DNA of 64,000 bases from Apostichopus japonicus. Its lineage: Eukaryota > Echinodermata > Holothuroidea > Aspidochirotida > Stichopodidae. Below are positions 1 to 64,000 of this stretch, piece after piece (within the stretch, counting starts at the first letter, position 1; each line of letters starts with the position of its first letter). Under the pieces are notes generated by a model that searched no databases, had not been told where the DNA came from, and worked only from the letters and a program-made list of their open reading frames with translations. The stretch covers positions 25,954,077 through 26,018,076 of the forward strand of contig NC_092582.1 of the NCBI RefSeq assembly GCF_037975245.1, written 5' to 3'. The position numbers were made by a program, and so were the translations under genes.

Positions 1-3000
1 ATTTATGAGAATATAATTGCTCAGTCCGGATGCAAGAATGATGAAATTAGGTAATATTGCTCCAATTGGTTTTCAATCAAATGAACAAAGAAATCCGATT
101 TATGATAGAAAATTGTCATATATTGGATAAAATGGGGAATAATTCGCTCTTTGAAAGCAACCATGTATGTTAATTTGTGTGTTAATTTCTGGAATAGCTT
201 AAGCCATACATTAAGAAATATTAAGTACCTTAATTCATTTTCATTCAAGTTGAAGAATCATCTTTTATCCAAGTATCAACATCTATAGATCTACATTTGT
301 CTCTGACTTTTAGTATTTCCCACATTACCAAAATGCCTTTTTTGTTTAGTTTAGGGGTGGGGGGGGGGTGGGGTGGTAATAGGTCTTCTTGGTAATGGGC
401 TCTATTATCATGCCCATATCCTTTATACTTGTTATCTTTATATTTGGTGGGCTTCTTGTACAAGCTACGGCTTCTAAGCCCTTCCACCATTTCTCTCCGT
501 AATTTCCATTATTTTTCTTTTATATGATTTATTACTTATTATTTTCTTTGCATGCATGGTATTGTCTTCACCGTCTTATTATTATATAAACATTGTGAGG
601 AAATGGAAAATAAATGAAGATAAGTGAAAATAAAAATGAAAAATAAATGGTTGTAAACACAGGTCTTTATAACAAACAAAAATGAAAAATAAAAAAAATC
701 CTTATAGTGAGTACCCGATAATTTGGAAATGCATATTATCAATGTGCCTAGCTTGAATTGAGTCTATGCGCGTACTCGCACACGTTCTGGCATTGTTAGA
801 TGTAATTCGTACTCGGGCCATGATTCTTGTAATGGTACTCGGAAAGTACTCCGTATCATGTTGTACTCATTCTTTAGTGATCAAAGGATATTCATATATT
901 GAGTCCTACTAATGTTGTTGTACTCGGACTACTGTACGTTTCGTCTTGGCGTGGTCAGTATAGGGATACGAAAGTTTACATTCAATTTCAAAATACAAAC
1001 TTCGGAAACAACTACATTTTCTTGTTATACTAAATATTTTTTAGTGTCACTCACTTCTATAATTTCTCCATATAGAGCACGTGCCAGTTATTTCAATGAT
1101 AACCTTTTTTCCACGTAAGTTGATACTGAAAAGGTTGAATAATTTCCTTCCATAAACATCCAAATATCAAGAACAGATGTCTATTATTTCGTGTTGGGTT
1201 GTAACTTCGGCGGCTTATAGAGACAGTTCGAACCCGGGGCACTTATGGTCCATCATGTCACGGATATGAAAGGAAAAATATGATAAATAGAGGGATGCAA
1301 CGCGAGGCACACTCAGAGACAATAACGGAGCGGGAAATTAGTACGCTAGGATATAGAACTAGGATTTATTCAACTATTAATACAGACAGTTTTCAAAACA
1401 TCTCTGAGGCTTAAAGCCAAATATATCCAAATGCAACACGCAACTGCTCAATGTGAATTCTTCAAGGAAAAACTCAAAATAATCGCCAACGCGTGTAGCG
1501 TATTTAGTGACGTTCCTGAAAACGACAACCGGAAATGAATGTTGTACCTTTGTTCTGCCATCGTCCTTACAGATAAAAATGATCCGGGTTTCCTGTCTCT
1601 AGCACCATGAACCCCCCCCCCTCCTCCCTCACGGCAGATGATGTTCATTCATGTCAAGTCATGTTCACATCCTCTCATTGTTGAATATACTATACAGTCT
1701 ACACAAAGACGTTACAACCATTTACCAAATGGCCTTATCTTTTTATATAAATATATCGTATTAATAATTCTCCCGGTTCCTGTCACCCACGTCGGAAGTG
1801 ACGTTTGGTTGTAGATGGTCATCCCGAGACTATTGTACAACTTTGCAGGCAATTATTTGGTCTAGATATAGTTGAAGGAACACTTCCTCAAATCAGGGAG
1901 CTGTTAGTTTTCAGATAAGGCCAGCGCCTTCAAATAGTCAATTTAGATCTTTGACCGGAGTCTAAAGAAATTTCACGCGCCGAATTCATGGTCAATTCGA
2001 AGTGTGCATATAAGATGGTGTGTTACTATTTACCGAGTAAACATGTTCTCCTTGTTAGAAGATTGCAGGCGCATCCTTACAGTAAGCCCTCTCTTATAAA
2101 CTCTCAATGCATCACCGATTCTGCTCAAACAAGTTATTTTTAGTTTGCTATAAAAGGAGAAACATCTGCGTAGTTGAGTTTAGTACTTTGGCCCGGTTCG
2201 TCGGTAGAGGATGCCCGCTGGTTGTCCTCCTAAACCTATATAGTGATATATACAGCTCCACATACTATACATGGTAAGAAAATTGATATTTTTGTTCCAG
2301 AGTAACGCTTCCACAGTTTTACAAGAAATAATGTAATTCCGATCTGAATTCAGATACTAAGAATAGGCTATAGCTTGTATGGTTTTGAGGCTATGCTTAA
2401 GTGATACTCATGTATGATTGATCGGCAAATATGTGTATAAATAATGCTCGCTGTATATATATGTGCCGTATGTTGAGGGGGGGGGGGGGTGGGAACGTTT
2501 CGCTTCATTGGGAGATGATCTCTGTAATGAAGTGCAGCGACACATATGTGTCCATGCTGTTATCATTTTATTTTAAATTTTCCGGTCAGTCCTATGCAGA
2601 CCATGTCACCCCTAGTCAGTCTCATGTAGAAAATAATGTCATGAATGGGAATCTAGACAGATGAGGTTATCAGTATAAGAACTTTACTACAGTAAGTTAG
2701 TTAGCACGAAGACGCACATGCATGAATGAGGTATAACTTAGTTTAGTGTATATACCCGTCTATAGGTCGGTGAGGTAAAACCTCCAACTATAGCTTAACC
2801 ATATAGGACCTGAGTGAGGTCGAACCTCCAAACAAAGTAGACCGGTGTATACCTGTGTGAGACATCTCAAATATTTGACCTCCAACTGAAGTTATACTCA
2901 TCTGATTTAATGAAGTTCAACCTCTATACTTGGTACTCGACTGGCTTTCAGTAATCGCCCTTAAAGTCGAATATTATGTTCGTCATCATGCCAGGTTATT

Positions 3001-3190
3001 CTTCGATTGATGTATAGATAGTTTGAAATTTACACTGAGAGACCATTTATGCAATTACTGCCGAAACACGAATGACTGCTTGGACAAATGGGACAAAATT
3101 ATACCTTTGTCTTTTGTATTCCTATGCAGAAATTTCATTTAACTGAAGTGTTATGTAAAATTATAACTATTTATTATATATTTTTTATAT
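1..3190. other. Intergenic or upstream intronic sequence, no gene recognised
   Basis: No convincing exon is visible on either strand. The stretch holds poly-G/C tracts (around 358-370, 1611-1622 and 2477-2488). Around 2768-2935 there is a degenerate tandem pattern of short GAGGT..ACCTCCAA palindromes spaced roughly 50 bp apart. Open frames here are short and AT-driven. Confidence 0.5.
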
Positions 3191-3273
3191 GTCTTCGACA
3201 GAAATGAGCTAAGACGGCTGGAATATTGTATTCTGAACTGACATCACCCGAAAGACACCTTATCTTTACGACA

Positions 3274-6200
3274 ATGGTATCCGAGGAATCACGCGACTCG
3301 ACAGTTCGCGGAGAACCCGAAGAGAATACGAGGAGAATGGACTATCTGGCGGATGTTCTGCAGAAAAATCTCTTCATTAATGTACGTATATATTACATGC
3401 ACCGACCATGAAAGTCATATGTGTAAGGAAAAGTTATGAGGTGGTCTTAAAAATATTTTATTCCATTTTTCTGACTATAATATCGCTGTGGTTTTGTGAA
3501 ATTGTTACTCTTTGGAGTTTGCGTAATACCAAAAAAGCATTTCATGTTTACGAGAATGGTTTTCATTATACGGAATTGAAAGTTTCCTTCTAAAGATATT
3601 CTTAATCAGGCGCGTATCCAGGATTTTCTAACCCGGGGGGCGCGAATTACTATCTAAGCGGAGCGCCACCATCGGTTGGCGCGCAGCGTACAAGAAAATT
3701 TCTTGTTTTGAAACCCCCCAGATCACCGGAAACGGCACTTCTCGGGCTTGAAATGACCAACCAGATGTACACTTTTTGCCTGAGAACCAAGTATTTCCTA
3801 ATAGTTTTTTTTTTCCATCCATAACCTTTTTGAAGATTGTCAACCCGGCATACATCATGTTCGACCTGATCGCATCTCCTGTGGGTCTTTGCTTTTGTAG
3901 GTGATTCTACGTCCCGGCCCACAATACCCGTCAGCCCCAGTTTTCAAGGTTTTAAGCCCCATATTTGTTCAGAATTTGAAACTTCACATTTCTCGCGAAT
4001 AAACTCACTTGAAAACATACCCATAATGTTGTACAAAATTTCATCTATGGACAACCAATATAGAAAAAACTTCCTTCAACCCCTAACAGACCGGTCAAAA
4101 TTGCACGAGTAGAGTGTGAAGTGGGAAGTGTGATGTAGAATGTTGGTCAGAAATTTTCTAAAATTCAGACACAGTTAATTTATTGGTGTACAAATATTAA
4201 AACCTGTTATAACGGCTATTATAAAACTTGGTTGAAGGAAATGAAAAAATAGCAGATATTTCCGAAACCGAACACTACACACATAGGCGTATGAGGCGCG
4301 GCGGCAGTGGCGGAGCTAGGGGTATTGGTCAGGAGTGGCGAGAATGGTCTGAGGGGGCGCTTTCGACACTATCTAAGCGGAGCGCCACCACTGGTTGGCG
4401 CGTAGCGTACAGAAAATTTTTGAGTAAAGATTCTCCCTAGATCGCCGGAAATGACCCTTTCCGGGCCTGGCTAATTTGCAGATAAACGAAGAATAAGGTG
4501 TCATCGCCAAATTACACGAACAAAATGTGACAAATGTCAAGAAGTAGATGAAAGCGCCGTAAAAAAGTCAATAATCTAGAATAAGTAAAAAGTGGTAAAG
4601 AGCTGAAAAAGGCGCCAGCAGTCCATTTGAGTCCGTCAGGGGGGCATCCGCCCCCCTGACCATATGGACGGTCCGCCACTGCGCGGCGAGGGTACAGGCC
4701 CTAATTCGCCATTACTAATGTAAAAGAGAGTTTTGACACAATTGGACCTCCATGCTTTTTATACATGTACATGAGACATGTCGTTGTTTACATTAGCATC
4801 CCGCGGTATACTGCGCAATTTGAACGGACCGTACGGTACATGATGGCATGCGATGTAATAACCGCCGCTTGCTTATATGATATTGACACGAACACGTTGA
4901 ACGCGCGCTTGGCGCGCGAAAATTTTTGGTTATTTTTTCAGGCAAGTCGGACAGTTTTGAGGCTTTTCATCCTGGAACGCCATTTTCATGCTCACTGATA
5001 TGATGTTATATCTGCTGTTTGCGTTACAAATTCATTACAAATTCATAGGTTGGCGCGAAGCTTACAAGCAAATTTTGGCCGAAAATGTCTCCCAGATCGC
5101 TGGAAATGACACTTCCCAGGCCTTGTAAGTTGCCTCTAAGCACTTTTATATTTTGAAATTACTTAGCGATATCATTTAAAAAAATGATGAATGGGGGGGG
5201 GGGGGCGGTCGGTCGCCCCCATCCCAAAATGCGTCATGTTCCCCGACGACACGGTCGAGTTCGAGACCAGCCACAGTTGGTTTCATAGCACAATTCTACA
5301 CACGTGTTATGATAGACCATATATAGTATATATATAGATCATTAGTGAGAGAGGAAAATGGAAACGCCAAAAAATGGAGTTGTCGGTGTAAGGGGTAGGG
5401 TGAGTCACACTTTTACGAAATCATTGATCCGTCACTGGCTACCCTTCAGCGCTGTAATGATGTCACTGTTCTTCTTTCTCTTCCCGGTGTCTTCGCGTTT
5501 TTCCTTTACTCCCTCCTTTTCTCCTTTTTCTCTCTTTCTTTTCCCTTTTTTCCTCTCCTCCTCCTCTTTTTTCCCCTCTTTTTTTCCTTTTTTCTTCTCT
5601 TTTTTTCTCTTTTCTTTTTCTTACCCGGGGGCGCGCGCCCCCAACGCCCCCCCTGGATACGCACCTGTTAATGTTATTTTAATTGTTGGTAGCCTATAAA
5701 CGTTAACGTGGTACAAATCGTGTGATGCCTAACGTTGAGAAGATGTAAGTATGCATACAGGCCTACCCACTGGCGGATCCAGGGCCTTTGTTTAGGAGGG
5801 GCCAAAGTGGCATTAGAGTGATATGGGGGAGGGGTCTAAGGGGAGGGGTTCCCCCTCCCCTTTGGAAAATTTTCTATTGCTGAATGCCCTCAGATGCAAT
5901 TTGGTGCGACAAAAGTGTACAATGGTGATGTTAATTTACTTCTAAAAAAAATGTTTCCCAGGTGTAATTTTCTAAAATATTTATAAAACAAAGTTGGGAT
6001 CATCTTTCTCAAGAAATTTTATTTCTCATAGGTTATAAATTTCTTACAACCAGCCTGTAACTGCAAAATGGTGTTAAACTGTAAATCCTCATGCTCATAC
6101 ATTTACATAGCTCCCAACTCTTGAGAAGGCAAATGCTGGTCCATGCCACTAATCGCCGTCCTGGGGGAGGGGTATAAGGGGAGGGGGTGTCCCCCCTTTT

Positions 6201-7469
6201 GATTTTTTTTTTGAATCCTGGTGATGCCTACATGTAAAATGGTGGCACTTAGAAAGGCTTTTGTCACCCAAAATTTTCTGAGAACTATGCATTTTTTTGT
6301 GTGTAACATCAATAAATTGAATAGTAGGTGATAATTCATTCGCCGTGGAATGAAAATGTTCGCTGCTCGCCCCAATGAAAAGAAAAATATAGGCTAATTT
6401 GAGGTTCAAATGATGCTGTAAAGGAGGTTTTATACTCTATTATGCTAAATGCTAAAGAAATGATGGTTGCTAAGTCAAAATTTGATGCAAATTTTTTATG
6501 TATACTTGACAATTACAATGCGGTTTTTTCGGACGCTTGTGCGGGTCAGCGGGTTTGGGTGTTAGAATGCGGCTCTAATTCCCGCGAATTGCGGGTCAGT
6601 TGGGAGCTCTGCATTTAATTTCAAACCAGAAAACGAAAAGGTTTAGACTAGTCTACCACTGCTATTCCTCTCGATTTTTTAAATTTCCAATCATATGATT
6701 TAGCGGATGTTCGGAAACACTTTTTGGCTCACCTTTGGGGGGGGGGGGGCATGGCCCCCCTTGGATCCGCTAGTGGGCCTACTTAATGGAGGGTGCGTAT
6801 GTAGAATCTGGGTGACTCTTAGAGATATGAAAACGGCATTCCTTCATCGTGCTTCTTAAAAACAGTCAAGACAATGAAATATTGTAATATGCTTTATATG
6901 TTTTTTAACATATTACTAAACTCAAGAGACAGCAAAGTACTAAACTTGGCTTCTGTTGGACTGGCTCCTATCGGAAGTTCGGGGTGTGGTCGGGGACGGG
7001 GTATATATAGGGGCACGGGACTGGAATCCTTTCGACATTACGGCTCTCAGTTCATACACCCTTCCATCTGTTAAGCATGATACAATTTATTATTTATTCT
7101 ATGTTATTTTTAATATCTTGATAGGTCAGAATGAAACCCCCAACAACAGATTGGTCAATTCCTTCAAGTGGTCATGTCGGGATACCTTACCATACCAAGG
7201 CAAAGGCGACATCTTGGCGTCCGCAGTTCGCCAGGACCAGTAGTTACCAGGGTACGTGGCCAGTAAGCTATAACGTCAGCTGAACACCACGGCTCGTTCC
7301 ACGTTTTTATACGATCATGGTTCAATCTTTAAAAACAAACCTACAATGTCTTCCAGGCAGAAAATCTTCCTTACTGAACCAGAGTGTTTCTATGACAACG
7401 ATTCGCGCAAATGATGACCCAATGTACGTCCCTCCTATACCTCGAATGTCGATCAAATGTCAAAGCTAA
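3274..7469 (+). CDS. Putative small three-exon gene, unknown product (115 codons)
   Basis: I do not recognise the product. Exon A follows an acceptor-like ..TTCGACAG near 3202; its ATG at 3274 opens MVSEESRDST and runs to ..KNLFIN at 3381, where the donor GTACGT begins. Exon B is 7125-7251, acceptor ..TTGATAG and donor GTACGTGG; its 42 codons contain WSIPSSGHVGIPYHTKAK. Exon C is 7357-7469, acceptor ..TCTTCCAG, and ends ..PPIPRMSIKCQS-TAA. The phases agree: A ends in phase 0 and B opens in phase 0; B ends with one base and C opens with two. The predicted peptide is charged at its N-terminus and Ser/Pro/Arg-rich after that, with no membrane segment. Intron 1 (3.7 kb) is full of transposons and intron 2 is only 105 bp. 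Exons may be missing between A and B, or the agreement may be chance. RNA evidence is needed to call it real. Confidence 0.35.
4282..4972. mobile_element. Degraded copy of the CATAGGCGTA hAT-like element
   Basis: It starts CATAGGCGTATGAGG, like the intact element at 34915. Its right part (about 4850-4972) matches 35735-35874: GATGTAATAAC, a CGCGCGC..GCGCGCGAAAA palindrome, then CAGGCAAGTCG and TGAGGCT. The right terminus is eroded and no TSD is recognisable. It is interrupted by the element at 4305-4681. Confidence 0.6.
4305..4681. mobile_element. Nested hAT-type MITE, CAGTGGCGGA ends, 377 bp
   Basis: The ends are CAGTGGCGGAGCTAGG on the left and ..GGTCCGCCACTG on the right, flanked by CGCGGCGG and CGCGGCGA (8 bp, 7 matches). 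It contains the hairpin core GCGGAGCGCCACC..GGTTGGCGC. It is the reverse-orientation sibling of the element at 35190-35581. An 8-bp TSD and short GC-rich inverted ends are typical of hAT elements. It is non-coding. Confidence 0.8.
5768..6775. mobile_element. hAT-type non-autonomous element, CACTGGCGGATCC ends, 1,008 bp
   Basis: The left terminus CACTGGCGGATCCAGGG and right terminus CCTTGGATCCGCTAGTG are inverted, with a few mismatches. The flanks GGCCTACC (5760-5767) and GGCCTACT (6776-6783) are an 8-bp TSD with 7 matches. The interior is AT-rich, with GGGGAGGGG tracts repeated at 5823-5870 and 6165-6195. No transposase frame was found. It lies between exons A and B of the putative gene at 3274-7469. 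Confidence 0.75.
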
Positions 7470-9736
7470 AACGAATGTTTGGAGAAAGTAGAAGATAATT
7501 AAAAGAACTGCTCATGGAAGATGATGAATCGATAACGTGTGCTTACTTCCTAAAACTGAAGTCGTAATAAGACCACCGCTCGTCACAAACCGAAAACATG
7601 TCAAGCAAAAACAGCCAGCAGCCCGAGTCCCTGTGGAAGACAGTACATGCAGGCATACACTGAATTAAATGTCAGAATGTTTTACCTTTACTCTGTGGAA
7701 TATTCATCTGAAATTTATAGAGACCCCTCGAAGACTGATTCAATGTTGCTTAGGAGACGTATAACTGTGAATTCAACATGATTTTGTCGAACACAATGTT
7801 TTACGTAAAATAATAAGATTTAATGAAAAAAAAATCGTAACTGAACAGATAAAACAGATTTGCTTACATATTGACTGTCTTTTTCTTCCACTTTGAATTT
7901 CTGTGAGATTTTCAATCTATATATTCATTTGATTTTAATATTGCATGTAAGTGCATGTCTTTGACATCATAACAGACACTCGCTTTGAAGAAGAGGGATG
8001 AACAAGAAATCTAAAAATGAATATATGAGCGTCAGTGTGTCTATACTACATATTCTGAATTGTCAATCTAACGAATAAAATATAGAAATACTGACTATTC
8101 TTTGAGAGTTAACCGTATTCCTATATATTTATACAATATGTTTGTCAAATATTTAAACGACACGTATAGATGCCTTTTACTTTTAGTGAAACACAAAACA
8201 AAGGTGCCTATGTTAATTTTGTTAAATTTTCTACAATAATCATAAAGTCTGTAACTCAAAATTTGAATCTTTTGTAACATTTCATGCAAGTTGTGTTTTA
8301 CACATGATTAATATTAATACCAAAAAGCGCCTGTGAAACAAAAATTTTGAGAACAAACTGTAATTATGAATTAATTGCTCATTATTCTTCATTGACTGAT
8401 ACAGCAAATCTATAGTTTTCATCTCCAACAGGGAGTTGTTACACCGCTTGATCGATGACAAATGAATAATTAACTTCATAATTATGTCAATCTATTCCAA
8501 AAACTTTGCTTTTTTCCTCAGAACTGAAACACTAATAATATTTATTTGTATGAACCTTAACACAGAATCTAGTGAAATATAGAAGTTTATACTGTACCCT
8601 TGCAGACCTAGAGACACCTTTAATATGCTGAAACCTCATCTTTAGTTGAATATACTTATATTCCTCAAGTTCTTATCTCTCTATTTATTAACGCTCAATA
8701 TATGTGGTATACTATGCATACATGTTTATAGTTTAACCATGTATTTTAAACCCGACATTTTCAGTTGTTTTCTATAGATTACTTTTCCGTAATTATATAG
8801 GCCTCACCAGTCTGTACGACTACTTCTATAGTAGTCTGACCTACATAGATGATGGCTTTGTTTTACATCAATGTCAACAATTGCAATTTAATATTTGTGA
8901 TATTTCATCTTTCTTATCTTTAAAGACTTTCCTTTTTTTAATTGTGAACATTGTCTACATAAATTTTCGATTTTTGTTGTTGTTGTTGTAAGTTTGTCTT
9001 CTCATAAAATGAAGTGATATAGATTTTCATGATATTTTATACTTTTAACGCCAAACATGTCGTCCCTTGTGACGTCAGCAGTATTGATAGAATAGACAAA
9101 GCAATGATGATTTTTACTTATTATTATATAGAATTAATATCTGAATCCGTACCGGAAAACGATTGTTATTTCTTACGAGACTAAAAAGATATTGAAAATA
9201 TATATTCGATGTCAACGTGCATATCGTCTGTTTCTTGCTATATTAGACATTAACAATAGCACATTGTTATTCCATGAGTGTATTCTCCATTGCCATTGTA
9301 AAACTAATCGATGTTGTGAGTGTAAGCCTAACATTCAAATAGCATTATTCTTCATGATAGATACGTCGGTAACCGTGGGGTCAACCAATCACCGTTTCCC
9401 ATCCCCACCCACTTTGACGATGTTATTATAATTTAATGGCGGGTAGAAAATGAGCACTAATAGGTCTTAACTTTCCAATTCCTCTTCCCGCAACCCTCCC
9501 CGCATCCCTCACCGCACCCCTTCCAGCATGCACGCCCTCCCCCCATTAGGCTCTAACTTGGAAAGAGCCACTTACAAAGAAATTATCCATCGACTTATAA
9601 CTCTGGTAACTCATTAAAGTGGTACCCGTCTCTCTATTATTGTGTCAACTCAGTTAAGAAGTACCCTCCTCTCTATTATTACTCTGGCAACTCAGTAACC
9701 TGCATTACCCTCCTGGGACACCACGCGCTAATATAT

Positions 9737-9835
<99 letters not shown>

Positions 9836-10850
9836 TATATACATATATATATATACGGTCGTAATGATCGACCTCAGGCTATACAACTTAATTATCCTGC
9901 ATAGCTCAATTGGGCTCTTTGTGTAAACACTTTCTGGAAATATGTTCATGTCTACATGTGGTTAATCATACAGCGTTCACACAAAAACCCTCATACATGA
10001 AAAATATGTGGCAGGCGTTGCAGACTGATTGGTAAAAAGAGGTCATTTTACGACCAAGACAGGTCGATTACATAATCTCAAGAAACTTTGCTTTGATAGC
10101 GTGCCATGGTTGGGGTCAGTATATACAGCAAACCTTTAAGCCAAAGTTATCAAGATATCAAAACGAGCACCCGGTAACCTGTTTTTCCTTGTGATCCGAC
10201 ATGGCTCTCACCCGGCCCTGGTGCAAGGCGTTCTATTGGTAGGCCTACTGGGGTTCACTGTCATTGTGTGGCGAAGATGTGATGTCAGTCAAGATTTAAA
10301 GATTATATTTGTAACTCACTGGTTCCGGAATCTCTTTCTAGCTGAAAACTTCTTTGCTTTTTTTCCAAGATTTAAAGATATCACAATGGTAAAACAATTT
10401 GGGTGTAGCAACTGCGTGAATTATATATATATATTAATAGTCACAGTATAGTGACTATGCATTAGTTGAAAAGGAACATATGCGGTGTTTGGCAGTCGAA
10501 CAGGGAAGTCTAATAAATACAAAGTAACACACTATATAGGCCTTTGTTTAGTTGGATATGGACTCGTGCACTGAGAACTTAGAATGGACAATGGATAAAT
10601 ATTTGGATTCTATACCTGCCAGAGAAGGTTTATATGAAGCGAATGCAGCCGTGACATGTTGGCAATATCAAGTTGTTGCCTCTACGTCATAATTACTAAA
10701 GCTTTGTCGCAGATGTTACAACAAGTTTAGCAGATCAAGAAATCACGCCTATACACTGTTCATTCTGCATCACCGAGCTTTATCTAGCATTTTTACTAGT
10801 CATTTATGGTAGTACATATATTCTATAGAGGAACCGATTTGACTAAGCGT
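7470..10850. other. AT-rich intergenic region, no gene recognised
   Basis: Between the end of the putative small gene and the EDEM3 promoter region I see no exon with matching splice sites. The content is AT-rich with scattered short frames, plus one long AT microsatellite listed separately. Confidence 0.5.
9731..9855. repeat. (AT)n microsatellite
   Basis: About 125 bp of almost pure AT dinucleotide, broken by a few TAAAT interruptions. The Tyr/Ile-rich frame through it is an artefact of the repeat. Confidence 0.95.
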
Positions 10851-10851
10851 T

Positions 10852-10899
10852 ACGTGTCCCCAAAGGCCCGGCGTTTCACAATTACCCCGATTTTCGGGG
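10852..10899 (+). promoter_or_regulatory. Candidate EDEM3 promoter/5' leader motifs (ACGTGT box, small hairpin)
   Basis: TTACGTGTCC lies about 85 bp before the EDEM3 start codon and holds the ACGT core used by XBP1/ATF6-type bZIP factors, which induce EDEM genes in the unfolded protein response. A short hairpin, CCCCGA-TTT-TCGGGG, sits at 10885-10899. A minimal upstream ORF (ATG TCA TGA, 10932-10940) overlaps the true start. These are motif matches only. Confidence 0.25.
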
Positions 10900-10936
10900 T
10901 TCTCTTCGTTCCTTAGGGTGGGTGATCAAAAATGTC

Positions 10937-13900
10937 ATGATGGAGACAAATTTCTCAAGCACTGCCTGTTTTCTCCTTTTAATATTTTGCCAGCTTTTCA
11001 GAGCAAGCGGAGGACTCACTACATTGGACAAGGCAGTAGCAAGGTGCAGTACACTTTATGTTTACTACCTTGTGTGTACACAGTGTAGTTTCAGTTAGCC
11101 TAGGCATTAAGTTCGGTTGTTATGTACACGATGATCTATCATAACCTAGCCTAGACTGACTTCACGTGACATACATACGAGCATGTTGATGTAGCCTAGC
11201 TTAGCCAATTAAAGTACTAGTGGTACGACTGCTAGTACTAATTGTAATTTGTGTCAATCAATTTGGCTATATACATTAAAAAAGTAACACAGTTTGTAAA
11301 GTTTCACTCTAGCCTGTCTAGCCTAGTAATAATCTAACATTGAGTATAACTTAGTATAGTTGACCAAGTCTAAGTTTACTAACTAATCTTAACTTTTATT
11401 TAAGGCTGAGGTCACACTAATTAGCGTCAACAGGCCGATTTCACGACAACTAACGACAACTCACGACAACTCAAGACAACAAGTTTAAAATACCATCAAT
11501 ACAATTGATGTTATCAGAGTATATCTGGAAACACCGTTAAAACTGACTGGAACCAATATTTGATATGATGGGGTCATTTTGGAGAGAAAATAACTGTAGC
11601 TTCCTATTTTTCGTGAAATTGGCTCTTGCTGTAGGGTGTCATGGTGAAATCGTGTATTAGTGGTGTCCGAACTTCGCAATGTTCCAAACTTCGCAATACT
11701 GACTATACTACTACTACTAAGTACTAGCCCACCCTTACTCATAAGGCCAAGGCTCATTATTTATTTGAAGATGTTAGGCCTAACTTCTGACCTGTTTACT
11801 TGTCTATGATAGTCCAAAAATTAATCGCCCATGAATAAACCTGGCAAGGAGGGAGGGACAGTTGTCTGCAGGTGAGTGACAGTGGTGCATGACCCCGTGG
11901 CCCTGGGTGACCTACATTGTGAGACACTCCCTGCCCGTTCTTTTCCATGTGGAAATGTTGGTATTCTGTTGGGAGGGTCTGTGGCTGGAATAACAGAAAA
12001 CTGTTTACAAAAGAAATCCAAAAGATTGTTGTTGATGTTATCCTTTGATGTTTACAATGTTAGCATATATACTGTAGCAAAGTTAAACAAGAAACACGTG
12101 TTAAAAAAACACTTCCAGCATGAACCCAGGGCACTCTTGTGCCTAGTTTTAAAACAAAGCATTTGCAGGCATAAGGAAGTCCCTGTAATTTGTGATTGTG
12201 TTGATGATACAGTTCAGTCAAATTCTGTTCCATAAAAGGAATCTATGTGACGGTGTTCACATGTGTCTAGTACAGTACATGTTGGCCTATTATTAACTGT
12301 TTACAGTAGCAGCTAGTATTACCATATTAGGGACAAGGTACTGTACTTCCCTTATCAGTCTAAGCTGTGTTAGGGTACAAAATAATAGCTGATGTTAAAT
12401 AGACATTTGACTCAAATCATTATTTCATAGGATAACCTAGTCTTAGCTGCCAATCTTATTCAGTTTGGAATGACAAAAGTGATAATTATATATACCACAT
12501 AAATTATGGTTGAACTCTGCAAATTTTCCTTGGCCAGTTCCATTACAGCATGGCAAACTGTTACCATTACACATGTCACTGAGTTTGTTACATGCTAACT
12601 AATGAGAGTATTGACGTATTGTCGCTCATCAATTCTCTAAACCAGTCAGTTTTCGGGACTCTGCCAATAACAATTCGATAAATTTGTTAGTTATCAACTA
12701 TACATGTCTTGGATTAAATGTAGGTAAAGAAAACCGAGTACTGTATCTTCAGCCAGTTCACAGTCTAAGTCTTCATCTTTTTGCAGGAAAATAAAAGTGA
12801 CTTTGCAAATGTCCCATACAACAGGTCACCACTTATCAAATATTTTGTTCCAGGATTGTTATATCAATTTAAGAAGCTGTTGATTAGTCACAAGACTTAA
12901 TGTACTGTAGGAAGATTTTATTTTGCAACTGGTCAGTGACTTTTAATGGTAGGGTCAGATCCAAAACCTCTGCCAATGTTATGGACGGAAATTCACAGAG
13001 ATAAAGTCCCATCAAAAATAGTGTGAGAGTTAGTATTTGGTGAGGTATGCATGATTGTTCTAAGTTGGGAGATACCATATAACAGAAAAAAATTAATTGG
13101 GTGGTGCAATATTACAGTAGTCTGTATATGCAAATTAGGTGTTCGTTATTGATGGAATCAGAAAAATGATCAATTCCCACCAACCTTCATAGTGGGTCAA
13201 AACTCTGTGAAGTGTTCAGGATTTCAAAGTATAAGGTACTTTACATTACAGGCCTGGTACCTAAGCTTTATCATACTCCCACTCATAATCTTCTATGTAC
13301 CTCCATTAACCCACTACCCCAAACCAATATTCTGTGTTATGGACGGAATGTACAACGTTATGGATGGAAGGTTTTGTCCTGATTTAAGATCAACTCTTCA
13401 ATTGTGAAGTGTGTGTTATAAGTTAATACTTATGGCCAGTATGTGTAATAATATCAAATAAAATTGAATTTATTATAAGAAGGGAAAGAGCAAGTCCTGA
13501 AATAGGAATTGTTATGGACGGAATGTTATGGACGGAAAGTATTGAATTAGCCTAAAATGAATTGCTATAGCACATGAAAAGGTTCACTCTTGCTGAAGGT
13601 ACTCATCAGGTGGCTTTCAGCACTATAAGCAGAGGCTGACAGGTTGACAGGTTTTGGATCTGACCCAGTACTGACTTTATGTAAAGGTAGTAAGGTACTT
13701 AAAGGTACTGTACTTAAAGGTATGAAATTGTGAAGGGTTCCTTCGTTGGTTTGATGACTATAAACCACATTAAATGGGAATTAAACACTATAGCTGGCTT
13801 CCGATCATACGTTATGGTATCATTACTTGGAAGATGGAAAAACAACACTTTCATCCGCTATCCTTTCGAAATGTTGAACCGTTAGGGACGTTTTTTTCAA

Positions 13901-16900
13901 ATAATAAAATTTCAGCATTTGTTTGGTTCTTTTGCAGAGAACAAGTTCTAGAGATGTTTCTCCATGGTTACAACTCTTATATGGTAAGTTGTTCTTACAG
14001 AATTGTTTACTGTTTCCAATAATCTCTTTAGGTTGAAGAATATCAAGATTTACTTTATAGTTATTTGTTGACCTGATAATTCATTTGGCTATTTTGCATT
14101 GAGCAGCCCAAGTGAATAACATATTCATGTCAGAAGTGCCCTGATGTATATAGTACATCATGTTATCCAGGCTTCAATTGTAGCCAAATTCAAATTTAGA
14201 ATTGTAGATGCAATGTGAATCATTTATTCCAATTTGATGAACAGTACTCATCAGTGTTGTCATCCTCTATTTCAGCTTGTCAATGTACAGATCAACAGGA
14301 AAAACATGGATTTTTGTGTCAATATCTTCATTAATAAAATATATTCATCAAGAGTCTTGAGTGCATAGAATTTATTAGCAAGTCCTCCTGGTGGTTGTTT
14401 GTCAATTCTTAGGTCGGCCCCATTAGCAAGTCCTCCTGGTTGTTGGCACCATACAGTATGTTACAGTACAGATATCAGCTGAAATAATTATGATTTCATT
14501 GTCATGTGTTTGTGTTCTGTTTTTATATCTTAATGTAATCAATATGACAACATGTTAAAGTTTTGTTTGACATTTAATATTTATCTGTTATTTTATCCCT
14601 ATTTTTTAATATTTCTTTTGTGACAGACATATGCATACCCTGCAGATGAATTGATGCCATTAAGTTGCACTGGCAGGGTCAGGGGTCAACAACCAAGCAG
14701 AGGAGATATTGATGACACCCTAGGAAGGTAACCGGGGTCTTTGAGCAGCAGTTATACACAGTGACAGCCTATATATATATATATATATACAACTATATAT
14801 GATCAATTAAACTAGTAACAGAGCTCTTAGAAACATATGCAGCATTAAACATACAGTAGTCTTTAATCAACAGTTATACACAGCCTATACAACTATATAT
14901 CAATTAATCAAGTAACAGAGCTCTTAGAAACATTTGCAGCATTAAACCTAGTCTTTAATCAACAGTCATAAACAGCCTTTACAACTATATATCAATTAAA
15001 CTAGTAACAGAGCTCTTAGAAACATTTGATGCGTTAAACCTAGTCTTTAATCAACAGCTATACACAGCCTATACAACTATATATCAATTAAACTAGTAAC
15101 AGAGCTCTTAGAAACATTTGAAGTGTTAAACCTGGTCATAAATTACATTATATGTAGATGAAGACATGTACATAGTACTTAGCAGTACAACAAGATGTGA
15201 AATTACTAGCAACCTCCGCTACTTGATTTCCAACACCTTTGTAGATATGTGTAGATGTACAGTAGGTGTAATGTGTACATGTAGGTATAATGTGTAAATG
15301 TAGGTAAAATGTGTAGATGTATTGTGGTGTAATGTTTAGATGTAGGAATAATGTGTAGGTGTAATGTGTACATATAGGTGTAATGTGTTCATTAACACTT
15401 AAAGATCGTAATGTAATATTTTGCCTGTTACATTACTCAAATTAATAACATAATTTGATCAATTAAATTTTTTTTTTCAGATTTTCCCTTACCCTTATTG
15501 ATTCCTTGGACACTCTCGCAGTCTTGGGACTCCTAGATGAATTTGAAGATGCAGTACATCGAGTAGTGCATGATGTGACCTTTGACACGGATATAGTAGT
15601 CTCTGTGTTTGAAACTAATATTAGAGTACTTGGGTAAGTAATACAGACTCTGTTTTTCAAAATAATATAAGAGTACTTGGGTAAGTAGTACAGACTGTTC
15701 TTTCAAACTAATATAAGAGTACTTGGGTAAGTAATACAGACTCTGTTCTTTCAAACTAATATAAGAGTACTTGGGTAAGTAATACAGACTCTGTTCTTTC
15801 AAACTAATGTAGTATTAATGTGGATTCCTCATCATCATCATATGATTATACATACTGACACTGTACATACTGTCATGTTTGTTTTGCTTTAATTATATTT
15901 CTTGCTTGCTTGAAACCTGAAGGGTGTTTGGAACATGTGCAAGACATTCCATGTATGACTGTTATCTCATGGTATGTTGTACAGTAATGAAATGTTGATG
16001 GCATTGTTGTAATTTTGTTTGTCACCTAGGGGGTTGCTTGGGGGTCATGTCTCGGCAATTAGTTTGAGAAAAAGCCACAACCGGATGGCTTGGTATAAGG
16101 ATGAACTTCTCTACATGGCTAAAGATCTTGGATACCGTCTTCTACCGGCATTCAACACCACCACAGGGGTTCCCTATCCAAGGGTAAGTCCTCTTAATAT
16201 TATTTAAGGACATGTATATGAAGGACCAATGGTTACTACCTTTGGGTTTAAGCCATCTTATTTGGTTCTCGTAGGTAGCCTAGATTCTGCCAGGTAAGAT
16301 TCTGCACGGCCTATTCAGTGTGTTCATACACTGTGAAACCACCAGACAGTCTTGCCTGCTTGAACTCTATGCCTAATTCATGAGCAAAAGAGTGATAAAC
16401 AAAACCTAAGTTAATAAATTACCCATCACTGCCTTCTGTGTAGTTTGAGGTTTGTTAAATGTCATATGAATTCATCAATTGCACGAAAATCAGAACTGAA
16501 GCTTTCGGAGAAACTTTCAAATTTAGTTGAAACAGTCAGGACATTATGGATGTGCAGCTGTCAGTTTGGAAAAAAACTGTTTGTAGGTGAGAGCTGGGGG
16601 AGAGGGGGGGGGGAGGGTTCACTTTACAAAAACTTCACAACAAACTTAAAAATATTCCTATCCTAGACAAGGTAATGAGGTACACCATTGATAGAGTATG
16701 TAAAGAGTATGTATAGCTCACTATTATAAACAGAAGAATGATACTGAGACCATTCTGTAAAACATCCATCATTAAGTTATGGAACATCTACAAAATATTG
16801 CTTTCACTAGGAAATAAAAACAACTCAAGTAACTGACAAAATTTGGTGTTTAATAATTATTTTGTTTGATTCCAGGTTAATTTACGGCATGGTATTGGTA

Positions 16901-19900
16901 AAGACAGGAAAGAGAAAGACACTTGTACAGCTTGTGCTGGTTCCATGCTCTTAGAGTTCTCTGCCTTAAGCAGATTAACAGGCGACCCTATATTTGAGGT
17001 GAGAGTCTAACTTTATCTTCAATGAAACATTTGCAGGAATTCCATTTGTTTCTATCAATTTCATCACTCAGGCCCTTTCTCAAATGTTTTTGAACTGTTA
17101 TACAAAATAATAAATATGAAATTTTTATTTCATTATTTAATATTAAATTTTGATAGAAAGTTGAGTATGAAATATAATCCAAATTTTACCCAAATATGAT
17201 TTTTTTGGGGGGAGGTATGTAGACATCTTTGCTCTTTCAAGCCTGGTTATAATTTACTTCATTTTATGTATTTGGAATCCTGAAATGCTGCACTGAATGT
17301 ATATAGTATATGTATATAGTAGTAATGTATATAGTTACACACTGTGGGCAATTCATATAGGCTAGGCTGCATACAGTGAAGGTTTGGATATGACACGTTA
17401 TTTAGTGAGGTTAGCTGGACAAATGAGCCTATAGCTTAGCTGCTGGATTTTTAAATGTACGTAAATTTGCAAAATATTTTAGCCATGTACTCAGGTTTGG
17501 ATTAAAAAGCCAAAGTTTCAAACTTTTTTTTTTTAATTTGAAGAATACTGATATTGCTTGCTATCTCAAGGCAGTAGTTATGTTAAATTTGTCCTTGTGG
17601 GTTTCCTCATGGCAGGGATGGCAGGGGTCAGTAGGAGGGGGGAGGGGATGAATAGGTCTGCAGTCAATAGTAGATAAAGAGTTCAAGTTACCATGTATAC
17701 ATAGTGTGGCAAACTTTTGTTAATGTATTTATTGTATGCATCCAGCTAGTTAGTAATGAACTTAACTTATTTTACAAACTGTGTCTGGATACAGCATTCT
17801 GTGTTTACATCATTCTGTGTTTACAGCATTCTATCAATGTTTTTGTTTCACCCTACAGGACAAAGCACAACACGTAATGCATACTCTGTGGGCCAAGAGA
17901 CAGAGGAGCAGTAACCTAGTAGGCACAGTCATAAATATTCATACAGGGGACTGGGTTAGGAGAGGTAAGTGTTGAATTTGTCATAAATATTCATACAGGA
18001 GATTGGGTTAGGAGGGGTAAGTGTTGAATTTGTCATAAATATTCATACAGGAGACTGGGTTAGGAGGGGTAAGTGTTGAATTTGTCATAAATATTCATAT
18101 AGAAGAATGGGTTAGGAGGTGTTTGTGTTAAATTTGTCTCAAATATTCATACAGGAGACTGGGTTAGGAGAAGTAAGTGTTGAATTTGCCATATATATTC
18201 TTACAGGAGATTGGGTTAGGAGAGTTAAGTGTTGAATTTGTCATAAATATTCATACATGAGATTGGGTTAGGAGGGGTAAGTTCTGTGGTAGGCTGCAAT
18301 CATGACTGTATTAAAAACCGTATTATAGTATATATCTTATGTTGATCATAGCACAATGAATATTGTGGAATAGACATGAAAAACTTCTTATTCCGGCTGA
18401 AAAATTTTCTGAATGTGTCGAGGCAGAACTAAGTAAAGATGAACAAGGTTTGTTTGGTATAATTACTATTACTGTGAAATAATTTACAGCAAACAATGTG
18501 TTCAATGCAAAGGCTTACTGGAGTGGATGACATCCATGTTGTCATCTAATAAATATTCAACAGGTAAAGCAACCCTACATGACAAACCCTATTCAAGGGA
18601 GTTGACAGGTAAGGCAGCTTTGATGGAAGGAAGGGGGGGGGGGGGCTTGACAAATGATATGGTGAAATTTATGCTTCATACAGACTTTTAAAGGGTAGAC
18701 TTATTTCAAACATATGTCACTTAAACTTATAATTTAATATTTGTAATGTTTTGTCCTTGGTTTACAGATAGTGGAGTTGGTGCTGGCATCGACTCCTACT
18801 ATGAATATCTTCTTAAAGGTTACATCCTCCTGGGTGACGATGGATACTATGAAAGATTCTCTACGGTATGTCTCATTTTATTGGCAAATATTTGGAAAGC
18901 TACAAAAAAAAAAAAAAAAATATTGATAACCAAACTTTCATATGAAGATTTAATGAGATTCTGGGCTTGATTTGGTTTTATGTTGAAGATATTCATCATT
19001 AAACTCTTGTAACATTTAAATTTTCTTGACTATGCAGGTTTTTACTTCAATGGAAGGAGGAATATTTTAAATTTAAAGACGAGGATATCACAGGTTCTTT
19101 CTGTTGCCATGGCATCTTGCATAATAGCTATATCGTCCTATGATCTGGCTGTTATACTCTTTGATCTTATTCTGTCCAATGATCTGTTTGTTACATCTCA
19201 TTACCTATGTATACCATTCCATTATGTACCATTAACTCAAAAACTGGTTGAACCATTTTATGATCCATTTGTGCCATTCCATTATCAGTGTGTGCCATCA
19301 CATAGTTTTACTTCTCTATGTATATTGTTTATCAAGGTGGTGTTGTATCTTCTTTCTCTTGCAGCATTATGATGCTATAATGACCTACATCAACAAAGGA
19401 CCAAACTTCATTGATGTTCATATGCACAGGCCTCAGTCAAAATCTAGGAACTTTATGGATGCTCTCTTTGCATTTTGGCCTGGACTTCAGGTAAGTCTTC
19501 ATTATCGTGGTAGGATACCATTAATAAGATTCCTAAAGTGTCAGTCATTGGCCTGTGAAATTAATACAGGCAGGGTTACATTTGTGCACTGCACCCTCTA
19601 TGGCCAGGATGTTTCTCATTAGTAATATAAGTGTGTTGCCAATGTCATTATGATCATTCTGATTATGTTGTGTAATATTCCTAAATAATTTGGTAGTCCT
19701 CAACCTTACCTAGAGATGTGTCTACCATTTGAGTGCTTACAATTTATGACGTATGAACCGATTAATGGATCCAGAACAGTTTGTGTCCCACAAATATGAA
19801 AGTAGTTATATTCTGCTGTGATTTTGACAGACTTAGTAATTGATGTGTTTTGTAGTATCTTTGTTATTTCCTTTGAATTGTTCACTAGACTCCGAAAAAG

Positions 19901-22900
19901 TTGATGCAAGGACAGGTTTTATACTTTCTTTATTTCATTTGATCTAAATATTTTGTTCTCTCGCAGGTGCTATTTGGTGACATAGGTCCTGCCATTAAAA
20001 CGCATGAAATGCTCTACCAGGTCACGCAAAGACATAAATTTCTTCCAGAGGTTAGAAAACAGGATTTGTCTTTATTTCTCAGATTCTAAGAAACAACCAA
20101 TTTAGTGTAGCAGTTTTGCATCTTGTTGCCAATTTCCAGCAATTATTCCAAACCTTCTTTCTGTACATAGCAAATTGAATACTGCATTTGATGAAACGAA
20201 GACACACTTCCAGATGGTTTTCACCTAACAAAATTCTAAGAATGAAGACCTATGTGAACACCTTCAATTCTTAAAAACTGTCAACCCTGCTCTCATAAAA
20301 TTTTCATCACATGTAAGAAACAAAGTGGAAATTTTCAACATAATTAATATTTTCATCATCATTTGAAGTGAAATGTGACTAGCTAATGGACTGCATTTTT
20401 CTGTGACTTTAGTATCTACTCAGATTATGAAATTTTTGCTCAAATCTGTTGACCGCTGCCTTAAAAGCTATAGTTAGTTTGGGACAGGCTGTTTGAAGTT
20501 TCTTTAGATCATGGTTGGTCTTTCTGGCCTTCCAAATGGTTTCCCTCATTACCTCATATGCCACTGTACTCTTTAGAAGTTAGAAAGTTGATGCACAATT
20601 TGACAAGTCTCTCCTCAATAAAGGTGTTTGGCAGTTGGTAATAGGGACAACTTTTAGCCATCTTATGGTAAACCTAAAACATTGCCATGTAAACTTATAC
20701 ACATTTAAGGTGTTCCCTGTGACTAGCATTGTTTGGTGTGAGCCATTAACCTTTAAACAGTGGCTATTAATCCTATTTAAAATCATTTTCATTTGACTTG
20801 TCAAGACTATTTATAACCTTGTCCCTGTATTGTTTTTCTCTGTTGTGTGCTCTAAATGTCCCAATAGGACACATCTTGAACACTATCCGATTGAGACCAT
20901 ACAAGAGTTTATTAATCTTATTTGGCAGGCATTCACCCCTGAATACGATGTTTACTGGGGTCAGCATCCCTTGAGGCCAGAATTTGTGGAGAGTACCTAC
21001 TTTCTTTACAAGGTGAGTTCATGTTTAATATCATCCTCCATGTGTTGTATCCTTTACAGTTTACACCTACCTGAGTGGGAGTGGCCATTTTACTGCATGC
21101 ATATTATTCCAGATGGTTAGTACATTGTGACTGACATTGTTAACAGCATTCATGAGCTCTACGTTTCTTATTGTTTCATTAATGTTTCTTTGTTCAACTT
21201 ATTCTTCAGGCCACTAACGACCCTCACTACCTAGAGGTTGGTAGAGATGTTATGGACAGCTTACAGAAGTACGCTAGGGTACCATGCGGGTTTGCTGGAA
21301 TCAAGGATGTCCGAACTGGAAGTCACGAAGACAGGTTGGTACCCTGCTCATATGAATAGCTTACTACTAATTTAATATAATTTAGTGGTAGGGTACATTT
21401 CTGTTTAATAATCTTTAAATATAATTATTAGAGTTCAAAGGAGTAAAAGGTACAGAAAAGGTTAGTAAGGAAGTGAATACTTGCTTTATATCTACAATGT
21501 ATAGCCAATGTTGGTAATTTAATGTAGCCAAGAAATATTATTTCACAGGAAATATTTGAAAGTTACAGTTTTGTAACTTTTGAAAGTTACTCTTTTGACT
21601 GATATCGGAATATTTCATGGTTTCTCGTCGATACATACATTTTCTCTAAATTTGTCACTTTAATCTGTAAATAGCAGAGGAAGGGGAACAATGACCATAT
21701 TTCTAGCAATTCTTCCAGCAGATCTGAAATTGTAAAGATATTAAAGTAAGCAATTATTTATTTCAATTCTGTTTCTTTTTTCACCCCCCCCCCCCCTCAG
21801 GATGGATTCTTTTGTTTTAGCAGAAACCTTCAAGTACCTCTTCCTCCTATTCTCTGAGCCTCAGGACTTAGTGCTTCCAATTGATGACTATCTATTTACT
21901 ACAGAGGCTCACCTCCTACCTCTGACCTTAGCTAATTATAAGGTGAACAGCACCACAACCCAGATGGCTGTAAGTATTCAACCTATTTGCTTTCATTACT
22001 TGTACTTGTTGTATTGGTATTATTACTCTCTCTTGGGTATATTTTGTTGTGAAACACGTTAAAAAGATTAAACGGAGATAAAAAAAATTGTAGCTTGGAT
22101 TATGGTGATGTAAGTGTTTAGCTAAAACGTAAAGTAATTTGAATGAAATGATGACGATCGTAAAAATAGCAAAAGAGAAATAAGCTTCAGTCGAGAAGGT
22201 TCAGAGTTGCCTTAATTTGATTAAATAATTAATCGTTTGTACTAATTATAAGTTCATAGGTGAGTCAATTACATGTTAGGAACCTTTAAAAAATGTTTTA
22301 TGATTTCATAGAAAAGAGAGTTTGGATTTTATAATTTTGCCAGATTGTTTTTGGAAAAGGAAATTAAAGGGAATTGATATTTTGTGAAGGCAAAATATCA
22401 TGCAAGACACAAATGTCAAAGAAAAGTATACCCCCCAACCCACTCCAACTTTCTAATGTTAGATTTAATAATGTTATATAAGCTTTGAAGTTTTTTAAGA
22501 AGGTGCATATACTAACTTGCAAGTTTGTTTATTCCGTTTGCATGTTATATCAAGTCAGATCTTCTGTCTCTTCTTACAGTCCCACTTTAGTCCCTCGAAG
22601 GATTCTCCTCCTACTAATTCTGAACGGTCCTGCCCCAGTCATGAATTTCATTTTCCATCCGGTAAGCTATATTCTGCCGCTGTAAGGAATTCCTTGCCTA
22701 GCTTACAATCTACAAGTTGCCCAACTTCCAACAAAGAAACAGAGATCAGCAATAAGTAAGTTATCTTTGAAATTATTTGCATATTCATATATTTATTGAT
22801 TTGATATTGTTTTGCTGTTCATTCATTTGGTGAAACTTGAATATTCATTATGCAAGAGGTTTGACACATTATTTGAAAAGAATTCTGGTTTAGTGGCAAC

Positions 22901-25900
22901 TTAAGGTGTAAAACACAATTAAGCTAGGGACATGAAAATGGATTGTCCTAGTGTATCACCCAATGTCATATTTACATTTAGCTGTAAAGAATGTGAGGAG
23001 TCACTATATTACTGTGTTGTATGGCACACAGTTAATGTACTACTGTGTTGAAAAATGAATATGAAATGGAGGAAGATATAAGACTAATTAATGGACAAAA
23101 TTAAAGAGCATGAGATTATAATCATCTCATTCCCTTTGCAGGCCGTCCAAACCTCGATTAAAAGCTTCAGAGTTTGTACCTGGCAACAGTGAACACATGC
23201 ATCAGCTGGGTAAGATGGGTATCCAGCTAGTTACTCTAGACGATGGACGGGTACAATTAATGCACAGTGCTTCCAAGGTGAGTCATTACCGACCTATTAT
23301 TATGGACCAGTCCTCAGTAAATAAAGGGTCCAGTTTTGTAACATGGTGGGCGGGTGTTACACTCAGAACCAGTCTTCCATGGGTTTTTTGGAGCTCTATA
23401 GAAACATTCCATTCAGATTCAAACACTGTATGTAGTTATTTTCCCCTGGTCCTATTCAGCACTGTTGGGGACCTATTTTGTGCACTGGGTCCTGTCTAGC
23501 ATTTTGCCTGGTCCTATCACTGTTGGGGACCTATTTTGAGCTCTGGGGTCCTGTCTAGCATTGTATAACTTTCCTGGGGGTGTGAGATCTGCTTGGTCAT
23601 CTCTGTATCTTTTCTTTTTGCTTCTCAAGGCTGAAACACCAGCAGATGCAGAAGAAGGAATGAAGTTTATGCAGGAGATTATTGAAATAACCAAAACACA
23701 GCAAGCTGAGAGTAAGTCCTACTCCTCATTAATATGACTCAGATATCTATGTTATTACAACCATATGGAATGAAGTTTATGCAGGAGATTTTTGAAATAA
23801 CCAAAACACAGCAAGCTGAGAGTAAGTCCTACTCCTCATTAATGTGACTCAGATATCTATGTTATTACAACCATATGGAATTAAGTTTATGCAGGAGATT
23901 ATTGAAATAACCAAAACACAGCAAGCTGAGAGTAAGTCCTACTCCTCATTAGTATGACTCAGATATCTATGTTATTACAACCATATTGCTGCTCACAAAT
24001 AGAGAGATACAAACAATTTAGTCTCATTTAGTCAAATGTTGAGTTCCAGTAATTGAATGGAATGTATTATTATTTTGCACTTTGAAGTTGATAACTGCTG
24101 TCAACGTTCTCACTTAGATTCCTCTGGATTATCAAAATTAACAGGTTGAGTTTTTAGTCACCTTAACTTTCTTTTCAAAGTCGAGAAAAATTATCCGACA
24201 ATTGTGGCAAATTTCAACATCAAATGTAGGTTTGGCTCAAGTGAATCTGCCTGGATTGGGTTATAAAAACAACAGACCCTCTGGAACTCTAACCAACTAT
24301 CTGTAATATTTCTGAATTGCTCCAGGAAGAGAACTATTTACATACTGAACTTTCAGTCTCCATTTGTGAATTTGTATTAATTGTCAGTACTCTATGGTAA
24401 TTTACATTAACAACCACAATTACTGCAGCGGAATATATACATATGGTTATTATTATAATAACTTTAGCAGGTTGTAATCTTAGAGAGAAACCAAAATTAT
24501 ACCTCCTCTCCCTCTCTTAAAAATTTTCAAACAGAATAGTTTGTTATCAGTATCATCAATCAGGAAAAGTATAGATTTTGGAATGGTGGGTTTTTGTTTT
24601 CATAATAAAATGAAGTCTCTTTAAATATATTGAGGTATTTTATTTAATCTGACAGATGTTGACTATCATCCACGAGTAGTTCAAATAATATCACCTGATC
24701 TTCTGAGAAACATTGTCCTGGCCGCCGGCCCGGCACAGTTCGGCGCAGACCTTGACGGCAGTAAAAAACAAGCGGTGAGTATGGTAATACTGATGGCCAT
24801 CAAACATGAACAGTATGACATCAATCAGTAGCTGTATGATAATACTGATGGCCATCAAACCTGAACAGCATGACATCAAGCTGTATGATAATACTGATGG
24901 CCATCAAACCTGAACAGCATGCCATCAATCAGTAGCTGTATGATAATACTGATGGCCATCAAACCTGAACAGCATGACATCAAGCTGTATGATAATACTG
25001 ATGGCCATCAAACCTGAACAGCATGCCATCAATCAGTAGCTGTATGATAATACTGATGGCCATCAAACCTGAACAGCATGACATCAATCAGTAGCTGTAT
25101 GATAATACTGATGGCCATCAAACCTGAACAGCATGACATCAATCAGTAGCTGTATGATTACACTGATGGCCATCAAACCTGGACAGCATGACATCAATCA
25201 ATAGCTGTATGATAATACTGATGGCCATCAAACCTGAACAGCATGACATCAATCAGTAGCTGTATGATAATACTGATGGCCATCAAACCTGAACAGCATG
25301 ACATCAATCAGTAGCTGTATGATTACACTGATGGCCATCAAACCTGGACAGCATGACATCAATCAATAGCTGTATGATAATACTGATGGCCATCAAACCT
25401 GAACAGCATGACATCAATCAGTAGCTGTATGATAATACTGATGGCCATCAAACCTGAACAGCATGACATCAATCAGTAGCTGTATGATAATACTGATGGC
25501 CATCAAACCTGAACAGCATGACATCAATCAGTCACTGTATGATATTTCAAGGATATATGCATCACATTTCAAGGATTTATGTATTACATTTCAAGGATGT
25601 GTGCTTCATATCAAATTTAGTTGTATAATCTTGGAAAATTCATTTGGAAATTATGAGCAACAAAGCAAAAATTCAGAATGAAATTTGGACTGATGTGTTT
25701 ATTTTCACTTGCTCTGCTTTGTTAATCCTGAGACTTGGTTAGACCTTTAGTTGTATGTAGACTTCTGCTATTGTTATATTGCTTTAATAGTTAAACAGTT
25801 CTCCATTAGATAGACATGTTACAAGTTTGATGAGTAAAACCTTGTGGGATTGAATTACATTTTAAGGATTTTGTATATTGATTTAATTATGTTATTGACA

Positions 25901-28900
25901 TTTTTGGCTGATTTGATTACCCTCTGTTTTTGTTGTTGTTGACAGATCCTTGGATCATTAGTACAAGCCAATCCTTTCCATGGTTGCACAGAGCTGGTAA
26001 ACAAAGATCAAGTACAAGGCAGAATAGTGATGGCCCAGCGAGGAAATTGTATGTTCATTGAAAAGGTAACAATTATTACTATCTTCCAGTAAATTGATGA
26101 CTGAAGCCACCCATCAGATGGCCCTGGTGTCATAATTAATATCACCAGACAGATCCCATCAGTCAGGAGTAGATACAAGAATAATTGTCACAATCCTGTT
26201 ATGAAGTAATGGAATTGACCAGATATGACTAAAGATGATAAAAAATGACATCAGATATCCCTGCTTCTTTAAGGATGTGATCTCCTTAACGCTAATCCAT
26301 TAAATTATTCTTAATAAATTCTAACAACTTAACCGACCATGTTTTTTCATCAGCATGTGAACAACAGAACATCTTTGATGTGTTTTAATACCATTTTCCC
26401 TTTGAAAAATTTGTAATGTGAATGGGAACATGTCATTTCAGGACACAAAATTATCACGTTTTTCCCTGTTGAGTTTTATGTTGCATCTTAGGAACTGACC
26501 TAATGGTCTTTTTATTAGACTTAATAGTTCAGTCACTTTAATTGATGAGCCTCAGCTGTTTAATGGGTTAACAATTAAAAATGTTACAGATCTACAAGCT
26601 GGGGGGCTAACACTGTTTTTGAAAGAGTGTCGACAAAAGAGAATTTTTTGCCTGAAGCTGCTCATCTTTTAAGCGATCACGATATTGTTAGACTTGCTCA
26701 CCACTGATGACCTGAGTTTGAATCACTCAGTCTTCAATAATACTTCTGTTCTGTAAATGTTTGTTATTTTTCACAGGAATATGAAAATAAATCTTGACAA
26801 TCTCGCACAGGACCAGAACTGTTGGTTCTGCTACTCATTGGTTCCTTAATTGGAAATCTTTAAGTGTTTTAAGTTTTCCTTGCTGATTATTTTGTGTTAT
26901 TTTCAGGCTAGAATATTGGAGAAGCTCGGTGCTCTGGGAGTGATAATAACGGACAACAATGAATCGTCCAGCAGTGATACCTCTGCAACATTTGCAATGT
27001 CTGGGGACGGCACAGATGATGTCAACATTGGGGTTGTGTTCCTGTTCTACAAGGAAGGAAAGATTCTAGTGGATGCCTTGCAGAACAACGCAAGAGTGGA
27101 TGTCGTTGTCGTAGATAAGGCTAAGTCAGCTGGTAAGATGAAATCTTGAGTAAACTTTGATGTTGAGTACTTAACTAAGAACTGAGTACACTTTGATGTT
27201 GAATAATTTACTAAGAACTGAGTACACTTTGATGTTGAGTACTTTACTTAAAGCTGAGTACACTTTGATGTTGAGTAAGTTGTTAAAACTGTATTTACTT
27301 TGATGTTGAGTACTTTACTGAGAACTGAGTGCACTTTGATGTTGAGTACTTTACTGAGAACTGAGTGCACTTTGATGTTGAGTACTTTACTTAAAACTGA
27401 GTGCACTTTGATGTTGGGTACTTGACTTAAAACTGAGTACACTTTGATGTTGAGTACTTTACTGAGAACTGAGTACACTTTGATGTTGAGTACTTAAATG
27501 AGTACACTTTGACGTTGAGTACTTTACTGAGTACCCTTTGATGTTGAGTACTTTACTTAAAACTGAGTACACTTTGATGTTGAGTACTTTTCTTAAAACT
27601 GAGTGCACTTTGATGTCGGGTACTTTACTTAAAACTGAGTACACTTTGATGTTGAGTACTTTAATGAGTTCACTTTGACGTTGAGTACTTTACTGAGTAC
27701 CCTTTGATGTTGAGTACTTTACTTAAAACTGAGTACACTTTGCTGTTGAGTACTTTACTTAAAACTGAGTACACTTTGCTGTTGAGTACTTTATTTAAAA
27801 CTGAGTACACTTTGATGTTGAGTACTTTACTGAGTACACTTTGATGTTGAGTACTTTACTGAGTACACTTTGATGTTGAGTACTTAACTTAAAACTGAGT
27901 ACACTTTGATGTTGATCACTTTACTTAAAACTCATTACATGATGAGTACAGTATATAACCTCACTTCCCCTACTGTGCTATTTCCTGCCATTTCATACCT
28001 GAAGCATCACACCCTTCCCTCTTACATCTGTATAAGGTACCATTTATAGAGTATTTGGGTGCTAGCTTCAATTCACAACCCTCCCTGTAACATCTATATA
28101 AGTTACCTTTTCTAGAGTATTTGGGTGTTAGTTGCATATGACAACCCTTCCTCTAATTAGCCACAAGATATAATTATATTAAATGTTTTATGGTCTCTAA
28201 GTTTTACATTGTAGATGCTTGTGCAGTCTTTTTGTAACATAAATCAGACCAACATTGCTTCTGAATGTGCTCAAGGACTTCAAGTGAAAAACCAAATCCC
28301 TTTAATATCTCTTGATAACCTAAACATTATGTTTATTGTGTGTTATTCATCACTTATGTATCTATTTCAAGTCATCTGAAGTTGTCATGGACAGTAATAT
28401 GCAAAGCTTGAAAAATTGTGTAATGTTGAATATCAGGTTATTTATAGCCCTCCACTCCCCCACAAACTATGTTCTATTTTACTCATTTCAAACAATAAAG
28501 CATGTCAGTAACACTCCAAACATGTTGATTCATTTTGTCTTTTTCATTTTCTTTCAACGTCAACCCTTACAGATGAGATCAACATCCTCGACATACAGCT
28601 GCAAATGGACGAGCGTCTGGGAATTGCACCAGTGAGGGCCAATGTGGGCACACCAGATGCCAGATATTACCAACAAGATGACGGAGGTGCAGCTATCCCC
28701 TCTGGAGGACCTCAGAGTGAGGGGCTACAGACCACTCTACCTCGTCAACCTACAGACAGCACATCTCAGGGAGGTATGATGCCTGATGAGGTGGAACTGG
28801 CTGGAATAAAACTCAGCGAGGGCAGCATCACTGCAGATGCATCACAGGATGAGGACGCTGCCGTGATAGAAGAGGGCAGCAAACAGACTAGTAAACCAGA

Positions 28901-29573
28901 CAAAGTCTTTGTGAACGTTGACAACGTGCAAGACTTACTGCAGTATGCAGGACTGGAGGCCGATTTATATTTAGTTAACAACCACCAAAATAAACTGGAA
29001 GAAGGGAGAGAGATCTATTCCAAGGTCAGTCCACAGGAACTGCAATTAAGGATGGAGAAAATACTCTTCAAATATATGGCCTCGGATAAGGGGAGAACTT
29101 ACCAACAGGACCAGCAGAGGTCCAAGGATGGGGGCTTAGAGAGCACCTCAGTGGGGGGTATAGTAGCCCCCGAGGACATGGATTTAGTCCTATTACAAAT
29201 ACAAGAAGAATTTATGAAACTAGAAAGTATACAAAATGCATTTCAAAATCTGAATCCAAACCAAGAGGCATCCATTCCAGATTATAGCGGAGCGGTCAAC
29301 GAGGTGGACGGAGTTCCCAACAGTGCAATCAAAGGTGATGAACACGCTGGCAGTCAGTCAAGTATAGAAGATAGAACAACTAGGCAAACAGTAGGTCTTT
29401 CATCCAGGGGAGAGGCGGGGGGTGACCCCGCACCCCTCAGCAGAGTCGAATTATTACAGAAACGGAGGGATGAGATCAGAGAAGAATTGAACAGACAACA
29501 CAAAGAGAATATAGCTTCCCAGGAGAACAGGAGGACTGACAAAACAGTAGAGAATAAAAAACAGGAGCTTTAA
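10937..29573 (+). CDS. EDEM3: EDEM3: ER degradation-enhancing alpha-mannosidase-like protein 3
   Basis: ER-lumen mannosidase family protein that trims mannose from misfolded glycoproteins and routes them to ER-associated degradation. The 20 coding exons are 10937-11043, 13938-13983, 14627-14727, 15481-15633, 16030-16183, 16876-16998, 17859-17964, 18768-18865, 19365-19490, 19967-20050, 20929-21012, 21210-21334, 21801-21969, 22580-22755, 23142-23277, 23630-23711, 24656-24774, 25946-26065, 26907-27132 and 28573-29573. All junctions are GT..AG, the phases agree, and the total is 1,111 codons plus stop. Residues 1-25 are a signal peptide with an [10 protein letters not shown] core. GH47 runs about 35-490: [31 protein letters not shown] (Glu129, equivalent to human Glu147), [13 protein letters not shown] (Asp272), LRPEFVEST (Glu384/Glu387) and [10 protein letters not shown] (calcium-binding Thr470). 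A PA domain spans about 640-775 ([26 protein letters not shown]). Residues 780-1111 form an acidic, Gln-rich tail in one exon ending KQEL, an H/KDEL-type retrieval signal. The protein is about 180 residues longer than human EDEM3. The start was chosen because it gives a signal peptide; the upstream ATG at 10932 stops after two codons. Confidence 0.95.
12952..13666. repeat. Perfect 18-bp inverted repeat bounding 0.7 kb in EDEM3 intron 1
   Basis: GGGTCAGATCCAAAACCT (12952-12969) is the exact reverse complement of 13649-13666. The enclosed DNA repeatedly carries GTTATGGACGGAA or close variants (near 12979, 13337, 13358, 13510 and 13523). It could be a MITE or a decayed element. No TSD was recognised. 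Confidence 0.45.
14741..15135 (+). repeat. About 92-bp minisatellite at the start of EDEM3 intron 3
   Basis: Four copies of a 92-97 bp unit marked by GAGCTCTTAGAAACAT (near 14821, 14918, 15010 and 15102), CAACTATATATCAATTAA and TCTTTAATCAACAG. The first copy includes a short AT run. The array begins within about 15 bp of the exon 3 donor at 14728. Confidence 0.9.
15241..15389 (+). repeat. Degenerate about 20-bp minisatellite in EDEM3 intron 3
   Basis: Imperfect repetition of TGTAGGTGTAATGTGTACA and variants. Confidence 0.8.
15611..15808 (+). repeat. 47-bp tandem repeat containing the exon 4 splice donor
   Basis: The end of exon 4 plus its donor is duplicated in tandem. Four GAGTACTTGG|GTAAGTA donors stand at 15634 (the authentic one), 15681, 15727 and 15775, each in a 46-48 bp unit with ATACAGACTCTG..TTTCAAACTAAT. 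In the exon frame the first intronic codon after Gly136 is TAA, so use of a downstream donor would introduce a stop. Confidence 0.9.
17928..18287 (+). repeat. 52-bp tandem repeat containing the end of exon 7 and its donor
   Basis: About seven units of AAATATTCATACAGGAGAYTGGGTTAGGAGGGGTAAGTGTTGAATTTGTCAT type. The first unit is coding ([11 protein letters not shown]) and ends at the real donor, 17965. Donor-like GTAAGT copies recur at 18017, 18069, 18173 and 18277; weaker ones (GTTTGT, GTTAAG) fall near 18120 and 18224. Each unit also carries an acceptor-like TTCATACAG. Confidence 0.9.
23657..23986 (+). repeat. 110-bp tandem triplication including exon 16 coding end and donor
   Basis: Three 110-bp copies start at 23657, 23767 and 23877. 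Each contains the coding sequence of [18 protein letters not shown] followed by GTAAGTCCTACTCC. Only the first copy is joined to the exon 16 acceptor. The second has one Ile-to-Phe change and the third one Met-to-Ile change, so the copies are recent. The donors are at 23712, 23822 and 23932. Confidence 0.9.
24783..25540 (+). repeat. 55-bp minisatellite at the start of EDEM3 intron 17
   Basis: About 13-14 copies of a 55-bp unit (some shortened to 49 bp) with TAATACTGATGGCCATCAAA, CTGAACAGCATGACATCAAT and CAGTAGCTGTATGA. It begins within about 10 bp of the exon 17 donor at 24775. Higher-order repetition is visible around the TGATTACACTGATGG variants. Confidence 0.95.
27150..27945 (+). repeat. 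36-bp minisatellite at the start of EDEM3 intron 19
   Basis: About 20 copies of a unit combining ACTTTGATGTTGAGTACTTT and ACTGAGAACTGAGTAC, with indel variants. It starts about 17 bp after the exon 19 donor at 27133. Because 36 is a multiple of 3, long spurious frames arise on the minus strand. Confidence 0.95.
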
Positions 29574-32500
29574 CTTAGATTAATATGATTAGGATGATGT
29601 TAAGGAATCCATTATGGTGTTCAATGGATGGTTCTAGTTTGTTTAAAAATCATGATGGATACAGGAAAGAATAGAGTTATATATGTATATGCTGTCCTTG
29701 ACAAGTGCAGATATTATCAAATAAGTTGAATCTGTGAAGAAACTTTCATAGTTGTCATTTGAAGATGGGGAATACAGTTACTCAGTGAAATTAATTTATT
29801 ATGTAGCTATGATTAATATTATTTTACAAGACAGAAATAAGTATTTAGTATTGTTTAAAAGAGTGAGTTGTAAGACTTGAACGTAGAAAGGTATAGGATA
29901 TACTTTTAATGAAATTTTACATCACAGGCACAATGAAGTTATGTAAATAATCAACCTAAATGAGTTGAGTTAAAGGGCAGCAAAGTCGCTTTTTTAATTT
30001 TATTTATTAGAGTACAAAGTTATAAATTATAAAGAGTGTAATTTTTGTTTGTTTAAAAGACACCAGTTTTGGAGATAATTAATATAACATTTTCTGTAAA
30101 CATAACCAACATTTTTATATTCCATACCCTTATTTTTAAATTTTTCACCTATGTCGACCTGAGGTTATCCATCCCAAAATAAACTTTGTGATTAGTTCCA
30201 TTGATTATAATCTATAGGTTCCATCCACTTAATACTGGATGTGTCAAAGGTCAACTTTCTGTTGGGATGTATATATTTGTTATGTAATATTCTCACATAA
30301 ATGGAGACCCTCAATCTAAATAAAATCTCTGTTTGGGAACAACCATTGGAATAATCCTAATTAACTAATTAATTCCAATACAAAAGGTTTTGTGTTCCAC
30401 AAATTTAAGTTAATTTCTCTCTGGAGTCTTCTACAACCTTTGAGGTTTCTATCTGTAATTTAAAACTATTGTTTAATACTCACTGAAAATATTGAGTTCA
30501 AACAATCTTTTTCTGTTATAAAATTTGTATACTTTTGCGATTTATATATAAGATGATAGTGTTGTTGTGATATGGGATTATCCATAACCAATGGATTGAA
30601 TATTTCATTTACCCAATGCAGATGATATCGCAGTAACTTATTGATAAATGCACTTTCTTGCTGTAAGTTATCTCTAGTTTTATTGATTGATACTGAGTTC
30701 CTTTGGTAGAATAATCTATGATGTTAGGCTTGATTGTAAAATGAACTGACTACCTGCCAGTAAACTCTGTTGCATTTTTGATCTTCAAATTTGGCGGTGT
30801 TTTGCTCAGGCAAATCTTTTCCAAAGGATATTGCGAGCAAAGTCATATCTGGTTATGTTTATCACTATATGGTTATATTGCAACAACACTGATCAATATT
30901 ATAATAATATTCATAAGGAAGCAGTCCTATACATTTTCGTACATCTATTCTCATCTGCTCCTATGGTTCTAAGGTTAAGTACAAATGATATTACACCTGT
31001 GTAAGCATCTTGTATTCAAGAAACTTCCTGGGATTGCAGGAACTTCAAAATTCAACTTTTGTTTTAATTACAAGTGAAATTAAAAGCTTATTTGCTTTCT
31101 TGACGACACAGTGTGTGTATCAAAGTATTTTGGATCATCATTAATCCATTTATTTTTCCAAAACTTGCATTCTTGCTTAATCTCAATTAAATCTTTGTTA
31201 AATTTATTTTGGTGCTAATAAATTTTTTGGACTTAGTTTACAGAAGAAATTGGGAAAAGGGGAATTTTGTTGTTGTTGAAAAATGTTGAAGTTGAGATGA
31301 GGTCTTTAAAGGATTTGGTAATATGCAATGTGTAACAGCTATTAATCATGGTCGAATTCATCTAACTAGTGCTTAACTGTGTTTTGTATAAAATGGTTTA
31401 TTCATAGTTATCCTTATTATATTTATCCTGTGAAATTATCCAAGGAAACATATTTAAGACTTGAAAAAATTCATGTTTTAATTCATTTTAAGTTTGGTTA
31501 ATTAGTGGGTTAATTAGTTTGTAAGGATGTAATAATAAGTAGATTTAGTGTATGTTGATGTCAAAGGGTGACTTTAGTCTTGACATGTTTTAGTCCAATA
31601 AATAAGAACAACATGGTTGTTTTGCTAATAGTCATACCTCATTAACACAAATATGATTTTCTTCTTATATTAAGTATGTCTAAATTTCTGAAGTTCTTTG
31701 TGATAATTAAGCATCGCTTCTATTTACGGTGCATAATGTAAGATGTATATTTTAGATTATCTATTATCGAGGAGAGTGTCATGAAGTGTGTTGTGTGAAA
31801 TTATTTGTCATCAAAATAAGTTAGTTTTGTATTTGTCTCAATGTCTTATGTGTACTAAATTGTGATTAAATTAGCTTGGTTTGGTGCTATATTGGAAGGA
31901 CAGTTCATTTGATAATTTAAGATAGTCATCAATCAATGTATTTATGACTCGTCGTTATCCAGTGGGCTCATTCATCAAGAATCATTTCAATCGAAGATAG
32001 ACGTAAAAGGTAACAGACAGACAGACAGACACACAAACACACACACACTCAAAGACACATAAACACCCCCTGTATGTGAGTTATCAACAGTTTTTATATG
32101 TAATAACATGTTATATTTTGTGGCCTAGTACAACCTTTCTTATAAATACAGTTGTGAAGCAGGAATCTTTGTTTCACTCAACTATAATAAATCAAGCAAA
32201 GAAGCCTAGCCTACCCAAGGAAAGACATTTTGGTCACAAAACTGTCATGTCAATTTGAAATATAGAAGAACTTTTTTTTCTGTGTTGCCCCTGCTACCCT
32301 TAAACCAGCATATGTCAACTCATTTGTTGGTCTCCTCTCAAAGTTTGGTTTGTTTTTATTGTATCCTTCTAATCTTTACTCAGTTTTTATCTTTCAAAAG
32401 TGTTCATATGGCCCATGGTTACAACATAATGTCTATAAACATTACATTTCCAGTGTTTTCTTTTGTTCCTGTTTCCTAGCATTTTATTCATTTTTTAAAC

Positions 32501-32600
32501 GTTAGTAAAAAAAAAACTTGCTCATTTATTTCATTGTTTTATCTTGATTATTTAGTGTACAGTCTTAAGTCAAATTTAATTTAATTTAATTTTATTGAGA
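29574..32600 (+). other. EDEM3 3' UTR and downstream AT-rich flank
   Basis: No further exon is seen. AATAAA signals at 30178-30183 and 30319-30324 are the nearest plausible polyadenylation sites, giving a 3' UTR of about 0.6-0.8 kb. Others follow, for example near 31598. The stretch is free of recognisable transposons. A GACA/CA microsatellite lies at 32010-32046. Confidence 0.5.
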
Positions 32601-32961
32601 TATCTTGTTTGACTATGTAACATTATAACAGGATACACATATATTTCATCAGGCATCGTCATGTCTCAAGTCATCAGATGAACATGAATGGAACACTAAT
32701 GTCATGACTGATACTCTAAATGTTTTCAATTTTTTTCGAAAACATTATTATGTTTGTAAGACTTTCCACTCCTTGCAGAGAAAGTATTCCCTGCACAGCC
32801 TTATTTGCACTTAAGAATCGGGCCAAAAACCATGGTTGTTACAATGCTCCATTAACGTGTGAATTTTGGTAAGAAGTGGGAAAAAAGTGTTGAAAGAAAC
32901 CAGCCACTGCTGAAGCCTCCAATGTTGGACCTGAGCAGTTTTGAAAATTGGTTCCTCTACA

Positions 32962-33320
32962 AGAATCTATTGATTCCTGTATTAGTTACTGATTTCTGTA
33001 CTGTTTTAGTAGTGCTTCTTGTATTGGTTACTGTACTAATTCATCACTAGTTCCTCACTAGAACCATCACTGGTTCCTGTGTTGATCCCTGTACTGATTC
33101 TTGTACTGGTTGTTTTACTGGTTCTTGTACTGCATCATGTATTGATTCTAGTATTGTTCCGTTAGTGAATAGGGCACTGATTGCTTTACTGATTCTTGTA
33201 CTGATCCTTGTACTGATTCTTGTACTGGTTGCTTAATTGATTCTTGTACTGATCCCTGTACTGATTCTTGTGCTGGTTGCTTTACATATTTTGGTACTGG
33301 TTCCTGTACTGGTATCCAGA
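32962..33320. repeat. 12/24-bp minisatellite (TTCTTGTACTGA type)
   Basis: Tandem variation on GATTCTTGTACTG with TGGTTGCTTTACT inserts. The Val/Gln/Glu-rich frame on the minus strand through it comes from the 12-bp periodicity. Confidence 0.85.
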
Positions 33321-33876
33321 CATATAGGAGCGTTAAATTAAACACTAAAATATCTGAGTGGAAAATACTTTGAGATTGGCTGTTGAATACTTCAAGTTTG
33401 AACAATACTGAACACTGTTGGACTTTATAGCATATTGGAGGATTATGTTTCTGGCCTCTAAATTATGAGAATATCATTAGATGTTTGCATGCTGTCATAA
33501 CCCTAAAGAGTTTTCACATATGCTAAGCATATGTTATGATTAAATAATTGTTGTCTTATTAGTTTAGGTAGATGGTTAATTAATACATTTTAAAATCACT
33601 TTTAAATTGGTTCTGTTCTCAGATCTTGTGTTGACTCACCAGATTGGGTAGTGGAAAGTAGAAGGGGTGTCTTAATTCATCTTGATACAAACGCCTGTTT
33701 TTAGTGTAGGGGTGGCAGTGGTGGGGTTATTGCCCTCAAGACCTTCACTTTATTTTCAGTTTTTTCAATTTTGGCCAAAATTATTGCAAATATTTTAATT
33801 CGACAATAATTATTTAAGAAGGCATTTTATGCAGCTGGTTTTATTAACGCCATTATATTTTATGGATGGTGGTTTT

Positions 33877-34160
33877 CAAGGGCGGCGGAACCGGGGGGCC
33901 ACAGAGGGCACGTGCCCCCCACTTTCCTCAGGTTAAAAATGTGCCCTTTATCTACATAAAAATTGAGGGGTCTCAAGTTAGCAAGAGGCCAGGGAACCAG
34001 AATGAACGACCACTCGGGAAGGGCCGTTTCCATCTGGTGGCGCTCCGCTCAGATAGTCGTGCATACAACATCAGTCCAATCGATTTTCTGCAAAGTGCCC
34101 TTTGATGTCGGTGCCCCCCACCCCCCCCCCCCCAGATTAAAAGTGCTTCCGCCGCCCGTG
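33877..34160. mobile_element. hAT-type MITE, CAAGGGCGGCGG ends, 284 bp
   Basis: Left terminus CAAGGGCGGCGGAACC, right terminus ..TTCCGCCGCCCGTG. The flanks GTGGTTTT (33869-33876) and GTGGATTT (34161-34168) are an 8-bp TSD with 7 matches. The interior carries a shortened hairpin core (GGTGGCGCTCCGCTCAGATAG) near 34040. It is the short, inverted sibling of the element at 36769-37417. Confidence 0.8.
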
Positions 34161-34537
34161 GTGGATTTTGAACGGGATGGAGGTTAGGGGTGAGAAGGGG
34201 GTGTTTGGGGGATGGGGGATAGATACGCAATTGCTATTGTTTGTAATAGCTTTGATTAGCTCATGTGACTATTTTCATAACATTGATGCTATGAAGAACT
34301 TCCTGTATCAAATTTTTCCTCATCTTGTTCATTCGTCTATTAGTTCTCGGATATACTACAATATCTCTGATTTATCCCTCATGAAATGAAACTTCAAGTT
34401 AGTTTTATTTAAAGAGCCCATGAAGTGGACGTTTCTGAGTCCGTTCATGCATTCCCTTGCAAGACCAAATGCTTTACCACGATACCAAATTTGATCGTCC
34501 GAGATCCCGAAATTGTATTTTCCGAATACCCCGCTTA

Positions 34538-34570
34538 TGACGTCAGAGTGGGAACCCATTCGACTTCCGG
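34538..34570 (+). promoter_or_regulatory. CRE plus ETS promoter-like motifs upstream of THAP ORF
   Basis: A full palindromic CRE, TGACGTCA (34538-34545), is followed by an ETS-type ACTTCCGG (34563-34570), about 130-165 bp before the THAP start codon. CRE and ETS sites close together are common in TATA-less animal promoters. No TATA box is seen. Confidence 0.4.
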
Positions 34571-34701
34571 GTTTTGTGTGTGTACACAGTATCATGCACT
34601 ACTCGCGTAGTGTTGGTACTGTGAGTAGTATACTGTAAATCAACACTTAAATTAGTCGATATATATTATAGTCCTTGGAAAAAATACATTTCATTCGGAA
34701 A

Positions 34702-34899
34702 ATGCCCGGTAGATGTCTTGTCGGAGGGTGTAGTAATACCAATAAACATGGTTTCTCGCCTCACAAGTTCCAGAAGAACGCGAAAACGAGGAGACTTTGG
34801 ATTCACTTTGTGCGAAATACACGGTACGATTTCGCGCAATCGGTATCAAGCCAGATCTGTAGTGGTCACTTCGCCGATGACTCAGTTTCTATCATTTAG
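34702..34899 (+). CDS. THAP-type C2CH zinc-finger ORF (65 aa)
   Basis: MPGRCLVGGC begins a complete THAP zinc finger: Cys5-x4-Cys10, the HKFQKN motif (normally H-x-F-P-K-D), the invariant Trp33 in RRLW, and Cys53-x2-His56 in ICSGHF. THAP domains bind DNA and occur in transcription factors and P-element-type transposases. The frame stops shortly after the finger, so this is either one exon of a longer gene or a truncated remnant. A hAT-like element is inserted 15 bp after the stop. Beyond it, TTTTCTTTTCAG opens a plausible next exon (35952-36052) reading DDQPGPSRQFHQPT.., a linker-like Pro/Ser/Glu-rich sequence ending in TAA. I could not find a donor in matching phase, so the join is unproven. 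The Met at 34702 was chosen because THAP domains begin right at their N-terminus. Confidence 0.7.
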   Translation: MPGRCLVGGCSNTNKHGFSPHKFQKNAKTRRLWIHFVRNTRYDFAQSVSSQICSGHFADDSVSII

Positions 34900-34914
34900 T
34901 TTTGGGGAAAGAGA

Positions 34915-35874
34915 CATAGGCGTAGGAGGCGGGGGGGGGGGGGCTGGGGGACTGCAGCCCCCCAACCAATCATTTTGGTGAAAATTCGGGCAATATGCTT
35001 AGAATTTTTCGGGCATCTACTGAAAGAATAATAATTTGCAATGTGTTTTTCAATATTTTGGTGAAAATTCGGGCAATATGCTGAGAATTTTTTCGGTCAC
35101 CTACTGAAAGAATAATAATTTGCATTTTTTTTCCAATTTTTTTTTGGTGAAAATTTGGGCAATATGCTGAGAATTTTGCGTGCACCTACCAGTGGCGGAG
35201 CGTCCATACAGTCAAAGGGGGCGGATGCCCCCTGACGGACTCAAATGGACTGCTGGCGCCCTTTCAGCTTTTTACCACTTTTTAGTTATTCGCGATTATT
35301 GACTTTTTTATTGCGCTCTCAAATACCTATTGACATTTGTCACATTTTGCTGGTGCAATTTTCTGACAAATGGCGATGACATCTATTTATTCTTCGTTTA
35401 TTTGCAAATTAGCAAGGCCCGGCAAGGGTCATTTCTGGCGATCTAGGGAGTAACTTTACTCAAAAAATTTCTGTACGCTCCGCGCCAACCTGTGGTGGCG
35501 CTCCGCTTAGATAGTGTCAAAAGCGCCCCTACAGACCATTCTCCCCCCCCCCCTGGCCAATACCCCCTAGCTCCGCCACTGGCACCTAGTGAAAGATGAA
35601 GAATTTGCAATGTGTTTTTCAATGGTTAAACTTATATTATTATTATTATCATTATTGTTGTAACGACTTCCCCAATAATTTTAACCAATATGGAAGGGTA
35701 ATAACACGGAAAATGATTTTATGTTATTGGCAGGTGATGTAATAACTGATGGATGCCTATATGATATGCACATTGACATGTGGAACGCGCGCGGAGCGCG
35801 CGAAAAAAAATTGGTTATATTTTTCGGGCAAGTCGTTACAGCCCCCCAAATCAAATGAGGCTCTTACGCCTATG
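34915..35874. mobile_element. hAT-like element, CATAGGCGTA ends, with perfect 8-bp TSD
   Basis: Left end CATAGGCGTAGGAG and right end CTCTTACGCCTATG are inverted. The octamer GAAAGAGA is duplicated exactly (34907-34914 and 35875-35882). The interior has three degenerate copies of GGTGAAAATTCGGGCAATAT and a CGCGCGCGGAGCGCGCG palindrome near 35790. It is interrupted by a second element at 35190-35581. It encodes no transposase. Confidence 0.85.
35190..35581. mobile_element. Nested hAT-type MITE, CAGTGGCGGA family, 392 bp
   Basis: CAGTGGCGGAGCG on the left and CTAGCTCCGCCACTG on the right, flanked by GCACCTAC (35182-35189) and GCACCTAG (35582-35589), an 8-bp TSD with 7 matches. The reverse complement matches the element at 4305-4681 along most of its length, including the hairpin core near 35470-35510. 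Confidence 0.85.
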
Positions 35875-36768
35875 GAAAGAGAAACTTGGGCATCTTGTTA
35901 AGGAGGAAATTCTCCCCGGCAAGTTTCAAAAAATTAAAATTTTCTTTTCAGTTCCACTGGAAGACGATCAACCAGGTCCGTCTAGACAATTTCATCAGCC
36001 AACCGTCGAAGCCGAACCTAGCCTTAGTGAACACACCCCAACACCAGCGTAAAGATCAAGGCTGTCATCCCAAAGACGTTTGAGAAAGGTATTTAAGACC
36101 AAGATTGTTCAAACTTTTTGTGTATGTTAAAAGGAATCTATAAGAATTCGGATGATTCAGATGACATTTCATTAAGATGTAGTCCTCTACAGTTGGCCTA
36201 TAAATTATGTAACCATAGCCTACTGTAACGTCAGGGCGGTAGATTATGCATATTTGTACGGTTCAAGGTAGCCTATGCATACTCTTAGTATCGATGGTGG
36301 GTTTCAAATCGTGCCGCTGAGAGGCCAATTGCTATACCTTTTTTTTAGCCTTACTCTAGGGCCCTAGCCTATCATAACTAACATTGTATGATGCAAAGCA
36401 GTAGGCATACGTACTCTTGGCCTATACTGTAGTATTAATGATGGGTTTCAATTTCGTGCAAGTGTTTGCCGTATATAACTATACGTTGCCTGTTTGTGCG
36501 TATATATGCACAAGTAAAAGTTCTTGGTTTTGAGGCATTTGTGTTCCACCCTGACGTCACTGTAACTTTGTGGTTGTTCACTTTCGCGTTGAAATCGGCT
36601 TACGGAGCTTGCGCTATTGTCTTCAAAACTCAGGACAAAGAAGGATTTTTTTCGTGCGAATTCGTGGTTGCATCATGATTTTTACGTTACAAACAACAAT
36701 AGGCCTAAAAAGGATTTCTTTGCTTCATTTCATAGGGTCTTGAAGGTTGAACCGTAAAGGGACAGAGC

Positions 36769-37417
36769 CAAGGGCGGCGGAAGCACTTTTAATCTGGGGG
36801 GGGGGGGCACCGACATCAAAGGGCACTTTGCAGAAATTCGATTGGACTGATGCAGCCTTATATTTAGTACCCTTTATAATTATAACTCTTATTGCATTAA
36901 CTTATTTGCGTATACACATCACTCTATCACCCCCCCCCCCCCCTTAAGGAAAATATGCATACTAGCACTGCAATAACCAATATGTAAATTGGGATACAAG
37001 GAACAAGTTTTCTTTTGAGACAAAATGAGGTGAAATCATGTTAGTTGCTAATGTAGGAATCTTTCGAATTAGAGTTTATTTCTTGTTAATATCTTAACAA
37101 TTTTTTTTCCATTCGAAATAGCTTTGAGTTTGACCCTCTGAAATTCATTAAAAGTCAGGGCGTAGCCAGGATTTGCAAAGTTGTATGCAGGACTATCTGA
37201 GCGGAGCGCCACCATCGGTTGGCGCGGAGCGTACAAGAAAAGTTTTGGTTTTACAAACCCCTCAGATGGCCGGAAACGGCCCTTCCCGAGTGTTCATGCT
37301 GGTTCCCTGGCCTCTTGCTAACTTTAATTTTTATGTAGAAAAAGGGCACATTTTTAACCTGAGAAAAAGTGGGGGGCACGTGCCCCCTGTGCCCCCCCCC
37401 CGGTTCCGCCGCCCTTG
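36769..37417. mobile_element. Long hAT-type element, CAAGGGCGGCGG ends, 649 bp
   Basis: The terminal inverted repeats CAAGGGCGGCGGAA../..TTCCGCCGCCCTTG are perfect, and so is the 8-bp TSD GACAGAGC (36761-36768 and 37418-37425). Compared with the inverted 284-bp sibling at 33877, it carries about 320 extra bp (about 36850-37170). The extra part ends in CAGGGCGTAGCCAGG, itself resembling a hAT terminus. The hairpin core is at 37193-37235. Confidence 0.9.
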
Positions 37418-37425
37418 GACAGAGC

Positions 37426-39331
37426 CCGAGCCATGTTCTGTTGAGATTATAAAATCTAAATAATACTCAACAAAGTTTTAGTGAAATTGAAGGGGTTCAG
37501 AAGGGGGGGGGGGGCGTACCGCCTTCACACACCTTGCATATCCAGAATGGTTGTAACGTATCTTATTGGTATAGTTGTACTTTGTTTGTTTCAGAATAGT
37601 TGTATTGTATCTTCTTGGTAAAGCAGTAATTTATGTTTCCGTATAGTTGTATTGCACGTTTGAAGGTAGTTTCAAGAGTTCGTAATTAATTACTATTTTA
37701 AGACAACAAATCATGAAACGTATCCTACCCTCATAATAGTAAACAATATGGTTGCTGATGGTACTCATTGTTAGCATTTAATATCAACGAGAAGGTCAGA
37801 CTTCGAAGTTTGACAGATGATAAATTTATTGCAAAGGAAGTAAAATGGAGTCATAGCAAAGGTCGGCAGAAAGGTTCATGTTTCATCAAACTTGATATGA
37901 TTTGAAGAAGACAATGGGACACGGAAGTTGAAAATACACGTTATACCTACTATATGAATACGTGCTAAAGTAGAGATCAGGGTAATGAATATGCATGAGT
38001 TATCACAATAAACATGTGACCTACTATATGACTACTTGCTAAAGTAGAGATCACGGTAATAAATATGCATGAGATATCACAAGAAACATGTAACCTACTA
38101 TATGACTTCGTTATAAATATGCATGAGATATCAAAAGAAAGTCGTGAATATTCACCTTTACATGCCTTTGTATACACCAACCAATTATCCACATCCCCGC
38201 TAGATATGTCAATAGGAAATGGTGGTTCCCTGTGAAGGATATATGTGTAGGTATTGTGTTCATTTGTTCATCGAAATGCACATTCTGGAGATGATTTCAT
38301 TATCTTTACAATTAACCTGTGAAAATTAACGGCTTTATATACACAGTTTGGCCAATTTTTATTTATATTGTAGTGTTATACCCTGCAGCACTCGTATAGT
38401 CAGTACGAGCAGTATGAATATCATGTTTCTATCAGATCAAGGTTAGCAACTGTTTTTAGCAGTGCTTTGAGAGCAGGATATTGGAGTACAGTTTAGAGAG
38501 GAATAAGCATTAGGAAATGGTCCCAACTGGCTGCTTTAGGTCTCTCATTAATGCATATGCAATTAGTTCTCACAAGACGGAGTAAGAAGTAAACATGACT
38601 GGTAGAGCGCCCTCTATTTGAGATAGTTTTATAATGCGAATATGCCTATACCTGTTGCACCGTAGAACTTTCAGTCAATATGCACAGTTCCGAACCTTTA
38701 TCTGATAGTAAAAATATCTTCATATTGCTCGCAATGTTAGTGTAAGCTGAGCGTGACATGGAAGTACTTTAATTAACAATTGTTACAACTGGCGAATGAT
38801 TCTGCTGAATATGCATGTTTTGCACCGAGAATAAGTTGTAGTACATGATTTACGTAAAGCGACTTTTGAATAATTGTGACTATTTACGGTAATTGTTGCA
38901 TGGGTTTACGATTAGTTATAATGTATCATTCACGTTTATTTCATGGTAGGTTTCTCAAAACGATGGTCAGGGTTGACCTTTGAGAGGGCACTCGTCTTAA
39001 TTTTTTTTTAAAGAAATTGTAAGACAAGTTCAACATCCCATACAAGCCCTCTCAACATCAGTTAAATCAATTGATAACAATGATAAATGGATATTACAAG
39101 TTTCGTTGAGACCCTTTTTGTAACGTGATATGAACCTCCTTCATGTTAAATCTAACCATAAACCTATTCCCAAGTCCAAAGACTTCATTTCAATTCTTAT
39201 TAAAACTCCACTCTAGACCAGAAAGTCTCCATTTCATAAACATCAACCGCCGGAACAGTCTGCAGATCGTTAACTCTCATCTGAACAATTTTTGTCTCTG
39301 GCAAGTTCTTCGCCGAATAATATTACTTACG
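37426..39331. other. Intergenic, no gene recognised; 74-bp tandem repeat inside
   Basis: No exon is supported. At 37947-38145 a 74-bp unit (CCTACTATATGA, GCTAAAGTAGAGATCA, AATATGCATGAG) occurs 2.7 times. The rest is AT-rich. Confidence 0.55.
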
Positions 39332-39801
39332 ATGGGTACCTTTAGACTCCTTCTCTTTGCAGTATTGATAAGTAACGCTGTGTGTTTCCTTGACGATTAT
39401 CGCGAAGAGGATTTCGATTTGCGAGATGATAACTTCGTCAGAAGACAAACCTGGCCTGAGTTTCAAACCAAACACGTCGTAGTTGCGAGTTCTACTATAT
39501 AAGGAATGCCAACCATTGGATCGATTTGGCCATGAACCGTCTCGGCAGCTCATATGGCTCCAGTCGTCCCAGGCAGACCTTCATCCGGGTGAAGAACTTG
39601 AATGAAATATCCAATGCTTACCGAGGGCACCTGCAGGTTTGTCCATTCAACAGAAATTACTACAAGAGCAACGCCAAGTTTGACGTTATCTATATGAGTT
39701 GGGGAGGTTCGAGCTACTCTGTCAGTTACAAAGGACCAAGATACATCTGTACTTCCGTGGACAACCTCCGAAGACCCGATCACTTCGCGGGCTTCGTTTA
39801 G
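39332..39801 (+). pseudogene. Small secreted-protein gene with frame disruption, unknown family
   Basis: ATG 39332 opens MGTFRLLLFAVLISNAVC, a good signal peptide, followed by an acidic segment (DDYREEDFDLRDD) and a stop at 39502. An overlapping frame, open from 39460 to the TAG at 39801, reads CEFYYIRNANHWIDLAMNRL and then a Tyr/Ser-rich region with cysteines in QVCPF and YICTS. Together they look like one secreted protein of about 140-150 residues broken by a one-base shift near 39460-39500. Alternatively a short 89-bp intron (39372-39460, weak acceptor) would join signal peptide to mature part in phase. AATAAA at 39996 supports a + strand transcript ending near 40.0 kb. I do not recognise the family. 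It may be a pseudogene, an assembly indel or a real spliced gene. Confidence 0.4.
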
Positions 39802-41190
39802 CTAAACACGACTCGGAATCGCTAAAGTTACTCAAGTACGTAAGCAGACTATGTAGACTTAGCAGTAATCAATAGTTCTAGCTTAAAATATGAAACTGTA
39901 GCCATGGAAATAACCGGTCATATTGGCGGTTCTTGCAGCCAGCGACGAAACAGCATTACCTTTGAAAAGAAACACCAGGCGAGGGCAAGGAGTGCAATAA
40001 ACATACTGAGCCATCCTGAATTTGTTTTAGCGATTGAGATATACGCCAGCTAATTGAACCCTGCATTGGACAAAAAGAAGATCGCCGTAGAATTCTTATA
40101 AATAACAGTGCAGTCATATTCCATTTCAATCCTCCTGACCCCACCCCCTCCCGCTCGACAGGATGACAGACAGAAAGACAGACGAGTAAATCGGAAACGC
40201 CGTCTAAACTGACTATTGAACAATATGCAGCATGCAGGAACTAATAGGTAACAAAACTATCTAATAAAACAAACACCGTTAGACCAGGTGCAGTTATACT
40301 TCTTTATACACCGGTACATTGGATCTTTGCGTGAAGTGAAATCGACCAGTTCTTGTTTTTTTTTAAACTTGCCATATTTCGATACTGTTTAATTGTAGTG
40401 TTCATTTTAATAATAAATATCTTGGTCATGCATGTGGATTGGACAGTGAATGTTTACTATTAGTCATCACGAGACAAACACGTGATGGAAAAATCAATTT
40501 CCGAATTTTGTGTGAGCGTGATAAATGATTTTGTTTATTCAAAAGTTTGCGTGAGTCTGATGAGTTTCTTGAATATTAAAACATTTATCTTATACTGTAA
40601 ATAATCAGTAAAAGCAAGGTAAACATATTTATACCATATATAATCATGAGACGAAAAGTACTACGTTAAATGTTGTATGATGTTAGTAGTTTGATCTCTG
40701 GTATTGCGAAACTTCACCTAGTTACCATGAAATCACATGACCTAAATAACACTGTATCCATGCATGCGTCCTCTGTATAACTTAAACGGTTTAAGCATTG
40801 CCGTCATAACGTGCAATACGTGGTCATGACCGTGATGATATGTGTACATGATCCCTAAAACGTCAACTTTAAAACTAAGGCCTCTATGATATTCTTGGCT
40901 TCATGTATATGTGTGTCATTTTGTATCGGATTTTGGCCTCTCTACCATATATAATTTGTACGGAGCGATGTTAACATGTCGCCAGCTTCCTTCAAAACTT
41001 CATATTTTAAATTCACAAATAGCAGTAGGATATATAATGACAGTAGAGTAATATAGTTAGCTAATAATATATCCATTCGGAGAAAATAAATACAACTAGT
41101 ATAATCCCGATTTTCATACTGATATTCTTTAGTTATTTTCCCACCATCACTAGCAAAGTTTTTGGCCTGAGTCATTGTCTTAAACGTATC
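39802..41190. other. 3' flank of secreted-protein locus, no gene recognised
   Basis: AATAAA occurs at 39996-40001. No other exon or structured repeat was recognised. Confidence 0.5.
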
Positions 41191-41195
41191 ATGTA

Positions 41196-42855
41196 CAGGC
41201 GCGTATCCAGGATTTTATAACCCGGGGGGGGGGGGGGTAGGGGGCGAATTACTGTATAAGCGGAACGCCACCATAGGTTGGCGCGGAGCGTACAAGAAAA
41301 TATTCTGGTTTTGATAACCCCAGATCACCGGAAATGGCGCTTCTCGGGCTTGAAAATGCCCAACCAGATGTACACTTATGCCTAAGAACCAAGTATTTCC
41401 CCCATTTTATTTTGTTAAGATATTGTCACCAGTCAGACATGGTCGACCTCATCGCATCTCCTTTGAATCATTGCAGCTTTGTAGGTGCGAATTACTATCT
41501 ATAAGCGGAGCGCTACTAAGGTTGGCGCGGAGCGTACAAGAAAATTTCAGGTGTCGATGCCCCCCAGATCACCGGAAATGGCACTTGAAAATGACCAACC
41601 AGATGTACACTTATGCATGAGAACTAAGAACCTAACTTACACACGGCCCTTGGTGCAAACTGTACCGTACTGGCCATTGTTTCCACTTCCAAGAAATTTG
41701 CCCGACATTCGGGAAATTTTGACTAATTCGGAAAATGTTTCGGAAAATGACGGAAATACTATAATAATTGCAATGAATATAAATTCACAAAGTTAACTAC
41801 ATAAGCAACAGTAAATAGCTGATAGTGCACATGGGAAGGGTGTGTACAGAGGGGAAGGGGCGGACCCTCTACTAAAGAGTACGAAAAGGCTAAATAATGA
41901 AAATAGATTTTCTTCAAAAATGGCAAAATAATGCACCAATTTGTATCTAAGTACACTTTCTTATTAAAAAAAATCTCTCAGAGAGGAGGGGCACCCTCCC
42001 CTCAGAGCCCGCGGGTCGGCGATCAGGGCGGCGATCACTACATTTCATCAATTGTTGGACCCCTGCCTGCGGAAATTTTGCACGCGCCCCTGAAAGGAAA
42101 ACTCGGCCTAACCCAGGGCCGAATTTAGGGGCCCGGGCCCCAGGCCTCCCACCAACAGGGGCCTCCCATCAAAACCTTCAACCGCGTCATTAGGTACTTT
42201 TCGTGCGTGGTGACGTTAAGCTCACAAATCAAATGGGGGCCCAGGCCTCCCACCAGCTAAATCCGCCCCATGTCTCCCACCAGCTAAATCCGGCCCTGGT
42301 CTAAACCTATATTTCATGAACCTTTTCCTGAAATGGAAAAACTTTCCAGATGATAAACTGGTCTTACACCGAAATGCGGCATGTTCCCCGACGACTCAGT
42401 CGAGTTCAGCCACAGTTGGTTTCATAGCACAATTGTACATTTTGTTTGAGGCGTCCATACACACACGTGCGTTATGATAGACCATATCTAATATATATAT
42501 ATATATATTTATATACATTTGAAAGAGAAGAAAAATGGAAACGTCAAAAAAAGAGTTGTTGGTGTAAGGGGTGGGGTGAGGAGGACGCCCCTTCCGAAAT
42601 CCTAGATCCGTCACTGGGTGCCCTGTGTATATAATAGGGATCAGCGCTGTAATCATGTCACTGTTCCTATTTCTCTTCCCGGTGTCTTGGCGTTTATCTT
42701 CTACTCCCTCCTTTTCTCTCTGTCTTCTTTTTCTTTTCCCTTCCTTTCTCTCCTTCCTCCTCTTTTTTCTTTCCCTTTTTTATTCTCTCTTTTATCTCTC
42801 CTCTTTTTCTTAACCGGGGGCGCGCGCCCCCAAGGCCCCGCTGGATACGCGCCTG
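41196..42855. mobile_element. Second element with CAGGCGCGTATCCAG ends and 5-bp TSD
   Basis: CAGGCGCGTATCCAG (41196-41210) is the exact reverse complement of 42841-42855, and ATGTA flanks both sides (41191-41195 and 42856-42860). It contains two successive hairpin-core copies (about 41260-41375 and 41500-41610), a nested element at 42114-42298, the segment shared with 5240-5340, an AT microsatellite near 42493 and a polypyrimidine tract at 42660-42815. It is non-coding and the same family as 3607-5667. Confidence 0.75.
42114..42298. mobile_element. Small nested MITE, CAGGGCCGAATTTAG ends, 185 bp
   Basis: CAGGGCCGAATTTAG and CTAAATCCGGCCCTG are inverted termini with one mismatch. The flanks GCCTAACC and GTCTAAAC agree at 6 of 8 positions, consistent with an aged hAT TSD. 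The interior repeats GGCCTCCCACCA. Confidence 0.65.
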
Positions 42856-42860
42856 ATGTA

Positions 42861-44980
42861 TATGTAGGCCCTACCGTACTCACTCATGATAAATAACTCG
42901 TCCTTATTTACACTTCTCAGCCCATATATCAATGCTTAATTCTGCTATATATAGCCTACATCACATACTGTAAATGCAAACTGCCTAAACCTGTAAATGT
43001 ACATGCCTTCCAAGCCTTCCTGCCACGACTTTGTCCTGATGTGTCTTCTATGATACAGAAGGGTAGTGTAAGAGGGGTGGTTGGGGCGGTGTGTTCATGT
43101 TGTCTTTCGTTAGTGCCGTCGGGAACCAATTCGGGTCCCTCAGCCCTCTCTGAATTAGGCCTATCCAATTTCCATTACGTATTTGAAAAAGGAAAATATC
43201 CATTATGTTATCTATCCCGACCCCTAATTGGCGCCAAGCCCCGAGCTGCCACCACCCTCCCACCCGAACCCCTCTCATCGGTCCAGTACATCGTTACATG
43301 ACTTTACTTTGCATATATATCGTGTTGTTTAAATGGTCACACGTGTCACGCAATGCATATAAGCAATATATCGCGGTTCGTGCGCTAGCAAACTTGTAGC
43401 GATATTATATAGGAAGTCATTGTGGCTGCACTGCAATTGCATGAAGAGGGATGGACTCGTTTATTTTGTTCTTTAGGTAAATTTAATATGTATGTCATTT
43501 ACATTCGTGCCTGCCTTTCAGACTTCAGTGAAATTAATGTCTTTCTTTCTTTTTATAATACTTTTTTTTTGAAACATTTACAACGCCTTTTTTCCAATGC
43601 GTTAAATGTAACACCCATTACAGAGAGCCCTGTTTATAATATCATCTTCTTATACACTGGAAAGTCCAGAGAAAGGATATTTCCGCGATGATAGAATACA
43701 AATAACGTTAGAATCGAATTCTTTGAGGCATCGTATCACCGTCTTCAACACAAAAACAGAATGCGCGCATGCATGATGACGTCATGTAGAAAAGAAAGGA
43801 AGAACCCTCTTAAGAGAGTTTCAACATTTTTAACTAAACGTAACATTACTGTTATAGTGCATATCATTTTTACTATGTACAACATTATCAATATGAATCG
43901 ATTGCATAGTAATCCGTTGACGACGGTAATGAAATAAAATAGACTACAAGATTGAACGATAGGTAGAACAATGGGTTTTAATTCTGTTTTTGCATGTTTG
44001 AGGTTTGTTCCTTGGTGGTCGTCTCGATTAAAACCACCTGATCTTTGTCCGTCTATTGTGCTCTTAAAGCAACATGAAGTGTATTATGTTACGAAGCACA
44101 GACTGAAGGACTTGCATGGTTCTTTATTGTGATCTATCTCATTCAATTAACAATCGTTGCACACTGTCCTTCGTTTATTTAAATTATCAATATGTCGCCG
44201 ACAAAGGCACCTCTAACAGTAGCTTCTTGTAAGTGCACTCGTGACAATCCCTGGTTAGTGTTGTTGATAAGTAAATGGCAGAACAAAGTTCACAAAACTC
44301 GTTACTGCAGTCAAATTATATCTTAATTGGTTAATATTAAAAGAAAAGATATGGTGAGTATGTAATTAAGTAGTCAGCTGACAGAGATCAGCCAATCAGC
44401 GACAATCAGATTAGAAATAGTCGTTGATGATATCTACTTGAGAGATTGCTCGAACATTCACCTTTGGCAAAGTTATTTGAACGAAAGGAAACGAAACCAC
44501 AAATTAGTAGTAAACGACGTCCTTCGTTATTTGCAACACAATTTAAAGAAATATTAAATTAAGCGATTTAAGATTTTCCCAAGGAAATATGTTGTAGATA
44601 TGATTTGCCTGAAATTCCCTTGTCATTATCCGGGTAAATATAGTATATAGTACTGTATAAATATCCATATTTTGAGAATCAGTTTACCGTTTAATAAATG
44701 TGTTACTGTTCATGGTGTTTATTTAAATACCTTACGTTTAATGAGCATCTCTTTCCTCTCAATCCATATGACCCAGATTGGTTTCCAAAAAGTTGTACAA
44801 GTTAAATCATTGTCAATCATAGTAAGGTTACTGTTGCTTCAATTATGAAATATAGACCTATCCGGCCATTACCTAAATCGAAGGCTACGTATTCAATCTA
44901 TACATATCAAATAACACATTTTGTCTTGATGCGTTATTCAGATATCATGACATACTTTTAGTACAAGTTGTGTATTTCCA
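42861..44980. other. No gene recognised
   Basis: AT-rich sequence with scattered short frames. An exon-like stretch around 43422-43480 ends at a GTAAAT donor but has no partner exon. No structured repeat was seen. Confidence 0.45.
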
Positions 44981-44984
44981 AATG

Positions 44985-46428
44985 AGAAAAAAATCTCATT
45001 TGGAGCACCAAATTGCATCTGAGGCCACCTGGAAATGCCAAAAAATTCCAAAGGAGAGGGGGACACCCCCGCCCTTAGACCCCTCCCCCAGGCCGGCCAT
45101 CAGTCTTCAGCCCCCCAGTCAAAAGTACCTTCCTACGCCACTGCACTGCTACCTTCAAATTAGTCCCCTTTTTATCACATCATATTGTCTACAGTTAGTC
45201 CACTCTCTTTGTATTGAAAGGATCGGATTTTTTCGAAAACATTAAGTGACTTTTAACTTTTGGCGATCTTCCGTTCAATCAAAATTCTGCTCACTTCAAA
45301 CTTGAAATGAACAAACAGTTCCGGAGGATGAAACTGAACTCGACCCATAATTCTTTGTAATATTGATTTCACTGGTTCGAGTCCCGCTTTAGTCCCAAAT
45401 GTCTTTGCTCTTTTCAATTATGTATCATTTCTTCGTATTTTTCCATTTTTTTCTTCTTCACTTTAAAGGATTCTCGTAAGAGAATCTAGCATTTTGTTGT
45501 CAAGATATTTTTAAACCATCGCCTCTATAGTCTCATCCACAACTCATATCATTCCTGTGCACATCTGTTATCATTCCCGTGATATTACGTGCATAGAATA
45601 ACATCCATCGAAACAATTTTAATCTTAATAGATCCACATATAGTTAATAGTTAACGCAGCAAGTACCTTTGAACGGCTGATATGACAAAATAAACACATT
45701 AATTAAGGCATAATTATCAGATATGAATTGTATTATCAAATAAAGTTGTTTTACTGTGTAAGCTATAAACCACGAACTTTGGTGAACCAGTCACAACTAT
45801 AGACTGACTCCTAGGCCTATTGATAGCTATTTAGCGTCCAGGTTTGCATATTAGACATCACATGATATGCACGACACCATCTACTGTAGTCAATTGGATG
45901 TTCTTTATTCCCGTTTCTATGTGCTTTCCTTTCGTGATTTTCATTTGTTATTTAAGGATAAAAGAACTCTAGACCTCAATTCTACTCTGGATGATAAACG
46001 TACAAAGCGATGATCGTAATGGTAAGTAGGCGTATATACATACAGGGGACGGTATGATGTAAAGCTCTAAATTCAGAAGAAAAAACAGCCCCCTGTGAAA
46101 AATATGGAGGGGTGGAAGTATCATTCCGCCCCCCCCCCCCCCGCTTCGCAAGTCAGAAAACCCCTTTTTCATTTCCAAATGAGAAAAAAAATCTTATTTG
46201 GAGCACCAAATTGCATCTAAGGCCAGGTGAAAATGCAAAATTATATACAAAATGGAGTGGGTGGGTTAAAGTGTGCTATATTGCACCAAATTGTATCTGA
46301 GGCCACCTGGAAATGCAAAAAAAAATCCAAAGGGGAGGAGGACCCCTCCCCTTAGACCCCTCCCCCAGGCCGACCATCAGTCTTCAGCCCCCCCCCCCCA
46401 CTCAAACGTACCTTCCTACGCCACTGCT
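44985..46428. mobile_element. Two truncated copies of a CAGTGGCGTAGGAAGG-ended element
   Basis: Both copies, 44985-45142 and 46160-46428, share AAATGAGAAAAAAATCT, TTTGGAGCACCAAATTGCAT and a C-rich segment, and end CTTCCTACGCCACTG. That end is the reverse complement of a hAT-like terminus CAGTGGCGTAGGAAG. No left ends are visible. The second copy contains an internal duplication (ATTGCACCAAATTGTATCTGAGG). The 1 kb between them shows no gene. Confidence 0.6.
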
Positions 46429-47918
46429 TATATTGAATAACTCAGTTTACCATTTTTGACGAACTTTTGTGTACCTGCCAGTGTGCATTGAATTATAAGT
46501 ATAGTAATATCCCATACTGTGAAAACTACGAAGTCCCATGCAAGTTTATACAGCTATATCAACCATCCGGGTATGTGTGTCACTGATAGTGTCACGCTTT
46601 GTCAACTGTTGCGGTAGGTATGATTTGTTTCCACCCTCAGCAGTTCAAATTATCGTTTTTAAATATCACCATTTGGAAAAAGAGCTTTTAATTGAATTTT
46701 AATTGCAACTTATGATTATTTTTGCAAGTTTTAAACAGAGCGGAGAACATTTCTAACACGACAGTTCGTCGTACACGGATGTTGTTTAGTGTTAGCCTAA
46801 CGTTATAGTTAGACTTGTTATGTTCGGTGGTAGGCTGTAAGGTACGAGTGTAACGTTAATACCAATAGTATTGGCTATGTTGTTGTTAGTTGTACTGAAA
46901 GAACCAATGGTCACATGTACTTTGCAGACATAATAACTGATTTAGTGTGATGTCAATTGACGTCGAACTGGCTCTAACTCACAACAATAATATGCATACT
47001 GTAGTGTTAATTGGTATCACACCACAATTAATTACTAAATTGACTTACACACTTAACTCTATCGGCATAGATATAAGCTTTCAACTGACAATAGCCTACA
47101 TATATCCTACAAACCATGGCTTGGGCTATCACAACACATTCACCTTTTGCCACCATAACTGTTTAGATTGTGAGCTAGAACTTAGAGCTCAAAATTTACC
47201 ATAGTGCTCCCCAACCTATTTGCCAGCTGTTGCCGAAGAATCTTCTTGTTTCACAGAAGATTTTCTATCATATATCTTAAATCACCTTCAATCCTCCAGA
47301 TTTTTAGACCATCAGACTTAGTTTATTTCAACTTCTTTAGCATCAAAATGATTGGTGATGACTCAATAAATGCCAAAAAATCAATACAGTAGGTCACTCT
47401 GGGGCTATTTTTTGACTGGTTAACCTCTCAGGCGGACATGTACTACTCTATTTGTGGTATCATACCTGTTATATTGTAAGGTCTACCTTTTACTTTTTGA
47501 CATCTAAATCAGTTTTGCTAAGCCTAATGTAAGTAGGCATAGCACAGTCCTAACTTAGGCTAGACGAAAGTTGAAATTTTAGGCCGACCTTCAGTCTGCA
47601 CCACCGATCTAAATATACCTGGATCCAACATTGATTTCCACAGATTTATCCTACTTAAATGGCATTTGTTCATATCAAATGAAAAAAATCCAGTGTTGAA
47701 GTGCATCTTGAAACTCACAAGTCACAGTTTAATTGTTAGTTAGTCATGACAGTTGTTTGCCCTCTTAGTCTTAGTCGGCATTAAACTAGTTTTGTTTGAA
47801 TAAATTGTCATTTGATAATTCTTTCAACAGCCTGTTGCATGATAGTTTTTTTCAGTTTCTCGTAAATAACAGAACACTTCACATTTAGTAAAGTCAAAGC
47901 ACGATAGAAAGAATCTCT

Positions 47919-48087
47919 GTAATTTTACAGTAAAGGTACTGCGCATGGCAACAAGTTTCAAAAACATCTGAAGTAATTTTTGTTAAGTCTGTAAAATTAC
48001 ATTTTATAAGTAATTTTACAGACTGACCAAAAATTACATCAAATATTGTGTGAAACTTGTTGCCAGTACTATTTCTTGTAAAATTAC
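47919..48087. repeat. Long imperfect palindrome (hairpin MITE)
   Basis: Arms 47919-48000 and 48010-48087 are imperfect reverse complements around the 9-nt loop ATTTTATAA. Matching landmarks are GTAATTTTAC at both outer ends, GGCAACAAGTTTCA in the left arm against TGAAACTTGTTGCC in the right, and GTCTGTAAAATTAC beside the loop. It is probably a palindromic MITE. Confidence 0.75.
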
Positions 48088-49610
48088 TGATACTGATATA
48101 TACTAAACGCATCATTAAAGAAATAGGCTATGTTAAATGTATGACAACAGCTTACTATATGAATATTCAAGGTATCTGAATATATAAGAATTATAAAACA
48201 TGTCTGTATGATCATATTTCAATGTTGATTTCATTATTTCATTAGTTTGAAGGGAACCATTTTAAGCTCATGTTAGTCAAACTCTTATTATATGTAAATC
48301 CTGGTTATTTAATAGTTCATTAATGCAACTACAACATATCTCTTCCAATCAGAACATGTGCTATCCTTTCACTTTATTGCTGTCAGATCAGATCATAAAT
48401 ATCCTAACAGTGAGTTATGTCAAAACAGACTTTTATAACAGGCGTGGCTCCTTGAGGCTTAGGTCTAACTTAAATGTATGAATTGGGATGGACGTAATTT
48501 AAGATTCCTCAAGGTATAGGCTTATTTTCAGCTTGCAATTATATGCATGGGAGAGAGATGCATTTGTCTTACACTCTATCCTATGGAACATGGAGTAAAC
48601 CATGTGGGAAGAATATGGACCATTGGATCAGTTTTACTAAGATAAATCTAGTGGGAAGTTCATGGAACATGGTATAAGTTAGGCCTATTATGTAGGAAGT
48701 AAAAAGAACATTGAATAAGTTAAACTAGACTTACCCGGTGGAAATGTGGTTCTTGTCAGTAAAACCACCGTGAAACATTATAGTATTCTTAAACTTTACA
48801 AACTTCCTGATAATTAGGAAGAATATTAATAGTATAAACAGATTAAGTTGATTGAATAACTGATTATGTAATCATGTTACTGATATAGTTTGCTTTATGA
48901 GGGTGACCAGAACGATGAATCGTAATTTTATTTTTCTGAAATTATTAAAAAAATATAAATCATGTGAGATTCAAACTAATATAGCTCATGAAGGAACCGT
49001 AAAAATTATTTTTCCTCTCACCCAGATTCAGTCGTACCGCTAAAATCAGCAGTTTAACTTAGGCTTTCAATTTTACCCTGGTAGGGTAATATACTTTACA
49101 CTTTACAAGTATGTGTATTAATAACAGCGGGTCATCCCTGTTTAGTGTCATAAAATAAAGGTTACTGAGGGAATAATTAATCAATTTGATTTGATCCTCA
49201 ACGTTTATATTGTGTCACGTGCGGCACTTTGTATTGCTGCATAACACACATTAAAGATCAAATTAGAAAATGTTTAAGAAAGGAAAACAGATTTGTACTT
49301 CACTTTTTGCAATGAACCTTGACTACAGTTTTACTTGATGTCACTATCGATTAGCATCAATAGAATATAAAAAATCAACTCAAACAGCTTCGTTAACATG
49401 CAAAAGGATATCGTGAATATTGATATCAAGACAGAAAGTTGAATTGTTCAAGGCGGGTAAACATTATATTACTTCAAAGGTCGATGCTTTGTGTAAACAA
49501 TAAACAGTAAGTAATTAGAAATAAGGAGAGATTCACTTTGATGTAATCTTTGTCGAGCCAGAGACCTGTTGGTAAAGTGATGCTTCTGTTGACTTATAGA
49601 ATTATACATT

Positions 49611-51875
49611 CCCTTACCGAAATCCCAGATCTGGGCCAGATATAAGAATCCAGATCTGGTCCAGATCTGGAATTTCAATCTGGGCCAGATCTGTTCCAGA
49701 TCTGGAATTTATATCTGGCCAGATAAAAAATTGGGCAGATATAACTTGATATAAAATCAAGTTTTATATGGCCCATATAAAATTTGATCTGGTTAAATAT
49801 TATTGCATCCATATCTGGGCCAGATAAAACTTTATCTGGTTGATATAAAGAAAATCCAGATAAACTTTTATATGGCCCATATAAAATTTGATCTGGTTAA
49901 ATGTTATTGCATCCATATCTGGGCCAGATAAAACTTTATCTGGTTGATATAAAGAAAATCCAGATAAACTTGTATATGGCCCATATAAAATTTTATATGG
50001 TTCAAGTTTATGGCTTCCATATCTGGGCCAGATGAAACTTTATCTGGTTGATATAAAGAAAATCCAGGTACACTTTTATATGACCGATATAAAAAAATAT
50101 ATATATCTGGCTAAAATGTCAATCAAATAGGAAATAACTGGCCAAAACTGGACTAGCATTGATATTAACTTTCCAGCGTGATCAGTTATCTCTGTTCTGG
50201 TACAGAGACCCATACAGAGAGCAAGACACACACAAGCTAGCTGTGTTCTAGAACTCAACTGGATTGGAACAGAGTGGAAATATGTAATGTGCATGCACAT
50301 TACACATTTTTACTATACCTTACCAAAACATTTGCAAACTGATATTGAATACATGTACATTCAAATTTTTCGCCCAGGTAAATCATATTACTTACTTAAA
50401 AAAACTGGCATCGCGCAGTACGTACCACTAGTACACTTAAAAATAATAATTGAAGGTTGAGTTCTTTATTCTTCTGTGGTCCTGTAGATGTTGATACTAA
50501 ATTGCATTGTGCTATTCTTTTATTTAATATATTTGCTTTAATAAATAAGTTCCAGGAGGGCGATATATGTTCCATTCAGTATCGAAGTTCAGTCCCAAAA
50601 TATATTCCTTGTTGCCGTCCATTCCAAAAACTTCTTCCTTACTTCTGGCTGTTCAGTTCACTATAGAATCCTTTGCCAATGTCCTGACATCAATAGGTTA
50701 TTATTTATGAATCTCCATCACCTTTTCTTAATGTACCAATCCTTTCTGTTTAACTTCCTTCTGCTCTTTACTCCTACCATGTGGACACTAGTGTACACAT
50801 AGCTCCCTTTCCTATCTCACTCCTACAAAGTATCAAAACACATATGTCCATTGTTCAAAACGGCCTTCACACTTAATCAACTTCTGAGTCATCCTAGGAT
50901 GCTGTTTCAAGCTAAGACCCTGTGGTTGCCTAGCAACCCAGATAGAGATAGTTATTCCCCCTTTGACTTAGTGTACACTGTAAGTGATTTACTATTGAAA
51001 TATATATGCAAAGTGCAGTACCACAATATAGTGCAATGTTAATCTCTATGAAAATACACTATGTAAGAGCATACAGTCTTAAAGTTTTATCTGTCAATAT
51101 AAAGTCAGGTATAACTGGATAAACATGATGTATATCAAGTTATACCTGACTTTATATTGACAGATAAAACTTTATCTGCATATCTGGATTGACTCAATAT
51201 CCAGTTATATCTGGCTTTATATGGCCAGATAAAACTTTATCTGCATATCTGGATTGACTCTACATCCAGTCATATCTGGCTTTATATGGCCAGATAAAAC
51301 TTTATCTGCATATCTGGATTGACTCTACATCCAGTTATATCTGGCTTTATATGGCCAGATAAAACTTTATCTGCATATCTGGATTGACTCTATATGCAGT
51401 TATATCTGGCTTTATATGGCCAGATAAAACTTGATCTGCATATCTGGATTGACTCTATGTGCTGTTATATCTGGCTATATATGGCCAGATAAAACTTGAT
51501 CTGCATATCTGGATTGGCTCTTTATCCAGTTATATCTGGCTTTATATGGCCAGATAAAACTTTGTCTGCATATCTGGATTGACTCTATATCCAGTTACAT
51601 ATGGCTTTATATGGCCAGATAAAACTTTATCTGCATATCTGGATTGGCTCTATATCCAGTTATATCTGGCTTTATATGGCCAGATAAATCTTGATCTGCA
51701 TATCTGGATTGGCTCTTTATCCAGTTATATCTGGCTTTATATGGCCAGATAAAAGTTTATCTGCATATCTGGATTGACTCTATATCCAGTTATATCTGGC
51801 TTTATATGGCCAGATAAAACTTGATCTGGCCAGATTAAACCAGATGTAAAGCCAGATCTGGCATTTCGGTAAGGG
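49611..51875. mobile_element. Foldback-like element of CCAGATAAA..TTTATCTGG repeats, 2.27 kb
   Basis: The inverted ends CCCTTACCGAAATCCCAGAT (49611) and ATCTGGCATTTCGGTAAGGG (to 51875) match over about 24 bp with one mismatch. Behind the left end is an array of three 104-bp units (about 49720-50105). Behind the right end are about eleven 65-bp units (about 51100-51830). Both unit types hold the palindrome CAGATAAA-AC-TTTATCTG and ATATGGCC/GGCCATAT variants. The middle (about 50110-51085) is unique and has no transposase. A clear TSD was not found; only TT is common to both flanks. The layout resembles foldback elements, with repeat arrays inside inverted ends. Confidence 0.7.
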
Positions 51876-51962
51876 TTGATTTATGATAATTTTGTTAAGT
51901 TGGTTTATCCATGCATGCTGTATCTATATATATTCAACAGATCATCGCTTTGAGAGATAATC

Positions 51963-54272
51963 ATGGGTAATACCACTCAAAGGAAAAGAGAAGACCCAAG
52001 CAAACCAGATGCTAAAGTTTTGCAAGGTTTGTAGTAATTACATAATTTTGTATCAGTAACTTAAGCATAGGAAGGCTGATGTTAAAATAAACATTGGTAA
52101 GGATTTAAACCTCAGCATTGTAATTACTCTTACAGTGTACGATTGAGAGTTCAACACGATTGTTTTATTATTATTTTATTGTATTTTAATAAAAAGGTTG
52201 GTGATATCTAACTGATTGAGTGACTTCTGTAACATTGTGAGATATTATAATACACTGTATTAAACTCACTTTATTTAGATGTAATCAAATGCAAGAACAC
52301 ACCTCGTACTTTTAACTCTTGGACTGCTGGCAGGACAGAGTTCAGCTATAAAATGTTAAAGTTTGTTTTAAAGAAAGTAAATAAACGGTAGGCCACCTGT
52401 ATCAGATCGAGAGCAAAGTAATTGAAATATTTATGTTATTATTACTTAATTCACAAAGGGCCAATAAAATTAACATTTACTGAATTTGAAGTGAATTATA
52501 CCAGCTGAAATAGACTTCTACCTTATTAATTTTACCTAACTGATTTGAATCGGTATATGTAGATATAAATGCTTGAAGGCGATGTAAATTTGCATATTAC
52601 TCTGATTTAACTTGTATAACTATGTCATTAACAGTAACATCAAAGAGATTGCCCCCCAAAATTGTTTCCAGTTTATATATAAGCACTGAAACGCCCCAAT
52701 TTCATTGACCTAAAAATAATGTTAACAAATCAACATTTTTTTCTCATTGCAGAAAAAAAGGCCATACTCATCAGTTCTCTAAAGAGAAGGTATAAACTAC
52801 AATATGATGCAATCCAGCCCATACCCTACATCAAGGACAGACTATATTGTGTCGACAAGGTATTTGTTGAGGGCGGTACAGAGATCCATATTGTTCAAGG
52901 AGCGACGAGGGAGATAGAAGGACAATGGGTACGTGTGGACTCGTACAAAGATATCTTCACAGACCCACGAATGAAAGCCAAACGGCGCATCATAGAAGCA
53001 GAAGCTGGGTATGGTAAGTCAACAGTGGCCCTACAGCTCGCCTATGATTGGTGCAATGGTGTCAAGGATTCACCTTTTAAAGACGTAGAGATTCTAATTC
53101 TTCTCCGGTTGAGGCAGCTGAACAGCAAGATATCTATCTATCTCGCAATAAAGCTGTTCTTAGCACCAAACGATCCTCGAATCAAATCTACTGATATTAA
53201 AAATATCATTGAAAGCTGTTCTTCTGTTAAGGTACTCCTGGACGGGTATGATGAGTTTCCTGATAGGGACGGAGCCACCGGAAGTGATGTAGAACGTATC
53301 ATTATGAGTAATCAGTTTAAGGATATTGATGTTACCCTGACAACCAGATATCTTCCGAAGGACTATGACAAAGCAAGCACAAAGCGAGTGCGGTTAGTTG
53401 GTTTTGACGAAAAAGCACGTGACCAGTATATTCGCAAGGCTGTTACTGGGGAAGACGATGAAAGCGTTGCTAAAGTTAAGCGCTCTTTGAAAGCAAACCC
53501 GATCCTGGATGACCTATGTCAAGTTCCTCTCATCTTTGTAATGTTTTCTCACATGACCCACGAAAAGACACATTTTCAGAAATTCAAGTCAGTCACTGAG
53601 TTCTTTAGATACATGATCGAATGCTTCCATAGTCATCTTAGTAATAAATCATTGGCTAAAAGTGCAATGGCGTATATTATTGGGTATGCTGTCAAATACA
53701 AGGAACTTAGTAAAGTAGCATTTGAAGGTCTCTGCGGTGAAAACCAACAGTTATCATGGCGTAAGGATGGACTCTGTACACGACTAGGTCAAGGTTTTTG
53801 TCAACATTATATTGCAGTTGGTATCTTGGTAGAGGAAGAAGTGTCTGCTGGGACAAACGAACAGACTTCTGCTACAGACATACAGACAAGGACTGACATA
53901 AGGTTCTACCATAAACTATTCTGTGAATGGTTTGCCTCTTTTAGACTGGTAGAAGTTGTAGCTGCTACAAGAGATGAATCTGAGCTGGAGAATGTTCTTG
54001 ATAAAGTGGATCCATTTAATCTTCAGTACCTCTATCGATTCACCTGTGGGATTAGCTCAGCAGTTGGGACGAGAATAATAGAATACTTGAAGAGCAGGAA
54101 AGACGGTGATAAGTTTGCCATCCTCTGCATCCTGGAGCAAACTGGTAAGGTAGATGGAATCAAGGACACCGTCAGGGATCTGTGTTCAAAGCAAGTTAAG
54201 ATCAAGTACGACGACAGCAAGCTTCTTCAGAGATCCACCATCCAGCTCCTGGAGATTGCATCTAGGCTTGAT
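51963..54272 (+). CDS. NACHT-domain NLR-type protein, partial (528 codons, 3' end beyond)
   Basis: Exon 1 (51963-52026) begins MGNTTQRKRE after an in-frame TGA, inside an exon that follows an acceptor at 51940. Exon 2 (52753-54272) holds the NACHT NTPase. The join is in phase (one base plus two). Exon 2 ends GAT|GTAAGT, so at least one further exon must exist. Using spliced numbering, Walker A is EAEAGYGKST (Lys110), Walker B is LLDGYDE (185-189), a sensor TTR has Arg220, then a VGFDEKARDQYI segment and DLCQVPLIFVMF. An FYHKLFCEWFA motif at about 406-416 matches the conserved F-H-K-x-F-Q-E element that follows NACHT in NLRs, and LQYLYRFTCG follows. No death, CARD or Pyrin domain is encoded in the small N-terminal exon, and no leucine-rich repeats are seen in the next 9.7 kb. 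Such proteins are cytosolic immune receptors, and expanded NLR families are known in echinoderms and other marine invertebrates. The gene may be truncated, LRR-less, or have a long intron. Confidence 0.85.
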
Positions 54273-54311
54273 GTAAGTATGTTTATCATAGAAAACAGTT
54301 TGATACATTAG

Positions 54312-55490
54312 TTTCTGTCAACTATACCAAACCAACCTGATGCTGATCAATTAACTAAATATACAAAAAACAATATCAACAATTAAACATATCAACGTAT
54401 TTTTTAACCAAACATCCAACTCATGAATGTTTACATTAGATTCAGTGACAGACAAATCTAAATAAATGTATATTACGTTCAACTACTCAGCCCGCCAAGG
54501 GAAAGTCACAATTATCAATGTGTTGTTTTATTTAAAATAAATCTCGTTTCATCGATGACTGTTTCGTTATGAGATATCATTCAAACCTATTGGAAGTATA
54601 AGCAAAGATAGTTCAAGAATTAAGTCTACTGAAATAAATGTCTCATATATCTAAATAGACATCGTTCCATCCGTTTGTAAATGCAATTCAGATCTCTAAA
54701 ATATGTAAAGAAAGTCAAACTGTAAACTCCAAAGGGTCACCACGAGAGTTAATGTATTAAACTCAACAACTGAGAGATTACTGATCGAATCTACACAAGC
54801 TCGTACTACAATTTGCTTTATATACTGTAGGTCTCAACATGGACCTCTATGCAGAACGTACATGGAAAGGAACTTAAGATTCAATACCGTACTATTCACG
54901 GCTAGTAATGTGAAACCTGTAGAAGGGTGCAAATTAAGATTTAAACTTAACTGTTATTACAAAACTCAACCACAAAGAACAAAGTTAATAACAGTATAGA
55001 TTGATTCCGCGATATATTCGAGTCTTCGTATGGATATGTTGTAATTATCGCTGCAGGAAGGTTTATAGTTTTATACATTTCGAAATTAGTGTTTTCTTGA
55101 CATAGGGAGTTCCTTTCAACGTCTTGGACACTGCATGGAGGTTATATAGGCTAATATATTCCTTGTCACTGAAATATTATCTTAAAGGGTAACCCTAGGC
55201 AGAATTTTCGTATGGATAATGTTTTAGTCAAAAAAGAAAAAGAAAATTTAGGTGCCAGAAATATATCAATAGCTATTGAGTTTTTCAAGACATTCACCTT
55301 AGAAACTATGTTTAAACGATGGAATGCCTGTTTAAGGTTTCAAATCCTTCCCCCCTTTGAAACAGGCCTACATGTTAACATTCAATTCATTGACTTATAA
55401 ATTAAATAACTCAACAACCGTCTTCTAACTTCACACTATAACAACAGAGTAACACTGAATGACATTCAACACAATTTGACCTTGACATAT
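54312..55490. other. Downstream intron or flank of the NLR exon, no exon recognised
   Basis: AT-rich; no open frame resembling LRRs on the + strand. Confidence 0.5.
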
Positions 55491-55491
55491 T

Positions 55492-56008
55492 TGTAATCTA
55501 GTGTAAACATAATGCCTTATTGTAATATAGTATAAACAACATGTATATCCCTTATTGTTATATAGTGTAAACATATCCCTTATTGTTATTAAGGGTAGAA
55601 GTAGCCCTTATTTTAATTTAGGGTAGACGTAGCCCTTATTGTAATCTAGTGTAGACATATCCCTTATTGTAATCTAGTGTAAACATATCCCTTATTGTAA
55701 TCTAGGGTAGACATATCCCTTATTGTAATTTAGGGTAGACGTAGCCCTTATTGTAATCTAGTGTAGACATATCCCTTATTGTAATCTAGTGTAGACATAT
55801 CCCTTATTGTTATCTAGTGTAAACATATCCCTTATAGTAATCTAGGGTAGACGTAGCCATTATTGTAATCTAGGGTAGATATCCCTTATTGTAATCCAGG
55901 GTAAATACATCCCCTATTGTAATCTAGTGTAAACATATCCCTTATTGTTATATAGGGTAGATATATTCCTTATTGTAATCTAGGGTAGACGTAGCCCTAA
56001 TTGCAATG
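55492..56008. repeat. About 27-bp minisatellite
   Basis: About 19 copies of CCCTTATTGTAATCTAGTGT plus AGACATAT, with variants AGACGTAG and AAACATAT. Confidence 0.9.
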
Positions 56009-56270
56009 ATAGACTAGACCTACATTGTATTCGTTAGAGTAATCGTGCATTAGGCCTTCGGTGTAAACCACTGTTTGTTCGTAAAACTTCGCTAACTAGG
56101 CGATGATCTTAGAAATTGAAGTAGGGAGAATGACTTCATGCGACATATACTGAAGCCACCCATCCAACTGTTGGCGCTTTGCTTGTACGGAGACAGGAAC
56201 GGCGCGTAATACAAACACTATACGTCTTTGACATTACTAAAGTTAAAAAAATTGACATAAATCACACAAA

Positions 56271-56332
56271 ATGGTGATATCGTGTGCCGCACTTGGGTGC
56301 CAAAAATGTGGCAGTGGTCTGTAGTTTCACAG
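56271..56332 (+). pseudogene. Decayed THAP first exon
   Basis: ATG at 56271 reads MVISCAALGCQKCGSGL, stop, FHR, then a GTAATT donor. The start MVxxCAAxGC and the terminal FHR immediately before a phase-2 donor match the usual first exon of THAP genes; human THAP1 exon 1 also ends in phase 2 after FHK. The in-frame TAG (56322-56324) and the missing Asn-Arg after the second Cys indicate decay. No following THAP exon was recognised, so this is an isolated remnant. Confidence 0.45.
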
Positions 56333-57647
56333 GTAATTCTAAAGATGAGATAGTAGAAGCATTCGCATAGGAATCTAATTACTGTACTAATGTCGTCTTC
56401 TCAGCTGCACATATTGTTATTCACTGGACCCTGGATATAGATAGCCTATAGAGGCCCTAGACCTGTTACGGCTTTCCTTTCGGATGCGGTGTGATGAAAG
56501 CCTAATGACTATATCCCTAACGATAGTTCCACATGCCAGAATAACATGGGATAACAGTTATGATGTCCTGGGCGTATCACTAACAATTTAATTCTAAGAA
56601 AATAGGCTACTATACGCTTTTTACTTTGTCTCGTCCGAAACAGGTGTACGTTGTGATTGACAGCTTGGTTGTCCGGTTAATCTGTGATGGTTTTAGTTAA
56701 ATAGTTTCTTCGTTTATATTGCAGGCGCATGCTAAATTTTGCTTTACAATGACACCTATTTGTATACAAACACAGTTGTTCTAATATTTGTAGATTTTAT
56801 CACATATGCAGACTAGATGTAACATTTAACTTCCATGCAAGACATCTGTGTATGTGGCTTTTACTGCTTGGGTGTATCAAGTCTGTGTCATATGCATTAT
56901 GACGTTTATATGACCAGAATGAAAGTAATCAGTGCTGTTAGCTCTGGAATATTATTTTGTTTTCTGGTTTAGGAAAGGCCAATTTATTAGGGGAAAATAT
57001 TTTTATCTTGATGGCCCTTCAAAGCTGCCCTAAAAATTTCATCGGGACGCATCTAGAATATGTTCCTCTTTCCTAGTGAGAAAACAAGGCATCTTCGTTA
57101 TCAATCTTTGTAAAGTCTGGTAACTTAATACGTGATGGAACTGAAGCATCTTATCTTCAATCTTAAAAGATATCTAGTCATATCTCGTAATATTGATAAT
57201 ATCAACTAACTATGAAACAATTATACAATACCACAGGGCAAACTTCTTATGGTGTATGATCTTTATATTTGTTTGTTGTGGAAACAGTGACTGTCATACA
57301 ACGGTAGTCAAGTCCTTTATATATTTAGTTTGTTGCACAGGCTAAGTGAATGTCAAGCGTATAACAGCAGTTTATAAAGTCATTCTAGACGTAAGCCTAC
57401 TGAAAATCAAGGACCAATGCTCATCAAGGCATCTTTGTCAAGTTTTGCGGTCCTGTGTATGATATTTTTTTAGTGAGCTCTTGATACAGTGCTATGGAGA
57501 GAACTTTTTTCTACAAGAGTAGTCATAAACACTGGACAGCAACTGAACTAATCTTGTACCATGAAGGAGGGCAGGGGAGGAGCAGAGGGGTAGCTAGGGG
57601 CAGGGACGTCGCTAGAGAGAATCTTGGTAAAACTGATCAAAGTTGGA

Positions 57648-57694
57648 AAATTTGAGTGCGACAGTCCGAATTTCCGACTGTCGCACTCAAATTT
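57648..57694. repeat. Perfect hairpin, 19-bp arms
   Basis: AAATTTGAGTGCGACAGTC (57648-57666), a 9-nt loop, and its exact reverse complement (57676-57694). It lies just after a G-rich stretch (57560-57620) with CAGGGACGTCGCTAG, which looks like a transposon terminus. Confidence 0.85.
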
Positions 57695-58136
57695 ACCTAG
57701 GACTATTATATTCTTGTAATTGTGAATGACCTAAAAATTTTGGTCAAAATTGACTTTTAATCAGTCATATTTACCACGTTTCCCTTGCCACTTTGAGAAA
57801 TTGTATCTCGCGATCCTTATACTCTGCTATACCAAACTTTGTATGATTTTGAAAACTCTAAAAAAATGCCTAACAGAACTAAGGTACAATGTTCGCCAGC
57901 TTCAATTTGGTTTATATATGCACTAATTTTGCTATTAGGTGGGTTGACCCTGTTCGCTAGCTTCATGTAAGTTCAGGATATACATTGACTCTGTGGTATA
58001 CAATTAGAAAACACTCAATGTAGAATCTACGGAAGCTTAAAGTGCCATCAACATAAGACAAACTTTACCTCATAGGTTAGCATTTTTAGATAGATGTTTA
58101 GATAACAAGATAAAATCTTATCAAAAAAATGTTGGA

Positions 58137-58250
58137 TTGCTCAGTTGCTTTAACTGAGCAATTGAACAATGTTCTGAAAAATGTGTATTTGACAACTTGT
58201 TTAATTGTTCACTTCATTCCAAATGCTCAGTTGGAATGAAGTGAACAATT
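58137..58250. repeat. Two adjacent perfect hairpins
   Basis: The first is TTGCTCAGTT (58137-58146) with AACTGAGCAA (58152-58161). The second has 20-bp arms, AATTGTTCACTTCATTCCAA (58203-58222) and its reverse complement (58231-58250), with loop ATGCTCAG. The loop repeats part of the first hairpin's stem. They may be ends of one small element. Confidence 0.8.
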
Positions 58251-58739
58251 GAAATGTTTTTCACGTGAGTGATATAAAGCCCCTCCCCTCCCCCTCCCCC
58301 AAAGAAAATAATATTAAGTGCGTACAACATCCTTACTTAGTTGAAAGGGTTTGAACACTCGCGAAAAAATAACGTCTAATGCCGGTAATCTGACCTAGTT
58401 TCGAATGAGGTGTAACAGAAGTGTTAAACACCACCTTCGATCCCAGAAAATACACACACGGCTTGTTACCATTGGTAATTAGACACTATAGAGTGTACAG
58501 TCAATACATACAGCACAGTGTACATAGCAGAGATGGACATCTCAGGTCTAGATAACGATAACAAGGTATCACGTTTCATTACTGTCTGTATTTTGTAGCG
58601 ACACGCACAAAACGTCACTTGCAAGCAAAGGAAAGTTAACTTTTTCAGAGCGGGGCATGCGGTTTGGGGCAAGTCTTCAATGCCTTTAATAGTGTAACTA
58701 TAAATACAATGTACAAAACAACAATAACTCACACGTTGA

Positions 58740-61700
58740 ATTTCAGCTGGAGTCTAACAATTTATTATATATTATATAAAAAGTTTAATTAAACAAGAAT
58801 AAATTAACAACAGAAAACTGCCTGGGAATGATAGACAAAGAAACAGAGAATTTAAGTTTAAACAGTGAACAAAATAATCAGCATCTCATGAATAATCATC
58901 AACCATATACATAAACATGAGAGAGTATTAATACATCATTAGCATTAACTAACTGTCCTTAAAATTCATTACTTTAGGTGTTACATTGATGTTCTGTATG
59001 TAATGGTGAACATGTATTATGAATGGTTGGGCCTACATCACAGACAGAAACGAAGTATCCAGTCTCTGGCCCTATACGCCATTCAAAGTTCATTAATATC
59101 ACTCAACCTGTTATAAATACCATGTATATGCCAATCAACTCATTATACATACTGTACCATGTATACCAACCAACCCATTATGCATACCATGTATGCCAAT
59201 CAACCCATTATGCATACCATGTATGCCAATCAACCCATTATACATATCATGTATGACAACTCATTATACATACCATGTATGCCAATCAACTCATACATAT
59301 CATGTATGACTATCAATTCATTATACATACCATGTATGACAATCAACTCATTATACATACCATGTATGCCAATCAACCCATTACACAGCATAACTACATG
59401 ACTCACATGCTCATATTAGCACAAAGCTTAAACAGTGTAAAAGTAAATAATATAGTACATAAGTAACCAGTCAACTAACCATCGTAGCATATTCTGACAA
59501 TGAAATATGGAATACTGTTACCTTTATAAATCAACAATAAAGAAAAATCCTTAATAAGAAATGGTCATCAAGTGAAGGGTGAAATATAAATCATGTTAAA
59601 AATGCACATCTCACACAAACAAGAAAAGTCCTCTCTACTGGAATGTCAGTGTTAGATATTACATCAATTCTAGACTGAAGTCTTCAGTAGATATAAAATC
59701 TGAATTTACAAACAAAACAGTCATTACTATTTAAAGCATAACACACTCTACAAAACATAGACAGTCTATTACCATGACAATTATCTAACCTTTTCTAGCA
59801 TATTCAATATTATGTAATACTATACAATCATAACAATGCAAGTATTGGAGATTGGGTTCTCAAAGTTGTAAAACAAAAGAATGGCTTAGTGTAATATTGA
59901 TTCAATTAATAATATAATAGATAAAATCAAGGTATATTTGTTTCCACTGACAGAGTATATTCTGTTATATGAAATTTGTGTTTAGCGCCAAGTAGCTGAA
60001 TAGGCTTTGGTCATTCAATTCACAAATCATACACAGCAATACAGCAGCATGCCAACAAAATGTGAACAGAAAGATTGTAGCTTGAAACAGAGCACCATAC
60101 CAATGTACCAAGAATTGAAAACAACAAGTTGTTCATTTCAAACAACATGAAAATTAACATAGTGACCTTTATCTGTCATATCTTCCAAGAGGAAAATCTA
60201 CATCTCAGGTACTGATAACATCTACTTTGGTAAGTCTGTCACTAAGTGAAGTTGTATAAAAAACAATTTCTGCTTTCATTTTACATTTGGAGGACTATAA
60301 ATTCAAACATATTTCCCACATAAACCTTATTTACTGATTTGTTGCTTATTTAATTTTGTTTGCAAATTTCATACCCACAGAAATATACAGTTGTATAGCA
60401 CTGATTAGTACTGTACTGACCACAAATATACTGACTACCACTGTAAGTTATGAAAACAGACCACATTGGGCAAAAAAACACAACATTCTTATTTCTCCCC
60501 CCACCCGATTGCTCCCTTTTGCCTCGCATGAATGTAAAACATGCTTTGTCAATTTGAAGAAAGAAATCAAATCACATTATGAAAAATAAATGAGACAAAA
60601 TTACAAACAATAACAGATGATCTGCAACAATGTCATCAAATAATATTACAGAAGCAATTGTAGAAAACCTTCCTCTCATCAACCCCCTAATTCTGTATTC
60701 TGTATTTCCCTCTTAAAATTAGAATAACCTCCCCCCCCCCCCCCACCCACACACCAACCTCCCTTTATAGAGCAAACCAATACCCTCCCTTTCAAAATTC
60801 AACTCTAATGGAATAAGATTTTAAGTTAAAGATATTTTTATTTCTTAGTCCTGATAGCTGACAATTTCAGTTGTTTTAACAATACTAATGTTTTATATAC
60901 AGTTCTAGAAAAGAATGACCTTGTTAGAAGCGAGCCATACTTGCCACACTTTCACAGCATGGAAACTAAAGATGATCATTTACTTCTCAGAACCGTTTCC
61001 CCATCTTTACATGGTAATTTCTATCTGTAAACACCTCTGTGTGTTTCCCCTGGTAAAATATATCAGTAAAAAATGGGAAGAAAATGAATCTAAAGGAGTT
61101 TATATTCAATAAATATTCCAAAAGGCTCACAAAATGGCAAAAGAATAATTTCTGAGTGAAATACAGTATATTAAATTATACAAGATAATGCTACCAATGG
61201 TATGAAATAGTAGAAACCCTGTAAATCCAAAGGAACTTTAAATATTTAAAAATAGAATGGACAGAATAATAAAATTCAAACCAATTTATGCTGTTCTTTT
61301 ACGAATAAAATCCAACATTCTTCACTGGGTGGTTTAGGAAGAGAGTTGACAGGTGATGCAAGATTAGCAAGAGATGAGCACAGGTTTTGCCATGAGTAAG
61401 AGGGTGGGGGGGGGGGGGGTATATGTATATATGTAAGTGACATTTATGTGTTTCCAACTACTGTAAATGTGTGAAGGATGTTAAATTTACCATGACTTGC
61501 AAAATGGAGCCAGGTCAAGAGTTAACATAGTAAAAATAGCTTATCAAGAGTACCACCTACCCTACACCTCCCTCCCCCCTTCCACAGATCAAACCAAGGA
61601 AACTGGACTCACAGTCCTAGTCTCTTACTAGACTATCATAAAAACAATTGAAGAGGATTGGTAACAAAGCAAGAAGGGTGAAGCTATCCACCCAAAAACA

Positions 61701-62175
61701 CTTATGGACCAGGATTTTCCATCAAGTAGATCAGCAACATCAGTTTTTGGACAGCAATTAGAATCCCTTGATAGACTTACGGCAACATGTCTTTATTTAT
61801 GTATTTAAAATGGTAGCAAATTTACAGACATGGGTATCCGATAACTGTAACTTGCTGGCTAACCTACACAATGTCCCTCACATATGAACTCACTATATGT
61901 ATAACGCAGTTCTATGTAACTGATTGACCTCAACAAGAGTTTTTAATTTAGTGCCAGAAATATTGAATTCACTATTCATCACTTTAACATGAGAAGTTTA
62001 AAGTTACAATGTGTTTTAGATGTACACAGCAGGACTCATTACCATTTAACAACATAACCATGGAGTTCTAGTATTGTAATGAAACTCATGACATCATTGA
62101 TGCTTGTCTAACTGGCTTGTACCTTCACTTTCCATGATCACTGAGTTGTGTAGAGGCTGGTTCATCCTGTAATGT
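58740..62175 (-). other. Possible long 3' UTR and last coding codons of a minus-strand gene
   Basis: On the minus strand an acceptor-like AACACTACATTACAG (about 62188-62174) opens a short terminal reading frame, either DEPASTQLSDHGK-stop or an alternative frame ending HQ-stop. The following 3.4 kb is AT-rich and transposon-free. An AATAAA on the minus strand at 58766-58761 could end the transcript. Upstream coding exons are not visible in the window. Confidence 0.25.
59117..59390. repeat. About 30-bp minisatellite
   Basis: Nine or so imperfect copies of ACCATGTATGCCAATCAACC followed by CATTATACAT. Confidence 0.9.
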
Positions 62176-63267
62176 AGTGTTGTAAATATTGGTCACATGC
62201 AAGGCAAGAAAATCATGAAAAATGTATAAATTCTTTTAGCTGAACTTATAGATCTATAATGGTTCATGGAGGTCAACAGGTGACCAGATTGCATGAAGGC
62301 AGTCTGGCTATTAATGGTAATATTAAATATGATTTAATTATCTTTAGACTTTGTGACAACAGTTATTACTTTCATATTCATCTTTATGTCACTTTCATAT
62401 AGTAGAGCTGGGTCGGGGTGGGGAGGGTGCGAAGGCTGTGGGTCGGTGCACAGTTCTCCTTAAGAAGTGTACTGTTATCTCCCAGTCTTCTTTACATACA
62501 TCAGCTGGTTCTATCATGAATTATATATTCAAGGTTTAATGACAGAAGTACATAAGAGAAATTTTAAAGATTCATACAGTTTATCAGCATGTTTTAATGT
62601 TACCTAGCTCATTGTATGTAAACCTGCTGTTAACCATTTGAGCTGTGATATAAAATGTAATGAATGGGAGTGCTGTCCCCCCCCCACTCTTTAAGATTTT
62701 TCTAAAATGAAGGGTACTTAGATGCAAAATAGGTGCTATGTTTTGTCACTCTTGAAACAATGTTGAAGATTCATCAACTGTGTATGATGTACTGCATATA
62801 CATGTAACTTATATACTGTACTTTAAAAATTTATTGTACAAGCAGTCTCCCTACAAGTGAGGGAGCACCCACTTCCTCCTTGATTTTATTCAGGGGATTA
62901 AAGTCCCCACAAATAAAACATGGTTGCAACCCATATGTGACACTACAGCAGTCTTTGTGGGCAATACACTTCACATGTTAGCTGTAAAAGCTCCCTACAC
63001 TATTAGTAAGTAAATTATGTAAAAGTGCATATTTGATTTGATTGAAGCTGGAGATACGTCAATCGGAAATGAGCATTACCAGCACAAACCCTGGAAATTC
63101 TGGATATTTTCCCAATAATGGGTTGTCTTGGACCAGTTAGGGTGGTGTAAAGCACTGCAGTATTTTGGGTTACACAAACTACAATAATGCTTGTATATAT
63201 GGAATATTGAAACTCAATCTCTGGAAAACCTTGCATTTCATTTGACCTTTACTCACTGGCAGGTTAG

Positions 63268-63971
63268 CAGGCACGTATCCAGGGGGGGGGGCGTTGGGTG
63301 TGCCCCCCGGGTAAGAAAAAGAGGAGAGAAGAAAAAGAGAAGAAAAAGAGGAGGGGAAGAGAAGGAGGAGAGGAAGGAAGGGAAAAGAAAAAGAAGAAAG
63401 AGAGAAAAAGGAGAAAAGGAGGGAGTAAAAGAAAAACGCCAAGACACCGGGAAGAGAATGAGGAACAGTGACATAATTACAGTGCTGATCCCTATTATAT
63501 TCACAGGGTAGCCAGTGACGGATCGAGGATTTCGGAAGGGGCGTGCGCCTCACCCTACCCCTTACACAGACAACTCCATTTTTGACGTTTCCATTTTTCC
63601 TCTCTCACTAATGTATCTATATATATACAATATATGGTCTATCATAACGCGTGTATGTGTATGGACGCCTTAAACAATTGTACAATGTGCTATGAAACCG
63701 ACTCGACCGAGTCGTCGGAGAACATGACGCATTTCGGGAAGGGGGCCCCCCCCCCGAACAAAATTTTTCTATGATATCGCAAGTAATTTCAAAATAGATA
63801 GAGGCTTACATGCAATTTACAAGGCCTGGAAGTGTCATTTCCAGCGATCTGGGAGGTATTTTCGGCCAAAATTTTCTTGTACGCTTCGCGCCAACTCATG
63901 GTGGCGCTACGCTTAGATAGTTTGCCTACAGGCTTTGCCCCTCCCTTGGCAAATTCCTCGCTACACGCCTG
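63268..63971. mobile_element. Inverted-repeat element copy at the window edge
   Basis: It begins CAGGCACGTATCCAGG. A polypurine tract (63311-63430) follows, the reverse complement of 5460-5625 and 42660-42815, and then the segment shared with 5240-5340 and the hairpin core in reverse (about 63870-63925). It ends CCTCGCTACACGCCTG, an imperfect inverted match (13 of 16). No TSD was recognised, so one end may belong to another copy. Confidence 0.6.
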
Positions 63972-64000
63972 TTCGAATTTGTAAAGCAAACAGCAGATGT

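Follow-up and report, generated by a model that had tools for sequence, protein, structure and literature searches.

Several introns of a single gene of the sea cucumber Apostichopus japonicus, an echinoderm, begin with minisatellites, which raises the question why tandem arrays lie at donors (5' splice sites). The EDEM3-like gene is situated in the window, i.e., the whole stretch of 64,000 nucleotides that was analyzed (Table 1). In the gene model all 19 introns have GT-AG borders, and the spliced frame of 1111 aa runs without a break. Residues 1-831 of the protein matched the Pfam families Glyco_hydro_47 (E 1.7e-120) and PA (E 7e-15). Matches were also found to 16 sequences with solved structures, including EDEM1, and the alignment with the best solved GH47 match was gap-free at the exon 4/5 and exon 7/8 joins, while the intron 16 join lies beyond its extent. 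Rfam and NCBIfam searches gave no match. The ORF 39469-39801 was reminiscent of secreted RNase-like proteins, but it had no match in Pfam or PDB, and no identity was assigned.

Six of the 19 introns (3, 4, 7, 16, 17 and 19) open with a minisatellite that is located at the donor or close to it, and this statement of a preliminary description of the locus was largely borne out. The unit lengths agreed as well, the 47 bp given there for intron 4 being the spacing between copies 1 and 2. Because the units are unrelated in sequence, the arrays look independent in origin, as had been proposed. It had also been claimed that each array contains the donor or starts 0-20 bp away from it. The first was true for introns 4, 7 and 16 and the second for introns 17 and 19, but intron 3 fits only when a degenerate partial unit is counted, which extends to about +10 (self-match score 13.5 vs. 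13.0 for the 99.9% quantile of shuffled queries).

Table 1. Features of the EDEM3-like gene and its arrays (array starts and unit lengths according to TRF, if not stated otherwise)
Feature	Position	Strand	Array start relative to donor	Unit and copies	Remarks
EDEM3-like gene	10937..29573	+			20 coding exons, 1111 aa; GH47 catalytic domain and PA domain
Intron 3 donor (14728) and array	14728..15137	+	+58	92 bp x 3.7	TRF array 14786-15137, intronic
Intron 4 mirage	15598..15811	+	-33	48 bp	copies spaced 46-48 bp
Small array in intron 6	17790..17832	+		16 bp x 2.7	ends 26 bp before intron 6 acceptor
Intron 7 mirage	17928..18282	+	-37	52 bp	7 junction copies
Intron 15 mid-intron duplication	23445..23562	+	+167	62 bp, two copies	not donor-linked; absent from TRF list
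Intron 16 mirage	23657..23986	+	-55	110 bp x 3.0	
Intron 17 donor (24775) and array	24775..25544	+	+4	55 bp x 14	
Intron 19 donor (27133) and array	27133..27939	+	+14	36 bp x 23	

The junction is part of the repeated unit in introns 4, 7 and 16, where the unit comprises the end of the coding exon and the donor, in four, seven and three copies, respectively. These arrays are mirages, junction-spanning minisatellites of a kind that has been described before. In introns 3, 17 and 19 the arrays are wholly intronic with the donor outside of the array, and, thus, they were not classed as mirages. The intron 4 unit consists of the last 33-36 bp of exon 4 and 11-14 bp of the intron. Its donor copies are located at 15634 (the used one), 15681, 15727 and 15775, all four with GTAAGT. 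The intronic copies have differences from the exon copy in common, indicating that they were amplified among themselves. In intron 7 the unit consists of the last 37 bp of exon 7 and 15 intronic bp, and the junctions follow the used one at 17965 in steps of 52 bp, with GTAAGT in five of the seven. The intron 16 unit is composed of the last 55 bp of exon 16 and 55 intronic bp, the donors are at 23712 (used), 23822 and 23932, GTAAGT is present in all three, and the copies are 97% identical. As is characteristic for mirages, the AG/GT signal of the three introns is retained in many of the copies, though not in every one, and minisatellite turnover was visible as a copy-number change for intron 16 and as homogenised inner copies for intron 4.

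The used donor and its downstream copies have equal scores in intron 4 (8.5 bits each) and in intron 16 (7.0 bits each); in intron 7 the used donor has 12.1 bits and the downstream copies have up to 11.2. When the exon is extended as far as a downstream donor copy, in-frame stops are included for each of the 11 copies, one of which is without GT. From reading frame and homology, we infer that the first donor copy is the one used.

A decayed partial paralog lies 300 kb from the gene, at C22:25.65 Mb; the donor of its exon 8 is still GT. The intron 16 array has 14 copies there, 13 of them with GTAAGT, in contrast to three copies in the gene, and the intron 17 array has 13 copies. In addition, mid-intron seeds in introns 14 and 15 of the paralog have expanded to 16 and 12 copies, the latter array corresponding to the 62-bp duplication of the gene. 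Amplification is thus not limited to donors, as the two mid-intron arrays grew as strongly as the intron 16 mirage. The paralog also bears on the idea that the arrays are an assembly artefact, which could in principle arise from the nearly identical copies of intron 16 and is hardly credible: the arrays recur in the paralog with different copy numbers, array copies differ at fixed places, and the HiFi reads (64-fold, mean length 14.7 kb according to the accessible text of PMC10344927) are longer than each of the six arrays.

Next, the positions of the arrays were compared with several null models. Five of eight arrays were within 20 bp of a donor and six of eight within 60 bp, whereas 3.1 (P 0.13) and 3.4 (P 0.048), respectively, were expected if arrays may be placed anywhere in the gene. 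This null was judged too lax, because arrays may not overrun exons. Placement in introns only yielded an expectation of 0.64 for the five arrays (P 6e-5), and array density times unit length yielded 1.13-1.22 for the six donor-linked arrays (P 0.001-0.002).

Introns of further genes were also analyzed. The junction set was composed of adjacent profile matches whose query gap lay between -18 and +6 and of pairs chosen for adjoining query ranges. Models with a poor fit were dropped before counting (GH47_C22a 9793, CCT_C5 1313, MYO_C10 339, MYO_C19c 238), and for GH47_C20 homology-based junctions took the place of the single HMM-based one. The array counts omit three introns longer than 3 kb, all from GH47_C21 and none with a donor or acceptor self-match. 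Besides EDEM3, two CCT genes and a further GH47 gene contain mirages (three of 44 introns, or six of 63 with the discovery gene included), which speaks against a process in "this gene" in particular, as the preliminary description had put it. GH47_C20 is a simple case of two 40-bp copies that are identical, with a microhomology of 1 bp, and start 7 bp upstream of the donor. In the CCT_C17 array solely the used donor has GTAAGT and GTAGTA is present 42 times, and the junction of CCT_C21, the third new mirage, has weak splice scores of 5.0 and 1.3 bits. Self-BLAST was given up as a uniform means of finding arrays, since close-period arrays, e.g., the 40-bp pair in GH47_C20, escaped it; for the new genes it had given two donor-linked arrays vs. 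1.09 expected (P 0.30) and one of 24 donors inside an array. TRF replaced it for the final counts. In 41 introns of the other genes four donor-linked arrays, including the three mirages, were found vs. 1.28-1.48 expected (P 0.041-0.063), and pooling with EDEM3 gave ten vs. 2.4-2.7 (P 2e-4 to 5e-4). The excess was about fourfold when pooled with the discovery gene and about threefold in the new genes alone. The concentration of independent arrays at donors was supported, with a weaker excess in genes that had not been selected for it.

Six of 60 donors but none of 60 acceptors lay inside an array (Fisher P 0.027), and a junction self-match was observed for ten of 63 donors and none of 63 acceptors (P 0.0013). 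The difference was not significant when the new genes were taken by themselves (donors 4/44, acceptors 0/44, P 0.12), and neither was the depletion of acceptors by itself (none of 60 inside arrays vs. 1.16 expected, P 0.31). The claim that acceptor ends lack comparable arrays applied to all eight arrays with a TRF score of at least 100, but a small array is present close to the acceptor of intron 6. With its 16-bp unit, it is the closest approach to an acceptor-side array in EDEM3.

A simple alternative is chance, i.e., minisatellites are dense in the genome and a gene was picked in which several happen to be at donors. In accordance with this, arrays occupy 20% of the introns in EDEM3 as against 10% in the others, the whole-gene placement within 20 bp was not significant, and random intronic positions fell into repeats in 18% of the cases in EDEM3 (donors 6/19) and in 13% in the other genes, where donors did so less often (4/44). 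However, free placement takes no account of exons, which arrays cannot overrun, and expanded arrays receive too much weight among random positions, so that the density-based expectation was preferred as the donor control. As this gave low P values in EDEM3 and values around 0.05 (0.04-0.06) in the genes selected without regard to the pattern, chance is an improbable explanation, and the donor association is probably more than that.

It could also be imagined that the exon-intron border is a mutational hotspot, at which a process of transcription or chromatin (R-loops, stalling, breaks) duplicates DNA near donors. This would be in line with the excess over the density expectation, which is firm for EDEM3 and less so for the other genes, and with array starts that, intron 3 excepted, are spread from -62 to +18 about the donor. 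R-loops had been suggested before as a cause, and a G-rich non-template strand would be expected. The six arrays have 30-40% GC, and the G-over-C skew was 0.61 for the intron 7 array (11 GGG runs) but only -0.26 to +0.16 for the other five, so that one array of six agrees with the suggestion. Genome-wide, the matches to three tandem donor patterns numbered 620, 998 and 1019 vs. 941, 444 and 1361 for the reversed patterns. Donors were thus favored in one of three tests, and the sums were 2637 vs. 2746 for the control; the counts represent matches and not arrays, and the first and third patterns overlap. For AGGTAAGT x2 on contigs C1 and C2, the distinct places counted by eye among the matches listed were 14 with the donor pattern vs. 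23 with the control, but, judged by its letters, the pattern would detect none of the six mirages of the present analysis and is therefore weak evidence. A process that seeds tandem duplication at donors, as proposed in the preliminary description, was not reflected in any summed excess of tandem donor motifs. In addition, two mid-intron arrays of the paralog grew as much as the intron 16 mirage, and we regard a hotspot as unlikely.

Another possibility would be a function of the repeated donors: rows of donor copies might bind additional U1 snRNP, with the effect that the first splice is protected or strengthened or that premature polyadenylation is prevented. The retention of GTAAGT in 4/4, 5/7 and 3/3 copies of introns 4, 7 and 16 is in line with such a function. 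Yet two of the seven copies of intron 7 have lost it, the CCT_C17 array has it at the used donor only, and the junction lies outside of the arrays in introns 3, 17 and 19. Furthermore, nearly all pseudogene copies keep GTAAGT where no function is expected, showing that retention reflects recency and not use. A function is thus very improbable.

The explanation that we consider probable is that junction duplications arise by chance and survive because splicing uses the first donor copy, and that the arrays then grow and shrink. First, a short tandem duplication would occur by chance around an exon-intron junction. The first junction copy would stay in use, since the exon's own acceptor together with the closest strong donor defines the exon, and later copies would fall into the intron, leaving the mRNA unchanged. 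Subsequently, the array may expand or contract by unequal exchange or slippage; the copy number of intron 16 (3 vs. 14) has indeed changed. A duplication across an acceptor or within an exon would alter the mRNA, and fewer of these would survive. The arrays of introns 3, 17 and 19 may be of the same kind, begun just inside of the intron. Three of the six EDEM3 arrays are without the donor, which counts against this explanation.

Tolerance alone predicts that donors are no richer in arrays than the intron interior. As donors exceed the expectation, a part of the bias is left over. A farther-reaching possibility, which we regard as rather doubtful, is that deuterostome genomes as distant as those of amphioxus and sea cucumber share a mutational process favoring tandem duplications that cross 5' splice sites. 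A mirage would then be present in several percent of introns (3/44 in genes not chosen for it), introns would grow from the donor end, and donor copies would be a buffer of spare 5' splice sites.

The frequency of mirages makes counting throughout the genome feasible. Mirages offer natural tests of how the spliceosome chooses among equal donors and of intron lengthening, and the difference between 3 and 14 copies in gene and pseudogene opens a way to approach how fast arrays grow. In the literature on repeats and splice sites, mirages were found for amphioxus only, most subscription papers being outside of the search, and the present results extend them from cephalochordates to an echinoderm.

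According to the available sections of two reports, mirages are minisatellite-like tandem duplications of exon-intron boundaries in the amphioxus genes Adh3, TnC, BflGb6, BflGb9 and PGBD5, they do not disturb splicing, and they include acceptor-side cases, e.g., the globin BflGb6 (PMC3087553, PMC3902484). Given BflGb6, acceptors are not barred from mirages. As far as these sections go, the amphioxus and EDEM3 cases have in common a boundary-spanning unit, reiterated splice signals, a kept reading frame, units from tens to about 160 bp, and copy-number turnover. In contrast to amphioxus, the host is not a cephalochordate, the host group being no part of the mirage definition, only donor-side mirages were found here, and three mirages and three further donor-side arrays occur in one gene.

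Two other systems are related more distantly. The Rogers model explains intron gain by tandem duplication of an AGGT-containing segment, and excerpts on the potato RdRp gene describe such a case (PMC4974935). Both there and in EDEM3 tandem duplications carry splice signals, but the potato duplication crosses an acceptor boundary and made a new intron, while the EDEM3 copies lengthen the start of an existing one. In green algae, tandem repeats are enriched near intron-exon junctions (PMC3887541), and the placement near junctions is non-random as in EDEM3. In contrast to EDEM3, the accessible part of that study deals with units of 1-50 bp at both intron ends and notes no junction-spanning unit.

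The EDEM3-like gene has GT-AG boundaries in all 19 introns of the gene model. In residues 1-831 of the encoded protein, Pfam identified GH47 (catalytic) and PA domains; the protein also matches 16 solved sequences, EDEM1 among these. Based on the PA domain, we take the gene to be EDEM3. Minisatellites in introns 3, 4, 7, 16, 17 and 19 were verified by TRF, with units of 92, 48, 52, 110, 55 and 36 bp, respectively; the intron 4 unit had been given as 47 bp in the preliminary description. The same description had stated that each array contains the donor or starts within 20 bp of it. This is correct for introns 4, 7 and 16, in which the junction lies inside the repeat unit (a "mirage", a term from amphioxus), and for introns 17 and 19, while the intron 3 array comes that close only if a degenerate partial unit is included (see table). 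The six units are unrelated, and thus the arrays look independent in origin, as had been proposed.

Features of the analyzed region and of the comparison loci (C, contig; L, stretch of a contig)
Feature	Position	Strand	Description
EDEM3-like gene	10937-29573	+	20 exons, spliced frame unbroken for 1111 codons
Intron 3 array	start +58, or ~+10 with partial unit
Intron 4 mirage			unit 33-36 bp of exon 4 + 11-14 bp of intron; 4 copies, GTAAGTA in 4/4
Intron 7 mirage			unit 37 bp of exon 7 + 15 bp of intron; 7 copies, GTAAGT in 5/7
Intron 16 mirage			unit 55 bp of exon 16 + 55 bp of intron; 3 copies
Intron 17 array	start +4
Intron 19 array	start +14
Terminal inverted repeats	49611-49634 and 51852-51875		24 bp, 96% complementary
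NACHT-domain (NLR-like) gene fragment	52755-54275	+	Pfam NACHT, E 1.8e-9
Partial decayed EDEM3 copy	C22:25640001-25670000 (25.65 Mb; L009-L011)	minus	~300 kb from the gene
CCT_C21 mirage			121-bp spacing, 8 junction-word copies; splice scores weak
GH47_C20 mirage			40 bp x 2; unit takes in 7 bp of exon
CCT_C17 mirage	L046, coding-strand position 275 onwards		31-bp unit, ~9 bp of exon

The first donor copy of each mirage is probably the one used. The later copies, 11 in all, have donor scores that equal the first one in introns 4 and 16 and come close to it in intron 7, and in-frame stops enter when the exon is extended to any one of them. In the alignment with the best solved homolog, the protein shows no gap at the exon joins that the first donor produces in introns 4 and 7, the intron 16 join lying outside this alignment.

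The claim that the donor placement exceeds random expectation was dependent on the null. When arrays could lie anywhere in the gene, which lets them cover exons, the 5 of 8 arrays within 20 bp of donors were unremarkable (P 0.13), and the 6 of 8 within 60 bp gave P 0.048. Restricting placement to introns yielded P 6e-5. With the fairer expectation, i.e., array density times (unit length + 60 bp) per donor, 6 donor-linked arrays were observed versus 1.13-1.22 expected (P 0.0011-0.0016). The reported lack of acceptor arrays held at one score cut-off (0), and one acceptor-linked array was found at the other.

Because EDEM3 had been picked for the pattern, a separate set of 44 junctions was built from the same genome (13 GH47, 20 CCT and 11 myosin), modelled from profile or homology matches, with four poor models discarded. 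The 41 introns of up to 3 kb contained 9-11 arrays; 4 arrays were donor-linked versus 1.28-1.48 expected (P 0.041-0.063), and 1 was acceptor-linked. Three donors (CCT_C21, GH47_C20 and CCT_C17, named by gene family and contig) and no acceptors lay inside an array. A less sensitive earlier array finder had detected only 2 donor-linked arrays versus 1.09 expected in 24 shorter introns of the comparison genes (P 0.30). In the pooled set, 6 of 60 donors versus 0 of 60 acceptors were inside an array (Fisher P 0.027), the zero for acceptors being within chance taken singly (1.16 expected, P 0.31). Junction self-matches were present at 10/63 donors versus 0/63 acceptors (P 0.0013), and at 4/44 versus 0/44 in the comparison genes alone (P 0.12). 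The 31-bp array of CCT_C17 has GTAAGT at the used donor only and GTAGTA 42 times, as if the decoys had first been weakened and then spread. A further GH47 gene extends over ~90 kb (C21:21.01-21.11 Mb, L018-L027), its matches separated by very large minisatellites (75 bp x 54, 66 bp x 57 and 82 bp x 71).

The arrays had been suggested to reflect a process that seeds duplication near donors, such as R-loops or transcription-linked slippage. A marked G-over-C skew was seen in the intron 7 array only, which argues against R-loops. Three tandem donor patterns were searched in 671,581,487 bp (35 contigs); the published account describes a HiFi/Hi-C assembly of the sea cucumber Apostichopus japonicus of 671.60 Mb in 34 scaffolds (PMC10344927). 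The patterns had 620, 998 and 1019 matches, and 941, 444 and 1361 when read backwards; these are matches and not arrays, long arrays sway them, and patterns 1 and 3 overlap. The second pattern favours donors, but the sums (2637 versus 2746 backwards) reveal no genome-wide excess.

The decayed copy also speaks against donor seeding. The 30 kb examined contain exons 8-18 and 20, with 95-100% identity to those of the gene and an in-frame stop in exon 12, whereas a search for exons 1-6 and 19 gave no match. The homology starts within the last unit of the intron 7 mirage, which suggests that this minisatellite acted as the duplication breakpoint. The intron 16 mirage has 14 copies there (13/14 with GTAAGT) versus 3 in the gene, and the intron 17 array 13 versus 14. 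Two mid-intron stretches are expanded as well, i.e., 31 bp in intron 14 (16 copies versus barely more than one) and 62 bp in intron 15 (12 versus 2), and thus array growth is not restricted to donors. Most likely, donor-side arrays survive because splicing tolerates such duplications, although this tolerance does not fully explain the donor excess over interior introns.

Elsewhere in the window, positions 49611-51875 look like a 2.3-kb non-autonomous DNA transposon, with two minisatellites (104-bp and 65-bp units) between its inverted repeats. A possible secreted-protein gene (39329-39801) opens with what resembles a signal peptide and continues in a different frame, for which a pseudogene, an intron or a frameshift are possible readings; 39469-39801 had no match in Pfam or PDB.

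Our literature search, with many journals outside its coverage, retrieved no report of mirages from animals other than amphioxus. The amphioxus reports use this name for junction-spanning minisatellites in Adh3, troponin C, globin and PGBD5 genes, place them on donor and acceptor sides, call the mechanism unclear, and present RT-PCR results that suggest normal splicing of mirage-bearing globins (PMC3087553, PMC3902484). Taken together, the pattern of donor arrays is real and somewhat surprising, but its kind is already known and only the animal group is new; EDEM3 introns 4, 7 and 16 match the amphioxus description in the tested features.
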